Source: Atriophallophorus winterbourni
Taxonomy: Eukaryota; Platyhelminthes; Trematoda; Plagiorchiida; Microphallidae
Reading direction: 5' to 3'
Assembly: GCA_013407085.1 (NCBI GenBank)
Contig: JACCGJ010000551.1
Location: 1-64,000, forward strand
DNA length: 64,000 nucleotides
Below the pieces are notes generated by a model. The model had not been told where the DNA came from, did not search any database, and was given only the letters and a program-made list of their open reading frames with translations. This document shows positions 1-64,000 of this stretch, piece after piece. Within the stretch, counting starts at the first letter, position 1, and each line of letters starts with the position of its first letter. The position numbers and the translations under genes are program-made.

Positions 1-3000
1 ACATTACTTTGGTCATCCACAAGCGCCTTGAGTGCTTTGACCAAGAATCACTTCGTGATTCTTCGTCTGAACATCGTGGTTCGTTGTACAACCCTATATA
101 ACAGTTGGCATACAAGTATAATCTTGTTTACCTTTAATCCACTGTTTCAAGGCTCACTGAACCTGATCTTACTGTCTCCCCCTGACGACGGCAAACAGCC
201 AGAAACCGGTAGTGGTGTGTAAGGGATGGGGATGTGAGCAACACATACTTTGGCATCCAGAACGCGCCTTGAGTGCCTTTGGACCACGAATCAACACTTT
301 TGTGATTCTGTGTCTGAACATCGTGGTTCGTTGTACAAACCCTATATAACATTTGGCATACAAGTATAACTTTTTACCTTTAATCCCTTTTTCAAGGCTC
401 ACTGAACCTGATCTAACTGTCTCCACCTGGCGACGGCAAACAGCCAGAAACCGGTACTGGTGTGTAAGGAATGGGGATGTGAGCAACACATTACTTTGGT
501 CATCCATAAGCGCCTTGAGTGCTTTGACCAAGAATCACTTTGTGATTCTGTGTCTGAACATCGTGGTTCGTTGTACGAACCCTATATAACAGTTGGCATA
601 CAAGTATAATCTTGTTTACCTTTAATCCACTGTTTCAAAGGCTCACTGAACCTGATCTTACTGTCTCCACAGGACGACGGCAAACAGCCAGTAACCGGTA
701 GTGGTGTGTAAGGGATGGGGATGTAAGCAACACATTACTTTGGTCATCCACAAGCGCCTTGAGTGCTTTGACCAAGAATCACTTTGTGATTCTGTGTCTG
801 AAAAATCGTGGTTCGTTGTACGAAACCCTATATAACAGTTGGCATACAAGTATAATCTTGTTTACCTTTAATCCACTGTTTCAAGGCTCACTGAACCTGA
901 TCTTACTGTCTCCACCTGACGACGGCAAACAGCCAGAAACCGGTAGTGGTGTGTAAGGGATGGGGATGTGAGCCACACATTACTTTGGTCATCCACAAGC
1001 GCCTTGAGGGCTTTTGACCAAGAATCACTTTGTATTCTGTGTTCTGACATCGTGGTTCGTTGTACGAACCCTATATAACAGTGGTCATACAAGTATAAAT
1101 CTTGTTTACCTTTAATCCACTGTTTCAAGGCTCACTGAACCTGATCTTACTGTCTCCACCTGACGATGGCAAACAGCCTGAAACCGGTAGTGGTGTGTAA
1201 GGATGGGGATGTGAGCAACACATCTCTTTGGTCATCCACAAGCGCCTTGAGTGCTTTGACCGAGAATCACTTTGTGATTATGTGTCTGAACATCGTGGTC
1301 CGTTGTACGAACCCTATATAACAGTTGGCATACAAGTATAACCTTGTTTACCTTTAATCCACTGTTTCAAGGCTCACTACCTGATCTTACTGTCCTCCAC
1401 CTGACGACGGCAAAAACACCAGAAACCGGTAGTGGGTGTTGTATGATGGGAATGTGAGCAACACATTACTTTGGTCCTCCACCGCGCCTTGAGGTCTTGT
1501 GACCAATAATCACTTTTGTGATTCTGTTCTGAATCGTGGTTCGTTGACGAACCCTATATACAGTTGGCATACAAGCATAACCTTGTTAAACTTTAATCCA
1601 CTGTTTCAAGGCTCAATGAACCTGATCTTACTGTCTCCACCTGACGACGACAAACAGCCAGACCGGTAGTGGTGTGTTAGGGATGAGATGTGAGAAACAC
1701 ATTGCTTTTGTCATCCATAAGCGCCTCGAGAGCTTGACCAAGAATCACTTTGTGATTCTGTGTCTGAACATAGTGGTTCGTTGTACGAACCCTATATACA
1801 GTTGGCATACAAGCATAACCTTGTTAACCTTTAATCCACTGTTTCAAGGCTCATTGTACCTGATCATACTGTCTCCACCTGACGACGGCAAACAGCCAGA
1901 AACCGGTAGTGGTGTGTAAGGGATGGGGATGTGAGCAACACATTACTTTGGTCATCCCATAAGCGCCTTGAGTGCTTTGACCAAGAATCACTTTGTGATT
2001 CTGTGTCTGAACATCGTGGTTGGTTGTACGAACCCTATATAACAGTTGGCATACAAGTATAACCTTGTTTACCTATAATCCACTGTTTCAAGGCTCACTG
2101 AACATGATATTACTGTCTCCACCTGACGATGGCAAACAGCCTGAAACCGGTAGTGGTGTGAAAGGGATGGGGATGTGAGCAACACATTACTTGGTCATCC
2201 ATAAGCGCCTCGAGTGCTTGACCAAGAATCAACTTGTGATTCCGTGTCTGAACATCGTGGTTCGTTGTACGGGAAACCCTATATAAAGTTGGAAACAAGT
2301 ATAAACCTTGTTTACCTTTAATCCACTGTTTCAAGGCTCACTGAACCTGATCTTACTGTCTCCACCTGACGACGGCAAACAGCCAGAAACCGGTAGTGGT
2401 GGGTAAGGGATGGGAATGTGAGCAACACATTACTTTGGTCATCCACAAGCGCCTTGAGTGCTTTGACCAAGAATCACTTTGTGATTCTGTGTCTGAACAT
2501 CGTGGTTCGTTGTACGACCCCTATATAACAGTTGGCATACAAGTATAATCTTGTTTACCTTTAATCCACTGTTTCAAGGCTCACTGAACCTGATATTACT
2601 GTCTCCACCTGACGACGGCAAACAGCCAGAAACCGGTAGTGGTGTGTAAGGGATGGGGATGTGAGCAACACATTACTTTGGTCATCCACAAGCGCCTTGA
2701 GTGCTTTGACCAAGAAACACTTTGTGATTCTGTGTCTGAACATCGTGGTTCGTTGTACGAACCCTATATAACAGTTGGCATACAAGTATAACCTTGTTTA
2801 CCTTTAATCCACTGTTTCAAGGCTCACTGAACCTGATCTTACTGTCTCCACCTGACGATGGCAAACAGCCTGAAACGGGTAGTGGTGTGTAAGGGATGGG
2901 GATGTGAGCAACACATTACTTTGGTCATCCACAAGCGCCTTGAGTGCTTTGACCAAGAATCACTTTGTGATTCTGTGTCTGAACATCGTGGTTCGTTGTA

Positions 3001-5957
3001 CGAACCCTATATAACAGTTGGCATACCAGTATAACCTTGTTTACCTTTAATCCACTGTTTCAAGGCTCACTGAACCTGATCTTACTGTCTCCACCTGACG
3101 ATGGCAAACAGCCTGAAACCGGTAGTGGTGTGTAAGGGATGGGGATGTGCGCAACACATTACTTTGGTCATCCACAAGCGCCTTGAGTGCTTTGACCAAG
3201 AATCACTTTGTGATTCTGTGTCTGCACATCGTGGTTCGTTGTACGAACCCTATATAACAGTTGGCATACAAGTATAATCTTGTTTACCTTTAATCCACTG
3301 TTTCAAGGCTCACTGAACCTGATCTTACTGTCTCCAACTGACGATGGCAAACAGCCTGAAACCGGTAGTGGTGTGTAAGGGATGGGGATGTGAGCAACAC
3401 ATTACTTTGGTCATCCACAAGCGCCTTGAGTGCTTTGACCAAGAATCACTGTGTGATTCTGTGTCTGAACATCGTGGTTCGTTGTACGAACCCTATATAA
3501 CAGTTGGCATACAAGTATAACCTTGTTTACCTTTAATCCACTGTTTCAAGGCTCATTGAACCTGATCTTAATGTCTACACCGCGATGGCAACAGGCCTGA
3601 AACAGGTTAGGGTTGTTGTGTAAGGGATGGGGTGTGAGCAACACATTACTTTGGTACATACACAAGCGCCTTGGTGCTTTGACAAGAATCAATTTGTGGA
3701 GTCTGTGTCTGAACATCGTGGTTCGTTGTCGAACATATATAACAGTTGGCATACAAGTATAACCTTGTTTACCTTTAATCCACTGTTTCAAGGCTCACTG
3801 AACCTGATCTTACTGTCTCCACCTGACGATGGCAAACAGACTGAAACCGGTAGTGGTGTGTAAGGGATGGGGATGTGAGCAACACTTTACTTTGGTCATC
3901 CATAAGCGCCTCGAGTGCTTGACCAAGAGTCACTTTGTGATTTCGTGTCTGAACATCGTGGTTCGTTGTACGAACCCTATATAACAGTTGGCATACAAGT
4001 ATAACCTTGTTTACCTTCAATCCACTGTTTCAAGGCTCACTGAACCTGATCTTACTGTCTCCACCTGCCGACGGCAAACAGCCAGAAACCGGTAGTGGTT
4101 GTGTAAGGGATGGGGATCGTGAGCAAACACATATACTTTGGTCATCACTAAGCGCCTCGAGTGCTTGACCAAGAATCACTTTGTTATTCCGTGTCTGAAC
4201 ATCGTGGTTCGTTGTACGATCCCTATATAACAGTTGGCCTACAAGTATAACCTTGTTTACCTTTAATCCACTGTTTCAAGGCTCACTGAACCTGATCTTA
4301 CTGTCTCCACCTGACGACGGCAAACAGCCAGAAACCGGTAGTGGTGTGTAAGGGATGGGGATGTGAGCAACACATTACTTTGGTCTTCCACAAGCGCCTT
4401 GAGTGCTTTGACCAAGAATCACTTTGTGATTCTGTGTTTGAACATCGTGGTTCGTTGTACGAACCCTATATAACAGTTGGCATACAAGTATAACCTTGTT
4501 TACCTTTAATCCACTGTTTCAAGGCTCACTGAACCTGATCTTACTGTATCCACCTGACGATGGCAAACAGCCTGAAACCGGTAGTGGTGTGTAAGGGATT
4601 GGGATGTGAGCAACACATTACTTTGGTCATCCACAAGCGCCTTGAGTGCTTTGACCAAGAATCACTTTGTGATTCTGTGTCTGAACATCGTGGTTCGTTG
4701 TACGAACCCAATATAACAGTTGGCATACAAGTATAACCTTGTTTACCTTTAATTCACTGTTTCAAGGCTCACTGAACCTGATCTTACTGTCGCCACCTGA
4801 CGATGGCAAACAGCCTGAAACCGGTAGTGGTGTGTAAGGGATGGGGATGTGAGCAACACATTACTTTGGTCATCCATAAGCGCCCTGAGTGCTTTGACCA
4901 AGAATCACTTTGTGATACTGTGTCTGAACATCGTGGTTCGTTGTACGAACCCTATATAACAGTTGGCATACAAGTATAATCTTGTTTACCTTAAATCCAC
5001 TGTTTCAAGGCTCACTGAACCTAATCTTACTGTCTCCACCTGACGACGGCAAACAGCCAGAAACCGGTAGTGGTGTGTTAGGGATGGGGATGTGAGCAAC
5101 ACATTACTTTGGTCATCCACAAGCGCCTTGACTGCTTTGACCAAGAAGCACTTTATGATTCTGTGTCTAAACATCGTGGTTCGTTGTACGAACACAATAT
5201 AACAATTGGCATACAAGTATAATCTTGTTTACCTTCAATCAACTGTTTCAAAGGCTCACTGAACCTGATCTTACTGTCTCCACCTGACGACGGCAAACAG
5301 CCAGAAACCGGTAGTGGTGTGTAAGGGATGGGGATGTGAGCAACACATTACTTTGGTCATCCACAAGCGCCTTGAGTGCTTTGACCAAGAAGCACTTTGT
5401 GATTCTGTGTCTGAACATCGTGGTTCGTTGTACGAACCCTATATAACAGTTGGCATACAAGTATAATCTTGTTTACCTTTAATCCAATGTTTCAAGGCTC
5501 ACTGACCCTGATCTTACTGTCTCCACCTGACGACGGCAAACAGCCAGAAACCGGTAGTGGTGTGTAAGGGATGGGGATGTGAGCAACACATAACTTTGGT
5601 CATCCACAAGCGCCTTGAGTGCTTTGACCAAGAATCACTTTGTGATTCTGTGTCTGAACATCGTGGTTCGTTGTACAAACCCTATATAACAGTTGGCATA
5701 CAAGTATATTCTTGTTTACCTTTAATTCACTGTTTCAAGGCTCACTGAACCTGATCTTACTGTCCCACCTGACGACGGCAAACAGCCAGAAACCGGTAGT
5801 GGTGTGTAAGGGATGGGGATGTGAGCAACACATTACTTTGGTCATCCGCAAGCGCCTTGAGTGCTTTGACCAAGAATCACTTTGTGATTCTGTGTCTGAA
5901 CATCGTGGTTCGTTGTACGAACCCTATATAACAGCTGGCATACAAGTATAATCTTGT
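1..5957 (+). repeat. Hammerhead-ribozyme satellite, ~244-bp unit, ~24 copies
   Basis: A head-to-tail array begins before the window and stops abruptly at about 5957, where the run CAAGTATAATCTTGT passes into unrelated sequence. The unit is about 243-246 bp and copies are mostly over 90% alike, with scattered indels, worst at about 240-420 and 1400-1660. Each unit holds an HHR core (CTGACGA ... GAAACCGGTA). It also holds an 8-bp hairpin AGAATCAC-TTT-GTGATTCT and a 6-bp hairpin GGTTCG-TTGTA-CGAACC, so a unit-length RNA would be highly structured. All open frames through the array are broken by indels and I consider it non-coding. Related single or diverged units occur at 23.3, 41-42, 44.9 and 46.1 kb. 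The array itself is certain. The ribozyme reading rests on motif and pairing seen by eye. Confidence 0.95.
902..957 (+). ncRNA. Hammerhead ribozyme, type I (representative satellite copy)
   Basis: Read 5' to 3': stem I strand CUUAC (902-906), internal loop UGUCU, CCAC (912-915), core CUGACGA (916-922). Then stem-loop II GGC-AAACA-GCC (924-934), GAA (936-938), self-complementary ACCGGU (939-944) and A945. Then GUGG (946-949), loop UGU, and GUAAG (953-957). GUGG pairs with CCAC and GUAAG with CUUAC, giving a two-part stem I with an internal loop, as in natural type I hammerheads. Predicted cleavage is after A945. Weak points: the 10.1/11.1 pair next to the core is C-A, and stem III (ACC/GGU) has no loop, so it would have to form between two RNAs or two tandem units. 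The same layout recurs in most units, for example at 2368, 2611, 4310 and 5286. Confidence 0.75.
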
Positions 5958-5975
5958 ACATTCTTATTGTTTTAA

Positions 5976-6230
5976 ATGATGAACTTTTTCACTTTGATGA
6001 CCTCTCACCATGATGGTGAAGAGAATATCCTTCATTATATTCCAGTGTCTTCGAATTCCAAACAATCACTGAAACAGGCTCGAAATCTATCCGCCCGAGA
6101 TTTGTTCCATTTGCGATTCACTCTCCTGCAGATTACGAAAATCCGGCTGGTGAACACATTTTGGTTCGATTCGTCTACAATTCTTCGAGAGTATTGGAGC
6201 ACACAGTGTACCCTACTCTCATGCTATTAA
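5976..6230 (+). repeat. Dispersed repeat, possible non-LTR ORF1 start
   Basis: The short open frame beginning near 5997 reads MTSHHDGEEN. A near match, MITSHHDGEEN, occurs on the minus strand at about 10222 and is followed by similar but decayed sequence. The two copies are in opposite orientation. This is probably the 5' part of a retrotransposon frame; the product is not recognised. It lies directly after the satellite edge. Confidence 0.4.
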
Positions 6231-6579
6231 CCACACCCTCTCTTATCTCTCAGAATTTCTTAGATTTTCTTAAGCTGATCGATTTATATTATTTTTTTCA
6301 TCTTCTCAACCAATCTTTACGTAAACAAAAACATGAATTGATGCATATATAATTTATTTGTCAATCTTTTATGACAATTTATTACAATTCACTCCACGTT
6401 TTCCATAATTACCTTCCATTTCTGTTCTCCATGTTTTCCCATCCTTGCAATCCGTAAATCCTGACAAAATTTAAATGAAACCTTATTGTTATTAGACATT
6501 AGAATTTTTCTCACTTACTGTATATTCGTTCCCATTATTGAACGGAAAAAAATGTTCAAAAATCCCGCTCACTTCGGTC
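6231..6579. other. AT-rich spacer
   Basis: I see no coding, RNA or repeat signal here beyond AT-rich sequence. Confidence 0.5.
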
Positions 6580-6684
6580 GTTTTCACCGTTATATTTTCT
6601 TTTGCTGTTCCAATTTTGATAAACTGATCATGTATAACATGCCTTGGATGTCCAAAAATATGTATTATTATTATTATTATTAAA
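6580..6684 (+). mobile_element. Non-LTR element 3' end with (TTA)n tail
   Basis: The sequence GATCATGTATAACATGCC-TTGGATGTCC followed by (TTA)n matches the 3' ends at 7095-7170 (-), 9555-9615 (-) and 14650-14715 (+). These define one family with a shared terminal motif and a short simple-repeat tail, as usual for CR1/L2-like elements. This is a 3' terminal scrap only. Confidence 0.6.
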
Positions 6685-7094
6685 AATGGCGAGGAGCTCG
6701 CATCCATAAGTGCTATATCTAGTCTGGATTGTTGGCAACATTTGTGAGAAAAAGGACATTGGTTGACTCCTTCCGCTTACTCATTCTTGTAGCACAGCTC
6801 CAATCGCAGCTTGTTACGCGTTTGGTTTCAGAAATAAATGGAGTTATCGTCCGTTTTTAAGGAATTTGCAGTGAAAGATTTACTCAACAGTTCTTTACCC
6901 TCAACAAATGCAGCTTCTGCGGCGGTTGTGTTGGACAACTTTCCATGATTACTTTTTAGCGTAGATCGGTTTTAGAGAGCAGTTAAACTATCTTAGCCAC
7001 GTTTGGAATGAATCATACATAATAGTTAACGATACCAAGGAAACAGCGTAAGCTTTTGGTTGATTGTGGTATTATATATTACGCAGCGGGCTTA

Positions 7095-7935
7095 TTAAAT
7101 AAATAAATGAATAAATAAATAAATTTTATTCTTGGGAATCCAAGGCATGTTAAACATGATCAATAATTTCCAAAAGCTTCGTACAATCAGATTATAGTAT
7201 GTACATTTGCAAAAACAATTTGTTCAAGGTCATTTGTTTCAGCGGTATTTAACGTCCTATAAATATAAAGGTACCGGTATTTGAAGTTGTTTTCAGGTAA
7301 TCGGTACGTGATCTGATATAGTACGAAAACACAGCTATTGCAAGGAGAGGTCTAGAATGTTTTCGGCAACACTGATGATCAATGGATAAGGTCCATCAAA
7401 GATGCACGAAGAATCTCTATTGTTGATGTTCCAAACGTTTTCATTTTGATTGCTGTAAATAGATTGATCTTTCCTGACCATGAGCCGTTTTCTTGTCCGC
7501 TAGGCGAAGGTGGTTTATTCCACTAGTTTGAGGTCCGGGGGCCAGTTTCATTTTGGTGCGGATTGAGAATTTTGCTGTGGAGAAAAAACTCAGAAGCGAG
7601 AGGATGTTGTTTTAAAAGTTATGAACGTTTATTTATTATCAATAACCAGGAATGCCATTATTATATAAATCATCAGGTAGAACATTTAAATTGAGAAGAT
7701 TGCGAATTTTTTCAATGGTAAGAAAGGAAGCTAGATGTGATTTGAATTCATTTAAAGGGGAACTGAGTCTTATATATTTTGGAAGAAGATTCCACAGTTT
7801 AGCATATTTAGTCAAGAAGAAACTGTTCCTCATTTTAGTTCGAAACCGTGGTAACTTAATAGTTTTTTCACTGTTTCTCAAGCTATATTTAAAATCATGC
7901 CGTATATGAATATTCGAACGTATTTCCATATTCTA
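7095..7935 (-). mobile_element. 5'-truncated CR1-like non-LTR element, RT C-terminus
   Basis: The minus strand from 7929 to 7639 encodes a 96-residue RT C-terminal piece (core words KYAKLWNLLPKYIR and YNNGIPGY). It matches the end of the RT at 10549 (RYAQLWNSLPLHFR, YSHGIPGF). Downstream on the minus strand comes the family 3' end at 7095-7170: AACATGCCTTGGATTCCC, then a (AAAT)n tail. The 5' side is cut off at about 7935, where it abuts a Gypsy fragment. No catalytic residues remain, so it is a dead 5'-truncated insertion. Confidence 0.8.
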
Positions 7936-7939
7936 TTAA

Positions 7940-9000
7940 TGTCATTCTTATGGCCAAGAAAATCAATAGTCAACTTGCCGAAACGCTTCTCTCGGTATTG
8001 ATAGTAACACCGTAAGAGGCAAGGCGTTCAAATATTTCACGAAGCTGTCGCACACGTTCTTCCTGTGATAAACTGGCTACTAATGCGTCATCGATATACA
8101 CGAAGACGAAATCAAGACCACGGCAAAACTGATGAATGAACCGTTGAAAAGAATGTGCTGCGTTGTATAAAGCCAAAGGGCATGCGAATGATATCGAAAA
8201 CACCGAATGACGTTATTACAGTCGTCAAGGCTAAGCAAAAAATTGTGAATGTGCGGAATGGAGTTTCGGTTAGTTTTTTGACGCTATTTAACGCACTGTA
8301 ATCTCCGCAAATTGTTCAGTCACCTTTCTTTTTGGCGAACATGTGTAATGGCAATGCTCATGGACTAGTGGACGTTCTAATTATACCCAGTGCAATCATA
8401 TATTCGAATACACATTTTGTTGTGTTCCGCTTTTAGGCGGTAGTCTGCGAGGTTCAATAAGGCGAGGAGGAACTTCATTGACAATGTGATTCTGAACATT
8501 GTTGGTGAATCTCTTAGTATATGTCGATAGGCGTGTTTATGTGGAAAGTTCCCGCATGATATCGCTATATATGGCATTATTGAGGACAAAAATGCGAACA
8601 GATGTTTTCTGACACGTAGAATGAAGTAATATTTTCAGGTAGTCCACGATTTGATGATCGAATATAAGAACGTACTTCGTAAGGAACTCGATACCGATTA
8701 TAGTCTTTTGAACATCGGTTATCAGAAAGATGGAGGAAGATGCACGTCTAAGTTCGAGATCATGTTTCTGGAGTTTCTCACCATAGGTCAAGAGTATCAA
8801 ATCATTAGCCGCCCGCAGTGTGGTGTCTGATGGACGCAGTTCACGTTTCTCGCAAATGTACGGTATAATGCTTACCTCAGCACCAGTCTCTATGAGAAAG
8901 TCGAGTTCATTAGACGCATGGTAGACGTACGGGACTCTACTGCTTGATTCCCAGGACCAGCCGTTGCCATTACTGACTATGTACCTGGGTATTTCGACGC
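7940..9000 (-). mobile_element. Gypsy-like LTR retrotransposon pol fragment (protease and RT)
   Basis: On the minus strand, about 8990-8640 reads as an aspartic protease. FLIETGAEVS stands where the usual D-T/S-G-A would be (E replaces D), and IIGIEFL is the second conserved block. About 8200-7965 encodes RT with the words LYNAAHSFQRFI and FVFVYIDDALVAS, containing the YIDD catalytic box, followed by ERLASYGVTIN. The middle (8240-8640) has lost its frame. No RNase H, integrase or LTR was recognised. It is a decayed fragment joined to a CR1-like scrap at about 7935. Confidence 0.8.
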
Positions 9001-9199
9001 AATGGTTATGCGAGCATTGGGTTGTTTACAATCGACAGAAAATTTATCTCGATTACTTAAAAAACTAGATTACTTTAAAATAGTTAAAAAGATATTTTAA
9101 ACCACTTATTTACGAATTTCTTCTCGAGAGCTCAACACGGCTTCTTGAATTGAAGATCTTGCATTACAAGCCACCTTGATTACTTCGACGATCTTACTT

Positions 9200-9537
9200 C
9201 TACCATTGATGAAGGTTTGGCAGTCGTAGTTGTCGTCTTAGACATAACAACAGCCTTTGATAATGTTTATCTTAAATTAATAATATTAGAACTTAAATCA
9301 TATGGCATAGAAGAATATCTTCTTTTCCTTTTAACTTCTATTCTTACTGATTGCACTTACTCCATTAAAGTCAATGGTCACAGATATCGAGACCTGTCTA
9401 TTCCCAGCGGGTTAATTCAGGGTAGCGCAATAGGCCACTTACTGCTTAGTTTATATGTAAACGACATACACGATGTCATTTTACATAGTAATCTATACTT
9501 TTTCGCTGATGACATGAAATTTTCATCACATTCTTAG
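9200..9537 (+). mobile_element. Non-LTR RT palm fragment
   Basis: An open frame encodes RT palm motifs in order: motif A VVLDITTAFDNV, motif B PSGLIQGSAIGHLLLSLYVND and motif C YFFADDMKFS. It resembles the RT of the 10.5-12.3 kb minus-strand copy (FLDISKAFDRV, IFADDIK). It ends in a stop at 9537 just before a (TAA)n run. Both flanks are missing, so it is a fragment. Confidence 0.8.
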
Positions 9538-9551
9538 CTAATCAAGCACTT

Positions 9552-9620
9552 TATAATAATAATAATAATAAAAATACTATATTCTTGGTAAACGAAGGCA
9601 TGCAAAACATGATCAGGTTA
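9552..9620 (-). mobile_element. Non-LTR 3' end with (TTA)n tail
   Basis: On the minus strand, GATCATGTTTTGCATGCC is followed by TTCG-TTTACC-AAGAATA and (TTA)n. It belongs to the same terminal family as 6580-6684. Confidence 0.6.
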
Positions 9621-10039
9621 TCAATGTGTACAAAATAAATAAATTGTAAAATGACCTTTTCAAGCGGAATTTTTAAACATTTTTCCGTTTAATAAAGGAT
9701 GGTAAATTTACAAGGGTAAGAAAGTTATTTTTTTTCGCGCAATGTCACACAGTAATAAAGTTTCATTTAGATTGCATCGAAATAATCAAACGAAGAGGAT
9801 GCAATTAATTCTGGAGCAGAGATTGAAAAAAAGAAAATAACATAAAAAGTTATGAAGGAAATGGTGCGTTTGAAGATATAAATGTCACAGTAAAAATAAA
9901 TTTTCGAAATAAAGAAAGTTCCTTCATATATATATATATAAATTGACTTCTTCGGAATGTTGGTGGGTGTGATTGAAGAAAAGCACATAAAAATCCGAAG
10001 TTAAATTGAAAAAATTAGAAAATGGAGGGGATAGGGGGA
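9621..10039. other. AT-rich spacer
   Basis: AT-rich sequence with a short (TA)n run near 9926. No gene is recognised. Confidence 0.4.
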
Positions 10040-10225
10040 GATTGTGGTTTAAAATTGCATGAGGTTTGGGCCGGTTGTATGATCCAGGAAAGTCGAAGAA
10101 TTGTCTAATAAGGGAAACCATAAGCGGGAGAAGCAAGGACCAGTATCGGAGTTGGTTTCGGAGTCGGAGGTACTGGAAGACAATTTAAAGTATTCTCTTC
10201 ACCATCATGGTGAGAGGTTATCATT
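10040..10225 (-). repeat. Inverted partner of the 5976 repeat
   Basis: The minus strand from 10222 starts MITSHHDGEENTL and then loses similarity. It is homologous to 5997 onward on the plus strand. It lies 3' of the RT frame at 10549 on the same strand, so it may belong to another copy and not to that element's own first frame. Confidence 0.4.
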
Positions 10226-10548
10226 GTAAAATAGTACATTTATTACAAACGATAAAAAAGATCACAAGAAACAATTTTTTGGCATTTTTAGCGTTTTTTT
10301 TTTCTATTTTTTGTTTTTATAATAAATACGTTATGGCAAAGCATGTTTTTATGCATAAATGGGTTTAATGTAAGCAGATTACGGTTTAGGATATGGTCAT
10401 ATGGTGAAAATGATCATAAAACGAAGGGTTACGATGAAGGTTTGTAACAACATATCTAAGGTCCGGCAACCTGACACTTGAATGACCAGTTATCCAGAGA
10501 ATACTATAAGACCTAATGATATACTAATATGTGGAGAAAGATGTGGAA

Positions 10549-12345
10549 TTAGAACCCCGGGATCCCATGAGAGTATAGAATATCTATAGAAGAGTTTATC
10601 TTAAGGATTTGGGATAGTGAGTGAACAGTAAGGGTTTCTACAAGAGTTTTAAATTTCCCTGTAGATGTGCACATACGGAAATGAAGAGGGAGGGAATTCC
10701 AAAGTTGCGCATATCTAACTAAGAAGAAGTTACGTCTAACTTTAGTGCGAGACATAGGGGTATTTAACAGCCTTGTTCGATTGCGCAGAACATATCGGAT
10801 ATAATCGTGAAAGCGCATGTCAGACTGGAGCTTAATTCGTTGCTGGGTAATGATTCGAAAGAAAAGAAGCAGATTCAGACGAATTCTGCGTAGCCATAGT
10901 GGTTCGACATTCAGCAAATTACACCTTTCAAGATAAGGCAAGGGGTTTGAATAGCCCAAAGTTATTTTGCTGAAAGTACGTTGAAGTCTCTCTAAGAGAA
11001 AACACTCACGCCTACCCATGTGAGAATAGATAATATTACAATAATCGAGAATTGGTAGGACCTTCATCTTATATAGTGCTATTTTACTCTCGCGTAAGAG
11101 GAATTTATGGTTAATTAAGCTAAAGTTTTGTCTTGCTCTCGCAATGAGGTGTCTGGCTTGTTCATTAAAATTGAGAGAAGAGGAGTATCTAAATCCAAGG
11201 TCCTTAATTTCTGCAGAAGGTGTGATGGTTGAGCCATTTATCGTGAGTGTGCTAGAAGGGATTGAACAACGTAATCCAATATATTGTGTCTTAGAAGCAG
11301 AAAATTCTAATCCCCATTGTGAGCCCCAGTTAGATAGAGAGGCAAGATCACGGTTAAGGGATATCAGGGCCTGTGACACTTCACCAGGAGGAGATGTTAA
11401 GACTACTTTTATGTCATCCGCGAAGATGAATAGCTTAGAGTGATCTACAACATTTTGTAGATCATTAACATAGATAAGAAAAAGAAGTAGACCTAGAACG
11501 CTGCCTTGAATTACGCCACTTGGAATTGGCTGATTAGTTGAGGTAACTCCATTAACGTGAACCGAAAAGGTGCGATCAGATAGAAAAGAACGGAACCAGC
11601 TCAATAAAGGCCCATGGATACCTAAACATGATAACTTCAAAAGGAGTAGCGTATGAGGAACCCGATCGAAAGCTTTGCTTATGTCCAAGAATACAACAAT
11701 CACTGCTAGTCCTTGTTCAAGGGAAGCCGTTATGAGATCTAATTATTCTAACTGGCAGGTTACACAAGACTTTTGGCTAAGGAATCCATGTTGGACTGGA
11801 GAGAACGCATCTGGACCAAGGTAGCCCAACAAAGAATTTTTGACTAACCTTTCAAATAACCTAGACAGAATAGGAGTATGATTAATAGGGCGATATTTCG
11901 TAACGAGGTTCGAATTACCAGATTTTAAACGTGGGATAATAACAGAGTGTTTCCAATGAGTTGGAAAAATTCCACATTTGAGAGAAATATTGAAAAGGTT
12001 AAATAAAGGTAAAGGAAAGTCTTCATTATCGTTTTGTAAGATGGCTGAAATAAAACCTACATCATCAGGCTTATAAGATATTTTACTTAAACGAGAAATG
12101 TCTTTTACTTCTTGTACAGAAAAAGTAAAGGAATCAATAGTATTTAAGGGAGTGCTATTGTTTGTTGGTGGATGGTAAGGGTTGTTATTGAACGAGCTGC
12201 TGAAGAATAAAGAGAAAGCCTGACTTATTGTGACCGCATCAGAAGTGACTATTTCTTCATCATCTTCGTGGTATATTATGGAGGGAATATCATGTGTTGA
12301 CCGGATGCACCTGGTCTTCGAAAGGTAATTTAATGATTTCGTCAT
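10549..12345 (-). pseudogene. CR1/Jockey-like non-LTR reverse transcriptase, one in-frame stop
   Basis: The minus strand carries about 598 codons in one frame, broken by a single TAA at 11743-11745. The N-terminal part (12345-11746) ends with KYRPI and GFLSQKSCVTCQLE. After the stop, the palm continues: VVFLDISKAFDRVPH (motif A), GVIQGSVLGLLLFLIYVND (motif B) and KLFIFADDIKVV (motif C, FADD). The thumb and C-terminus follow, ending YSHGIPGF. No endonuclease was found upstream. An internal stop with otherwise intact frame suggests a relatively recent copy; the stop could also be a sequencing error. The family is common in flukes and the product would be an RT for target-primed insertion. Confidence 0.88.
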
Positions 12346-12469
12346 TGAGTCACTGCTTAAAGCCTTTCTTTCTTGGCGTTTTAGAAGACGAACCTTAACA
12401 TTTGAAACAGATTTACAGAGTTCGTGTCAGATTCGGCGACAAATAACGGTCTTACGTTCTTTAAAGTAA

Positions 12470-13095
12470 AGCAAATTTTATGTCTATAGGATGCACGATA
12501 CAAAATAATTCAGTTCCTTTAGGCAATAACGCAATTCAACCTTTTTCTAAAATAGAAATCTATAAATTATCCACTAAACCTCTTTTAGACCATTGTAACA
12601 TTTTATATTCCATTATAAATATTAGTCGGATGGCGTAGTTCCATAAAAGACACAACGGTCTTTCATGAAATAAATCATCCGTTAAAACACCAAACAATCC
12701 TATAGAGAAACGTGTGTACAACTGAATATCGACCCGTTATGGTTTCGTAAATTTAAGCATAATCTTATCCTATTCTTCAGAATAATGTCATCGGATAATA
12801 TAGAAATAATTTCCCATCTTCATGTATTGCATGCTTATAGTTGCAGCTTGACAAACAGTAAAAACACTACTAAATTACTAAGCGTTCATTCTAAAGTGAG
12901 GAACAATTTTACTTGTCTAAATATACTAAACTGTGGAATTTTTTTACAAAATATTTAAGATTCAGCTCATCTTCACCCGAATTCAAATCGCATCTGGCTC
13001 CATTACATACCTAAGAAAAAATACGCGATCTTCTTAACCTAGATGGTATGCCTGATTATTTATATAGTAATGGCATTCCTGGGTATTGATATAAA
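12470..13095 (+). pseudogene. Decayed RT C-terminus of the same family
   Basis: Plus-strand sequence near 12890-13090 retains the order seen at the end of the 10549 frame. It has a K-V-R-N-N-F stretch, an L-W-N-F stretch and a terminal YSNGIPGY-like run (TATAGTAATGGCATTCC). Frameshifts and stops are frequent. Confidence 0.6.
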
Positions 13096-13479
13096 ATTAA
13101 TTTTCATAAATTTCAAAAGAAAACTCTCTCGATTCCGAGTTTTTACTTCGCAGCATATTTTCTAAACTCCCACCCAAACAAAACTGGCCCGCAGGAGACT
13201 AGTGAAGTCAAATTCCTTCGCCCAGCAAACCAAAAAACAGTTCATATACAGGATACACTAATTTATTTCGAACATTTAAAAAGATAATTCCTGGAAAATA
13301 AACAACAGAGAACTTCACGATCCATGGAAAAATTATTCCGTAAACTTCAGGGTGTTCCGGAACATTTATTGATTTTCTTTCTCGCATTAACAGTGTTTTT
13401 GGTATAATATCAGATCAATTACTGTCTAGCTGGAAAAAATTTGTAAATACTGTTCATTAGATCAGCGGATGAAGATACC

Positions 13480-14240
13480 TTGATGCACGACCTTAACGGG
13501 TGATACATTGGTCATACCAGTGGGACATCCCGCTGAACCTTAATAAGATCCATCACTTATCAGCACTGGTTGATAAGATTTCAGTTCAAGTGTCACGCAA
13601 TTCTCTCACTATTAGCGCCACACAGCGTGTTAAGGATTTGGAGTACTAGTAAGGACTGACTTCAAATGGGAGCACCAAGGCGCCGCTGCCGCTCAACGTG
13701 CTCGCAAAGTGCTCTTTCAGCTGAGATCCGTGTTATCCATCACAAGACCTGATGTATTCCTGTACTTTACGAGGCATTAGTTTGGCCGCATTTAGAATAT
13801 TGTGTCCAGGCGTGGTGCCCTCCCTACAAGAAGGACATCGTTCGACTCGAAAGCCAACAGCGTCTAGCAACTCAAATGATTGAGGGTTAGCAAGGGAAAT
13901 TTTACGCTGCACGCCTGAAGTCTCAAGAACTTTGCTCACTTACGCGTCGTCGTTTGAGATGTGACTTATTTGAAACCTTCAAGATCCTGAAGGGGTTAAG
14001 TGTCGCTATCATTACCGACTTCTTTGCCTTGAGACCCGAGCTGGGCACCCGGGACCATTCACTCAAACTTGCTAAGGAGTAATGTAGGCTAGACTCCCGG
14101 GAAAACTTTATCAGCCTCAGGGTGGTAGATTTCTGGAACCAACTTTCAGAAGAACTCATATTTTGCAGTTCTGTCGCGAGTTTCAGAAACGGTTCGGACC
14201 GCATCTGGAGTAAGCTTTTTCCTGAATTCCCCCCTAATTT
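13480..14240 (+). pseudogene. L2/CR1-like RT C-terminal domain, decayed
   Basis: In the plus strand the words [56 protein letters not shown] and VVDFWNQLSEELI follow in order. This is the typical post-palm region of L2/CR1-like RTs. Internal stops occur (for example after MIEG near 13888 and at about 14080). This is a different family from the 10.5-kb element. Confidence 0.8.
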
Positions 14241-14644
14241 CTATGCAAGATTAGGTAGTTCACCATTTTTAGCGTTGTCTGATAAGTAAGTAAATGCTAA
14301 AATTCTGTTTCTTAATACACAAAAAATAAATTTATTTTTATCTTTCCAGCATCATTCATAACGAGGTGCTTCTTAAATACAAACTGGAAAATCCCTTGGC
14401 GTCGCGATCATCGAGGATATCAAAATCACAGTAACAATGAACGCTTTGGCGGTGGTGGTTGCTACCCTGCAGCTTTCCACCTAAAGAAATTCTGGACGCT
14501 CGATCGGCTCGCTTGCCACTTACCGTCCTGTGAATCTGAACTGAACTGAGCTTCATTTTAATTGAACGTAAAATTCCGTTTCATAAGTGACCTTGAAAAT
14601 ATCTTTGCTATTGTGCGTACTACAATTTAATTTTACAAACACTG

Positions 14645-14718
14645 GTAATTATCGATCATTATTAGCATGCCTTGGATTTACAAGAATAAAATTACTTATT
14701 TATTTATTTATTTATGTG
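14645..14718 (+). mobile_element. Non-LTR 3' end with (TTTA)n tail
   Basis: GCATGCCTTGGATTTACAAG followed by AATAAAATTA and (TTTA)n. It is the same terminal family as 6580-6684, with a tetranucleotide tail. Confidence 0.65.
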
Positions 14719-14879
14719 ATTACTCACAAACCGAATTAATTTTACAATAACCCCCTAAGCGACCGCTGTGGTTTGATAACGTCATTCGGATACCCGAGGC
14801 GTTGGTAGTTATGCCGGTTCAAGAAAGAGCTTAAGTGGAACTTTTGTACACCTTCTGCTCTAAATATAATTGTATTGTA

Positions 14880-15030
14880 TTGTATTGTATTGTAAATACA
14901 TGAAGGAACTGCTCGTATTCTTCTTTTTCGGGGTTATCTTCACTGCCTTCTTAGGGGACTTGGGCTTCTTAGAAGGCACAGTTTTCTGTGGCTTTGCGGT
15001 AGCCTTGTTTTTTTCGATGCACTTGTCAGC
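14880..15030 (-). pseudogene. Linker-histone-like Lys/Ser/Pro-rich remnant
   Basis: On the minus strand the frame reads KNKATAKPQKTVPSKKPKSP and then KKAVKITPKKK. That resembles the basic tail of histone H1, with repeated SKKPKSPKK-type units. A shorter relative (ETVSSKKPKSLKGAVKI) lies on the minus strand at about 16080-16135. No globular domain is visible in either. They are probably processed H1 pseudogene scraps, but low-complexity lysine-rich sequence could also arise otherwise. Confidence 0.35.
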
Positions 15031-15499
15031 ATCACGGATAACGTTCTCCATCATCATCATCAAGAAGCACAAGTCTGGAGAAGACGCCCTACCTGTCCAA
15101 ATGCCACAAAAATCCACTGATGGTGCAGGCTAACGCGAATGTGGCCCGCTATAAGACCTTGGAAACTCGAACATTTTACTATTCTTTTCTTTTCGATCCA
15201 CCGCACAATCCACCCTGCGTTTTTGTACGAGCTCCCCGCTTTTTATACCGTAATAAACTATTGATCTATTGATATTGACTATAACTTCTTTTTCCTCAAC
15301 AAACTTATAATACACTATGGTAATGATGAAGATAAAAGCTTTTTGTCACTATACCTTCCAGAGGTATTGCCGCAGTTCTGTTTATAATTGCGACCATTGC
15401 GGTTATCCACTCTTGCTTTGTAACTCACCTTTTCTCGTTTTCAAATGCTACGAATGTAACGTGGTCATTCTATTACATACTTCTCACCCTAGATTTCTC

Positions 15500-15537
15500 T
15501 CTCTCTTACAGCAAAATTTTATCGTTCGGCGTAGAAC
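15500..15537 (+). promoter_or_regulatory. Splice acceptor 26 nt before the CRAT start codon
   Basis: A pyrimidine-rich tract ends in TTACAG at 15511, 26 nt upstream of the ATG at 15538. It is either the end of a 5'-UTR intron or a spliced-leader trans-splice site; flatworms use both. Confidence 0.5.
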
Positions 15538-15738
15538 ATGTCAGCTGTTCGCGTGGGTCGTTTTCATTTGATTGCCAAGCGTTTCTACAACACCACCTAT
15601 TCCTCATACGCTGTGTCTACACTTCCGCACCCTAAGCCGGATCACTACGGAGTCCCTCCGTTGGAACAGTCTGTTGAGAAGTATCTAGCGTACACAAAGC
15701 CGTTAGTCACCCCGGAACAATGGGAAAATACCCGAAAG
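15538..15738 (+). CDS. CRAT: CRAT exon 1
   Basis: 67 codons starting at ATG 15538 and ending in frame at GAAAG|GTATTA. It encodes the basic leader, then PPLEQSVEKYLAYTKPLV and TPEQWENTRK, the usual N-terminal helix of the carnitine/choline acyltransferase family. Confidence 0.92.
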
Positions 15739-18700
15739 GTATTATGTTGGCCTATTCTGATCTCGTCTAACCGTTCAGATTGCATTGCAATTTATGACCT
15801 CCCCAGAGGTACTGGAACTTCAGAAAGCATTAGAAAGTCGTGCTAAATTAGAGGAGAATTGGGTAAGCTAGATTGTGCAATCACGTTAATTTATGTGTAC
15901 ACTTTCTTGATTACTTTTTGAATGATGTTCGCTTCCATGATGCTTAATAACAATGACTTTTATCAGACCTGGAACCATATTCCCAATTTACAACAGAAAA
16001 GGCGAGATAGCAAATCGGTCGAAGTTTTGTATCCCAGAAATTCTGTTTCCAGTATCAAAATAATTCATGTCATTCCTGTGTTTATCTTCACTGCCCCCTT
16101 AAGAGACTTGGGCTTCTTGGAAGACACAGTTTCTCTCTCGGCCAGGACAGCCCACGTCTTATCTATATTTTGAGTGCTGCAATCTGGTTTACGAGGAACC
16201 TTTCGGCTAATTGGTATCTAAAATTAAAGGTTTCCTTCCTCTCTATGGTATGAGTCGTCTGCTTGTCCCTTCCGCAATCTGTTTTTCCTTTCTCTACTAG
16301 AACGATGTTTCATCTGCCCAAAACAATCCAGTTTTAATGCGCCAATCATCCGCCTTCTGACCCATTTCCTTCCAGTAGAAAAGTGGAAATACTTCCACGG
16401 CTTACTTTGTAGCCTAATTTTCTCATACGTCCTCAAATCACAATTACGGGATTATTGCTGTTGAATGTCTGGAACCAACAGTTTATGATTATACCTCCAA
16501 TTTACGATTCCACCCAAACTTTCATCCACTCAGATGACGCTCTAATACCGGATGTTGAATAGACCTAACCGGATTGATTAATTTATAAAATAAGGTGGAA
16601 AACCATTAGCCTAGATCTTAGCAGAGTGTCACAGTCATAGACTGCACGCGGTATAATGCACTGTTCAAGTCGCCTAAGCCTAAAGAGGTATATGAAAGAG
16701 AAATGGCTCTTAGACTCTAGCGCGCTTCTGCGTGCAGCTCACAACCGTGGGCAAATCCATTTCGTACGATGTTCTGTTTTCAGTAAAAAAAAGGTACTGA
16801 ATGCGTTTGTTTATGTTTATATGGATTTACTCGATTCGCTACTGAGGCTGATGGTATGGTATGGTTTGAAAACACAAGCCTGATAAAGGCAAAGTGCCGC
16901 ACAGTCAGAGACTGCACGTGGGATAAGATACTGTCAGGTTGCCCAGGCGTAGACAGATATGAGGAAGAAAAAAGAACAGGAAATGGTAGTGAGACCCAAG
17001 CCTGTTTCACCACTCAGCTCACTACCTCTGGCCAATCAATTTAGCACGGTGTTAGCCACACAGCAAAAAGAACTGCATGATTGCACATCCCTGAGACTCA
17101 TAGTCAGTGTTAGTTACTGTTACAGTACGGGTGTGCAATCGTACAGTACTTATGTGCTGTGCGGCTAACACCGTGCTGAATTGATTGGCCACCGGTGGTG
17201 AGCTGCATGCGGAAACAGGCTGGAGTCTCACTACCATCTCTATTTTCTTTCTCATATCTGTCTAGGCCTGGGCAACCTGACAGTATCTTAGCCCACGTGC
17301 AGTCTCTGGCTGTACGGCACTTTGCCTGGATCAGGCTTGTGCTTTCATACATCATACATACATATTGTTACAGTTCAGTGGATAAAACCGAGATATTGGC
17401 ATAGAAACTGCTGTTGATGGTCTCTATGGAAAACAGTGGAACGCAGGTTTTCATCAACTCCCATTTTGGATTCCCCATCCTCGGAAGTCAACTCAACTAC
17501 CATCGTTTTCGGCTAACAATTCTCGCGAGCTTCTCTTTGTGTTTGATTTTTTACGACTGTTGTCTTCCGAGTTTTGCCTATCGAAAGAGATGTTAGGAGT
17601 AATACAATCTAAATTCAATTTTCATCTATATTGCGTTGCACACTAGGACACATTGTAGTCTCACTGCCATTATCCCTTCGCTTTGGAACAAGATACCACA
17701 AAATTGCCCTGCAGTGAAATTACATAAGCTGCTTTTCACACCAGTTTGCATATTTTGATTGTTCACTTTCTTTGTATGAGTTTGCTTATCTGCTTCGTGT
17801 TGCTTGCACTTTGTCTGGCTCCAGATCTCTTTCTATTCCGCTCTCATATCTGTCTAGCCCTGGGAAACCTGACAGTATCTTAGCCCACGTGCAGTCTCTG
17901 ACTGTGCGGCACTTTGCCTGGATCAGTCTTGTGCTTTCTTACCAGATCTCTGCTTCATGATGTTGATGATGATGATCCCTTCTCTTGCCGGGGACTGAGC
18001 AACCTGTTGTTATCTCAATCTCCCCAAAGTCCATCCGGTTATGTGGCGTTTAGCTCGATATCAGACTTGCGACACGACAGTGTCCTGATTTTTCATTCTG
18101 TTCTACTTTTGCAGTTGCTTTTTTCAATCCTCGCAGAATCCTCGGGTAACTTTGTGTGTTGTTCGCGTTTGTTTGTTTGTTTTGTTTTGTTTCGTTCATG
18201 TTTGTCGTTCTGACCTACGGGCGGCTGACTGATTGCGCTTGTCTTTACAGCTTTTCGATTGGTGGCTCGACAGCTACTTGACTAATCGAGCCCCCGTGGT
18301 GGTTCACAGTAACCCGGGGATGCGGTTGAAGACGACGCCGTTCAAATCGGACACGGAATGGCTCATGCACGCTACCGGAATCGTGCGGGGTGTGTTGAAC
18401 TTCAAAGTGAGTCTTGTGTTTCTAATTGTGAACGTTGTGCTAGTGGGTGTGAATGTCTTTACTCTTGTTTTGGTAAGTAGTACATGTATGATATGGTATG
18501 AAAGCACAAGCCTTATCCAGGCAAAGTGCCGCACAGTCAGAGACTGCACGTGTGCTAAGATAGTGTCAGGTTGCCCAGGCCTAGACAGATATGGGAAAGA
18601 AAATATAAGTGGGAATGACAGTGAGACTGCAGTGTGTTTCAGCAGGCAGCTTACTACTAGGGGTCAAACGTGACGCTTTGCATAGCAATCTTCGGTGATG

Positions 18701-21700
18701 TAGAGTTAAATACATACCATGGTAGAGATAAACTTGTTGAGTATCTATGCGCCTCCGTGTTCGATAAATTAACTTGGACTCATCATCTTAATTCTATGCG
18801 TCAAGTACACCGACTCTACTCTTCTGCCTTTTGTCTTCGCTCTCTTTGCGTTAAGCGTAAACTGATTTCTCACTTTACTCCATCTTGTATCTTACCTCAT
18901 CTCTTTGCACTATCCCCTGTAATAATATTTCACAAGACTGCGGTAATATTTTTTTCGTGGAAGTTCTGTCTTTTCCGAAAACATCTTTGACATGATTATG
19001 AGACAACACTTTTCTTCTTGTTATCGACTCCACAGTGAACTAGTCTTAATCTTAATCTTTTTATACAACTTAATAAAAACATATCATGCTACCGTCTCGA
19101 AAGTTCTATATCAGCGGACCTTTATCCCAGTCCTCTCATGATATCTATCAAAAGAATATGGTCGTTCATATTATTCGCTTATCTCCTTGATCATGTACTG
19201 CAGAGATTAAAGTTCGAATATTTTGGAATAAAGCTTTACATTCTCTGCTCTTCTCTCTCTCTCTCTTTCTTCGGATGTGCAATCGTGCAGTACTTCTGTA
19301 TTGTGAGGCTATACCGTGCTAAATTCACTGATCACCGGTAGTGAGCTGCGTGCTGAAACAAGCTGGAGTCTCACTACCATTTCTCTAAGCCTGGGTAACC
19401 TACAGTCTGACTATGCGGCAATTTGCCTTGATCTTCTCGGTGCTTTCATGCATGCATACTCTTTCTTCGGATGCCTTGAAGTATGAATTGCTTAAACCTG
19501 GCTGCCGTCTCCATCCTGAACATTCTGTAACCAACCTCATGATGTTTGAATGGCTACACGAGGACGCGTTACCCTGAATTTGGATCTTTTCAAATGATTC
19601 ACATCCCGCTCTCGTTGTCCGTCATCATTGCAGGAGAGGGCACGAATGTGCAATCGTGCAGCACAATGTTTACTGTACAAGTAGCACAGTGCAAACTTAA
19701 CTTACCCTAAGTAGCAAGCTGCATACCTATATATGCTGGGGTCTCAGGGTCGTTTCTCCATATACTTCTTCGCCTCTAAGCACTATGACACCATCTCAGC
19801 CAATATAATGAACCACAATCTCAAACTTCTTTTCTACCATCTGGATCAATCATCCTGTGACATTCGCGTGATATCATCGATAGCCTATCGATTTGACTCT
19901 ACGGCAGCTGATTGGCTACACCTTTTGCCACCTAGCCGTGTCATTTCACCCGCTTACTAGCGAAAGTGTTTGTCCATCAAAATGACTTCGTACTGTTAAA
20001 GCCTGCAGTGAGCGTCGTTTCCGTGGGTCCTCTGACAGAATAAAATTAATGGTTCGAAAGCCTCTAAACAGCTCGCCGTTTGGAACCGAGATCGTTGCAG
20101 ATCTTAATCCAGTCGCGCTCCAGCCTTTGAACGCCATAGGCGGTACGCAATCTTACGGCATCGACATTTTCATCTACAGTTGACAGACAGGTCTTCACGT
20201 GATCGCCTTGTCGTCGGAGCCAATATTGAGTTGTTTTGGGGACGAGGACAAGTTTTACGACCGCTGAGTTTGTCGTTCGGATGACGTGGACAAACCAGTG
20301 CCCTCTTGGTCGTTGGATATGATTGATTGGCGTCGTGTACCCACCTATTCTAGCTTTCGTAGGTAAAACCGTGACAAATGGAATTGCCAACGGTACTAAG
20401 CGGAAACATACTGGAGCCTAATTGCCATTCCCCTTTCTTATATATGCCTAGTCCTAAACAGCCGGCCAGTATCTTAGCCCACTTTGCGGTCTGTGACTTA
20501 TTGTACTTTGTGCTCTATCTCCTCCTCGAGGATGAGTCGGCTTCAGTGAAGATTCTTGGGAATTTGGGTACAAAGCGGCGCCCCCAGCACCACTCGGTGT
20601 TTGTTCGAGTCAGCTTCTCTAGCCTTTGCACAACCAAGTGTGACCTGCAAGACAGCAGGGAGTTGCCAGAAAGAGGTGGTGTGCACCAACTAACCGTCTA
20701 CAAGATTCTGCTCCAGATTTTTCCTGATGGTTTTCTCCAGAAACTTTTCCTGCGATCGGCTATCCCGCAAGGCAGCGGGGGTTTAAAATTAGAGTTTTCC
20801 TTCCTCTGGATGAAATGCCCTCAAAGGCTAACGAGCTCCATCTGTCCGAAGAAAACTGGTTTTTTTAATCGCCAGTCACTCGCCCTCGCCCCTTCTCCTG
20901 TTGGTAGAAGCAGTTCGGCCAGGCTCGGGGAGCCACTCGTGCAGGCCAGAATCTGGATTTGGTTGTCAGAGGCTATTTGAGACGCGTGTCATATGGGTCT
21001 GTGACTGTGTGGCTTCAAGCTTGTGATTTCATATATACTCGTAACCCTAAATGTTGTGTGCGTGCACATCATCTTTCCCACACAGAGACGAATCGAATCT
21101 CGCACTTTTCCCACGGACATGTCGGCTGACGGAGAAGCAATGTGCATGGCTCAGTTCTACGCCTTGTTGTGCAACTGTCGTATCCCAGGAGCTCCGACGG
21201 ACCGCATTCTCTCGCGCCGCGGGGGACCTCATAGCACTTTGATGTCGAATCACCTTTGCGTGTTCTACCGCAATCGGGTAAGCGCTTCCGATTGATTGAT
21301 TTCGTGCCGTTGTTTCGACTGCATTTGACGTAATTTGAGCATTTGCGAGCATTTGAAAGTGTGTAATAGAAGAGCGCGGATGTGCAATCGTGCAGTACTT
21401 TGTGCTGTGCGGCTAACACCGTGCTAAACTGATTGGCCACGGGTAGTGAGCTGCATGCTGAAACACGCTGGAGTCTCACTACCATTTCCTGTTCTTTTTT
21501 CTTCCTCATATCTGTCTACGCCTGGGCAACCTGACAGTATCCTAGCCCACGTCCAGTCTCTGGCTGTGCGGCACTTTGCCTATATCAGGCTTGTGCTTTC
21601 ATACCATACCATACCATTAGAAGTAAGATTAAGCGTATACGCACTGACAAATGGTCTAGATTTGTCGAGGTCACGAAAATAATGTTATACGATCTTGATT

Positions 21701-24700
21701 AGTGTAGAGGGTAGGGTTACACCACGTCAATCGCTCTCCCTGTTTGATCATCTATCATACTGTAATGGAAAATGTTCGTGACCGATCGGGGAATCATAAT
21801 CATGAAACAAGAAAGTTTGTAATGAATCAGTGAGAGTAGTTAATTGGTAACGTTAAGCAAGCGTCAGAGGGGATAAGTTGAATCTTAAATAAAGTAGGTA
21901 TACGAGTAACATATAAAAGGGTAGATCTCTCCGATCCTTATTACCGCATCTGAAGGATAAGACACCTTCAGGTTGCGCGACGAATTCTGTATATAAAATC
22001 AACTGCAAGGGTTTCTCGGGAGTATATATCGGGCAAACATCCAGAGAACTCAGTAAGTGATCACAAAAATCGAATCGGTAAGCAGTCACGCAATTCCAGT
22101 GAATATCAATCACTGATCAGAGATTCAGCACTAGCTGAACACGTGCTTGACCCCGGTCACAGTGTTGATCTTGATAACGTAGAAGTGACAAGGCGGGGTA
22201 ATAAAACCATACATTGAACGACTTCACGCAGAGGCGGTTGAGATAACAAAAGCTGGTAAGAATGCAGCGGATAAAAATTAACGTGTGTGACCCCTAGTGT
22301 GCGCATCGATTACGTAATCGAGCTAATCTGTCAACAGATTTCATTCACACCTGCCAAGACCAAAACAATTAAGAGATTATACGGCACGTAGGGGTGGTGG
22401 TGCGTCAGTTGATATTCAACACGTCTGTCTACCTTAACGAGCGCAGAACCCACCATGGACTGTGCAGTACTTAACCACCTTAGGATTGGTCAGGTGAATG
22501 AAATTTAAGAATGATCTCTGCTCGTACTGACACCCTTGGTCTAACGAAGCTTCTGAGTTTTTGTTTGTGTGTATGTATGCATGTATGAAAGCACAAGCCC
22601 GATCTAGGCAAACTGCCACACAATAATAGACTGCAGGTGGGCTAATATGTTGTCAGTTTGCCCAAGACTAGACATAAATGAGGAAGAAAAAATAACAGGA
22701 AATGGTAGTGAGAATCCAGCGTGTTTCAGCATGCAGCTCACTACCCGTGGCCAATCAATTTAGCACGGTGTTAGCCGCACAGCACCGAATACTGCACGAT
22801 TGCACATCCGTGCCTATGTAAGATAAGCATATTTTGTTTTTGTCATGTGGCGTATGGTATGCACGGTTGTGCTTGCACACTACAGATCTACCGAAGAAGA
22901 AAATGGCTTTATTCCTGTACACGAAATTTTGTTTTCCACGAAGCTAAGAAATGTATAAAATCACACAATCCTGCTCCACGCTTTGTCGCATAATAAATAC
23001 CGAAATAGTGTCACGTTACCTTGGGCTAGACAGGCGGCATGCCAATGAACTTAGGAAATGAAGTTAGACAATTGACGAGAAAATCTCAACATCAGTTATC
23101 AAATTGTCTGGCGCATTTTCAAGTCTAAAACAGCCAACGATTAATTAACCATGTATCGTGCCAGGTATGGAACGAAAGAGTTTCCGAATTTATTAGCAAA
23201 TAAAATATTTGCTTCTGGTGGAGAAAAAAATTTGCACGCAACAAGGGTCTTGTTCATTGGATGTGAACTATCCATAAGCGCCTTGAGTGCTTGACGAAGA
23301 ATCACTTTGCGATTCTGTGTTTGAACATCCTGGTTCGTTGTACGAACCCTATGCAACAGTGGCATTCAAGTATAACCTTGTTTACCATTAATCCACTGTT
23401 TCAAACGCTCACTGAACCTAATCTTACTGTCTCCACCTGATGACTGCAAACAGCCAGAAACCGGTAGTGGAGTGTAATTTCGGGGGATGTGAGCAACACA
23501 TCACTTTTATCAGAAGAAATGTTTTTGATCAATCTGTTGCATTCACAATCCGCGATAGTGTCTAGAATTAAATCCGTGGAAACACAGCTCAGTCTCCAAT
23601 ATACGGTCGTAAATGACAAAACCTCTCTTTGCGATACCGATGCCGGGTGGTGTCCTGCAGGGTGCCATACGGTCCCCATTTTATTTTCTATTTACATTTC
23701 TGATCTTCCTTATAACCCTTCTGCATGTACTATTAAATACGCCGACGACCTTCCCGTTTCATTGAACCACAATAGTCCAGTCGGCCAACATGCTTTAGAA
23801 TCAATGATTACAAGCATTGGTCAATGGTCATCCACACGAAATGGTATTTTCCAACGTGACTGGACAGCGATGTTTCATTTAATGCTTGAAAGATGTAGTA
23901 GCTTCAAGTACCTTGGCGTTAAAGCATCCGACAGTCTTAGCTGGAGTCTCACTACCGTTTCCTCTTCTATTTTCCATTCCCATATTTGCCTCGGCCTGGG
24001 CAATCTGACAGTATCTTAGCCCATGTGCAGACTGACTGTGTGGCATTTTGCCGTTTGCTTTCATACTCCTTTTACTGCTTCATGATGCTTGTCACTTTGT
24101 CTAGCCCCAAATCTAGGTTTCATGATGTTGGTGATAATCTGTGGGTGATCTCCACACCAAACAGCCAGAATACCTGAAATCTGTCATGTCTGTCTTGGTC
24201 TGGGCAACCTGACAGTATCTCAGCCCACATGCAGTCTCTAACTGTGCCGTACTTTGCCTGGATCAGTCTTGTGCCTTCATACCATACCATACCCGAAATC
24301 TCTCTATCGGCTATTCCTCATTTCATATTTTGCACGATTTGCTTTTCCTGCTTCATATTGTTGATGTCCAAGCTTTTTTGTGTAACGAAATTGTTGTTCG
24401 GAAAAGCTCAAGGTGGCTCTTAGTCGTGCAATCTTCTACAGTAAGCCTTTTCGCCACTGTCGCCTGACTCTATTTGGTCTTATTCCCCCCTTGCTGTCTA
24501 GTCATTTATGGATTTCGAAGTCGATGACTGCTCGGTTCCCCATCATCCTTTTGGTCATTCTCGATGCTAGTGGAGTATCAGCTCTAGATTGAACAACCCT
24601 TTCCCTTCCGTGCATCTGCCAAACCTCCATCCACGTTTATTGCATGCCCCGTTTTGCAGATTTTCCGCATGGAATTCAGCGATCCCGTGACGCGAGAAAT

Positions 24701-27700
24701 CGTCTCCGAGCCGTTGCTGTTCCGTCAACTGGAGCACATTGTTGCGATCGCTCGCGATTTACCTCCGGGGCCACCCGTCGGTTTGTTGACCAGCTTGCCA
24801 AGAGATGAATGGGCCCACGTGCATCGCTTGCTCAAACAAAGTAAGTTCCCACTTGTGCATAAACGGTTTGAATTCACAAGCCCAGATGAAGGGAGCGTGT
24901 CGCACCGTTAGAGACTGTCAGGAAGCCCAATAGGGTTTCAACTTGTCTTTTCCCCTCGATGGTTTATTTGTGGTTGTTGTGTTGAAGGCCAACTTGGTAC
25001 AGTTTCCTCCCTGCTGACTTGTAGATAGTGTATTTCAATCGAATACTTTGCTCGGAGACTCTGAGATGTCTTTACCTCCACCTGGGATACCTGGTGGGAC
25101 ATCACTTACGCTCAAACACTTCCTCCACATTCGTCAGCATGTCTGTATGTGTGAACGCACACGCTTGATCAACGCAAACTCTCGCACAGTCAGAGACTGG
25201 ACATGGGCTAAGATACCGTCAGGTTACCTAGGCATAGACAGATATGAGAAAGAAAATAAATGGTAGTGTTTCAGCATGCAGCTCACTACCGTTGGCCAAT
25301 CAATTTAGCACGGTGTTAGCCACACAACACAGAGAAGTACTGCACGATCGCACACTGTACGATAACCCTACAACAAATGAAAATCGAGATATGTATCGCG
25401 TGCTATATGAACGGTTGCGACCATACACACTACTGCGATTCTGCACGCTGATATATTCCATGAGTAGACATATTTCGCTCTGAATCCAATATCAAATGAT
25501 CACAGGCAGACCACCTAAACAATGATATGATATGAAAGCACAAGCCTGATCCAGGCAAAGTGCTGCACGGTCAGAGACTGCACATGGGCTAAGATACTGC
25601 CAGGTTGCCCAGGCCTAGGCAGATATGAGGGGGAATAGAAATGGTAGTGAGACTCCAGCGTGTTTCAGCATGCAGCTCATTGCCGGTGGCCAATCAATTT
25701 AGCACGATGTTAGCCGCACAGCACATAAATGCTGCACGATTGCACATCCGTGCCGTCCTAAACAATGAATAACTGGCGAGAGACTACGAATTAGAAAAAC
25801 AAGAATGCCATATCCCGTGTAGCCAAAGTAGCACACCGTTGCAACGCAGGTATCTGTTTCTGCCCTAGAAAGGAGCACTAACCGATAGCAAACAAGTAGC
25901 AGACGACGGTTTGGAGATTTACAAAAAAACATTGCGCCATCATGCAATGCCTCACTCACTCAAATATGCCACAACATAAAATTCATCACTCAAATTCAAA
26001 GCAAATATGCAAACAGAAAAGCGATACCAATCAGAACAATAAAGATTCTGGGCTGTATCAACAACATTACAATACAACCATGTTCTGTAACACGGCCACC
26101 AATAACCAGTGTGGTATCGATTCTCTATGGTCGAAAATCGTGCCAGCTGGTATAACGAGGATGATGTTGAAACACTCGCGCGACAAACACCTACCTGTCG
26201 GCATGTCAGCTGACTATGTACACAACTTCGATCAGGAACAAAGATTGTGCAAGCGTTGAAGATGAAGTGTCTCAGCCACACAAGTGTTTTCTCCTTTGTA
26301 CTTACCAATTTCGCTCCCGAAATCCCTCACGAATTGAGGTATTGAGAAGAAATTACCACGAATTCGCAGCATTCAAATAAGGTTCACCGTAGAAAATTAA
26401 TGAAAGATGGCATAGAAGTCTTTTTCTCTCAAATAGTCTCAGACAACCAAGTCCAGCTTCTGGCCTGCACGAGTGGCTCCCCGAGCCCGGCGGAACTGCT
26501 TCTATCAACAAGAGGAGGGAAGAGGGCGAGTGGTTGGCGCCTGAAAACCAGTTTGCTTCGGGCAGATGGAGCTCGTTAGCCTGGGAGGGCATTTCATCTA
26601 AGGCAAGGCAAACCCTGATTTTCAACCTCCGCTGCTTTGCGGGAAATCGGATATCGAAAAAGCCTTCGGTAGAAAATCTTGAGGAAAAATCTGGAACAGA
26701 GTCTCGTTGGCGGTTAGTTGGTGCTGCCTTGCAGGTCGCACTTGGTTGTGCAAAGGCTAGAGAAGCTGACTCAAACAAACGCCGAGTGGTGCTGGGGACG
26801 CCGCTTTGTACCCAAATTCTCAAGACCATTCATTGAAGCCCACTCATCCTCCAGGAGGCGATAGTCGCACAAAGTACAAAGTACGTCTTTTTAGCGGCGA
26901 AGGAAGAGATAGTCCATCTCCTTTTCAAATCTAAAACTGGCTTTGATTGATCAACCACCTATCGGGCTATGTATGTGTGTATGAAATCACAAACTTAGAT
27001 CCATGCAAGGCGCCACACTGCGCTTGGGCTAAGATACTGTCAGATCGCTTAGACCTAGACAGAACAAAGCATGCTGGGTAAGGAACAGAAGATCTTCCAA
27101 ATTGTTTTGTTCTTTTACGAGGTAGGAGATAATTACTTCTCGTGTAGGAGAATGGTTTGCAGACAATAATGACCTTGTACACCATTTGACATTCACGAAA
27201 GTATATTGAAGACTACGTTCGAAATATGAGGCCATCCAGTGAAGAATGTTCAGTGCAACACCACAGTACTGTTTTGGAGTAAGGCACTTCTCATATCTGT
27301 CTAGGCCTGGGCAACCTGACAGTAATATCACCTACGTGCGATCTCTGACTTTACCTGGACCAGGCTTGTGCTTTCATACTATATTGTTGAAAGCATTGGC
27401 ATAATCAAGTGACCGAGAATTACGATCTATCGACATATAAAGACCATCAATCGATTCATCATCTTTGTTGACAGCATTACACCGGCACCAAGTGCATAAC
27501 CGCCATACAACTATGACATAGTAAACAATACTATACCATCGACATCGACTTATCGAACAAAGCTTTATTACTTGACAATCAGGCGCTTGAAATTGTGGAT
27601 CGTTTCACGTATCTCGGTAGTTGTATCAATAATTCTGCATCGTTAGATAACGAGGTCTCGGCACGCATTTCTAAAGCGACCGTAGCATTCCGCAACCTAG

Positions 27701-30700
27701 GTCACCTCTGGCGTCAGAAAGGACTGTCTCTGCTACTCAAGGGTAGAGTCTATAAAGCGACAGTGCGGGCTGTGTTACTGTATGGGTGCGAAACCTGGAC
27801 TTTACGTAAAGAACACATTCAGCGTCTCCAAGTATTTGACAACCGGTGTCTCCGCAGCATTCTAGGAGTTAGCTGTTACAATCGTATGCGCACCGATGCT
27901 CTCCGAAATAAGTTGTTTGGTAGTAATGTCGATATAGAGAAGCAGATCAACCTGCATAGGTTACGCTGGTTGGGTCACGTTTTACGGATGCCGGACCACC
28001 GACTTCCGAAACAGATTCTTTTTGCGACGCCACATCCTGATTGGCGTAAATCTCGGGGTGGCCAAACCGTCACATGGCATAGGCAGCTAAAAATTCTTAC
28101 TAGTAACCTTTCCAAAGTAGGCGCAGCGCGTCTTCCAGGCTGGTGTCCCCGCGATCATATATCGCAATGGTTAGTTACGCTTCAGGATATGTCCCGAAAC
28201 CGTGTTCAATGGCGGTCTTGCACTAAGCATCTTCTTGGAGTGTTTGCATAACCTTGTATGTTGTCAAGCGGAGTGACGAGAAAAGCTTGTTATGATGCAT
28301 GACAGTGAAAGCCGCAAGGAAGCTGCCGTGCTGATGTTGCTCTACTCGTTCACGAAACTTGTTTGAATGCATGTTCCATTCGAGGTGTAGGCACCTCATT
28401 CCAGTTTGTTTGTGCTTACTCTTCTATAGAATCCGTAGCAATTTAAGTCCCACCCTTCCCCATCTTTTAGGATTTTAATTTTTCATGGTTGTATGGCAGT
28501 TAAGCATTCGGTACGTGCTACCGGTGTATTGCTGTCTTTGATGATGATGATGATGACTATACCATACCATTTTAAACAATGTGGGAAAGGGTGGGTGGGA
28601 CCTCAAAAGCTACTGAACCTATAAAAGATTGGACACAGACGCACTGGGATGGGTTGCCTACAACTCGAATCAAACATACATTCAAGCAAGTGTTGTGAAC
28701 GAGTAGAGCAACAACAACATGACAGCTTCCTTGCGGCTTTCAATGTCACGCATCAAGTCAGGCTTTCTTCGCCACTCCGCTTGGCAACAGGTAAGATTCA
28801 CCAAACACTCCAAGAAGATGTCTACAACAATCCAATGATGACATCACGACGCGGCGGATGTGACTCGCCGCTCCAAAAGTCACTGCCCCTTGTCCTATCC
28901 AAGGACATTGTATGGTGCACAGGCAAAAACTGAAGTCACCAACCTATCAACGGGGTTATCGGGCTCCGAACTGGAAATTCCCAGAAAAGGGCGTATGAAC
29001 CGCTTCGTCGGTCACCGGCCACCGATAGGTGCGAACCTCTCTCGCTCCACTGCCTTGTGGGTAAAGGCTCGGGGTGGGACCCCCTAAACGAAATCTCCCT
29101 ACTTCGGTGTAGGCAACCGGGTAGTATCATGCCTACGTTCAACGATGCCGATGACAACGCTTTGTACCCCCCTTCTCGCTTTGTACATCTCATTGTTTAT
29201 GTTGAACGGCACTATATCTGTATCAGATTGTGCAAATATAATAATAATAATAATAATAAATAATAATCTGGCCTGCTCTTCACGAATCTTTGATTGGCTG
29301 TGTAATTTAAGACGCCAAAGACATACTGAAGCAAGAAGCCAGGTAATGACGGGCGTAAGTCTTATTCCAATGTGATTAAAGAATGGAGGACGCACATCCT
29401 TTTTGAAAATAGGTACCATTATAGATTCTACCCACCACTGGGGAATAGTTTCCGTGTCCCATCCCTGACGAAAATGGTCAACTATAGTGCTTAATAGACT
29501 ATCTCAACCATCCTTGAACAGAACCGAGGTCAGTCCATCAGCACCAGCTGCCTTGATTCTTTTCACTGACTCAATACCGAGCTTGATTTTTGCTTCGCTC
29601 GGAGGCGTTAAATCAACTTACCAGGGTTAACAATATGAAATAGAAGGCAATGGACCATCTGCTGCTGGCCAGCGAAATTGCTGATGAAAATGCTCCGTCC
29701 AACGTATGTATGGTATGAAAGCACAAGCCTGATTCAGGCAAAGTGCCGCACAGTCATAGACTGCACATGGGCTAAGATAGTGTCGGGTTGCCCAGGCCTA
29801 AACAGATATGATAAAGAAAAAAGCACAGGAAATGATAGTGAGACTCCAGCGTGTTTCAGCATGCAGCTCACTACCGGTTGCCAATCAACGAGACAAGCGT
29901 CGCTCTTTATTAGTGATTAAGGTACCATCGATTCGTACTGTAAACAGACTGATGAACTTCTTGTAACTGACAACGCAAAGCCATACGTCGTAGCCAAATT
30001 ACTTCAGGTACTGTGACGCACAAACAATTGGGTGGTAGTTCCCGGGACTGTTTGTGGAAACGTGGTTATTCTTACAGCTTTCCAGAACTGAGGGAATTAT
30101 TGTTCTCCCCTCATGAAAAACCCTTTTAGTAACCTTTCCAAAGTCGGCGCAGCGCGTCTTTCAGACTGGTGTCCCCGCGATCAGATATCGCAATGGTTAG
30201 TTACGCTTCAGGATATGTCCCGAAACCGTGTTCAATGGCGGCCTTGCACTAAGCATCTTCTTGGAGTGTTTGCTTAACTTTGCATGTTGTCAAGCGGAGT
30301 GACGAGAAAATCTTGTTATGATGCATGGCAGTGAAAGCCGCAAGGAAGCTGCCATGCTGATGTCGCTCTACTCGTTCACGAAACTTGTTTGAATGTATGT
30401 TCCATTTGAGGTGTAGGCACCTCTTCGCAATTTGTTTGTGCTTACTCTTTTATAGAACCCGTAGCAATTTAAGTCCCACCCTTCCCCATCTTTTAGGATT
30501 TTAATTTTTCATGGTTGTATGGCAGTTAAGCATTCGGTACGTGCTACCGGTGTATTGCTGTCTTTGATGATGATGGTGATGAACGTTTACCAATTCGCGC
30601 TTTCATTTCGCTTGCGCTTCTTGTGATTACGTCTCGCAGCGCTTATCATATCAATTTTGGCGTATAAACCCTTCCGTCGTGATTGGGAAGCACATCATTT

Positions 30701-33700
30701 ATTTCGAAATCGGGTTTTGAGGGTTGTACGTCTGCGGGACATTGCTCTGATCTGTCGCCGATTCTTTGGTGTGAGCTAGCTCGCGTAGCCCCCGGATGTG
30801 ATTGTATCTAATCCCGTTTGTGACAGTGATGTCATAGGAGAAATGCTACTGAGATGATGTTGGTGGTTCTTAGAGTGATGGCATCGTTGTGTTGATGATC
30901 AGGATGATGCAGACAACGTCTGTGATAGTGTCGATATTCAGGAACTTGGGGATGATATTGTTGAAGGTGCTGATGGTGGGTTTCTGAGGATCAGCATGAA
31001 GTTGATGAGAAAGGCGGATGGTATGGTATGGTATGAAAGCACAAGCCTGATGCAGGCAAAGTGCCGCACAGTCAGAGACTGCACGCGGGGAAAGATACTG
31101 TCAGGCTGCCCATGCCTAGACAGATATGAGAAATAGAGAATAAAGATGGTAGCGAGACTCCAGCGTGTTTCAGCATGCAGCTCACTACCCGTGGCCAATC
31201 AGTTTAGCACGGTGTTAGACGCACAGTACAGACGTACTGTACGATTGCACATCCGCGCGGATGGTCATAAATGATCAGAGATGTTGATAAAGTTTCTTGG
31301 GGTTATTAAACAAATGATGTCCCCAGCACCACCGCTCTAGCCTTTGCACACCCAAATATAACCTACTGGGCGGACAGGCGGACTGTGTATTGTCAACGAT
31401 GTTAGAAGGTGTGGAGCGTGACTGGATAACAATATGTAACGATCTCGCCTCCAATTGACGCGCTTGGGATGACTTGATTCGAGACGAAGCCGATAATCTG
31501 CCGGTGGAGCCTGTCTCAAGAAAGTAACGTAAAGTTAGTAGGTCCAGATGATGATTGAGATTAGTTAGACCGCAATCTGCTTTCCCATCTGTTACGAGTC
31601 CACGTAGATCTCTTGATAACCTTGATAGCTGCAGTCAGCTGCTTTACCTTGTACCTCGTGATTCGCCTGTTGGCATGACATCCCCGAGAGTTCAAATACC
31701 AGCGACACTCAGTGCGGACGCACACATGGTCATTCGATGTTCTCTCGTGAACGCGTGGTTAATGCAGGATCGATTATAATACCTGGGTTGGTGTAATGAA
31801 CGTTTTGACTAGACACACACTGTTTACCTTAAAGCCACTCGACGTAATCCGTAAAATATTACCATCCTTTACATTTGTATGACACCGTTTATCTGAAATA
31901 AAACAGGTGTTCAAAATTCCAACGTTCTTACCAACGTGGAACGCAGTCTGTTTGTCCTCTGTCTGGACGAGTTTGCCGAATTGCCCGTGGTAAACGATAG
32001 CGACCCAGACGCTCTGGATATTCGCGACTCGGTCAGTTCCGCCAACGTGCTGCACGGCAACTTGATCAACTCCGGGAACCGCTGGTTTGACAAATCTGTC
32101 CAATTCATGGTCTCTCGTGATGGGTCTGTGGGCGCGAACTTTGAACATACCGCGACGGATGCTGGGGCCCTGGTCCCAATGATTGCGGATTGTTACACCG
32201 CGTTCGATACGCATTTGCAGTTGGGCGATGGTCGTTTGCCGATCTACTCGTGCCCGCGGGAGTTGTCGTGGCATGTGGGACCGGAGCTGGAGACGGAACT
32301 GCGACGCGCTGAGGATGCGTTGAAGCAGTAAGTGTGTTCGAATTTTCTTGTGTGGCTAACCTGGTGCTAAATTGATTGGCCACGGGTAATGAGCTGCATG
32401 CTGAAACACGCTGGAGTCTCACTAGCATCTGTATTCGTCTATTTCTTATATCTGTCTAGGCCTGAGCAACCTGACAGTATCTTAGCCCACGTGCAGTCTC
32501 TGACTGTGAGGCACTTTGCCTGGATCAGGCTTGTGCATTCATACCATACCAGGGAAGAACATATTTGTGTCTCGGTGCTTGGATGTTACATAAACGACAT
32601 TCTTCTTCGAGGTCGCCATTGCTTCGGACGTTTCGTAATCGTCATTCTATAGAACGAGGTTTTGTTGTGGATGTCATTTAGCTTGTTAACTAACCATCAT
32701 AAGCTCTCGACGAATGCCATCTGATGGACATAATCTCAGCTGACTCTGCCGTACCAAGGAAAAGCCGATAAGCAAACGCGTGAAAAAAGAGAAAACAGGC
32801 ATGCGGAATGTGCAAAAGCAAATGCACAAAAAGCAGCTTGTGTTTGTAGTTTCACTGCATGCGATTTTTTATATATAAAATAATACCGGATAAAAAATTA
32901 TGACACACATAATAAAATACACTGGCGCCACTGACTTCGGTTTGTAGCCATATCGCGTAAGGTTTCCATCCAACTATTAGGTGGAGCTTTTGGACCCCAC
33001 CCAGGCTAAAGAATAGACCAACTGAGTCTAGCGCTACGGTGAGTTTCTTCATCCCAACGCGCCACGTCATGGACTGGCCACCCGATCGTTTCTCCCAGCT
33101 TCTGTCAGACTGTGTATAAGGCGCGGTACGGTAAACGATGAGTAGGCATTCTTGAAACATGTCCCAACCATCGCAAACGTAGGAGTGTAGCATTCATACA
33201 CGAGGATTCTGTAGAAATCACCTAGCTTGATGACGAGCCGTTATAATCAGCCAGTACAAACTCGGCATTTGCCCACCCGGTATCATAAAACGTACTGAGG
33301 AGGAGGTATGGTATGGTATGGTATGAAAGCACAAGCCTGATCCAGGCAAAGTGCCGCACATTCAGAGACTGCACGTGGGCTAAGATACTGTCAGGTTGCC
33401 CAGGCCTAGACAGATATGAAGGGGGGGAATAGAAATGGAGATGGTGGTGAGACTCCAGCGTGTACTCGTATGCAGCTCACTATCGTTAGCCAATCAATTT
33501 AGCACGATGTTAGCCGCACAGCACAGCAATGTTGAGGAGGAGGCGACTGTCGCAAGGTAGTTTTGGTCCTTGATGTAGCATTCACTGAGGAAACGTTTGA
33601 TGAGTTTGGATGATTGGTTACTCCAAGTCTATCGGTGTGGCTTCGACCTCATGTTTGACATGGCGGTGTGTCGACTTATCGTGGCCTGGCACACTGCGAC

Positions 33701-36700
33701 AACTGGGTTATAACCCCGCATAAAAATTTGCTTTTAGATGACTGCAGTGCACACTTCAACTGGTGTCTAGGCCTGGGCAACCTGACAGTAACTTAGCCCA
33801 CGTGCAGTCTCTGGCTGTGCGGCACTATGCCTGGATAAGGCTTGTGCTTTCATACCATACATACTGGTGATAGTCTTGCTTCTCTGATTTCCCTTCCACA
33901 TTCCTTGGTTGAGAATCCCATCGATTAACAAGACACCGCATCTGACAAATCGCCTAAGCACAGACTCCAGAGTGCCTTCATGTTATCAGCTCGATATTTG
34001 TACTGTGCAACTATTGTGTTGGCCTCCATCGGTCGATATGGAGTCTGAATGTACATCACTATCGCATGATGCTTTCATGAACCATAGACTGTTTGGAATG
34101 ACTAAACAGTCCGATTCCGCGGGAATAATTTCTCCTGTAGCGCTCACTCAGTCGATTGATGTCAGTTGCATGCTCTTTGGTGTGATCTACGTTCAGCAAC
34201 CGCGAAACCAGTGTCTTCTCTTATTCACCTCGAGCATGACGCTTTACAAAGTACCTCTGCGTACGCACCGATGCTCTCCGCAATAAGTTGTTCGATAGTA
34301 ATGTTGATATAGAGAAGCAGATCAATCTGCATAGGTTACGTTGGTTGGTTCAGGTTTTACGGATGCCGGACCACCGACTTTCGAAACGGATTCTTTTTGC
34401 GATGCCACATCCTGATTGGCGTAAATCTCGGGGTGGCGTAGGTAGTTAAAAACCCTTACTAGTAACCTTTCCAAAGTCGGCGTAGTGCGATTAGATATCG
34501 CAATGGCTTCAGTATATGTCCCGAAACCATGTTCAATGGCGGTCTTGCACTAAGCATCTTCGTGGAGTGTTTGCTTAACCTTGTATGTTGTCAAGCGGAG
34601 TGACAGTCATAGCCGCACGGAAGCTGTCGTGTTGATGTCGCTCTGCTCGTTCACGAAACTTGTTTGAATGTAGGTGTAGGCACCTCATTCCAGTTTGTTT
34701 GTGCTTACTCTTCTATAGAATCCGTAGCTATTTAAGTCCCACCCTTCCTCATCTTTTAGGATTTTATTTTTTCATGGTTGTATGGCAGTTAAACATTCGG
34801 TACGTGCTACCAGTGTAATGCTGTCTGCGATGATGATGACACAATGTGAGCGGTCATGAGCATGTTTCCGAACTCGTGGGGTGAAGAGCTTTCATCTCGC
34901 TTTTGCAAACGTCTTTGTACCGCGAGTGGAGTCTGCCGACTTCCTGAATTCAATTCACCATAAAATGTAGATAAGACCGTGCTACATTTATTTGACACCG
35001 GTGGTAAACTGCATGCGAAAACACGCTGAAGTCTCACTGCAATTTCTATTTTCATCTTTCATATTTGTCTAGGTCTGGGCAACCTGACTGCTTGTTAGCC
35101 CATGTGCCTTCTATGGCTGCGCGGTACTTTGCCTGGATCATCCTTGTGATTTCATACATACATACATTACATACATACATACATACATCATACATAATAC
35201 ATACATACATACATACATACATACATACATACATACATACATACATACATACATACCATACATACATACATACCGCGTGGATACTAAATGCTTTACTGTA
35301 CGGCAGTGAAACCTGGACCACCCACGCAAGACACAAATGGAAGCTGAATGCTTTCCATCTACGAAGCATCCGTCGTATCTTGAACATATCGTGGATGGAC
35401 AGAGTGACTAATGCTGAAGTGCTTTCAAAAGCTGGTCTACAGAGCATGTTCACCCTATTACGACAGCGCCGCCTGCGGTGGCTTGGTCATGCCTACAGAC
35501 ATTACAAACATTGAACCACTCTACGACTTTGTTCCAAAACCCTGGTCCTTTAAACTTTGACTCACGGAAAAACAGTGATGGTACCTACTTTTACGTATGT
35601 GGGCAGCTGTGTCAACTGACCTTGACCGTGTTCACTTGGATCAGTTTGATATGGATACACACTAGTAGGAAAATCGACCACTGATCCTGGTCATTCCCAC
35701 GATATGTGACACACGGTAAGCGTAGTATAGGTTGTTTAGCGGTAAGGTCAAATAAGTGGTGGTGGGTTGACTACTACTTAATCATGTTCCCTGTCCTGAC
35801 TATCACCCTTGGTCTGACGAAGCTTCTGTGTCAGAAGTGAAACGTTACCCAAAACTACTCTAACCGATTGCACACAAATTCCTTTGCATTATGAATACAC
35901 GATCGGTCCCAAATATATTCCAATCGATTGCTGAGTGCTGATACCCTGGTTTCTCTAAAATCTACTCTCTGCATGCTAATCTGCACTCGACCTACCTCGC
36001 GGTTCTTGTAGTAGTGCTGCGTCTGAAAAGTACTTTGACGTCACGTGATAAGGCGGATTAGAGCTCGTTCTGGTCTTGTGTTCTGGCGTGTCCTGATCAG
36101 GACACAACCACCGAGATGTAGAATCCGCTCACGTACGCGTGTGGTGTGAACTCGCACGATGTGCTGTGTGAGTGGCGTCTGTGTCTGTTCATTCTAGTCC
36201 TGAGTGTGTAAGCGCTTTGCTGAGATTCCAATTTCTCACGGTATCCTGGCCGAATTATGACCATCACGCAAGCAGCTCTACTGGTTTAATCAGGATTGTT
36301 TCTTCACCGTACCCTACTACGTCAGTGCTGTCTAGGTCATGTGTACAGAATGGGGAATGGTTGTGTTCCCTGTGGAGGATTAAAATCAGGAAGTCCACCT
36401 TTTGACAGGCTACAAGCACGTTTGCAAAAGAGACGTGAAGGCTCTCCACATTGACCCTACGAGTGGGGAAGAACTTGTTCTTAAGCGCTCACATTGGAGG
36501 CACTGTGTAAAACGTCTTCTGCAAGCTGAGGAATAGAACATACGCCGTCAGCATTCAACTGACAGCGTTCGACTGCCTATCGTTATGAGCGTTGTGGGAG
36601 AGATTGTTCCATCAAATTGAATTGTCAGGTCATTCGATACGCTGTGAGTATGATCCGTGGTCAGCATCGGCCGTAGGAGACTAACAACAACATGAACCTA

Positions 36701-39700
36701 AACTAAGACATCCTTAAGGGCATTTTGATTGATTTGCCAGAGGTAGTGAGTTGCATGCTGAAACAGGCTGGAGTCTCACTACAATCTCCTGTTCTTTTTT
36801 CTTCCTCATATCTGTCTAGGCCTGGGCAACCTGACAGTATCTTAGCCCACGTGCAGTCTCTGGCTGTACGGCACTTTGCATGGATCAGGCTTGTGCTTTC
36901 ATACCGATACATTTGGACTGGTTTAGTTTTCCCCTTCTGTGCTGCGAGACACCAGATACTACGTATAGCTAGTATGGACTGCTTACATCTGAAGACCCGT
37001 TTTAAAGTTCTGTTCAGTGCCGTCAACTTTATGAAGATTGTTATCATGGTATCACGTTACACATTTACGACGTTTGAACGGAGTCCCAAGCTGCCATCCG
37101 CGACGGTTGCCAAAATGGCTAGCTGACTTCGAGGGCATCGCATGTGACGCTAATCTACAATAGAATCATCAACTTCCTTACCGTCATTGGTATGCGAAAA
37201 GACTGTAGGATTCATCCATTTTAGTCAATTTAGTGGTTGACGCGATATTAGGATCGTGTAACGCAAACTTGTAGGATCCTTTATTCAACGAGGAAATGAT
37301 TGATTAATCTTTCCCGCTGCGATAGGTAGTACTCGGCCAATCAGCGGCACTTGTACGCCGCAATCCACACTCGAGAACATTATATCTGATCTTCTTGAGC
37401 GTGCGGATGACTCCAAACGAAGCGGTTAAGAACAAGTTCTTTCCAACTCGTAGGGTCAGTGCGCAGAGCCTTTCTATCTCGTTTGCTAACTGCAAGTGTG
37501 GTCTGCCCAACGGCCGACCTCCTGGTTATACTATAATCTACTGTATATGTAATGTACAGGCTTCGAGGCCACCTCTTCCCGCGTTTAACCACAACTTGTC
37601 GATTGTGCTCGGATTCGTCGCTGAGGTCCGCCTCTCCCACGCTAATCATCTTCACTCACGAATCCCACAACATAAAAACGCCCATTAATCAAACGCGTTT
37701 ATTGAACACAAAGCATGCGTCTCGTTTATATCGGCAGATCACTTATTCACATCACGGTCCTGGTTGTCAATCGATTTCACCGCAAGCGGTTCAGTTCAAG
37801 GTCTCACAATACTTGGCTCGTTTGAATGACCTTGACAAATTGCATATCGTTTGATAGCATGTGAATGGTCGTCGTCGTTCTTTCGGCGCTTCTTGCTCTC
37901 GCGTTGTGCCGGTGGTGTTCTGCGATGGTTTGTGTACCTCCATGACCCATTGAGCTATACTGGGTGGTGTCAGCAGAGCTACTCATACCAGTAAGGTCGA
38001 TGGATAGTATGTATGTATGAGATCACAAGCCTGATCCAGACAAAGTGTTGCACAGTCAGAGACTGCATGTGTGCTGAGATACTGTCGATGGATAGAGATC
38101 AGACAAACAGTCTCAACCCATTGCTTGTGGTTCAGGCTTTTTAACAAAAGGCACTGGGTGGGGCCCCCTACTTCGGCCTGGACAACCAGGTACTATCACG
38201 CCCACAAGCAATTATGAAAATACAGGTAAAAATGACGGATGCCGTGCTCTCACGCTCTCTGCTCACAATGAGAACTTTTGATATCTGTTTTCCGTTTTGT
38301 GGTTCTATGGGTATCCTATTTGTGGCGTCGACGCGATGTTTCACTCCATACTAAAGGCCGAGTGTACAACGCAGTGGTGCGTGCTACACTACTTTATGGC
38401 TGCGAAACTTGATCTATCCGAGCGGAAGATGTCCGTCGGCTTTCTGTTTTTGATACCCGTTGCCTGCGTAGAATTACTCGCATTCGGTGGCAGCATCGTG
38501 TTACAAATATAGATGTCTGCAAGCGGGTGTTAGGACCAGGTGGCCACGGACTGAGAGAAATGCTGATGCTTGCTCGCTTGCGATGGTTGGGACATGTTTT
38601 AAGAATGCCTACTCACCGTTTACGGTACCGCGCCTTATTCGCAGAACCTAACAGAAGCTCGGAGAAAAGATCGGGTGGCCAGTCCATGACGTGACGCGTT
38701 GGGATGAAGAAACTCACCGTAGCGCTAGGCTCAGTTGGGCGTATTCGTTTACTGGGTGGGGTCCAAAAGCTCCACCTAATAGTTGGCTGGAAACATTACG
38801 AGATATGGCTGCAAACCGAAGTCAGTGGCTGCTGTGTATTTTATTTTGTGTGTGCCAATCTTTTATCTAAATTTAATGAATAAAAAAAACAAAATCACAT
38901 ACGGTGAAACTACAAAAAAACAAGCTGCTTTTTGCGCATTTGCTTTTGCATATTCCGCTTGCCTGCTTTCCCTTTTTACACGCGCTTGCTTATATGCTTT
39001 TCCTGGTTGGCACTTTGTCTGGCGCCAGACTTGTACTTCATGATGATGATGATGTTCTGCATATCAACCCAAAGCTGGTGATTAACACTCTTCGCAAATC
39101 CACTTCACATCTCCACCATACCTCATCTGAATCCAGAGTTAAACTAATTTCTTGCATCCCAATATCTGCCAGCCATTGATTTATCGTTATCTCGACATAA
39201 TATGCCCACCCCCGCTCATTTTGCCACCTCTGTAGACTGATAAATTCCGTGGAAATTCGCTACACACGATTTCGTGAATTTGGCTCGAATGCGATTAAGC
39301 AACTCAAAGCCAGTCCGGATGCGTTTGTTCAAGTGAGTCGCAACATATTTGTTCTCGCATGGTATGTTTTCATGGGATCCTTACCCCGCACGGATGTGCA
39401 ATCGTGCAATATTGTTGTGCTGTGCTCGGCTAACACCATGCTAAATTGATGTGTCAGTAGCATTTTCACCTGTGCGTCTCAATGCCTGGATTATTGTCTG
39501 CTGAATTCTACCGCATTGTTTGCTAAACATATTTTAACTTATTCTACTACTGATATTTTGTCAGTAGTCACCTGTCACATTGGGACAATGTGCATATTTC
39601 CTGTTAGACATCTGTTTATATTTTAAACGGTTATAGCGTGTTTTGACGATCGTAGTCGACACTTACTTTAGCTCGTATTCCCTCCCTGTCAGCTAGTTTT

Positions 39701-42700
39701 CCTGTCTATATCGCATGATTTGCATACCATTTGGGTTTACAATTCAATAATTATCCAGGCAAAGTACCGCGCAGCCATAGAAGGCACATGGGCTAACAAG
39801 CAGTCAGGTTGCCCAGACCTAGACAAATATGAAAGATGAAAATAGAAATTACAGTGAGATTTCAGCTCTTCAAATGTCCCACATACCAAATATGCGTTCA
39901 GACTGTAAAAATAAATTAAAAAAACCGATGTCAATCATTTCATGTAATGTCACGAGTTAGGACGCTAATTGGGTTGCGTTTTATAGATGGTGGACCAACG
40001 ACTTCCAAAATGGTTTCTTTTTGCGACGTCACTTCCCAATTGGCGTAAATCTTGGTGGCCAAACCGCCACACGTCATAGACAGTAATATTTCCAAATTTG
40101 CGCTAGGGTTCAGGCGATCAGCTACCGCAGCAGCTAATTGAATGAATGAATGAATGAATGAACGCACAAGCCGGATCCAGGCAAAGTGCCGTACCGTGAG
40201 AGACTGCACGTGGCAGCTAATTACGCTTCAGGGTGTATCCCGAAACCATGTTTGCTGGCGGTTTTGCAGTCAGCATCTCGGAGTGCTTGTTTAACCTTTA
40301 TGTGGCCAAGTGAAGTGACGAGAAAAACTGTCGTGCTGATGTCTTTTACTCATTCACGAAACCTGATTGAATGCTTGTTCCATTCAAGGTGTAAGCACCT
40401 CACTGCTGTTTGTTTTTTCTTACTATTAAGTAGATTCCGTAGCAGTTCAAGTCCAGAGCACGGATGTGCAATTGTGCAGTACTTATGTGCGGCTAACACC
40501 GTGATAAATTGATTGGCCAGAGGTAGTGAGCTGCATGCTGAAACAGGCTGGAGTCTCACTATCATCTTTATTCTCTATTTCTTATATCTGTCTAGGCCTG
40601 GGAAACCTGACAGTAATATCGCCCATGTGCAGTCTCTGACCCAAAACTGCTCTAACAGATTGCATACAAATTTTTCCCGTTATGACTACACGATCGGTCC
40701 CAACTGTATTCCAATCAATCGACCCCCCGTCCACTTTCCTCTCGACGTCAAAGTTTCCCTTGTCAGTCGTTCCCCAGTAGTCGCAAAACGCAATGAACGA
40801 ACTCTCCAAACACTCTGCCCAATTCCCTTTCCTCCAATAGCACTTTTCTCCCACATTTTCAGCAGACTTATTTCAATGATTCTTCTCGCAGGTTGCACTC
40901 CAGTTGGCCTATGCTCGTCTACATCCTGACCTACTTCCGCCGCCCACTTATGAATCTGGATCGTTGCGACGTTTCTTTCTCGGACGAACAGACCACCATT
41001 CGTTCGTGAGCCAAGAAAGCTGCGTTTCACAAAGCAATCACAAGCTCGGTTGAGTCCATAACCAAGTGACGCTTGTATGCCATTGTTGGATAAGGTTGGT
41101 CCGACCAACCTGTTCAATCACGTGAGCCCACACTCATGTAGACTGGGTTTGAACCCATGACCATGAAGAAAAAAAGCGCATTTGCATGCATCTCCATCAC
41201 TCGCACACACCAAGATCGGTGTCGTGCTCTTTGCACTCATTAGGTAGGGACAGTAGGATCAGGATCCGCATGCGCTTGAAACAGTGGAAGAATTGGGAAA
41301 AAATGAGCGCGTGGTATGTGACTGTTGGGATAGGCTGGTACGACCAACCGTTCAATCACATGAAGCCCCCAAGGTGTTGTAGATGGGTGAAAACCCATGA
41401 CCATGAATATAAAAGCTCATTGGCATGCATCTCCATCAAACACACACCCTACGACCGGTTTCGTGCTGTTTGCACTCACCAGGTAGGGACACTAAGGTCA
41501 GGATCCGCATGTGCTTGAAACAGTGGAGGAATGGTAAACAATGAGCGCTTGTATGCCACTGTTGGATAAGGCTGGTACGACCAACCTGTTCAATCACATG
41601 AGCCTCCACTCGTGTAGACTGGGTGTAAAACCCATGACCATAAATATAAAAGCTCATTGGCATGCACCTCCATCACACACACACACCCCAGGAGTGCATG
41701 CGGATCCTGATTCCACTGTGCCTACCTGATAAGTGCAAACAGCACGAAACCGGTCATGGGGTGTGTGTGTGTGTGATGGAGATGCATGCAAATGAGCTTT
41801 TATATCCATAAACTGTTCTCAAAGCTCGCAATTTCTGGGGATGTTCGACGTCATCAAGTGGAGATAGTAAGATTCTGTTCAGCGAGTCCTGAAACAGTTA
41901 AAAACCATTTGTAATCAGATTTACAAGACCAACCTTGGGATATAATTGAACCAATAAAATCAATGGATAATTGACCGGTTTCTGGCTGTTCTCATTAGGT
42001 TGAGACAACATGCTCAAGGGCTCCTATTTTCCCTGCATTTTGTCGCATTCCGATGGAGACTTGGTTGTCTGTTTGGGTCGTAGTTTACGTACGTCGTCCT
42101 TGTAATGTTCAGTGACGGTCTTGTTGTAGACATCTCCTTGGAGTGTTTGATTCATCTTGAAGTGGCGTGACTGTGAAAGCCGTAAAGAAGCTCTCATGCT
42201 GATGTAACTTGCAAGTCTCAATCTATTCGACTCTAGCTACCGCCGTCTAAGAGCTTATTTGATACTTACGTTTAATATACTGCATACCCCCAACCATCCC
42301 CTAAATCAACTATTCACGCAACTAAGACCCAGAACCAGCCGGAGTCACGACTATACAGTACTTATTCCCGACTCGAGGCTGAACTGTCGAAGGTACTTTT
42401 ATTCTGTACGTGAATGCTTTACCTGGAACTGTTGCACATTCACCCAACGTGGATATATTCAAATCGAATTTGGACAATTTCATGTTGACCAATCCAAACT
42501 TTGAACCCATATATTTTACACCATAAAAGCTTTGAACTTTGAAAACAGTTTCTGTCCTATGGATTTTTTTTACCTGATTCCTGAACTGCTCAGTAAGCAA
42601 ACAAATTTCGTTTTTTTTTCTATCCATGTTATTCGTAATTCCCATATTATTCTGTGGTTTTTGTCAAGCTATATGCTTTTTAGACCCTTAAAATTGAATT

Positions 42701-45496
42701 GAATTAATCGTGTGTAACACTTGCTTGGATAGACGTGTTTGATTTGATGATTTTAATGTGCCATGGTTGTATGGCCGTTAAGCGCTCGGCGTATGTTACC
42801 AGTGTAATGGTATCCATCAGGAAGATGCTGATCTGTTAACTCAATTTATTCGCCTCCTTCTCACGAGAGTGTGGGCTACATCATGGTAGTCTTCCAACGA
42901 GGCTTTTATGAATTTCAACGAGCATCTCAGGTTTAGTCAGCAGCAGTTGTAGTTTATTGTAGAGCTTTAATTTCCTCTTCTCAAAGCGTTTTCTGAAATC
43001 TCGTGTGCACCTGGAGGTTCAAAGACTGGCATTCGCCCGATTGTTTGCTTGCCGAGCGGAACAATTCCGGCTGTCTGAGTGCTGTAAAACGATCCGAACT
43101 GTTATCTGCTTGATTCCATCTTTTCTGTCGACCGTCCTTCACTTGTAGTAGTTAGTTTATGCTTTAATTCAATGCGGGTGGTCATTACCCCCTCAGCCCA
43201 ACCCAGAATTGTTGATCCTTTCTCGCTCTTCAGAGCCCAACTTCCAAACCCAATCTCGCCAAACTGCTCCAGGATGCCCTGAAGCGACACCAAGAGTTCA
43301 CACAAGAAACGCTCGCCGGTCAAGGCTTTGATCGTCATTTACTGGGGCTTCGTCTTTTGGCACATTCGCTGTCTCAAAATGCTCCGGACTCTGCGAATGC
43401 TTCCACGCAAATCCTGTTCACGGATCCAACCTACGCTGTCGCCAGCACGTATCGTCTGTCCACCAGTCAGGTAGGCGCCTTTCGTTTTCCCGTTTTATTA
43501 CCTCGGTTCGTTTCCATGGTGTTTTCTGGCTTATTTACTGGGTACAGTCGCTAGATATGTGGCATCTGGGCGCTCTTTTATACGGTGTATTTTTTCGGTG
43601 ATTAGTGAAACCAGGTGCATAGATACCGCCGAATACTGCACATCACTGTCGGCACTACGGGAGAGATTGTTTTCTCTCGAATCGGGCTGTTTAGCTATTT
43701 GAAACGCTACTGAGCATGAACTCGTCTATAAAATGCCGCCTTATGGTGCGCGTCTCAAATAGCCTCTGACAACCAAGTCCAGATTCAGGCCGGGCTCCCC
43801 GAGCCCGGCGGAACTGCTTCTACTAACAGGAGAAGGGGCGAGTGACTGGCTCCCGAAAACCAGTTTGCTTCGGGCAGATGGAGCTCGTTAGCCTGGGAGG
43901 GCATTTCATCTAAGGGAAGGAAAACCCTAATTTTAAACCTCCGCTGCCTTGCGGGATACCCGATCGCTGGAAAGGCTTCGGGAGAAAACCCTGAGGAAAA
44001 ACCTGGAACAGAGTCTTGTAGACCACCTCTTTCTGTCAACTCCCTGCTGCCTTGCAGGTCGCACTTGGTTGTGCAGAGGCTAGAGTAGCTGACTCGAACA
44101 AACGCCGAGTGGTGCTGGGGACGCCCAAGAATCTTCATTTGAAGCCAACTCATCCTCCACGAGGAGATTGTCGCACAAAATAAAGTAACGTAAGCTCTTG
44201 TGATGTACATCCATGGCCGACATCAACCGAAGGAAGTCAAAAACAACAATTTTGTTTCAGTGAAAGCTCCGATACGAATGGAAGTCGTGCTGTGATGAAT
44301 CTGTCGCTCGGCATGAGTGTATCTTATTCGCTGGCATCGAATGACGAGTTCTGGCGTTGGGAATTCATTCGAATTCAACATCAGCGCCAGATCATCAGTC
44401 CAATCATGTGTGTGTGTGTAAATCACAATTCTGGATTCGGGAAAAGTTCCGCACATCAGACGCTCCACATGGGCTTTGATCCTGTCAGGTTACCAGGGCC
44501 TAGACAGATATAAAAATAACAATCATAGTAAGAATCCATCTAGTTTCCGCATTCCGCTCACTAGCCGCGGTGAAATCAAATTCGTACGTTGTTAGCTACA
44601 CAGTACAGCACGGATGGGCAATCATGCAGTACTTTGTGCTGTGCTGCTAACACCGTGCTAAATTGATTGGCCAACGGTAGTGAGCTGCATGCTGAAACAC
44701 GCTGGAGTCTCACCACCATCTGTATTCTCTATTTCTCAAATCTGTCAACGCCTGGGCAACCTGACATTATATTAGCCCACATGCAGTCTCTGGCTGTGCG
44801 GCACTTTGACTGGATCAGGATGGGCTTTCATACCAAGCAACTGTTAAACCATTTTTCTACTAAGAATCAGTGTTCAAATATATAACCAGAAAGTAATTCT
44901 CGGTCAAGCGCTAAAGACGTTGAGAGTTGACCACAACACATCCTCCGCAACCGATTTCCGTCCGTCTGTCGTCATCAGGTGGCGAGGGTGAGTATGTATG
45001 TATGTGTGTATAAAGACCCAAGCCTGATCCTGGCAAAGTGCCGTACAGTCACAAACTGCACGTGGGCTTATATATTGTCAGGTTGCCCAGGCCTAGACAG
45101 ATATGAGAAATGTTAGTGAGACTTCAGCCTGTTTCAGCATGCAGCTCACTACCCGTGGCCAATCCATTTAGCACGGTGTTAGCCGCACAGCGTAGAAGTG
45201 CTGTGTACGATTGCACATCCGTGCAGGCGACTGTGCGATTCCGTTCTAAACGTATTCCTCACACTCCGCTGTCTCTACTCCCCCAGGTACGCAGCCCAAA
45301 CGATTGCGCCGTGGTGTTCGGTCCGGTCATCCCTCAGGGTTACGGTGTGTGTTACAACATCCACCACGATTCCATTCAAATTACCGCCACTTCATTCCGC
45401 GAATCGGTGGAATCCGGCACTCCTGAGGATCTGCTCAATCAGCTGTCACGGGCGATGCTGGACATGAAAGAATTGTTGCAATCCACCGAGGTCTGA
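15538..45496 (+). CDS. CRAT: Carnitine O-acetyltransferase, 10 recognised coding exons
   Basis: The gene reversibly transfers acetyl groups between CoA and carnitine, in mitochondria and/or peroxisomes. Ten exons join with consistent phases into 630 codons: 15538-15738, 15779-15862, 18251-18406, 21086-21277, 24660-24840, 31907-32327, 39236-39332, 40892-41005, 43234-43470 and 45287-45496. That is close to vertebrate CRAT length (~626). Diagnostic features: catalytic His in GANFEHTATDAG (about residue 352), NSGNRWFDKSVQF, CoA-site region IKQLKASPDAF, TYESGSLRRFFLGRTD, GFDRHLLGLR and the carnitine-binding STS in YRLSTSQ. The N-terminus (MSAVRVGRFHLIAKRF) is basic and amphipathic, suiting a mitochondrial signal; the C-terminus ESTEV-like tail (QSTEV) lacks a PTS1. 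About 15 residues expected between exons 8 and 9 were not found, so a micro-exon may be missing from this model. Introns after exon 2 are stuffed with repeats. Confidence 0.93.
15779..15862 (+). CDS. CRAT: CRAT exon 2
   Basis: 28 codons (IALQFMTSPE ... RAKLEENW) between CGTTCAG and GTAAGC, phase 0 at both ends. The block corresponds to vertebrate ...LERRARKTENW. The preceding intron (15739-15778) is only 40 bp. Confidence 0.92.
16622..16785 (-). repeat. SINE-like repeat, strongly decayed
   Basis: It keeps fragments of the consensus (AGACTGCACGCGG, CGTGCAGCTCACAACCGTGG) with a lost tail end. Confidence 0.5.
16848..17091 (-). repeat. SINE-like repeat copy
   Basis: A full-length copy, from the tail (GGTAT)n at 16848 to GATTGCACATCC near 17091. 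It is followed after 36 bp by an opposite-strand copy. Confidence 0.85.
17127..17370 (+). repeat. SINE-like repeat copy, inverted partner
   Basis: A full-length copy ending GCTTGTGCTTTCATACATCA. With 16848-17091 it would form a long intronic hairpin. Confidence 0.85.
17780..17985 (+). repeat. RTE-B 3' tail interrupted by a partial SINE-like repeat
   Basis: 17780-17825 matches the 3' end seen at 38960-39030 (TTGCTTATCTGCTTC, GCACTTTGTCTGGC). A SINE 3' half (about 17835-17942) is inserted, and the RTE tail with (GAT)n resumes at about 17950. Confidence 0.6.
18251..18406 (+). CDS. CRAT: CRAT exon 3
   Basis: 52 codons (LFDWWLDSYLTNRAPVVVHS ... RGVLNFK) between TTTACAG and GTGAGTC, phase 0. The WWL...Y...R.PVVV.S.PG pattern is a family signature. 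Confidence 0.93.
18485..18668 (-). repeat. SINE-like repeat, head truncated
   Basis: It starts just after exon 3 with GGTATGAAAGCACAAGCC and ends within the central hairpin region. Confidence 0.8.
19270..19455 (+). repeat. SINE-like repeat, internally deleted
   Basis: The head GGATGTGCAATCGTGCAG and the central hairpin are present; the 3' third is shortened. A weaker relative follows at about 19638-19765. Confidence 0.7.
20375..20985 (-). repeat. Decayed SINE-like sequence joined to a 450-bp dispersed repeat
   Basis: 20375-20513 is a worn plus-strand SINE copy. 20530-20985 is the inverse of the repeat at 26340-26895 and 43725-44190. Shared words (plus strand here) include CCAGCACCACTCGG, GTGACCTGCAAG and GGGGAGCCACTCGTGCAG. 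Confidence 0.7.
21086..21277 (+). CDS. CRAT: CRAT exon 4
   Basis: 64 codons between CACACAG and GTAAGC, phase 0. MCMAQFYALLCNCRIPGAPT matches the family block LCM.QY..L...CR.PG. The antisense open frames across this exon are shadows. Confidence 0.92.
21374..21616 (+). repeat. SINE-like repeat, best full-length representative
   Basis: About 240 bp. The head GGATGTGCAATCGTGCAG is followed by GGCTAACACCGTGCTAAA and TTGGCCAC. Next comes a strong hairpin whose arms GGTAGTGAG and CTCACTACC are perfect 9-mers in most copies, around a ~24-nt loop. The region GCCTGGGCAACCTGACAG and CCCACGTGCAGTCTCTG follows, then GGATCAGGCTTGTGC and a (CATAC)n tail. I see no convincing tRNA A and B boxes. Variable short tandem tails ((CATAC)n, (CATA)n, (ATTC)n) suggest mobilisation by an RTE- or CR1-like RT. 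Open frames inside copies differ between copies and are not genes. About 30 copies lie in this window, both strands. Confidence 0.85.
21880..22570 (+). pseudogene. Penelope-like element 3' part with GIY-YIG domain
   Basis: The plus strand near 21950-22060 reads KTPSGCATNSVYKINCKGFS and then GVYIGQTSRELSK. This is the GIY-YIG nuclease typical of Penelope-like elements; the YIG is intact. The downstream frame is broken. At 22515-22555 the terminal block ACACCCTTGGTCTAACGAAG recurs, as at 35805 and 57945. No RT part precedes it here. Confidence 0.75.
22578..22813 (-). repeat. SINE-like repeat copy
   Basis: A full-length copy with a (TGTA)-type tail at 22570-22585, ending GCACATCCGTGC at 22813. 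It abuts the Penelope-like 3' end. Confidence 0.8.
23268..23505 (+). repeat. Single hammerhead satellite unit inserted in an RT fragment
   Basis: One unit of the 1-5957 satellite (about 238 bp), about 75-80% like the array by eye. It runs from ATCCATAAGCGCCTTGAG round to GAGCAACACATCACTTT. Both ends meet RT-coding sequence and share the trinucleotide ACT, a possible short target duplication. Confidence 0.85.
23423..23480 (+). ncRNA. Hammerhead ribozyme in the solo unit
   Basis: CUUAC (23423-23427), CCAC, canonical core CUGAUGA (23437-23443), stem II C(U)GC-AAACA-GCC (weak), GAA, ACCGGU, A, GUGG, then GUGUAA closing stem I. Unlike the array it has U at core position 7, but stem II is poorer. 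The fold is plausible; activity is unknown. Confidence 0.55.
23575..23900 (+). pseudogene. CR1-like RT palm, inverted relative to its C-terminus
   Basis: The plus strand reads LQYTVVNDK, LFSIYISDLPYNPSAC and TIKYADDLPV (YADD box), matching 50,740-50,900 of the intact copy. It meets the minus-strand C-terminus at about 23580, head to head. This is an inversion pattern typical of twin-primed insertions. Confidence 0.75.
23938..24295 (+). repeat. Two partial SINE-like copies around an RTE-B scrap
   Basis: SINE 3' halves lie at about 23938-24067 and 24186-24293 (the latter with a (CATAC)n tail). Between them 24070-24150 resembles the RTE-B tail (CACTTTGTCTAGCCCC, TTCATGATG). Confidence 0.65.
24660..24840 (+). 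CDS. CRAT: CRAT exon 5
   Basis: 181 bp between TTTTGCAG and GTAAGTT, ending in phase 1. It encodes IFRMEFSDP ... PVGLLTSLPRDEWAHVHRLL, matching the vertebrate V-G-I-L-T-S ... W-A-K-A-Y block. Confidence 0.92.
25148..25357 (-). repeat. SINE-like repeat copy
   Basis: A nearly complete copy with a deletion in the hairpin arm near 25262. Confidence 0.75.
25524..25755 (-). repeat. SINE-like repeat copy
   Basis: A full-length copy from GATATGAAAGCACAAGCC to GCACATCCGTGC. Confidence 0.85.
25756..26339. other. Intron 5 sequence, nothing recognised
   Basis: Short overlapping open frames occur on both strands, but none resembles a known family. Confidence 0.4.
26340..26895 (+). repeat. 450-550-bp dispersed repeat, probable retroelement 5' region
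   Basis: A plus-strand open frame of about 100 codons (APENQFASGRWSSLAWEGIS ... KRRVVLGTPL) is shared with 43785-44175 and its downstream copy. The inverse is at 20530-20985. Conservation of the same frame start in separate copies suggests it was once coding, possibly the 5' part of an RTE-like element. The product is not recognised. Confidence 0.6.
26965..27062 (-). repeat. SINE-like repeat, 3' part
   Basis: GTATGAAATCACAAACTTAG through CCTAGACAG; the head is missing. Confidence 0.6.
27290..27385 (+). repeat. SINE-like repeat, 3' part
   Basis: GTCTAGGCCTGGGCAACCTG through GCTTGTGCTTTCATAC. It is 5' truncated. Confidence 0.65.
27540..28556 (+). mobile_element. RTE-A non-LTR element, 5'-truncated, C-terminal frame intact
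   Basis: An open frame from about 27550 to the TAA near 28251 encodes the C-terminal part of an RTE-type RT protein. Words in order are VDRFTYLGSCINNSASLDNE, VRAVLLYGCETWTLRKEHIQ, VFDNRCLRSILGVSCYNRMR, HRLRWLGHVLRMPDHRLPKQ and WRSCTKHLLGVFA. A ~300-bp 3' UTR follows (CAAGCGGAGTGACGAG ... GTACGTGCTACCGGTG), ending in (GAT)n at about 28550. The frame lacks the RT palm and the endonuclease, so it is a truncated insertion. The absence of stops over ~220 codons suggests recent arrival. Relatives: 30118, 34262, 40005, 42110 and 42740. Confidence 0.88.
28561..28840 (-). mobile_element. RTE-A 3' UTR, antisense
   Basis: The minus strand repeats the 3'-UTR order of 28251-28500 (CAAGCGGAGTGGCG, GAAAGCCGCAAGGAAGCTG, CTCTACTCGTTCAC). 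It abuts the plus-strand copy tail to tail. Confidence 0.75.
28841..29140 (+). repeat. Dispersed GC-rich repeat, possible RTE 5' region
   Basis: The stretch CTCGGGGTGGGACCCCCTA and CTACTTCGGTGTAGGCAACC is repeated in shorter form at 38150-38215 (GGTGGGGCCCCCTACTTCGG). It contains TAGGGGGTCCCACC-like palindromic sequence. No protein is recognised. Confidence 0.45.
29238..29265. repeat. (TAA)n microsatellite
   Basis: A run of ATAATAATAATAATA. Confidence 0.85.
29263..29645 (-). pseudogene. RTE-type RT N-terminal fragment
   Basis: The minus strand reads SVKRIKAAGADGLTSVLFKD, a stop, then TIPQWWVESIMVPIFKKDVR and GIRLTPVITWLLASV, the classic fingers region of RTE/Jockey RTs. It ends in the (TAA)n run. 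One stop and several substitutions show decay. Confidence 0.8.
29706..29889 (-). repeat. SINE-like repeat, head truncated
   Basis: GGTATGAAAGCACAAGCCTG through the hairpin arm CTCACTACC and GCCAATCAA. Confidence 0.8.
30118..30585 (+). mobile_element. RTE-A 3' fragment
   Basis: It begins inside the C-terminal frame (LSKVGAARLSDWCPRDQ) and runs through WRPCTKHLLGVFA and the 3' UTR to (GAT)n. About 95% like 28110-28556 by eye. Confidence 0.85.
30586..31019. other. Intron 5 sequence, nothing recognised
   Basis: It is rich in scattered GATGATG-like triplets. No gene or known repeat was recognised. Confidence 0.4.
31020..31258 (-). repeat. SINE-like repeat copy
   Basis: Full length, with a three-unit (GGTAT)n tail at 31020-31034. 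Confidence 0.85.
31907..32327 (+). CDS. CRAT: CRAT exon 6 with catalytic histidine
   Basis: 421 bp between AAAACAG and GTAAGTG, the largest exon. It encodes SLFVLCLDEF, LHGNLINSGNRWFDKSVQF, GSVGANFEHTATDAGALV (the His is the general base) and CPRELSWHVGPELETELRRA. The exon enters in phase 1 and leaves in phase 2. Confidence 0.94.
32349..32551 (+). repeat. SINE-like repeat copy 20 bp after exon 6
   Basis: It starts at GTGGCTAACCTGGTGC, just downstream of the exon 6 donor, and ends in (CATAC)n. Confidence 0.8.
32700..33240 (-). pseudogene. RTE-B C-terminal fragment
   Basis: The minus strand reads SDRSWEKRSGGQSMTWRVGM, KKLTVALDSVG, LGGVQKLHLIVGWKPYAIWL and QTEVSG, then AT-rich 3' sequence. It matches 38590-38900 on the plus strand. 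It is a decayed 3' fragment. Confidence 0.78.
33307..33531 (-). repeat. SINE-like repeat copy
   Basis: It has a (GGTAT)n tail of four units. The head is slightly truncated. Confidence 0.85.
33532..33762. other. Intron 6 sequence, nothing recognised
   Basis: No match to the repeats in this window. Confidence 0.35.
33763..33870 (+). repeat. SINE-like repeat, 3' half
   Basis: GTCTAGGCCTGGGCAACCTG through CATACCATACATAC. Confidence 0.75.
34018..34075 (+). repeat. Short repeat shared with 46196
   Basis: TTGGCCTCCATCGGTCGAT followed by GGAGTCTGAATGTACATC. A close match is at 46196-46245 (TTGGCCTCCTTCGGTCGAT). Identity unknown. Confidence 0.4.
34262..34840 (+). mobile_element. RTE-A 3' fragment, internally deleted
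   Basis: It covers RTDALRNKLFDSNVDIEKQI through the 3' UTR to (GAT)n. Deletions near 34435 and 34480 break the frame. Confidence 0.8.
34970..35160 (+). repeat. SINE-like repeat with tetranucleotide tail
   Basis: A diverged copy ending GTGATTTCATACATACATAC. Its tail passes into the long (CATA)n run, so the tail may have seeded the microsatellite. Confidence 0.7.
35150..35275. repeat. (CATA)n microsatellite
   Basis: About 120 bp of CATACATACATA with a few interruptions. Confidence 0.95.
35276..35520 (+). pseudogene. RTE-C fragment, C-terminal domain
   Basis: NALLYGSETWTTHARHKWKL, FHLRSIRRILNISWMDRVTN and FTLLRQRRLRWLGHAYR, typical of RTE-like post-palm sequence. It differs from RTE-A and RTE-B. 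Confidence 0.8.
35795..35935 (+). mobile_element. Penelope-like element 3' terminus
   Basis: CACCCTTGGTCTGACGAAGC followed by TTCTGTGTCAGAAGTGAAAC and GTTACCCAAAACT. The same terminal order recurs at 22515, 40640 and 57945. Only the 3' end is present. Confidence 0.5.
36300..36500 (+). pseudogene. RTE-C extreme C-terminus
   Basis: In broken frames: HVYRMGNGCVPCGGLKSGSP, then KRDVKALHIDPTSGEELVLK and RSHWRHCV. The K-R-D-x-K-A-L...W pattern is the usual end of this RT type. An inverted relative is at 37370-37570. Confidence 0.65.
36501..36725. other. Intron 6 sequence, nothing recognised
   Basis: No repeat or coding signal seen. Confidence 0.35.
36726..36910 (+). repeat. SINE-like repeat, head truncated
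   Basis: From TTGATTTGCCAGAGGTAG through GCTTGTGCTTTCATACC. Confidence 0.85.
37370..37570 (-). pseudogene. RTE-C extreme C-terminus, antisense
   Basis: The minus strand reads KRDRKALRTDPTSWKELVLN and RFVWSHP, matching 36400-36490. Confidence 0.6.
37571..38000. other. Intron 6 sequence, nothing recognised
   Basis: No family recognised. Confidence 0.35.
38003..38090 (-). repeat. SINE-like repeat, 3' part
   Basis: GTATGTATGAGATCACAAGC through GAGATACTGTC, with a (GTAT)n tail. Confidence 0.65.
38330..39060 (+). mobile_element. RTE-B non-LTR element, 5'-truncated
   Basis: In two frames: RVYNAVVRATLLYGCE, DTRCLRRITRIRWQHRVTN, LARLRWLGHVLRMPTHRLRY, KRSGGQSM (a stop), KKLTVALGSVG, and LGGVQKLHLIVGWKHYEIWL. 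An AT-rich 3' UTR with TTGCGCATTTGCTTTTGC follows and ends in (GAT)n near 39050. Frameshifts show it is dead. Confidence 0.82.
39236..39332 (+). CDS. CRAT: CRAT exon 7
   Basis: 97 bp between CTCTGTAG and GTGAGTC, completing the split codon from exon 6. It encodes VEIRYTRFREFGSNAIKQLK and then ASPDAFVQ; the K..K.SPD pattern belongs to the CoA site. Confidence 0.9.
39394..39452 (+). repeat. SINE-like repeat head
   Basis: Only the first ~58 bp (CGGATGTGCAATCGTGCAAT through CATGCTAAATTGAT), starting about 60 bp after exon 7. Confidence 0.65.
39747..39870 (-). repeat. SINE-like repeat, central part
   Basis: CAGGCAAAGTACCGCGCAGC through ACAGTGAGATTTCAG. Confidence 0.65.
40005..40450 (+). mobile_element. 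RTE-A 3' fragment split by a SINE piece
   Basis: 40005-40135 and 40215-40450 together follow the RTE-A C-terminus and 3' UTR. Between them lies a minus-strand SINE 3' part with a (GAAT)n tail (40141-40215), showing the SINE arrived later. Confidence 0.7.
40457..40735 (+). repeat. SINE-like copy joined to a Penelope-like 3' terminus
   Basis: 40457-40641 is a SINE cut after CAGTCTCTGAC. From 40641, CCAAAACTGCTCTAACAGAT through CGATCGGTCCCAAC matches 35855-35930. The 3' tail of the SINE is missing at the junction. Confidence 0.65.
40892..41005 (+). CDS. CRAT: CRAT exon 8
   Basis: 38 codons between CTCGCAG and GTGAGC: VALQLAYARL, PPPTYESGSLRRFFLGRTDH and HSF. It matches the vertebrate M-A-L-Q-L-A-Y ... 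T-Y-E-S-A-S-L-R block. The vertebrate I-R-S after G-R-T-D-T is not conserved here. Confidence 0.9.
41447..41488 (-). ncRNA. Hammerhead ribozyme, family 2
   Basis: Minus strand: CCCUAC (41488-41483), core CUGGUGA (one change, A to G at position 6), stem II GUGC-AAACA-GCAC (perfect 4 bp), GAA, ACCGGU, C, GUAGGG. GUAGGG pairs fully with CCCUAC as stem I. The core change would probably harm cleavage in this copy. Confidence 0.6.
41726..41755 (+). ncRNA. Hammerhead ribozyme core, inverted family 2 unit
   Basis: CUGAUAA (G8 changed to A), GUGC-AAACA-GCAC, GAA, ACCGGU, C. Stem I is poor (CCUAC versus AUGGGG). Probably inactive but clearly the same motif. Confidence 0.55.
41835..42008 (-). repeat. 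Decayed hammerhead satellite pieces
   Basis: The minus strand has TCGCTGAACAGAATCTTACT with ATCTCCACTTGATGACGTC (41890-41843) and CCTAATGA...CAGAAACCGGTCAA (42003-41967). Both follow the 1-5957 unit more closely than family 2. Confidence 0.6.
42110..42830 (+). mobile_element. RTE-A 3' UTR interrupted by an L2-like 3' end
   Basis: 42110-42200 and 42740-42830 are consecutive parts of the RTE-A 3' UTR (GTGTTTGATTC, GAAAGCCGTAAAGAAGCTC; then CCATGGTTGTATGGCCGTTA). Between them, 42200-42712 is the C-terminus and 3' end of the L2-like family seen at 51765. It contains YRRLRAYLILTFNILHTPNH in broken frames and a (TTGAA)n-type end. This is a nested insertion. Confidence 0.72.
43234..43470 (+). CDS. 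CRAT: CRAT exon 9
   Basis: 79 codons between CTCTTCAG and GTAGGCG, phase 0. It contains GQGFDRHLLGLRLLAHSL and ends in STYRLSTSQ, which carries the STS carnitine-binding motif. A near-identical copy lies at 61156-61392. Confidence 0.93.
43725..44190 (+). repeat. 450-bp dispersed repeat
   Basis: The plus strand has the frame APENQFASGRWSSLAWEGIS, as at 26534, but it is cut by a shift near 44040. It begins 255 bp after exon 9. Confidence 0.65.
44395..44835. repeat. Two SINE-like copies in inverted orientation
   Basis: 44395-44615 is a diverged minus-strand copy; 44608-44835 is a plus-strand copy. They meet head to head. Confidence 0.75.
44880..44990 (-). repeat. Diverged hammerhead satellite remnant
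   Basis: On the minus strand CUGAUGA (44978-44972) is followed by GAAA-UCGGUU. Then comes sequence related to the satellite's CAAGCGCCTTGAG...GACCAAGAATCAC (here AGCGCTTGACCGAGAATTAC). Stem II is not convincing. Confidence 0.45.
44995..45225 (-). repeat. SINE-like repeat copy before exon 10
   Basis: A full-length copy from (GTAT)n to GCACATCCGTGC, 62 bp upstream of exon 10. Confidence 0.85.
45287..45496 (+). CDS. CRAT: CRAT exon 10 (terminal)
   Basis: 70 codons including TGA at 45494-45496, preceded by CCCCCAG. It encodes NDCAVVFGPVIPQGYGVCYN and ends LSRAMLDMKELLQSTEV, the normal end of the family. Downstream 45497-45730 is AT-rich 3'-UTR-like sequence; AATACA near 45652 is a possible weak poly(A) signal. 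A copy lies at 63205-63414. Confidence 0.93.
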   Translation, partial: VRSPNDCAVVFGPVIPQGYGVCYNIHHDSIQITATSFRESVESGTPEDLLNQLSRAMLDMKELLQSTEV

Positions 45497-45742
45497 GACT
45501 TTCACCGACGTTGCTTGGCAACCGGAATGCCTTTGCTCAATTTCGCTAAAGCGATTCGTTTCTCTATACTGTTGATTGTATTTTATTATATATTTCTAAC
45601 TATTCGTTACGTCAATAGTTGTGTGATAATTCTTTGTGTTTAAATCGTTCAAATACATTTATTGATTTTACCATGATGCCCGCGCAGTTCAAATGAATGT
45701 GACGGGGTTATTTGTTAAGCACAGACTGACCAAGCGGTAGAT

Positions 45743-45965
45743 GATATGAAAGCACAAGCCTGATCCAGACAGTTATAGACTTCACGTGGGCTAAGATACT
45801 GTCCAGTTGCCCAGGCCTAGACAGATATGAGGGAGGAAATAGAAAAAGAAATGGTAGTGAGACTCCAGCCAGTTTCAACATGCAGCTTACTACTTGTGGC
45901 CAATCTATTTAGCACGGTGTTAGCCACACAACACAGAAGTGCTGCACGATTGCACCTTCGTGCAA
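45743..45965 (-). repeat. SINE-like repeat copy after CRAT
   Basis: GATATGAAAGCACAAGCC through TGCACCTTCGTGC, with a small deletion near 45770. Confidence 0.8.
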
Positions 45966-46111
45966 GTTGTGGACAAGTCGAATTCCAAGTACATCCTCAG
46001 TAAATTCAAAGTTCCAGCCTCACTTGCTCCCGTCTTTTCGTTTCCAATCTGAATCTGCTCGTTACACTTGATGCGTTTTGTAAACTTACTTTTGGTGCGC
46101 TTTGTCTTTAT

Positions 46112-46175
46112 ACGACCGGTTTCGTGCAGTTTGCACTCATCAGGTTAGGGACAGTATGATCGGGATCTGCTTGCC
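46112..46175 (-). ncRNA. Hammerhead ribozyme with a canonical core, truncated unit
   Basis: Minus strand: CUGAUGA (46143-46137), GUGC-AAACU-GCAC (46136-46124), GAA, ACCGGU (46120-46115), C, GUA. The core and stem II match the consensus exactly. Upstream on the same strand are GUUUCAAGGCAAGC and GAUC.AUACUGUCCCU, as in family 2. The stem I partner is lost beyond GUA because the unit is cut at about 46110. Confidence 0.65.
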
Positions 46176-46199
46176 TTGAAACTGTTGTTGTTGTTGTTG

Positions 46200-47075
46200 G
46201 CCTCCTTCGGTCGATGTCGACCATGAATATACGTCACAATCGCATGAATTTTCATGTTCTACAGCGGACCAACAACACTGCATCAGCAACTGCTGAAGCT
46301 TTGATCACGTTTTATTCATCTGTATTCAACCCGAGAGAGAAATGCAATAAACATCCCAAATCAAACCAATTCAACTACGGTTGCCAAATGAATGTCACGT
46401 CGAAACGCGGCCTTGAAAGGTTTATTTGATCTTAAATCTCGAAAGTCTCCTGGGGCCTACGGAATAAATCCTCAAATATTGAATCAATGTGCGAATTTAG
46501 TTTACAAACCACTCGCATACCTGTTCAAACAAACACTGGCAAACGGAGTGATTTCTACAAATTACACTGTAACCTGTGATTTCACAATTACTTGAGCACC
46601 TCACTGTTGACGATCTAATGGAACATTTTGAAAATAATCAGTTGCTTTCAATGAAACAGCAAGGATTTGGACGGAATTATTCCTGTTTATCTAATTTACT
46701 GATAACGCTGGATCAGTGAATAAAATACGTAGATAAGGGGCAAGAAATACACACGTGCTACCGATATATCTCAAAAGCTTTTGATCGTGTTGACCGTACC
46801 GTAATACCGAAGAAACTTTAAAGACTTGGCATCACCGGGCACTTGTTGAGTTGGCTAAATGACTACCTGAATAACTACCAGGTATGTGGCAATTTAATAA
46901 GTGGTTTCCGATTCATCGAAACGTATACTGGGAAACTGAGAATTCAGAGCGGTGTCCAGAGTCTCTACCGATGCATTCAACGTTTGTATGCCGAGCTCTA
47001 AGCTTGGAATCCAATCATCCAGGTTGCTTTGCTGTACACTTGATTGAGCAGCTAAATCTGCGTTTGGTCTAGTTC
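46200..47075 (+). pseudogene. Non-LTR RT, N-terminal and palm A region, decayed
   Basis: ALITFYSSVFNPRE, then LFDLKSRKSPGAYGINPQIL and YKPLAYLFKQTLANGVI. After several stops, SKAFDRVDRTVIPKKL (motif A) and LGITGHLLSWLNDYLNN follow. Many stops and a truncated end near 46880. Confidence 0.78.
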
Positions 47076-47218
47076 GACAATTTTTACATACCTAGCATTC
47101 ACCAGGCATCTTTCCATCAATCAGAACTGATTTCTAACATTTTGCGTTCACGCGGGGGAACAGTTGCTACAAGTGACAAATTTGACCTTAACACTGACGA
47201 CTTTATTCCGACGACACA

Positions 47219-47520
47219 TGTTTCGCGAACATAAGATCGTTTCCTGTGGCTAACCAAATGTACAAATCACAGCACAAAAATCTAAACGGCTGGGTTTGGT
47301 TTGTGTTTTGTTTTGTGTGGAGAAAATGTGCGGAAAGTGACTGCTGTGTATGCAGGAAGCCAGCTGCCATTCACGAGACTCTCGTGAGCGTGACCTTGGT
47401 TCTGATTGGCCCAATTGTTTCGGTAATGATTATTCATGTTCGAAGCGGCGGTCAGCCGTGGATTGTCTGAGATTTCAGAATACAGATTAGTGTTCGCAAA
47501 TCTGGGGTTCTTGGACACAG
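47219..47520 (+). other. Possible 5' LTR and primer-binding site
   Basis: The stretch starts TGTTTCGCG and ends near GGACACA. TTGGCGTCGCGAG follows and would fit a tRNA 3'-CCA primer site, just before the Gag frame. No 3' LTR is present for comparison, so this is tentative. Confidence 0.25.
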
Positions 47521-47539
47521 CAATTGGCGTCGCGAGTTT

Positions 47540-48409
47540 CAATTAGTGTTCTTGACGAATCTGCATCTACTTTCTTCACGTTACTGATTCCAATGGATTT
47601 CCTTCGGGCTCCTACTGAATTCTGGCCCTCTGGAGCTGAAAAGCCTACTTCGGATGATTGGAAAAATTGGAAAAATTCATTCTGTGACTTTGTGGACTTA
47701 CTCTGTGTCCAAACCAGAATATTTAACTAATCCAGTGATTTTGCTGAAATTACTACGTTCTAATCTTGGTCGTGAAGGCTCACGAGTATTCGATGATTTA
47801 CAGTTGGCCAAAGTGAAAGACTTCAGAGAAGCATTTACTGCGCTAGATAAATGCTGGGGTCCTCGAGTAAACAAATATGTTGCCCGGTTTCGTTTCTCGA
47901 AGGTTTGCCAAGAGTCCGGAGAACCAGTTGATGAATTCATAACCAGACTACTGCATGCAGCTCGTCCGTGTGAATACAACAATATTCCTCTAAAGAAAGT
48001 TGAAGATACGTTCTTAATACAACAACTCCTCATGGGATTATCTGACAATGGCACGCGTGAAGCAATCCTGACTCATAATGCAAAAAAATTGGAGTGGGAC
48101 ATCGCGTGTGAGATTGCTAGAACGAAATACGATGTTAAGGAGGGAAACAGGCTATTTCAGCATCCCACAAGTTCTGAGTCACATCGAATCAACGTCACAC
48201 AAGCTACAAGTAGTATGAACATCAGCTCCATGAAATGCTATCGTTGCGGCAGTACACAACATAAGGCAAACTTTCAATCCTGTCCAGCATTAAAAGCTCA
48301 ATGTCGAGTTTGCGGTAAGCAAGGACATTTTGCCCGGGTGTGTCGTGGCCGCCGAGTCAACCTTATCGATTCTTGTCCCCATGAATCGGAAAAAAATTTG
48401 ATGACGTAA
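47540..48409 (+). CDS. Gypsy-type Gag with two zinc knuckles (one frameshift)
   Basis: A structural Gag-like protein of a Gypsy (Metaviridae-like) retroelement. The first frame (from MDFLRAPTEFWPSG at about 47593) carries SDDWKNWKNSF. A one-base shift near 47700 leads to the second frame, which runs NPVILLKLLRSNLGREGSR, ALDKCWGPRVNKYVARFRF, GEPVDEFITRLLHAA and FLIQQLLMGLSD. It ends with two CCHC knuckles, CYRCGSTQHKANFQSC and CRVCGKQGHFARVC. Stop at 48407-48409. A slippery heptamer lies just before the stop, with the protease in the -1 frame. Apart from the one shift, the frame is intact, so the copy is fairly young. Confidence 0.85.
48391..48397 (+). promoter_or_regulatory. Candidate -1 frameshift heptamer A-AAA-AAT
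   Basis: In the Gag frame the codons are GAA-AAA-AAT. The heptamer fits the X-XXY-YYZ rule, and slipping by -1 gives AAA-AAA-TTT-GAT-GAC. That frame stays open into the protease frame. The Gag stop is 10 nt downstream. I did not find a clear downstream pseudoknot, and a run of seven A can also be an indel artefact. Confidence 0.45.
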
Positions 48410-48423
48410 CTACAATTTACGCC

Positions 48424-48864
48424 TTGCGATTTGCACCTAGAAATACTGTGGGTATACCGACTGAGCCCAAGTTACCAGCATCTGACATCCGCTCCGTGCT
48501 TTTCGATGTTGGTCATGATAAAATTTCATTTAATATGGAATTCGATTCTGCTTCTCCTGTAACGATTGTTCCTCGAAACTTTTACGAAGACTATTTGACA
48601 GACTTTCCCATTCAGCCCTCTCGCTATCAATTCGGCAGTTATTCCAGTGATAAGATTGAGATACTGGGTTTCATAATCGTGAATATTTGTTTGCATGACT
48701 CCTCATGGTGTCCAGTATCTGTTTACGTATCTGGAAGTAAAACAAAGCCCCTACTTGGCCGCAATGCAATGGTTGCTCTGAAAGTTAACCCGAACATAAA
48801 CAATATGTATGTGTCAGCCATCGATGTTCAACATGTACAGTCGAAATATCCCAGATCCTATTAA
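48424..48864 (+). CDS. Gypsy-type retropepsin
   Basis: An aspartic protease domain of about 110 residues within a 146-codon frame. FNMEFDSASPVTIVPRNFYE has D-S-A in place of the usual D-T/S-G, a possible weakening change. FGSYSSDKIEILGFIIVNIC is the flap region and PLLGRNAMVALKV the second conserved block. It is entered from Gag by -1 shift. It ends at TAA 48862-48864. No Gypsy RT, RNase H or integrase follows; an APE endonuclease follows instead. Confidence 0.8.
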   Translation: MRFAPRNTVGIPTEPKLPASDIRSVLFDVGHDKISFNMEFDSASPVTIVPRNFYEDYLTDFPIQPSRYQFGSYSSDKIEILGFIIVNICLHDSSWCPVSVYVSGSKTKPLLGRNAMVALKVNPNINNMYVSAIDVQHVQSKYPRSY

Positions 48865-48912
48865 AAACATTTTGCTGTGTCACTCGTGAGACATTTGATT
48901 GTTTATTAAAAA

Positions 48913-49812
48913 AATCTTCTAAAATGTCAAAACAAACATCGTGCAGGTTGGCAAGTTGCTCTTCGTCGACGTCGCGCAATTTCTCGAATGCCAGTACCTT
49001 GTATCTTATCATCTAATGTGCGATCTTTTTGGTCTAAATATGATGAAATTTCTCTTCTACTTCGTTCAAATCATTTTATTCGTTACGGTGTTGCTATGTT
49101 TCAAGAAACTTGGCTGCATTCTGAAATCGACACTGATTTGATTAACATTGATGGTTTTCAGTGCTTTCGTTTGGATCGGACCTGTCCTATTGCAAATCGT
49201 GGTGGTGGAGTTTTTTCTTTTGTTTGCAAAGAGTGGTGTGCTTCTAGCAAAATTATTTTTACCTTTGATAAACCAGAAGTTTCCTGTCTTGCTGTTGAAT
49301 GCAAACCACGGCATTTATCTAACTTTCATTCATTTATTCTATTAAATGTGTATATCGTCCCCAACTGTCCTTCTAACAATTTTCGTGCATTTTTTGATGA
49401 AATTCTCAATGAACTTGCTCCCTACCAAAACTTTTTGATCTTACTTGCTGGTGACCTCAATCACGCTAATCTTTCTATGTTTTCTCTTTTGTCGCTTTCG
49501 AACATTGTTCATTTTCCAACGCGTTCTGATGCTTGTCTGGATTACGCTTTCACTAATGCACCACAAATTTTTCATGCCCGCAAATCTGCGCCCATTGGAA
49601 ATTCTGATCACTGTGTGATATCAATACTCCCTAAAATCTACGGAACTATGGGGCATAGTTACATGACTCGCAGAATCGGACGAAAAGTGACCAGTAGAAC
49701 CTGCGAACCTGACAATATTTCAGCGCTGAGGACCATGTTAAGCGACACTGACTTCCGCATTTTTAACGAACCGACGTTTCCCTTGAATGTGATGTTTTTA
49801 CATCCTATCTAA
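48913..49812 (+). CDS. APE-type endonuclease of a CR1-like non-LTR element
   Basis: Nicks target DNA for target-primed reverse transcription. The frame opens after a stop at 48910-48912; the first Met of the recognisable domain is at 48988. Motifs in order: ILSSNVRSFWSKYDEI, VAMFQETWLH (catalytic Glu), RGGGVFSFV, LLNVYIVPNC, LAGDLNHANLS (Asp/Asn), FPTRSDACLDYAFTNA and IGNSDHCVIS (Ser-Asp-His). All the usual catalytic residues appear present. It shares its reading frame with the upstream protease. A shift near 49785 separates it from the RT. Confidence 0.88.
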   Translation, partial: NLLKCQNKHRAGWQVALRRRRAISRMPVPCILSSNVRSFWSKYDEISLLLRSNHFIRYGVAMFQETWLHSEIDTDLINIDGFQCFRLDRTCPIANRGGGVFSFVCKEWCASSKIIFTFDKPEVSCLAVECKPRHLSNFHSFILLNVYIVPNCPSNNFRAFFDEILNELAPYQNFLILLAGDLNHANLSMFSLLSLSNIVHFPTRSDACLDYAFTNAPQIFHARKSAPIGNSDHCVISILPKIYGTMGHSYMTRRIGRKVTSRTCEPDNISALRTMLSDTDFRIFNEPTFPLNVMFLHPI

Positions 49813-51641
49813 ACTTTTGCTTTGATATATGTTGTCCACAGGAAACTATTTTTGTTCGACCTGATTGTTTTTCCTCCAATAAATTGAAGCGCCTCCGAAG
49901 ACTGAAGGAAAAGGCTTTCAAAAATCTTGATCGTCACGCTGTCTCTCAGCTGTCTTCATTAATCAAGCTTGAGATTCAACGCATGCGAGATATTTATGTG
50001 AAATCAATTTTGAGAACGAATAACAGTCGCCAATTATGGAGTGCGCTCAAAGGTTTGTGTGGCAAAGACAGAAAGGTACTTCCCTTTATCCGTGATATAA
50101 ATTCATTAAATGAATCTTTTTTATCTTCTCCTGATGGAACCCAAGAAATCCCTGATTTTGTTTTACCCCCATCCTCTTTCTCAACTCCGACTTTTACAAG
50201 CTCAGTGGAAGTTATGCAGTCACTTTTCGCTGTATCCCGCTCAAAGGCTGCAGGCCCCGATAATCTTTCCCCTCTTTTGCTGAAAGAATGCGCACGTGAA
50301 CTTTCTTCGCCGATCTCTTCTATCTTCAACAGATGCATTGAGAGAAGTATTTTTCCTGACAGTTGGAAGCCGGTACGTATTACACCAATCCCAAAAAATG
50401 ATCCTGGGAAGTACCGCCCCATTGCGTGTACGTCGCAGCTACTCAAAGTACTGGAAAGTATAGTGCTACGACGACTTGTTTCGAGTTGCCAGGTAGAAGA
50501 TTCGCATCAGTTCGCGTACCGCAAAAATCGTTCGACAGTAGACGCACTCGCGTTGCTAACTGACCATGTATCCCGGTCATTAGATTCGAAATCAAAAGCG
50601 GTACAGGTTTGTTTTCTTGATTACACCAACGCTTTCAACAGTGTTATCAGAAGTTCTTTGCTCAAAAAACTTCATGATTGTGGTGTACCCCTGAACCTAG
50701 TTCACTGGATAGCGTCCTATTTTAAGGACCGCGTGCAGTATACTGCCGTGAATGGTAAAGTGTCCAATTCTGTAACGATTTCTCGCGGTGTTCTACAAGG
50801 CGCAATACTTTCACCCTTCTTATTTTCTATCTACATTTCTGATCTTCCTTGCTTTCATTCCACTCTTATTCTAAAATATGCTGATGACATTGCTGTTGTT
50901 TTTGACCACCATAGACGTGCTGACTCTCCCACATCTGAAATTATTATCAATGACATTGGCCAGTGGTCATCATCGCTCGGCTTATCGTTAAACCCTCAAA
51001 AATGCAAAGAGGTAATATTTTCAAACTTAGCTGGTCAGCGTCGTGAAACTCTGCTTCAAGGAATTCCTACGATTTCCTTCAATGGCTCGAACTTCAGCAG
51101 AAGCGCATGTTTCAAGTATCTTGGGGTCATTTTATCACAGAGTCTCAAATGGACCGATCATGTGACTGCACAGTACTTGAAGGTAAGAAGGTTATCATTT
51201 TACGCCTTACGTCTTCGTTATTTAGCTGTTCCTCCTGATGTAGTTAGATGTTTTGTTTTTTCTTGCCTTGTTCCCATTTTAATCTACGCATCCCCTATAA
51301 TTTTTCCTGGTCTTTTTGAAAAGGATTTTTTGATGATCAGAAGAGGAATCAAATTAATTTCAAGATTGAGCTCTTCCTCCACCGAGTTGATTCGTGATAT
51401 GGTCGTCGAACGACACTTTCGTGAATGTGACAGATTGGTCAGAGTCATATCGTCTGATAATGCACACCCACTGCATGAGGTCCTTATGGCTTGCAGATCG
51501 TTCCCAGCCACGCGTAGTCAACATATCGTCCCGTATGCAAGAACTGAGAAATTTAAAAACTCTTTCATTCCTTACCTGGCTCGATATTTGGTTGATCGTA
51601 CAAAAGTTATTCTCGATTTGAGGAAGAAACTGACAGTATAA
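49813..51641 (+). CDS. CR1-like non-LTR reverse transcriptase, intact frame
   Basis: A long uninterrupted frame (585 codons from 49884; open back to about 49785, CDVFTSYLNFCFDICC). Fingers: SKAAGPDNLSPLLLKECARE and DPGKYRPIACTSQLLKVLES. Palm: VCFLDYTNAFNSVIRSSLLK (A), ISRGVLQGAILSPFLFSIYI (B), ILKYADDIAVVF (C, YADD) and LGLSLNPQKCKEVIFS (D). Then KYLGVILSQSLKWTDHV and a C-terminus ending NSFIPYLARYLVDR. With the APE domain it forms an ORF2 with one frameshift, a young copy. The 3' UTR is short (to about 51755). A relative, broken and rearranged, is at 23141-23900. Confidence 0.92.
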
Positions 51642-51764
51642 TAACTGAAGTGGGATCATCTTTATTTGACATGTATTTTTTTATGTACATTTTATTACGT
51701 GTGGTCGAATTAATTGTATCGCTGAAAATTCGTGTACTCGAATAAAGCCATTTTCTTTCTTTTT

Positions 51765-52565
51765 TCTTCCAACCACAGTCTGTTACTACAAAAATTGGAG
51801 CAATGTGGCATCAAGTATTCATTACAAACCTGGTTTCAGGAGTATCTCCGCGACCGTGTCATTCGAGTAAGGGTTGACGGTGATTTATCACGACCCATTG
51901 CAGTAACGAGTGGGGTGCCGCAGGGATCAGTGCTTGGACCAATTCTTTTCCTGTTCTATATAAACGACTTACCTAAACTTGTTCGCAGCAAAATCTTGTT
52001 ATTTGCGGATGACATCAAGCTGCGGACACAAGTACGCACAACTGAAGATTGCAGACAGCTTCAGCTGGAACTCGATGCCTTACAGAACTGGTCAGTTAGA
52101 AATGAACTACCTTTCAATTTCAGAAAATGCAAGGTACTGACTGTTGGAAGACATTTCGAGTTCTCTTACACCCTTAATTCCCATTTTCTTGAAAGCACTG
52201 ACAAGGAGAAGGACTTGGGTGTGTGGGTGAGCAGCACGTTGAAACCGTCGCATAACGCCACAGCTGTCTATGAAAAGACGTCACGACTACTGCTTCTTCT
52301 AAAACGCGTGTTCGGGATTTTCACGGAGCAAACTGTTCATCGAATAATTAATACGTACTTGAGGCCAACCATAGGTTCAGGCTTGGTCATCCTGGCTACA
52401 GAAGGACATCAGCTTCTTGCAGAGAATACATCATCGTATGTGGTTTAAAACATAAACAATACGAAGATCGGATTACAAGCCTCAATCTCTTCGACTTTCG
52501 GTACCACCGTCTTAGAGGCGGCTTGATTCTTATGTTCAATATACTGCATACCCCCAACCATATAT
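51765..52565 (+). mobile_element. L2-like non-LTR element, 5'-truncated RT
   Basis: Starts mid-palm with NHSLLLQKLEQCGIKYSLQT. Then VTSGVPQGSVLGPILFLFYI (B), KILLFADDIKLRTQ (C, FADD), LPFNFRKCKVLTVGRH and KDLGVWVSSTLKPSHNA. The frame closes at 52448; 52480-52560 continues in another frame with the L2-like YHRLRGGLILMFNILHTPNH, as at 42240. The 5' end abuts the CR1-like 3' UTR. Confidence 0.85.
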
Positions 52566-53195
52566 ATATATTTCTCGAATTAATTATGCAGTGTCAATTT
52601 GTTTATTATTTCGACGAATTACACTTCATTTCCATGTAATTTGGTTGTTTATTGTTTCGGTTATCCGGTTAAGAACCTATATATCTAATCAGTGCTGAAC
52701 ATGATGGACGAAGCGTCAATGGGTTATGGAAAAAAATTCAAATAAATTTCTATGCTATCAGTTGGAGCAGATATAAATAACGGTATACATCTGACACAAA
52801 CAGTTTACTGGTATTGAATACCTTCACGAGGGTCTACTCGATCAACCGATGAAAGAAAACGTCCAGTACAGCAATAATGTATCGATATCGGGTTGTTATA
52901 ACTGAAATTCGAACAATGAAGCTGCGTTATCCACTATACCGTCAATTTCGCACATTTCCAAAGTCATTAGAGCCATTAGAGAGTCAAATGAGCTCTCATT
53001 GAAAAATAATAAATCTACATTTACAAACTAAGATTTGAAAACTCAATTACTCAGCATGTATGCTAAAGCACGATAACTAATCCACTCAGTGAAGCCTCTA
53101 TGATGTTTGGTCTACTTATAGAAAAGTTAAGGGTTCATTTATTCACCAGCTGTAAAAATAAGCGCCACCCATTCCAAACAGAAAGTTTTTATGGT
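52566..53195. other. AT-rich spacer
   Basis: No coding or repeat signal recognised apart from a short (TA)n at 52561. Confidence 0.4.
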
Positions 53196-53199
53196 TAAT

Positions 53200-53645
53200 A
53201 ATGAAAAGAAAGGCGTTTGTCTACTGCCAAAATCGCTCAACATTATTCAACATTACCTTCTCCTTGACCTTGACTAGTTTGCTTCTCAGTGTCGAAGGTG
53301 GCTTGTGTCCCACACTAATTCTGATTGAGCGTAGTATCCTCGCGATAGTCTCCGAAATATGCTGTATATATGGTAGTGTTAACCTCGCCGTGTTCGTGTT
53401 GTTCTGATGCGATTGGGTTGTCGAGTCCATGTTGAGAATGATGAACTCTTTTGGGTATCCATTCTTCCGATAGTATGTGTATAAATATTTCTTCTCTTCT
53501 TTCTTGAGTTCGTCGGTACTGCAGTGCGTTTTTGCGCAGTTAAACAGTGTCCAGACACAGCTTCGCTTGAGGGTGGCCGGGTGCTTGCTTTTATAGTTTA
53601 AAATTTGATCCGTGTGAGTTCCTTTTAATTTTATTTATTTTGTTT
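53200..53645 (-). pseudogene. Penelope-like element linker region, antisense
   Basis: The minus strand from 53430 reads MDSTTQSHQNNTNTARLTLP and YIQHISETIARILRSIRISV, matching the plus-strand 54676-54790. The rest matches 54490-54670. It is an inverted partner of the next element. Confidence 0.75.
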
Positions 53646-53699
53646 TCCAACTGTTTTGTTTGGTCATCGTTTATCTCTCGAAATGGGGTGGCCTTTCGG

Positions 53700-55209
53700 A
53701 GAAGTTTTTCAGGTTTGCTTATATAATCGTCTTTGTCAATAATCACTACGATGACGAAACTCAAAATCATGGGAAAACTCAGTGCTTTCGAACATTTAAG
53801 AATGAAACCAGAAGGCTCAAGCTTGCCACGCTTCTACGGACTATCGAAAATTCACAAAGAGGCTATTCCGCTACGCCCAATCGTGTCGCTGCCTGGAGCA
53901 CCCACCTATGAACTTTGCAAACAACTACAAAAAAGAATACTCTACCTTATTCAAGAATAAAATTATTCGAGAGATTCCGTAACCACATTCCTACAGAAGA
54001 TAAAGGAAGTCAATATAGAGGATGAAGAAATCATGGTTTCCTTTGATGTGACAGCGCTGTTTACATCGATCGACACTACCTTAGCGATACGAGCCATATC
54101 ACAACTGCTGGTCGAACGAGGAACAAAGGACAATGGAAACCGACTGACCATAGACAGTATACTGCAGTTACTGGAGTTGTGTTTGCGGACAAATTTCAAA
54201 TTCAATAGTCGTTGTATAAACAAATGAAAGGAACCCCAACTGGATCGCCAATCTCTGGATTGCTGGCAGAAGCCGTAATGCAAATACTTGAACGTATTGC
54301 ATTGCTGCTGATCCAACCAAAACTCTGGATTCGATATATCCACCACACGTTCGTGATTATGAAGAAAAAAACTTGAAGGATGCGCACCGTCTTCTTCATT
54401 GCGTATTTTTAGAAATTCAATTTACGAATGGGACAGAATGTGACAACTGCCTACCATTTCTGGATGTGAACGCGTGAAAAACATAAACAAGGAATCTAAA
54501 AGCATGCGTATGCAGAAAAGGAACTCACACGGATCACATTTTGAACTATAAAAGCAAGCACACGGTCACCGTCAAGCGAAACTGTGTCCGAACACTGTTG
54601 AACCGCGCAAAAACTCACTGCAATACCGACGAAATCAAGAAAGAAGAGGAGAAATATGTATTCAGCATTCGCAACATGGACTCGACAACACAATCGCATG
54701 AGAACAACACGAACACGGCAAGGTTAACACTACCATATATACAGCATATCTCGGAGACTACCGCAAGGATACTACGCTCACTCGGAATTAGTGTGCACAC
54801 AAGCCACCTTCGACACTGAGAAGCAAACTGGTCAAGGTCAAGGACACGCTGGATAATGAAGAAATAAGTGATATCCTGTACAGAATCCCGTGTTCCGGTT
54901 GTGAGAAACATTATATCGGACAGACTGGAAGAAGACTGGAAACAAGGATACATGAACACAAACTGGCTACACGACGACAAGACCACAAATCAGATTTATC
55001 AGAACATGGATCGAGAAGGTCAGGAATCCAACTGGGAAAGAACAGAAATCATCGCCAAAGGAAGAACTCTTCATGTTCGAGAGCTCCTCGGAGCGCGGTA
55101 TTCGACACCACAATCGATCAATGAACACATTCAAATGTTTGGGATATACGGACCAATGAAAACGCGACAACGGATACATGCAAGGATCCTAGCCAATTAC
55201 AGTAGATGA
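53700..55209 (+). pseudogene. Penelope-like element: RT plus GIY-YIG endonuclease
   Basis: An RT of the Penelope type followed by its C-terminal GIY-YIG nuclease. RT: SLPRFYGLSKIHKEAIPLRP (about 53820-53880), MVSFDVTALFTSIDTTLAIR (A, 54033), GTPTGSPISGLLAEAVMQIL (B, 54231) and WIRYIHHTFVIMKKK (C, about 54328). The expected Asp-Asp of motif C is His-His (54341-54346), so this RT is dead. After a frame-broken linker, ILYRIPCSGCEKHYIGQTGR and RLETRIHEHKLA form the nuclease (about 54880-54970). Stops and shifts separate the parts. HHRs are known in the terminal repeats of Penelope-like elements; I saw none next to this one. Confidence 0.87.
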
Positions 55210-57180
55210 GGTTGAAACGCAGCAGATAAATTCGAATGATGCCCACCGCCGAATTACTTCGAAAGAATTTTCGCTGATGATGTTATCCAGTTTAATGGCG
55301 AAACGTCCGCAATCAAACATAACAGCTCAGAGAACAACTATAAACTACAATTCCATTTATACGCATTTCTATCACAGAATCCCTATGCATATACGGATAG
55401 CTGTTCATCCAGCTGTTCGTCTAGTATTTCCTGTAAACTGAGGGCTGTACCATTCTGCCATTAGACACATTTTTCAGATAGAATCCGATTGCGCACTCTT
55501 GTATTTTGTTTTCTTAAAATGTAAGTGGCGTTATTAATCATCGTCACGGTAACTAGTCATCTATTCATTACATATTCACGAAAGGCTTCAGCAATGGTAG
55601 ACAATATGTATATGGTTATGAGTTCTTATGCATGCCTAAATTATAATTTATTCACCTTACTGAAGTTTCTCTCTTATTCGTGCCAATCAGCAGTTCGTGC
55701 CCTGCGCTTCGTTGAGATTCGAACCACCGACCGTTACCAATGTAGTACCAAGCCTGGGGCTATTGAATACGTTTTTTTCAGAAATCCATATTTATATGCA
55801 TTTCTATCACCGAATCCCTATGCATATACGGATTGCTTTTCATGTTTTGTGTTAAAATGCATCTACATTTCTGTGGGGACACTTGCTTTAAGATGATGCT
55901 TCTACCGCCCATTTTCCATCTGATTAATACATGCGCATTATGTTCTGAATTCATCCAATATTTCAGCCCATGCGGATGCTGATTGTGCTGTTCGTATCGA
56001 ATACGCGCAAACCTAAAGCACCTTTTTAAAGGTGTGTGCAAAAGAAATGCATTCAAATACCGATTTCTGTTAATGGTAATGGGTTTTTACGCCATCTACA
56101 TTTACTTGAATCTTGGTTCATAGGTTTGCCCTCCTAATACTCGATCAAGAATCTTGACATTTTCTAGGCAATGTATATCTGTATTCAAATACGGTGCCCA
56201 GGAGTGATCATATTATTTCAAATAGGGTCGCAAGACAATGTTGTATAAGAAATATAATATTGAATGTTTCCGACCGGAAACAGGTTAAAGTTTACTTCAA
56301 GTTTCCCTCGTAATGTTTGTATAATATTTTAATAATTAACTGCAAAATTACCGCATAGTATGACATTAAGATTTCATTTAAATATTTTCTAATCTGTATA
56401 CAGTACTATGTTGCTAATAATTTCAGATCTGTATTTTGAATATTTCCTAATAAAGTATTCTAATATGTCACAAATTTGCTGGCGATTTCGGCAAGTTTGG
56501 TACTATCAACTACCAATTTTTCCTATATTTTCACAAAATAGAGGATGGTCAAACTCTGCGGGAGTTGTGGAAAATATTTTTTGATCGATTGACGATCGCA
56601 CGATCACAAATTGCTCACAATGATGCACTTTGGAAATACTTGACTGGAGTTTGGTCTTGAATGAGCCCATAAGTAAATCATACTGTCGTGCTAATGCAAT
56701 AATGAAATTTCGAAACATCACTAATTTAGGCATGAGCAACTGTGGAACAGTTTACCTACTCATGTGGTACAATCTGGAACTGTTGAAGTTTTCAAAAAAT
56801 CACTAGATATCCACATGGAAAAGTATGTTTTTTATGTTTGACAATAATGTAACAATATTTTGATATTTTTTTACCATCCGACCCGATGTACATTTTTGTG
56901 GGTCTTGTAAAGCATAGCTTTTTACCTGCATATAATCTATGAATAAATCTATGAATAGACATGAGCTTTACGTTCACGACATCTGTTCGCTGTCTGACAA
57001 ACCGGGCGTAGGCATTTTATGCACATTTCTACTTAATAGCAAATTTCAAATCGTGTTGTGTAGAAGAGATTATTTAGCTCACGTCATGGTTGAAAAAGTA
57101 TTTCTGTCAGCATGTTTTATTCAGTATGAAAACATCAAGTCATATGAGAAAGGTATTTGCAAATGTTTAAGACCGATCGG
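55210..57180. other. AT-rich unique-looking sequence with a ~50-bp direct repeat
   Basis: No gene recognised. TTCTATCACAGAATCCCTAT at about 55367 and TTCTATCACCGAATCCCTAT at about 55802 belong to a ~50-bp direct repeat about 435 bp apart, each followed by GCATATACGGAT. Confidence 0.45.
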
Positions 57181-57259
57181 GAGTACACAATCATAAGAAT
57201 AAAGTATGCGCGAACCTTAAAATGTTTGGCGAGCTACGGTAAATCTACCGTCAGTAAAA

Positions 57260-58060
57260 AACGCTTCGGAGAAAATGAGTCAAATTCTGAATAACGGAGA
57301 TATAAAAGTAACACATGAAGTAGGTAGAACTCATCGTTCCACATCAATGTATCTCAAAGATAAGACTTCTTCAAGTTGTGCGACAAACTGCATCTACAAA
57401 ATCAGATGCAATGATTGCGCGGGTGTTTACAATGAACAAACGCCTAGAGAACTGTACACTAGGGTAAACTTAAACAGGAAACGACTGGTAAAGCAACCTT
57501 GTAATCCCAGTGAATATTGATCACTGATTCCTGATTCTGCCCTAGATGAACACGTGCTAGACGCTGGACACATCGTATAACTTTATAAAATGGAAGTGAT
57601 GAACTGGGGTGTGTAATCTTACATGGTAAAACGTCAAGCCGAGGCTGTTGAAATAACAAAGGCTGGGACGAATGCGGTGAACAAGGTAGTTGTGGCGGAT
57701 ATCTCAACAATCTGGCGTTCGGTTTTGCAGCGGATTTGGATTAACTAACATAACACCTAATGCGCATATGATTACGTAAGGTGTGAGTTAGCAGACGCTG
57801 TTCATACCATTACACAGTAAAACATTTAGGGATTACCACAGCATTTTGAAAGTGATTAGTTTTCTTGATCACCAATGTCTAGTTAAGAAAAGTCTGCTTT
57901 CGCCAAGAAAATGCCATTTAAACAAGAACAATGTTCGTAACGGCACACTTGGTCTGACCAAGTTTCTGTGTTTAAAAGTAGAACGTTACCATAAACTTTC
58001 TATATTCGATTGAACTTATGTCATATTGATGAGCTGAAGACCATTGTGTGTGAGACATAT
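57260..58060 (+). pseudogene. Penelope-like element GIY-YIG end, decayed
   Basis: TSSSCATNCIYKIRCNDCAG then VYNEQTPRELYTRV. The YIG is changed to YNE, removing a key nuclease residue. The 3' block CACTTGGTCTGACCAAGTTT and GAACGTTACC near 57945 marks the element end. Closest relative in the window: 21880-22570. Confidence 0.75.
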
Positions 58061-58312
58061 ATCGGAAATTTACCTTCCACTTTCCACTTTACTTTATCGA
58101 TATAAATTTTTTATATGAAAATTGATTCTAGATTCTGGTAACTCTTGTAATCGGTTATGAACAGCAGGCTTACATTCCATTCATATCATAAACCTACTAT
58201 TGAGAAACTAACCCACTTTCCACCCTAGTACAAAATGTTAGTCAAAATAAAAACAATGTAGCTGACCATGAAGGTTTGCATTGAAATGTGAAACACGACT
58301 GTCTGCAAGAAG

Positions 58313-59312
58313 NNNNNNNNNNNNNNNNNNNNNNNNNNNNNNNNNNNNNNNNNNNNNNNNNNNNNNNNNNNNNNNNNNNNNNNNNNNNNNNNNNNNNNNN
58401 NNNNNNNNNNNNNNNNNNNNNNNNNNNNNNNNNNNNNNNNNNNNNNNNNNNNNNNNNNNNNNNNNNNNNNNNNNNNNNNNNNNNNNNNNNNNNNNNNNNN
58501 NNNNNNNNNNNNNNNNNNNNNNNNNNNNNNNNNNNNNNNNNNNNNNNNNNNNNNNNNNNNNNNNNNNNNNNNNNNNNNNNNNNNNNNNNNNNNNNNNNNN
58601 NNNNNNNNNNNNNNNNNNNNNNNNNNNNNNNNNNNNNNNNNNNNNNNNNNNNNNNNNNNNNNNNNNNNNNNNNNNNNNNNNNNNNNNNNNNNNNNNNNNN
58701 NNNNNNNNNNNNNNNNNNNNNNNNNNNNNNNNNNNNNNNNNNNNNNNNNNNNNNNNNNNNNNNNNNNNNNNNNNNNNNNNNNNNNNNNNNNNNNNNNNNN
58801 NNNNNNNNNNNNNNNNNNNNNNNNNNNNNNNNNNNNNNNNNNNNNNNNNNNNNNNNNNNNNNNNNNNNNNNNNNNNNNNNNNNNNNNNNNNNNNNNNNNN
58901 NNNNNNNNNNNNNNNNNNNNNNNNNNNNNNNNNNNNNNNNNNNNNNNNNNNNNNNNNNNNNNNNNNNNNNNNNNNNNNNNNNNNNNNNNNNNNNNNNNNN
59001 NNNNNNNNNNNNNNNNNNNNNNNNNNNNNNNNNNNNNNNNNNNNNNNNNNNNNNNNNNNNNNNNNNNNNNNNNNNNNNNNNNNNNNNNNNNNNNNNNNNN
59101 NNNNNNNNNNNNNNNNNNNNNNNNNNNNNNNNNNNNNNNNNNNNNNNNNNNNNNNNNNNNNNNNNNNNNNNNNNNNNNNNNNNNNNNNNNNNNNNNNNNN
59201 NNNNNNNNNNNNNNNNNNNNNNNNNNNNNNNNNNNNNNNNNNNNNNNNNNNNNNNNNNNNNNNNNNNNNNNNNNNNNNNNNNNNNNNNNNNNNNNNNNNN
59301 NNNNNNNNNNNN
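58313..59312. other. Assembly gap, exactly 1,000 N
   Basis: A round-number scaffold gap of unknown true length. Open frames across it are artefacts. Confidence 1.
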
Positions 59313-61155
59313 AAACCCATGACCATGAATATAAAAGCTCATTGGCATGCATCTCCATCAAACACACACCCTACGACCGGTTTCGTGCTGTTTGCACTCA
59401 CCAGGTAGGGACACTAAGGTCAGGATCCGCATGTGCTTGAAACAGTGGAGGAATGGTAAACAATGAGCGCTTGTATGCCACTGTTGGATAAGGCTGGTAC
59501 GACCAACCTGTTCAATCACATGAGCCTCCACTCGTGTAGACTGGGTGTAAAACCCATGACCATAAATATAAAAGCTCATTGGCATGCACCTCCATCACAC
59601 ACACACACCCCAGGAGTGCATGCGGATCCTGATTCCACTGTGCCTACCTGATAAGTGCAAACAGCACGAAACCGGTCATGGGGTGTGTGTGTGTGTGATG
59701 GAGATGCATGCAAATGAGCTTTTATATCCATAAACTGTTCTCAAAGCTCGCAATTTCTGGGGATGTTCGACGTCATCAAGTGGAGATAGTAAGATTCTGT
59801 TCAGCGAGTCCTGAAACAGTTAAAAACCATTTGTAATCAGATTTACAAGACCAACCTTGGGATATAATTGAACCAATAAAATCAATGGATAATTGACCGG
59901 TTTCTGGCTGTTCTCATTAGGTTGAGACAACATGCTCAAGGGCTCCTATTTTCCCTGCATTTTGTCGCATTCCGATGGAGACTTGGTTGTCTGTTTGGGT
60001 CGTAGTTTACGTACGTCGTCCTTGTAATGTTCAGTGACGGTCTTGTTGTAGACATCTCCTTGGAGTGTTTGATTCATCTTGAAGTGGCGTGACTGTGAAA
60101 GCCGTAAAGAAGCTCTCATGCTGATGTAACTTGCAAGTCTCAATCTATTCGACTCTAGCTACCGCCGTCTAAGAGCTTATTTGATACTTACGTTTAATAT
60201 ACTGCATACCCCCAACCATCCCCTAAATCAACTATTCACGCAACTAAGACCCAGAACCAGCCGGAGTCACGACTATACAGTACTTATTCCCGACTCGAGG
60301 CTGAACTGTCGAAGGTACTTTTATTCTGTACGTGAATGCTTTACCTGGAACTGTTGCACATTCACCCAACGTGGATATATTCAAATCGAATTTGGACAAT
60401 TTCATGTTGACCAATCCAAACTTTGAACCCATATATTTTACACCATAAAAGCTTTGAACTTTGAAAACAGTTTCTGTCCTATGGATTTTTTTTACCTGAT
60501 TCCTGAACTGCTCAGTAAGCAAACAAATTTCGTTTTTTTTTCTATCCATGTTATTCGTAATTCCCATATTATTCTGTGGTTTTTGTCAAGCTATATGCTT
60601 TTTAGACCCTTAAAATTGAATTGAATTAATCGTGTGTAACACTTGCTTGGATAGACGTGTTTGATTTGATGATTTTAATGTGCCATGGTTGTATGGCCGT
60701 TAAGCGCTCGGCGTATGTTACCAGTGTAATGGTATCCATCAGGAAGATGCTGATCTGTTAACTCAATTTATTCGCCTCCTTCTCACGAGAGTGTGGGCTA
60801 CATCATGGTAGTCTTCCAACGAGGCTTTTATGAATTTCAACGAGCATCTCAGGTTTAGTCAGCAGCAGTTGTAGTTTATTGTAGAGCTTTAATTTCCTCT
60901 TCTCAAAGCGTTTTCTGAAATCTCGTGTGCACCTGGAGGTTCAAAGACTGGCATTCGCCCGATTGTTTGCTTGCCGAGCGGAACAATTCCGGCTGTCTGA
61001 GTGCTGTAAAACGATCCGAACTGTTATCTGCTTGATTCCATCTTTTCTGTCGACCGTCCTTCACTTGTAGTAGTTAGTTTATGCTTTAATTCAATGCGGG
61101 TGGTCATTACCCCCTCAGCCCAACCCAGAATTGTTGATCCTTTCTCGCTCTTCAG

Positions 61156-61392
61156 AGCCCAACTTCCAAACCCAATCTCGCCAAACTGCTCCAGGATGCC
61201 CTGAAGCGACACCAAGAGTTCACACAAGAAACGCTCGCCGGTCAAGGCTTTGATCGTCATTTACTGGGACTTCGTCTTTTGGCACATTCGCTGTCTCAAA
61301 ATGCTCCGGACTCTGCGAATGCTTCCACGCAAATCCTGTTCACGGATCCAACCTACGCTGCCGCCAACACGTATCGTCTGTCCACCAGTCAG
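61156..61392 (+). CDS. CRAT exon 9, second copy
   Basis: An intact copy of exon 9 with splice sites. It differs from 43234-43470 by TYAVAS to TYAAAN (two amino acids) and one silent change. It has no exons 1-8 in the window; they could lie only in the gap or not exist. Confidence 0.85.
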
Positions 61393-63204
61393 GTAGGCGC
61401 CTTTCGTTTTCCCGTTTTATTACCTCGGTTCGTTTCCATGGTGTTTTCTGGCTTATTTACTGGGTACAGTCGCTAGATATGTGGCATCTGGGCGCTCTTT
61501 TATACGGTGTATTTTTTCGGTGATTAGTGAAACCAGGTGCATAGATACCGCCGAATACTGCACATCACTGTCGGCACTACGGGAGAGATTGTTTTCTCTC
61601 GAATCGGGCTGTTTAGCTATTTGAAACGCTACTGAGCATGAACTCGTCTATAAAATGCCGCCTTATGGTGCGCGTCTCAAATAGCCTCTGACAACCAAGT
61701 CCAGATTCAGGCCGGGCTCCCCGAGCCCGGCGGAACTGCTTCTACTAACAGGAGAAGGGGCGAGTGACTGGCTCCCGAAAACCAGTTTGCTTCGGGCAGA
61801 TGGAGCTCGTTAGCCTGGGAGGGCATTTCATCTAAGGGAAGGAAAACCCTAATTTTAAACCTCCGCTGCCTTGCGGGATACCCGATCGCTGGAAAGGCTT
61901 CGGGAGAAAACCCTGAGGAAAAACCTGGAACAGAGTCTTGTAGACCACCTCTTTCTGTCAACTCCCTGCTGCCTTGCAGGTCACACTTGGTTGTGCAGAG
62001 GCTAGAGTAGCTGACTCGAACAAACGCCGAGTGGTGCTGGGGACGCCCAAGAATCTTCATTTGAAGCCAACTCATCCTCCACGAGGAGATTGTCGCACAA
62101 AATAAAGTAACGTAAGCTCTTGTGATGTACATCCATGGCCGACATCAACCGAAGGAAGTCAAAAACAACAATTTTGTTTCAGTGAAAGCTCCGATACGAA
62201 TGGAATTCGTGCTGTCATGAATCTGTCGCTCGGCATGAGTTTATCTTATTCGCTGGCATCGAATGACGAGTTCTGGCGTTGGGAATTCATTCGAATTCAA
62301 AATCAGCGCCAGATCATCAGTCCAATCATGTGTGTGTAAATCACAATTCTGGATTCGGGAAAAGTTCCGCACATCAGACGCTCCACATGGGCTTTGATCC
62401 TATCAGGTTACCAGGGCCTAGACAGATATAAAAATAACAATCATAGTAAGAATCCATCTAGTTTCCGCATTCCGCTCACTAACCGCGGTGAAATCAAATT
62501 CGTACGTTGTTAGCTACACAGTACAGCACGGATGGGCAATCATGCAGTACTTTGTGCTGTGCTGCTAACACCGTGCTAAATTGATTGGCCAACGGTAGTG
62601 AGCTGCATGCTGAAACACGCTGGAGTCTCACCACCATCTGTATTCTCTATTTCTCAAATCTGTCAACGCCTGGGCAACCTGACATTATATTAGCCCACAT
62701 GCAGTCTCTGGCTGTGCGGCACTTTGCCTGGATCAGGATGGGCTTTCATACCAAGCAACTGTTAAACCATTTTTCTACTAAGAATCAGTGTTCAAATATA
62801 TAACCAGAAAGTAATTCTCGGTCAAGCGCTAAAGACGTTGAGAGTTGACCACAACACATCCTCCGCAACCGATTTCCGTCCGTCTGTCGTCATCAGGTGG
62901 CGAGGGTGAGTATGTATGTATGTGTGTATAAAGACCCAAGCCTGATCCTGGCAAAGTGCCGTACAGTCACAAACTGCACGTGGGCTTATATATTGTCAGG
63001 TTGCCCAGGCCTAGACAGATATGAGAAATGTTAGTGAGACTTCAGCCTGTTTCAGCATGCAGCTCACTACCCGTGGCCAATCCATTTAGCACGGTGTTAG
63101 CCGCACAGCGTAGAAGTGCTGTGTACGATTGCACATCCGTGCAGGCGACTGTGCGATTCCGTTCTAAACGTATTCCTCACACTCCACTGTCTCTACTCCT
63201 CCAG

Positions 63205-63414
63205 GTACGCAGCCCAAACGATTGCGCCGTGGTGTTCGGTCCGGTCATCCCTCAGGGTTACGGTGTGTGTTACAACATTCACCACGATTCCATTCAAATT
63301 ACCGCCACTTCATTCTGCGATTCGGTGGAATCCGGCACTCCCGAGGATCTGATCAATGAGCTGTCACGGGCGATGCTGGACATGAAAGAATTGTTGCAAT
63401 CCACCGAGGTCTGA
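63205..63414 (+). CDS. CRAT exon 10, second copy
   Basis: Intact, with the stop at 63412-63414. Four residue changes from 45287-45496 (R to C, E to D, L to I, Q to E) plus silent changes. It is either a second allele, a paralogue or an assembly product. Confidence 0.85.
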   Translation, partial: VRSPNDCAVVFGPVIPQGYGVCYNIHHDSIQITATSFCDSVESGTPEDLINELSRAMLDMKELLQSTEV

Positions 63415-64000
63415 GACTTTCACCGACGTTGCTTGGCAACCGGAATGCCTTTGCTCAATTTCGCTAAAGCGATTCGTTTCTCTATACTGTTGATTGTATT
63501 TTATTATATATTTCTAACTATTCGTTACGTCAATAGTTGTGTGATAATTCTTTGTGTTTAAATCGTTCAAATACATTTATTGATTTTACCATGATGCCCG
63601 CGCAGTTCAAATGAATGTGACGGGGTTATTTGTTAAGCACAGACTGACCAAGCGGTAGATGATATGAAAGCACAAGCCTGATCCAGACAGTTATAGACTT
63701 CACGTGGGCTAAGATACTGTCCAGTTGCCCAGGCCTAGACAGATATGAGGGAGGAAATAGAAAAAGAAATGGTAGTGAGACTCCAGCCAGTTTCAACATG
63801 CAGCTTACTACTTGTGGCCAATCTATTTAGCACGGTGTTAGCCACACAACACAGAAGTGCTGCACGATTGCACCTTCGTGCAAGTTGTGGACAAGTCGAA
63901 TTCCAAGTACATCCTCAGTAAATTCAAAGTTCCAGCCTCACTTGCTCCCGTCTTTTCGTTTCCAATCTGAATCTGCTCGTTACACTTGATGCGTTTTGTA

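Follow-up and report, generated by a model that had tools for sequence, protein, structure and literature searches.

The first 5957 bases of the window analysed here (the whole stretch of 64,000 nucleotides, bases 1-64000 of a contig of 90,766 bases, with a GC content of 0.43) are probably a tandemly repeated non-LTR animal retrozyme: a retroelement of 243 bp, neither coding nor autonomous, with a type I hammerhead ribozyme (HHR) on the plus strand of each unit. The first-pass annotation had claimed a type I HHR satellite of the kind found in small animal retrozymes, and the reading as a retrozyme satellite appears well supported by the anatomy of the unit, by related copies and, for these copies taken as a group, by signs of mobility. 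Retrozymes are already reported from platyhelminths, which are named among the carriers of animal non-LTR retrozymes (Cervera & de la Pena 2020, PMC7229834); the array has an unusual variant of the ribozyme, together with insertion ends that are informative. The assembly offers natural variants at a highly conserved base pair and copies with patterned ends that cross the cleavage site, and it opens two questions to test: can a C.A hammerhead cut as a dimer, and is the integrated template circular?

The tandem array and its hammerhead domain

TRF delimited a tandem array (Table 1) with a period of 243, 24.5 copies and 92% matches, in agreement with the satellite of about 24 units of ~244 bp described from the letters alone. 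The array is cut on its left side because the contig begins at base 1 of the array. The spacing from core to core ranges from 238 to 246 bp over the 23 intervals, the 23 units delimited by successive cores have a mean pairwise identity of 91%, and the GC content of the five array units examined is 0.439-0.453. A TATATAA lies at unit positions 127-133, upstream of a possible transcription start near 155-190. The array has no match among viral contigs, prokaryote contigs and plasmids, as expected for an animal repeat, and ARAGORN detected no tRNA in the 64-kb window.

An HHR domain, damaged to varying degrees, lies on the plus strand of all 24 units, a recovery that holds by construction, the lineage HHR model having been built from array units and related sequences. 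The usual unit reads CTTAC-UGUCU-CCAC-CUGACGA-(C/U)GGC-AAACA-GCC(A/U)-GAA-ACCGGU-A / GUGG-UGU-GUAAG. This is a type I layout, with a two-part stem I interrupted by an internal loop, a core, a stem II closed by the loop AAACA, similar to AAAUA in the Rfam type I consensus, and a stem III that amounts to just the palindrome ACCGGU. The internal loop of stem I and loop II, between which loop 1-loop 2 tertiary contacts might form, are both present. We called a unit intact when it had CTGANGA, GAA, A15.1-U16.1, H at the cleavage site, 4/4 CCAC/GTGG pairs and 3/3 GGC/GCC pairs. Every core residue and stem so tested (the 10.1-11.1 pair aside) is kept in 15 of the 24 units, which bears out the earlier claim of a hammerhead motif in most units; the remaining nine are altered in the core or in a stem, or contain an indel. 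The outer arm CTTAC/GTAAG is found as an exact string on both sides in 16 of 24. The predicted cleavage after A945 falls at the position expected from the HHR model. A chance motif was rejected, since 60 dinucleotide shuffles of the whole window, read on both strands, contained 0 motif sites.

Table 1. Positions of the array, the hammerhead domains and related copies in the window. C.A, U.U and G-C give the state of the 10.1-11.1 pair.
Feature	Position	Strand	Remarks
243-bp tandem array, 24.5 copies	1..5957	+	right end = unit position about 159-160
HHR unit 1	168..223	+	C.A; stem I 3/4 pairs
HHR unit 2	413..468	+	C.A; core A6 changed, stem I 3/4 pairs
HHR unit 3	657..712	+	C.A; core damaged
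HHR unit 4	902..957	+	C.A; intact except 10.1-11.1; predicted cleavage 945/946
HHR unit 5	1146..1201	+	U.U; intact except 10.1-11.1
HHR unit 6	1386..1445	+	indels, damaged
HHR unit 7	1627..1680	+	2-nt deletion in GAAA, damaged
HHR unit 8	1865..1920	+	C.A; intact except 10.1-11.1
HHR unit 9	2109..2164	+	U.U; intact except 10.1-11.1
HHR unit 10	2352..2407	+	C.A; intact except 10.1-11.1
HHR unit 11	2595..2650	+	C.A; intact except 10.1-11.1
HHR unit 12	2838..2893	+	U.U; tests passed, but stem III = ACGGGT
HHR unit 13	3081..3136	+	U.U; intact except 10.1-11.1
HHR unit 14	3324..3379	+	U.U; stem I 3/4 pairs
HHR unit 15	3567..3620	+	badly damaged
HHR unit 16	3809..3864	+	U.U; stem II 2/3 pairs
HHR unit 17	4051..4107	+	C.A; core A6 changed
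HHR unit 18	4297..4352	+	C.A; intact except 10.1-11.1
HHR unit 19	4540..4595	+	U.U; intact except 10.1-11.1
HHR unit 20	4783..4838	+	U.U; intact except 10.1-11.1
HHR unit 21	5026..5081	+	C.A; intact except 10.1-11.1
HHR unit 22	5270..5325	+	C.A; intact except 10.1-11.1
HHR unit 23	5513..5568	+	C.A; intact except 10.1-11.1
HHR unit 24	5756..5810	+	C.A; intact except 10.1-11.1
Dispersed same-family copy	23270..23507	+	one circularly permuted unit (position 46 round to 41-42), 90% identical
HHR domain of the 23270 copy	23423-23478	+	C.A and a second stem II mismatch
Second family, 239-bp array (-) and inverted copy	41060..41800	.	stem II GTGC/GCAC, G-C at 10.1-11.1
Second-family HHR domain	41202-41257	-	
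Second-family HHR domain	41441-41496	-	
Second-family HHR domain	41712-41767	+	
Isolated second-family-type HHR	46102..46158	-	core CTGATGA, G-C at 10.1-11.1

Within the array, selection on the HHR was not found: the domain is no better conserved than the rest of the unit (0.948 vs 0.958 elsewhere, with 214/243 offsets as high), as expected if the units are homogenised together. For the comparison between loci, one unit was drawn at random from each of 32 loci, some of them perhaps belonging to the same array. Identity to the array consensus was 0.958 at the 12 core residues and 0.905 outside the domain, and a core identity as high is reached at 8 of the 243 circular offsets, counting the true one. 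Among 44 positions listed, N7, a free position in hammerheads, varies most (0.59), followed by 10.1 and 11.1 (0.72), and the whole 56-nt domain is unexceptional between loci (39/243 offsets as high). The constraint on the core between loci may be taken as modest evidence of selection. Among 25 distinct sequences from two families, 20 have G-C and 4 have U-A at the stem II pair 10.2-11.2; at one stem I pair, U-A and U-G each replace C-G in 2 sequences; and the 10.1-11.1 pair fails in 21. The covariation score was 0.104 vs 0.060 for shuffled alignments (0/500 as high) and was lower in all six slid versions. Two of the five covariation measures do not stand out, being not significant: the pairs changed on both sides (4, with 119/500 shuffles as high and also 4 in two slid versions) and the pair types (8, with 179/500 shuffles as high).

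The compact circular RNA that had also been claimed for the unit fared less well. As a circle the consensus unit is 58% paired, and its fold of -62.9 kcal/mol compares with a mean of -57.0 kcal/mol for shuffled sequences (z -1.3), 22 of 200 shuffles being as low, which is weak evidence for compactness.

No hammerhead was found in the array by Rfam, whether the window was searched at the gathering score or at E<=1, or one array unit was searched alone at E<=10; the gathering threshold of RF00163 (Hammerhead_1), 34 bits, is not reached. This is likely because stem III consists only of the ACCGGU palindrome and the 10.1-11.1 pair is mispaired in every unit. The first-pass annotation had asked for a check with the Infernal/Rfam type I models and had counted a failure of it as one half of what would speak against its reading; zero array units matched. 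The array is not filed under RF00163, though a hammerhead core is present, and the Rfam models overlook all 24 array units in this window. Rfam gave 26.4 bits, below the cut-off of 34, for a copy of a second family in the window, whose foot pair is G-C. Sub-threshold Rfam miRNA matches at 35198, 41662 and 59584 were rejected, as they coincide with a simple repeat and with inverted copies.

A mispair at the foot of stem II

None of the 24 array units forms a standard 10.1-11.1 pair at the foot of stem II. Fifteen have C.A there and nine U.U (the state of the indel-bearing unit 6 being taken from the MAFFT alignment), and the two sides of the pair always switch together within the array. The mismatch is absent from the first-pass description. 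According to Perreault et al. (2011, PMC3088659), 10.1-11.1 is the most conserved pair after A15.1-U16.1; U10.1-U11.1 occurs in natural HHRs, where it is the best tolerated mispair and is called surprising. The array shares with those HHRs a mispaired stem II foot, and no case of C.A was found in the parts of PMC3088659 and PMC7229834 consulted.

A degenerate motif covering the array family and a sister family has 10,669 exact copies in the assembly (537,331,230 bases in 15,840 contigs), and a reversed-motif control has 0 copies over the whole assembly. By state of the 10.1-11.1 pair, the exact copies genome-wide include 4,011 C.A, 1,008 U.U and 288 U-A; the first 100 of the 10,669 listed places, read by eye, comprise 48 C.A, 23 second-family G-C, 5 U-A, 4 U.U and 20 others. 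In 27 loci, some of which are parts of one array, 119 motifs divide into 67 C.A, 34 U.U, 5 U-A, 2 G-C and 11 others (one of them C-G). Since the mispair is common to dispersed copies, the C.A or U.U foot is the ordinary state of the family, spread to many places, and not a decay of this array. Among exact copies C.A outnumbers U.U about 4 to 1, unlike in the HHRs described in PMC3088659, and C.A as the commonest state also sets the family apart from the animal non-LTR retrozymes of the main text of PMC7229834.

Taken with the minimal palindromic stem III, the stem II mismatch would predict a slow single ribozyme that likely needs two copies together. In a simple energy model, the dimeric form of two domains comes to -30.7 kcal/mol vs -23.8 for two separate minimum-energy monomers; the best two-strand fold, at -31.7 kcal/mol, is not the dimeric hammerhead, and the best single-domain fold, in which the CTG of the core pairs with the CGG of stem III, is not the active fold. 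Two axolotl ribozymes described in PMC7229834 are comparable: HHR_Amex1, with a one-pair helix III and a palindromic tetraloop, cuts better as a dimer, and HHR_Amex2, with U.U at the base of helix II, shows 22% cleavage in an hour alone and does better as a dimer. The array ribozyme resembles Amex1 in its minimal palindromic helix III and Amex2 in its mismatch at the helix II base; compared by description only, it differs from the axolotl and newt satellites in combining both weaknesses in one ribozyme and in having a unit of 243 instead of 330-350 bp.

Dispersed copies, their ends and a possible mode of spread

The assembly contains at least 109 matches to the family, a count from the best 40 of 154 candidates scored. 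For the dispersed copy within the window (23270-23507) a target-site duplication was not found, nor did a search with the window's own RT protein resolve its empty site. Six other copies consist of one unit plus about 100 nt (L037, 335 bp; L046, 340; L027, 341; L028, 343; L012, 345; L016, 359) and therefore have hammerhead sequence at both ends.

Ends and duplications were evaluated on hand-picked insertions, 26 with both ends and, for ends only, nine arrays or copies (among the latter, C4051 has both ends), copy ends being the ends of BLAST alignments. Dropped from this set were L005, L029/L038, L041 and L054 (composite, old, or with no end inside the stretch), L013, L014, L021, L022, L030 and L032 (parts of arrays, for which L050-L053, or L054, stand once), L025 (no visible end within it), L040 and L044 (flanks the same as those of L039 and L045) and minor extra fragments in L034, L035, L048, L049, L050 and L051; L009 is the window itself. 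The RNA-3'-type ends gather at two places of the unit, 21 of 42 at positions 35-47 and 10 of 42 at 154-166, where 2.2 are expected in each, and a count of 21 ends in a 13-nt scan was reached in 0 of 5000 random sets. The ends of L015 and L052, whose flanks match (84% over 150 nt), count as one, and with this the two groups hold 21 and 9 of 41 ends. The 5'-type ends cluster weakly (186/5000 random sets as high). Within 11 nt of the predicted cleavage site lie 0 of the 62 ends of both types. A linear self-cleaved monomer stops at position 243 and cannot cross 243/1, so the copies came from RNA that was intact there; hence their template was a circular RNA or an uncleaved multimer.

Inverted pairs, with RNA-3'-type outer ends on both sides, make up 8 of the 26 insertions, and four of these eight have one end at 161-162. 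The summed similarity of the true flank pairs was reached by 0 of 5000 permutations. A flank match of at least 12 occurs in 5/26 insertions vs 1/650 cross pairs and one of at least 8 in 13/26 vs 46/650, the other 13 insertions having no such match; exact 13-nt flank repeats are present at L028 (12 nt outwards from where the alignment starts) and at L031. These comparisons support target-site duplications as a property of the hand-picked copies taken as a group.

We propose that multimeric transcripts would be cut behind the final A of ACCGGUA (e.g. 945/946), chiefly where two HHRs of one transcript pair through the ACCGGU palindrome to give a longer stem III, and that a host tRNA ligase would close the 243-nt monomers. 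The circular RNA, or an uncleaved multimer, would then be copied by the reverse transcriptase of another element, a Penelope-like element (PLE) or another non-LTR, starting mostly at unit position ~41 and less often at ~161, which would yield longer arrays and inverted pairs as well as copies of one unit with ~100 nt more. The GIY-YIG endonuclease ORFs of the assembly, PLE-like by their motifs, would fit such a source. A more specific scenario, which we put forward tentatively and regard as doubtful in its entirety, is that the lineage was founded on C10.1-A11.1, cutting only as a palindromic dimer in multimeric RNA, and multiplied into thousands of copies with circular or uncleaved RNA as the template; reverse transcription would begin at two preferred sites, ~41 and ~161 nt beyond the cleavage site, frequently from both flanks of the target, whence the inverted pairs. 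If this is true, the weakness of the single ribozyme would keep the circle from being opened again. Cervera & de la Pena (PMC7229834) leave open why the circles of animal retrozymes escape their own ribozyme, and also which enzymes mobilise these elements.

Known elements, alternative readings and other hammerhead families

The array agrees with the animal non-LTR retrozymes of PMC7229834 in being built of tandem units of 150-450 bp with a type I HHR (here 243 bp), in a GC content below 50%, in forming arrays of a few to tens of copies and in target-site duplications longer than 4 bp, here as a group and as exact repeats at two insertions. It differs from those of the main text in copy ends that favour points ~41 and ~161 nt beyond the cleavage site, as well as in its inverted pairs, and from animal non-LTR retrozymes also in a circular fold not clearly better than that of shuffled sequences. 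Like the schistosome Sm-alpha and Sj-alpha repeats (PMC6155905, PMC4918200, PMC3653858), it would belong with HHR-bearing fluke retroposons; unlike the schistosome repeats, reported to hold a tRNA (PMC4918200), it has none that ARAGORN could find. The size of the assembly, its HHR-bearing tRNA-like repeats and its wealth of RT sequence point to a digenean fluke as the probable source. A limited literature search found no published report of flatworm retrozymes or of Opisthorchis hammerhead ribozymes, from which we claim no absence, and for Clonorchis sinensis hammerheads the only match of a limited search was off-topic.

It seems unlikely that the array is a plain satellite with a relic hammerhead, one that once moved as a retrozyme, whose mispaired ribozyme no longer cuts and whose array grows by DNA-level unequal exchange. 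The mismatch in all 24 units, the further damage in nine and the lack of better conservation of the HHR within the array would all fit such a relic. However, dispersed copies have the mismatch too, both in the 27 loci (67 C.A and 34 U.U of 119 motifs, some loci being parts of one array) and genome-wide (4,011 C.A and 1,008 U.U exact copies), and the core residues are somewhat better conserved between loci. Moreover, the axolotl U.U HHR still cleaves (PMC7229834) and U.U is the best tolerated mispair (PMC3088659), both data concerning U.U.

We give very little credence to the unit being the terminal (pLTR) part of an autonomous PLE with minimal hammerheads instead of a separate retrozyme. The very short stem III and the 8 of 26 insertions inverted head to head are what such an element could leave, and the assembly has 17 matches to GIY-YIG endonuclease ORFs, which, from their motifs, we take to be PLE-like (three ORFs were checked). 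Against it, stem I is in two parts with an internal loop, and RT and GIY-YIG endonuclease were not found inside the element: the copies are tandem units or a single unit and a further ~100 nt, no other sequence intervening, and the GIY-YIG ORFs lie elsewhere. Rfam found no HHR in five GIY-YIG loci, a weak test because Rfam misses the array-type HHR. A tRNA-headed SINE with a hammerhead, like schistosome Sm-alpha, is hardly credible as an identity for the array, even if a family of this sort seems present in the assembly. In the assembly RF00163 gives at least 32 matches, 27 of them over the cut-off (best 74 of 96,317 candidates scored), and a third HHR family seen in this way has a canonical HHR, preceded in five of the eight loci inspected by eye (L001, L003, L004, L006 and L008) by a tRNA-like head, which was recognised by its box motifs and which we take to resemble Sm-alpha. 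The 243-bp unit, on the other hand, is a different sequence whose stems II and III differ, in a window with zero tRNAs by ARAGORN. Sm-alpha is itself described as a non-autonomous trematode retrotransposon with a type I HHR (PMC6155905), which counts in favour of a SINE reading.

The second family in the window is homologous to the retrozyme array over about 170 nt at 73%, and its three HHRs at 41.06-41.8 kb each have a changed core (CTAATGA, CTGGTGA, CTGATAA).

A candidate promoter in the 243-bp unit

The 243-bp unit may carry an internal promoter: a TATATAA motif lies at unit positions 127-133, counted from the predicted cleavage site (e.g. window 1072-1078), about 30-60 nt upstream of a weak cluster of 5' ends of dispersed family copies (unit positions 165-195).

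Further hammerhead families

A second hammerhead family is arranged in the window partly in tandem and partly inverted. The assembly also contains a third family with a canonical hammerhead; of the eight loci inspected by eye (L001-L008), five bear tRNA-like heads.

Features of the window (foot pair, stem II pair 10.1-11.1; lineage model, built from main-array and related sequences)
Feature	Position	Strand	Remark
Second-family hammerhead stretch	41060-41800		G-C foot pair
Second-family hammerhead	46102-46158		G-C foot pair
Second-family hammerhead stretch	59313-59722		G-C foot pair
Degenerate hammerhead-like match	44937-44992	-	25.8 bits, lineage model
Degenerate hammerhead-like match	62855-62910	-	25.8 bits, lineage model
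Reverse transcriptase ORF or remnant	10549-11703	-	
Reverse transcriptase ORF or remnant	23489-24019	+	slightly under Pfam cut-off
Reverse transcriptase ORF or remnant	49884-51641	+	
Reverse transcriptase ORF or remnant	51732-52448	+	
Zinc-knuckle ORF	47654-48409		

Near-identical stretches

Positions 41391-46082 and 59313-64000 share 99.5% identity across 4,692 bp, and the latter copy immediately follows a gap of 1000 N; either this DNA was duplicated locally or the match is an artefact of assembly. A CATA microsatellite lies at 35153-35273.
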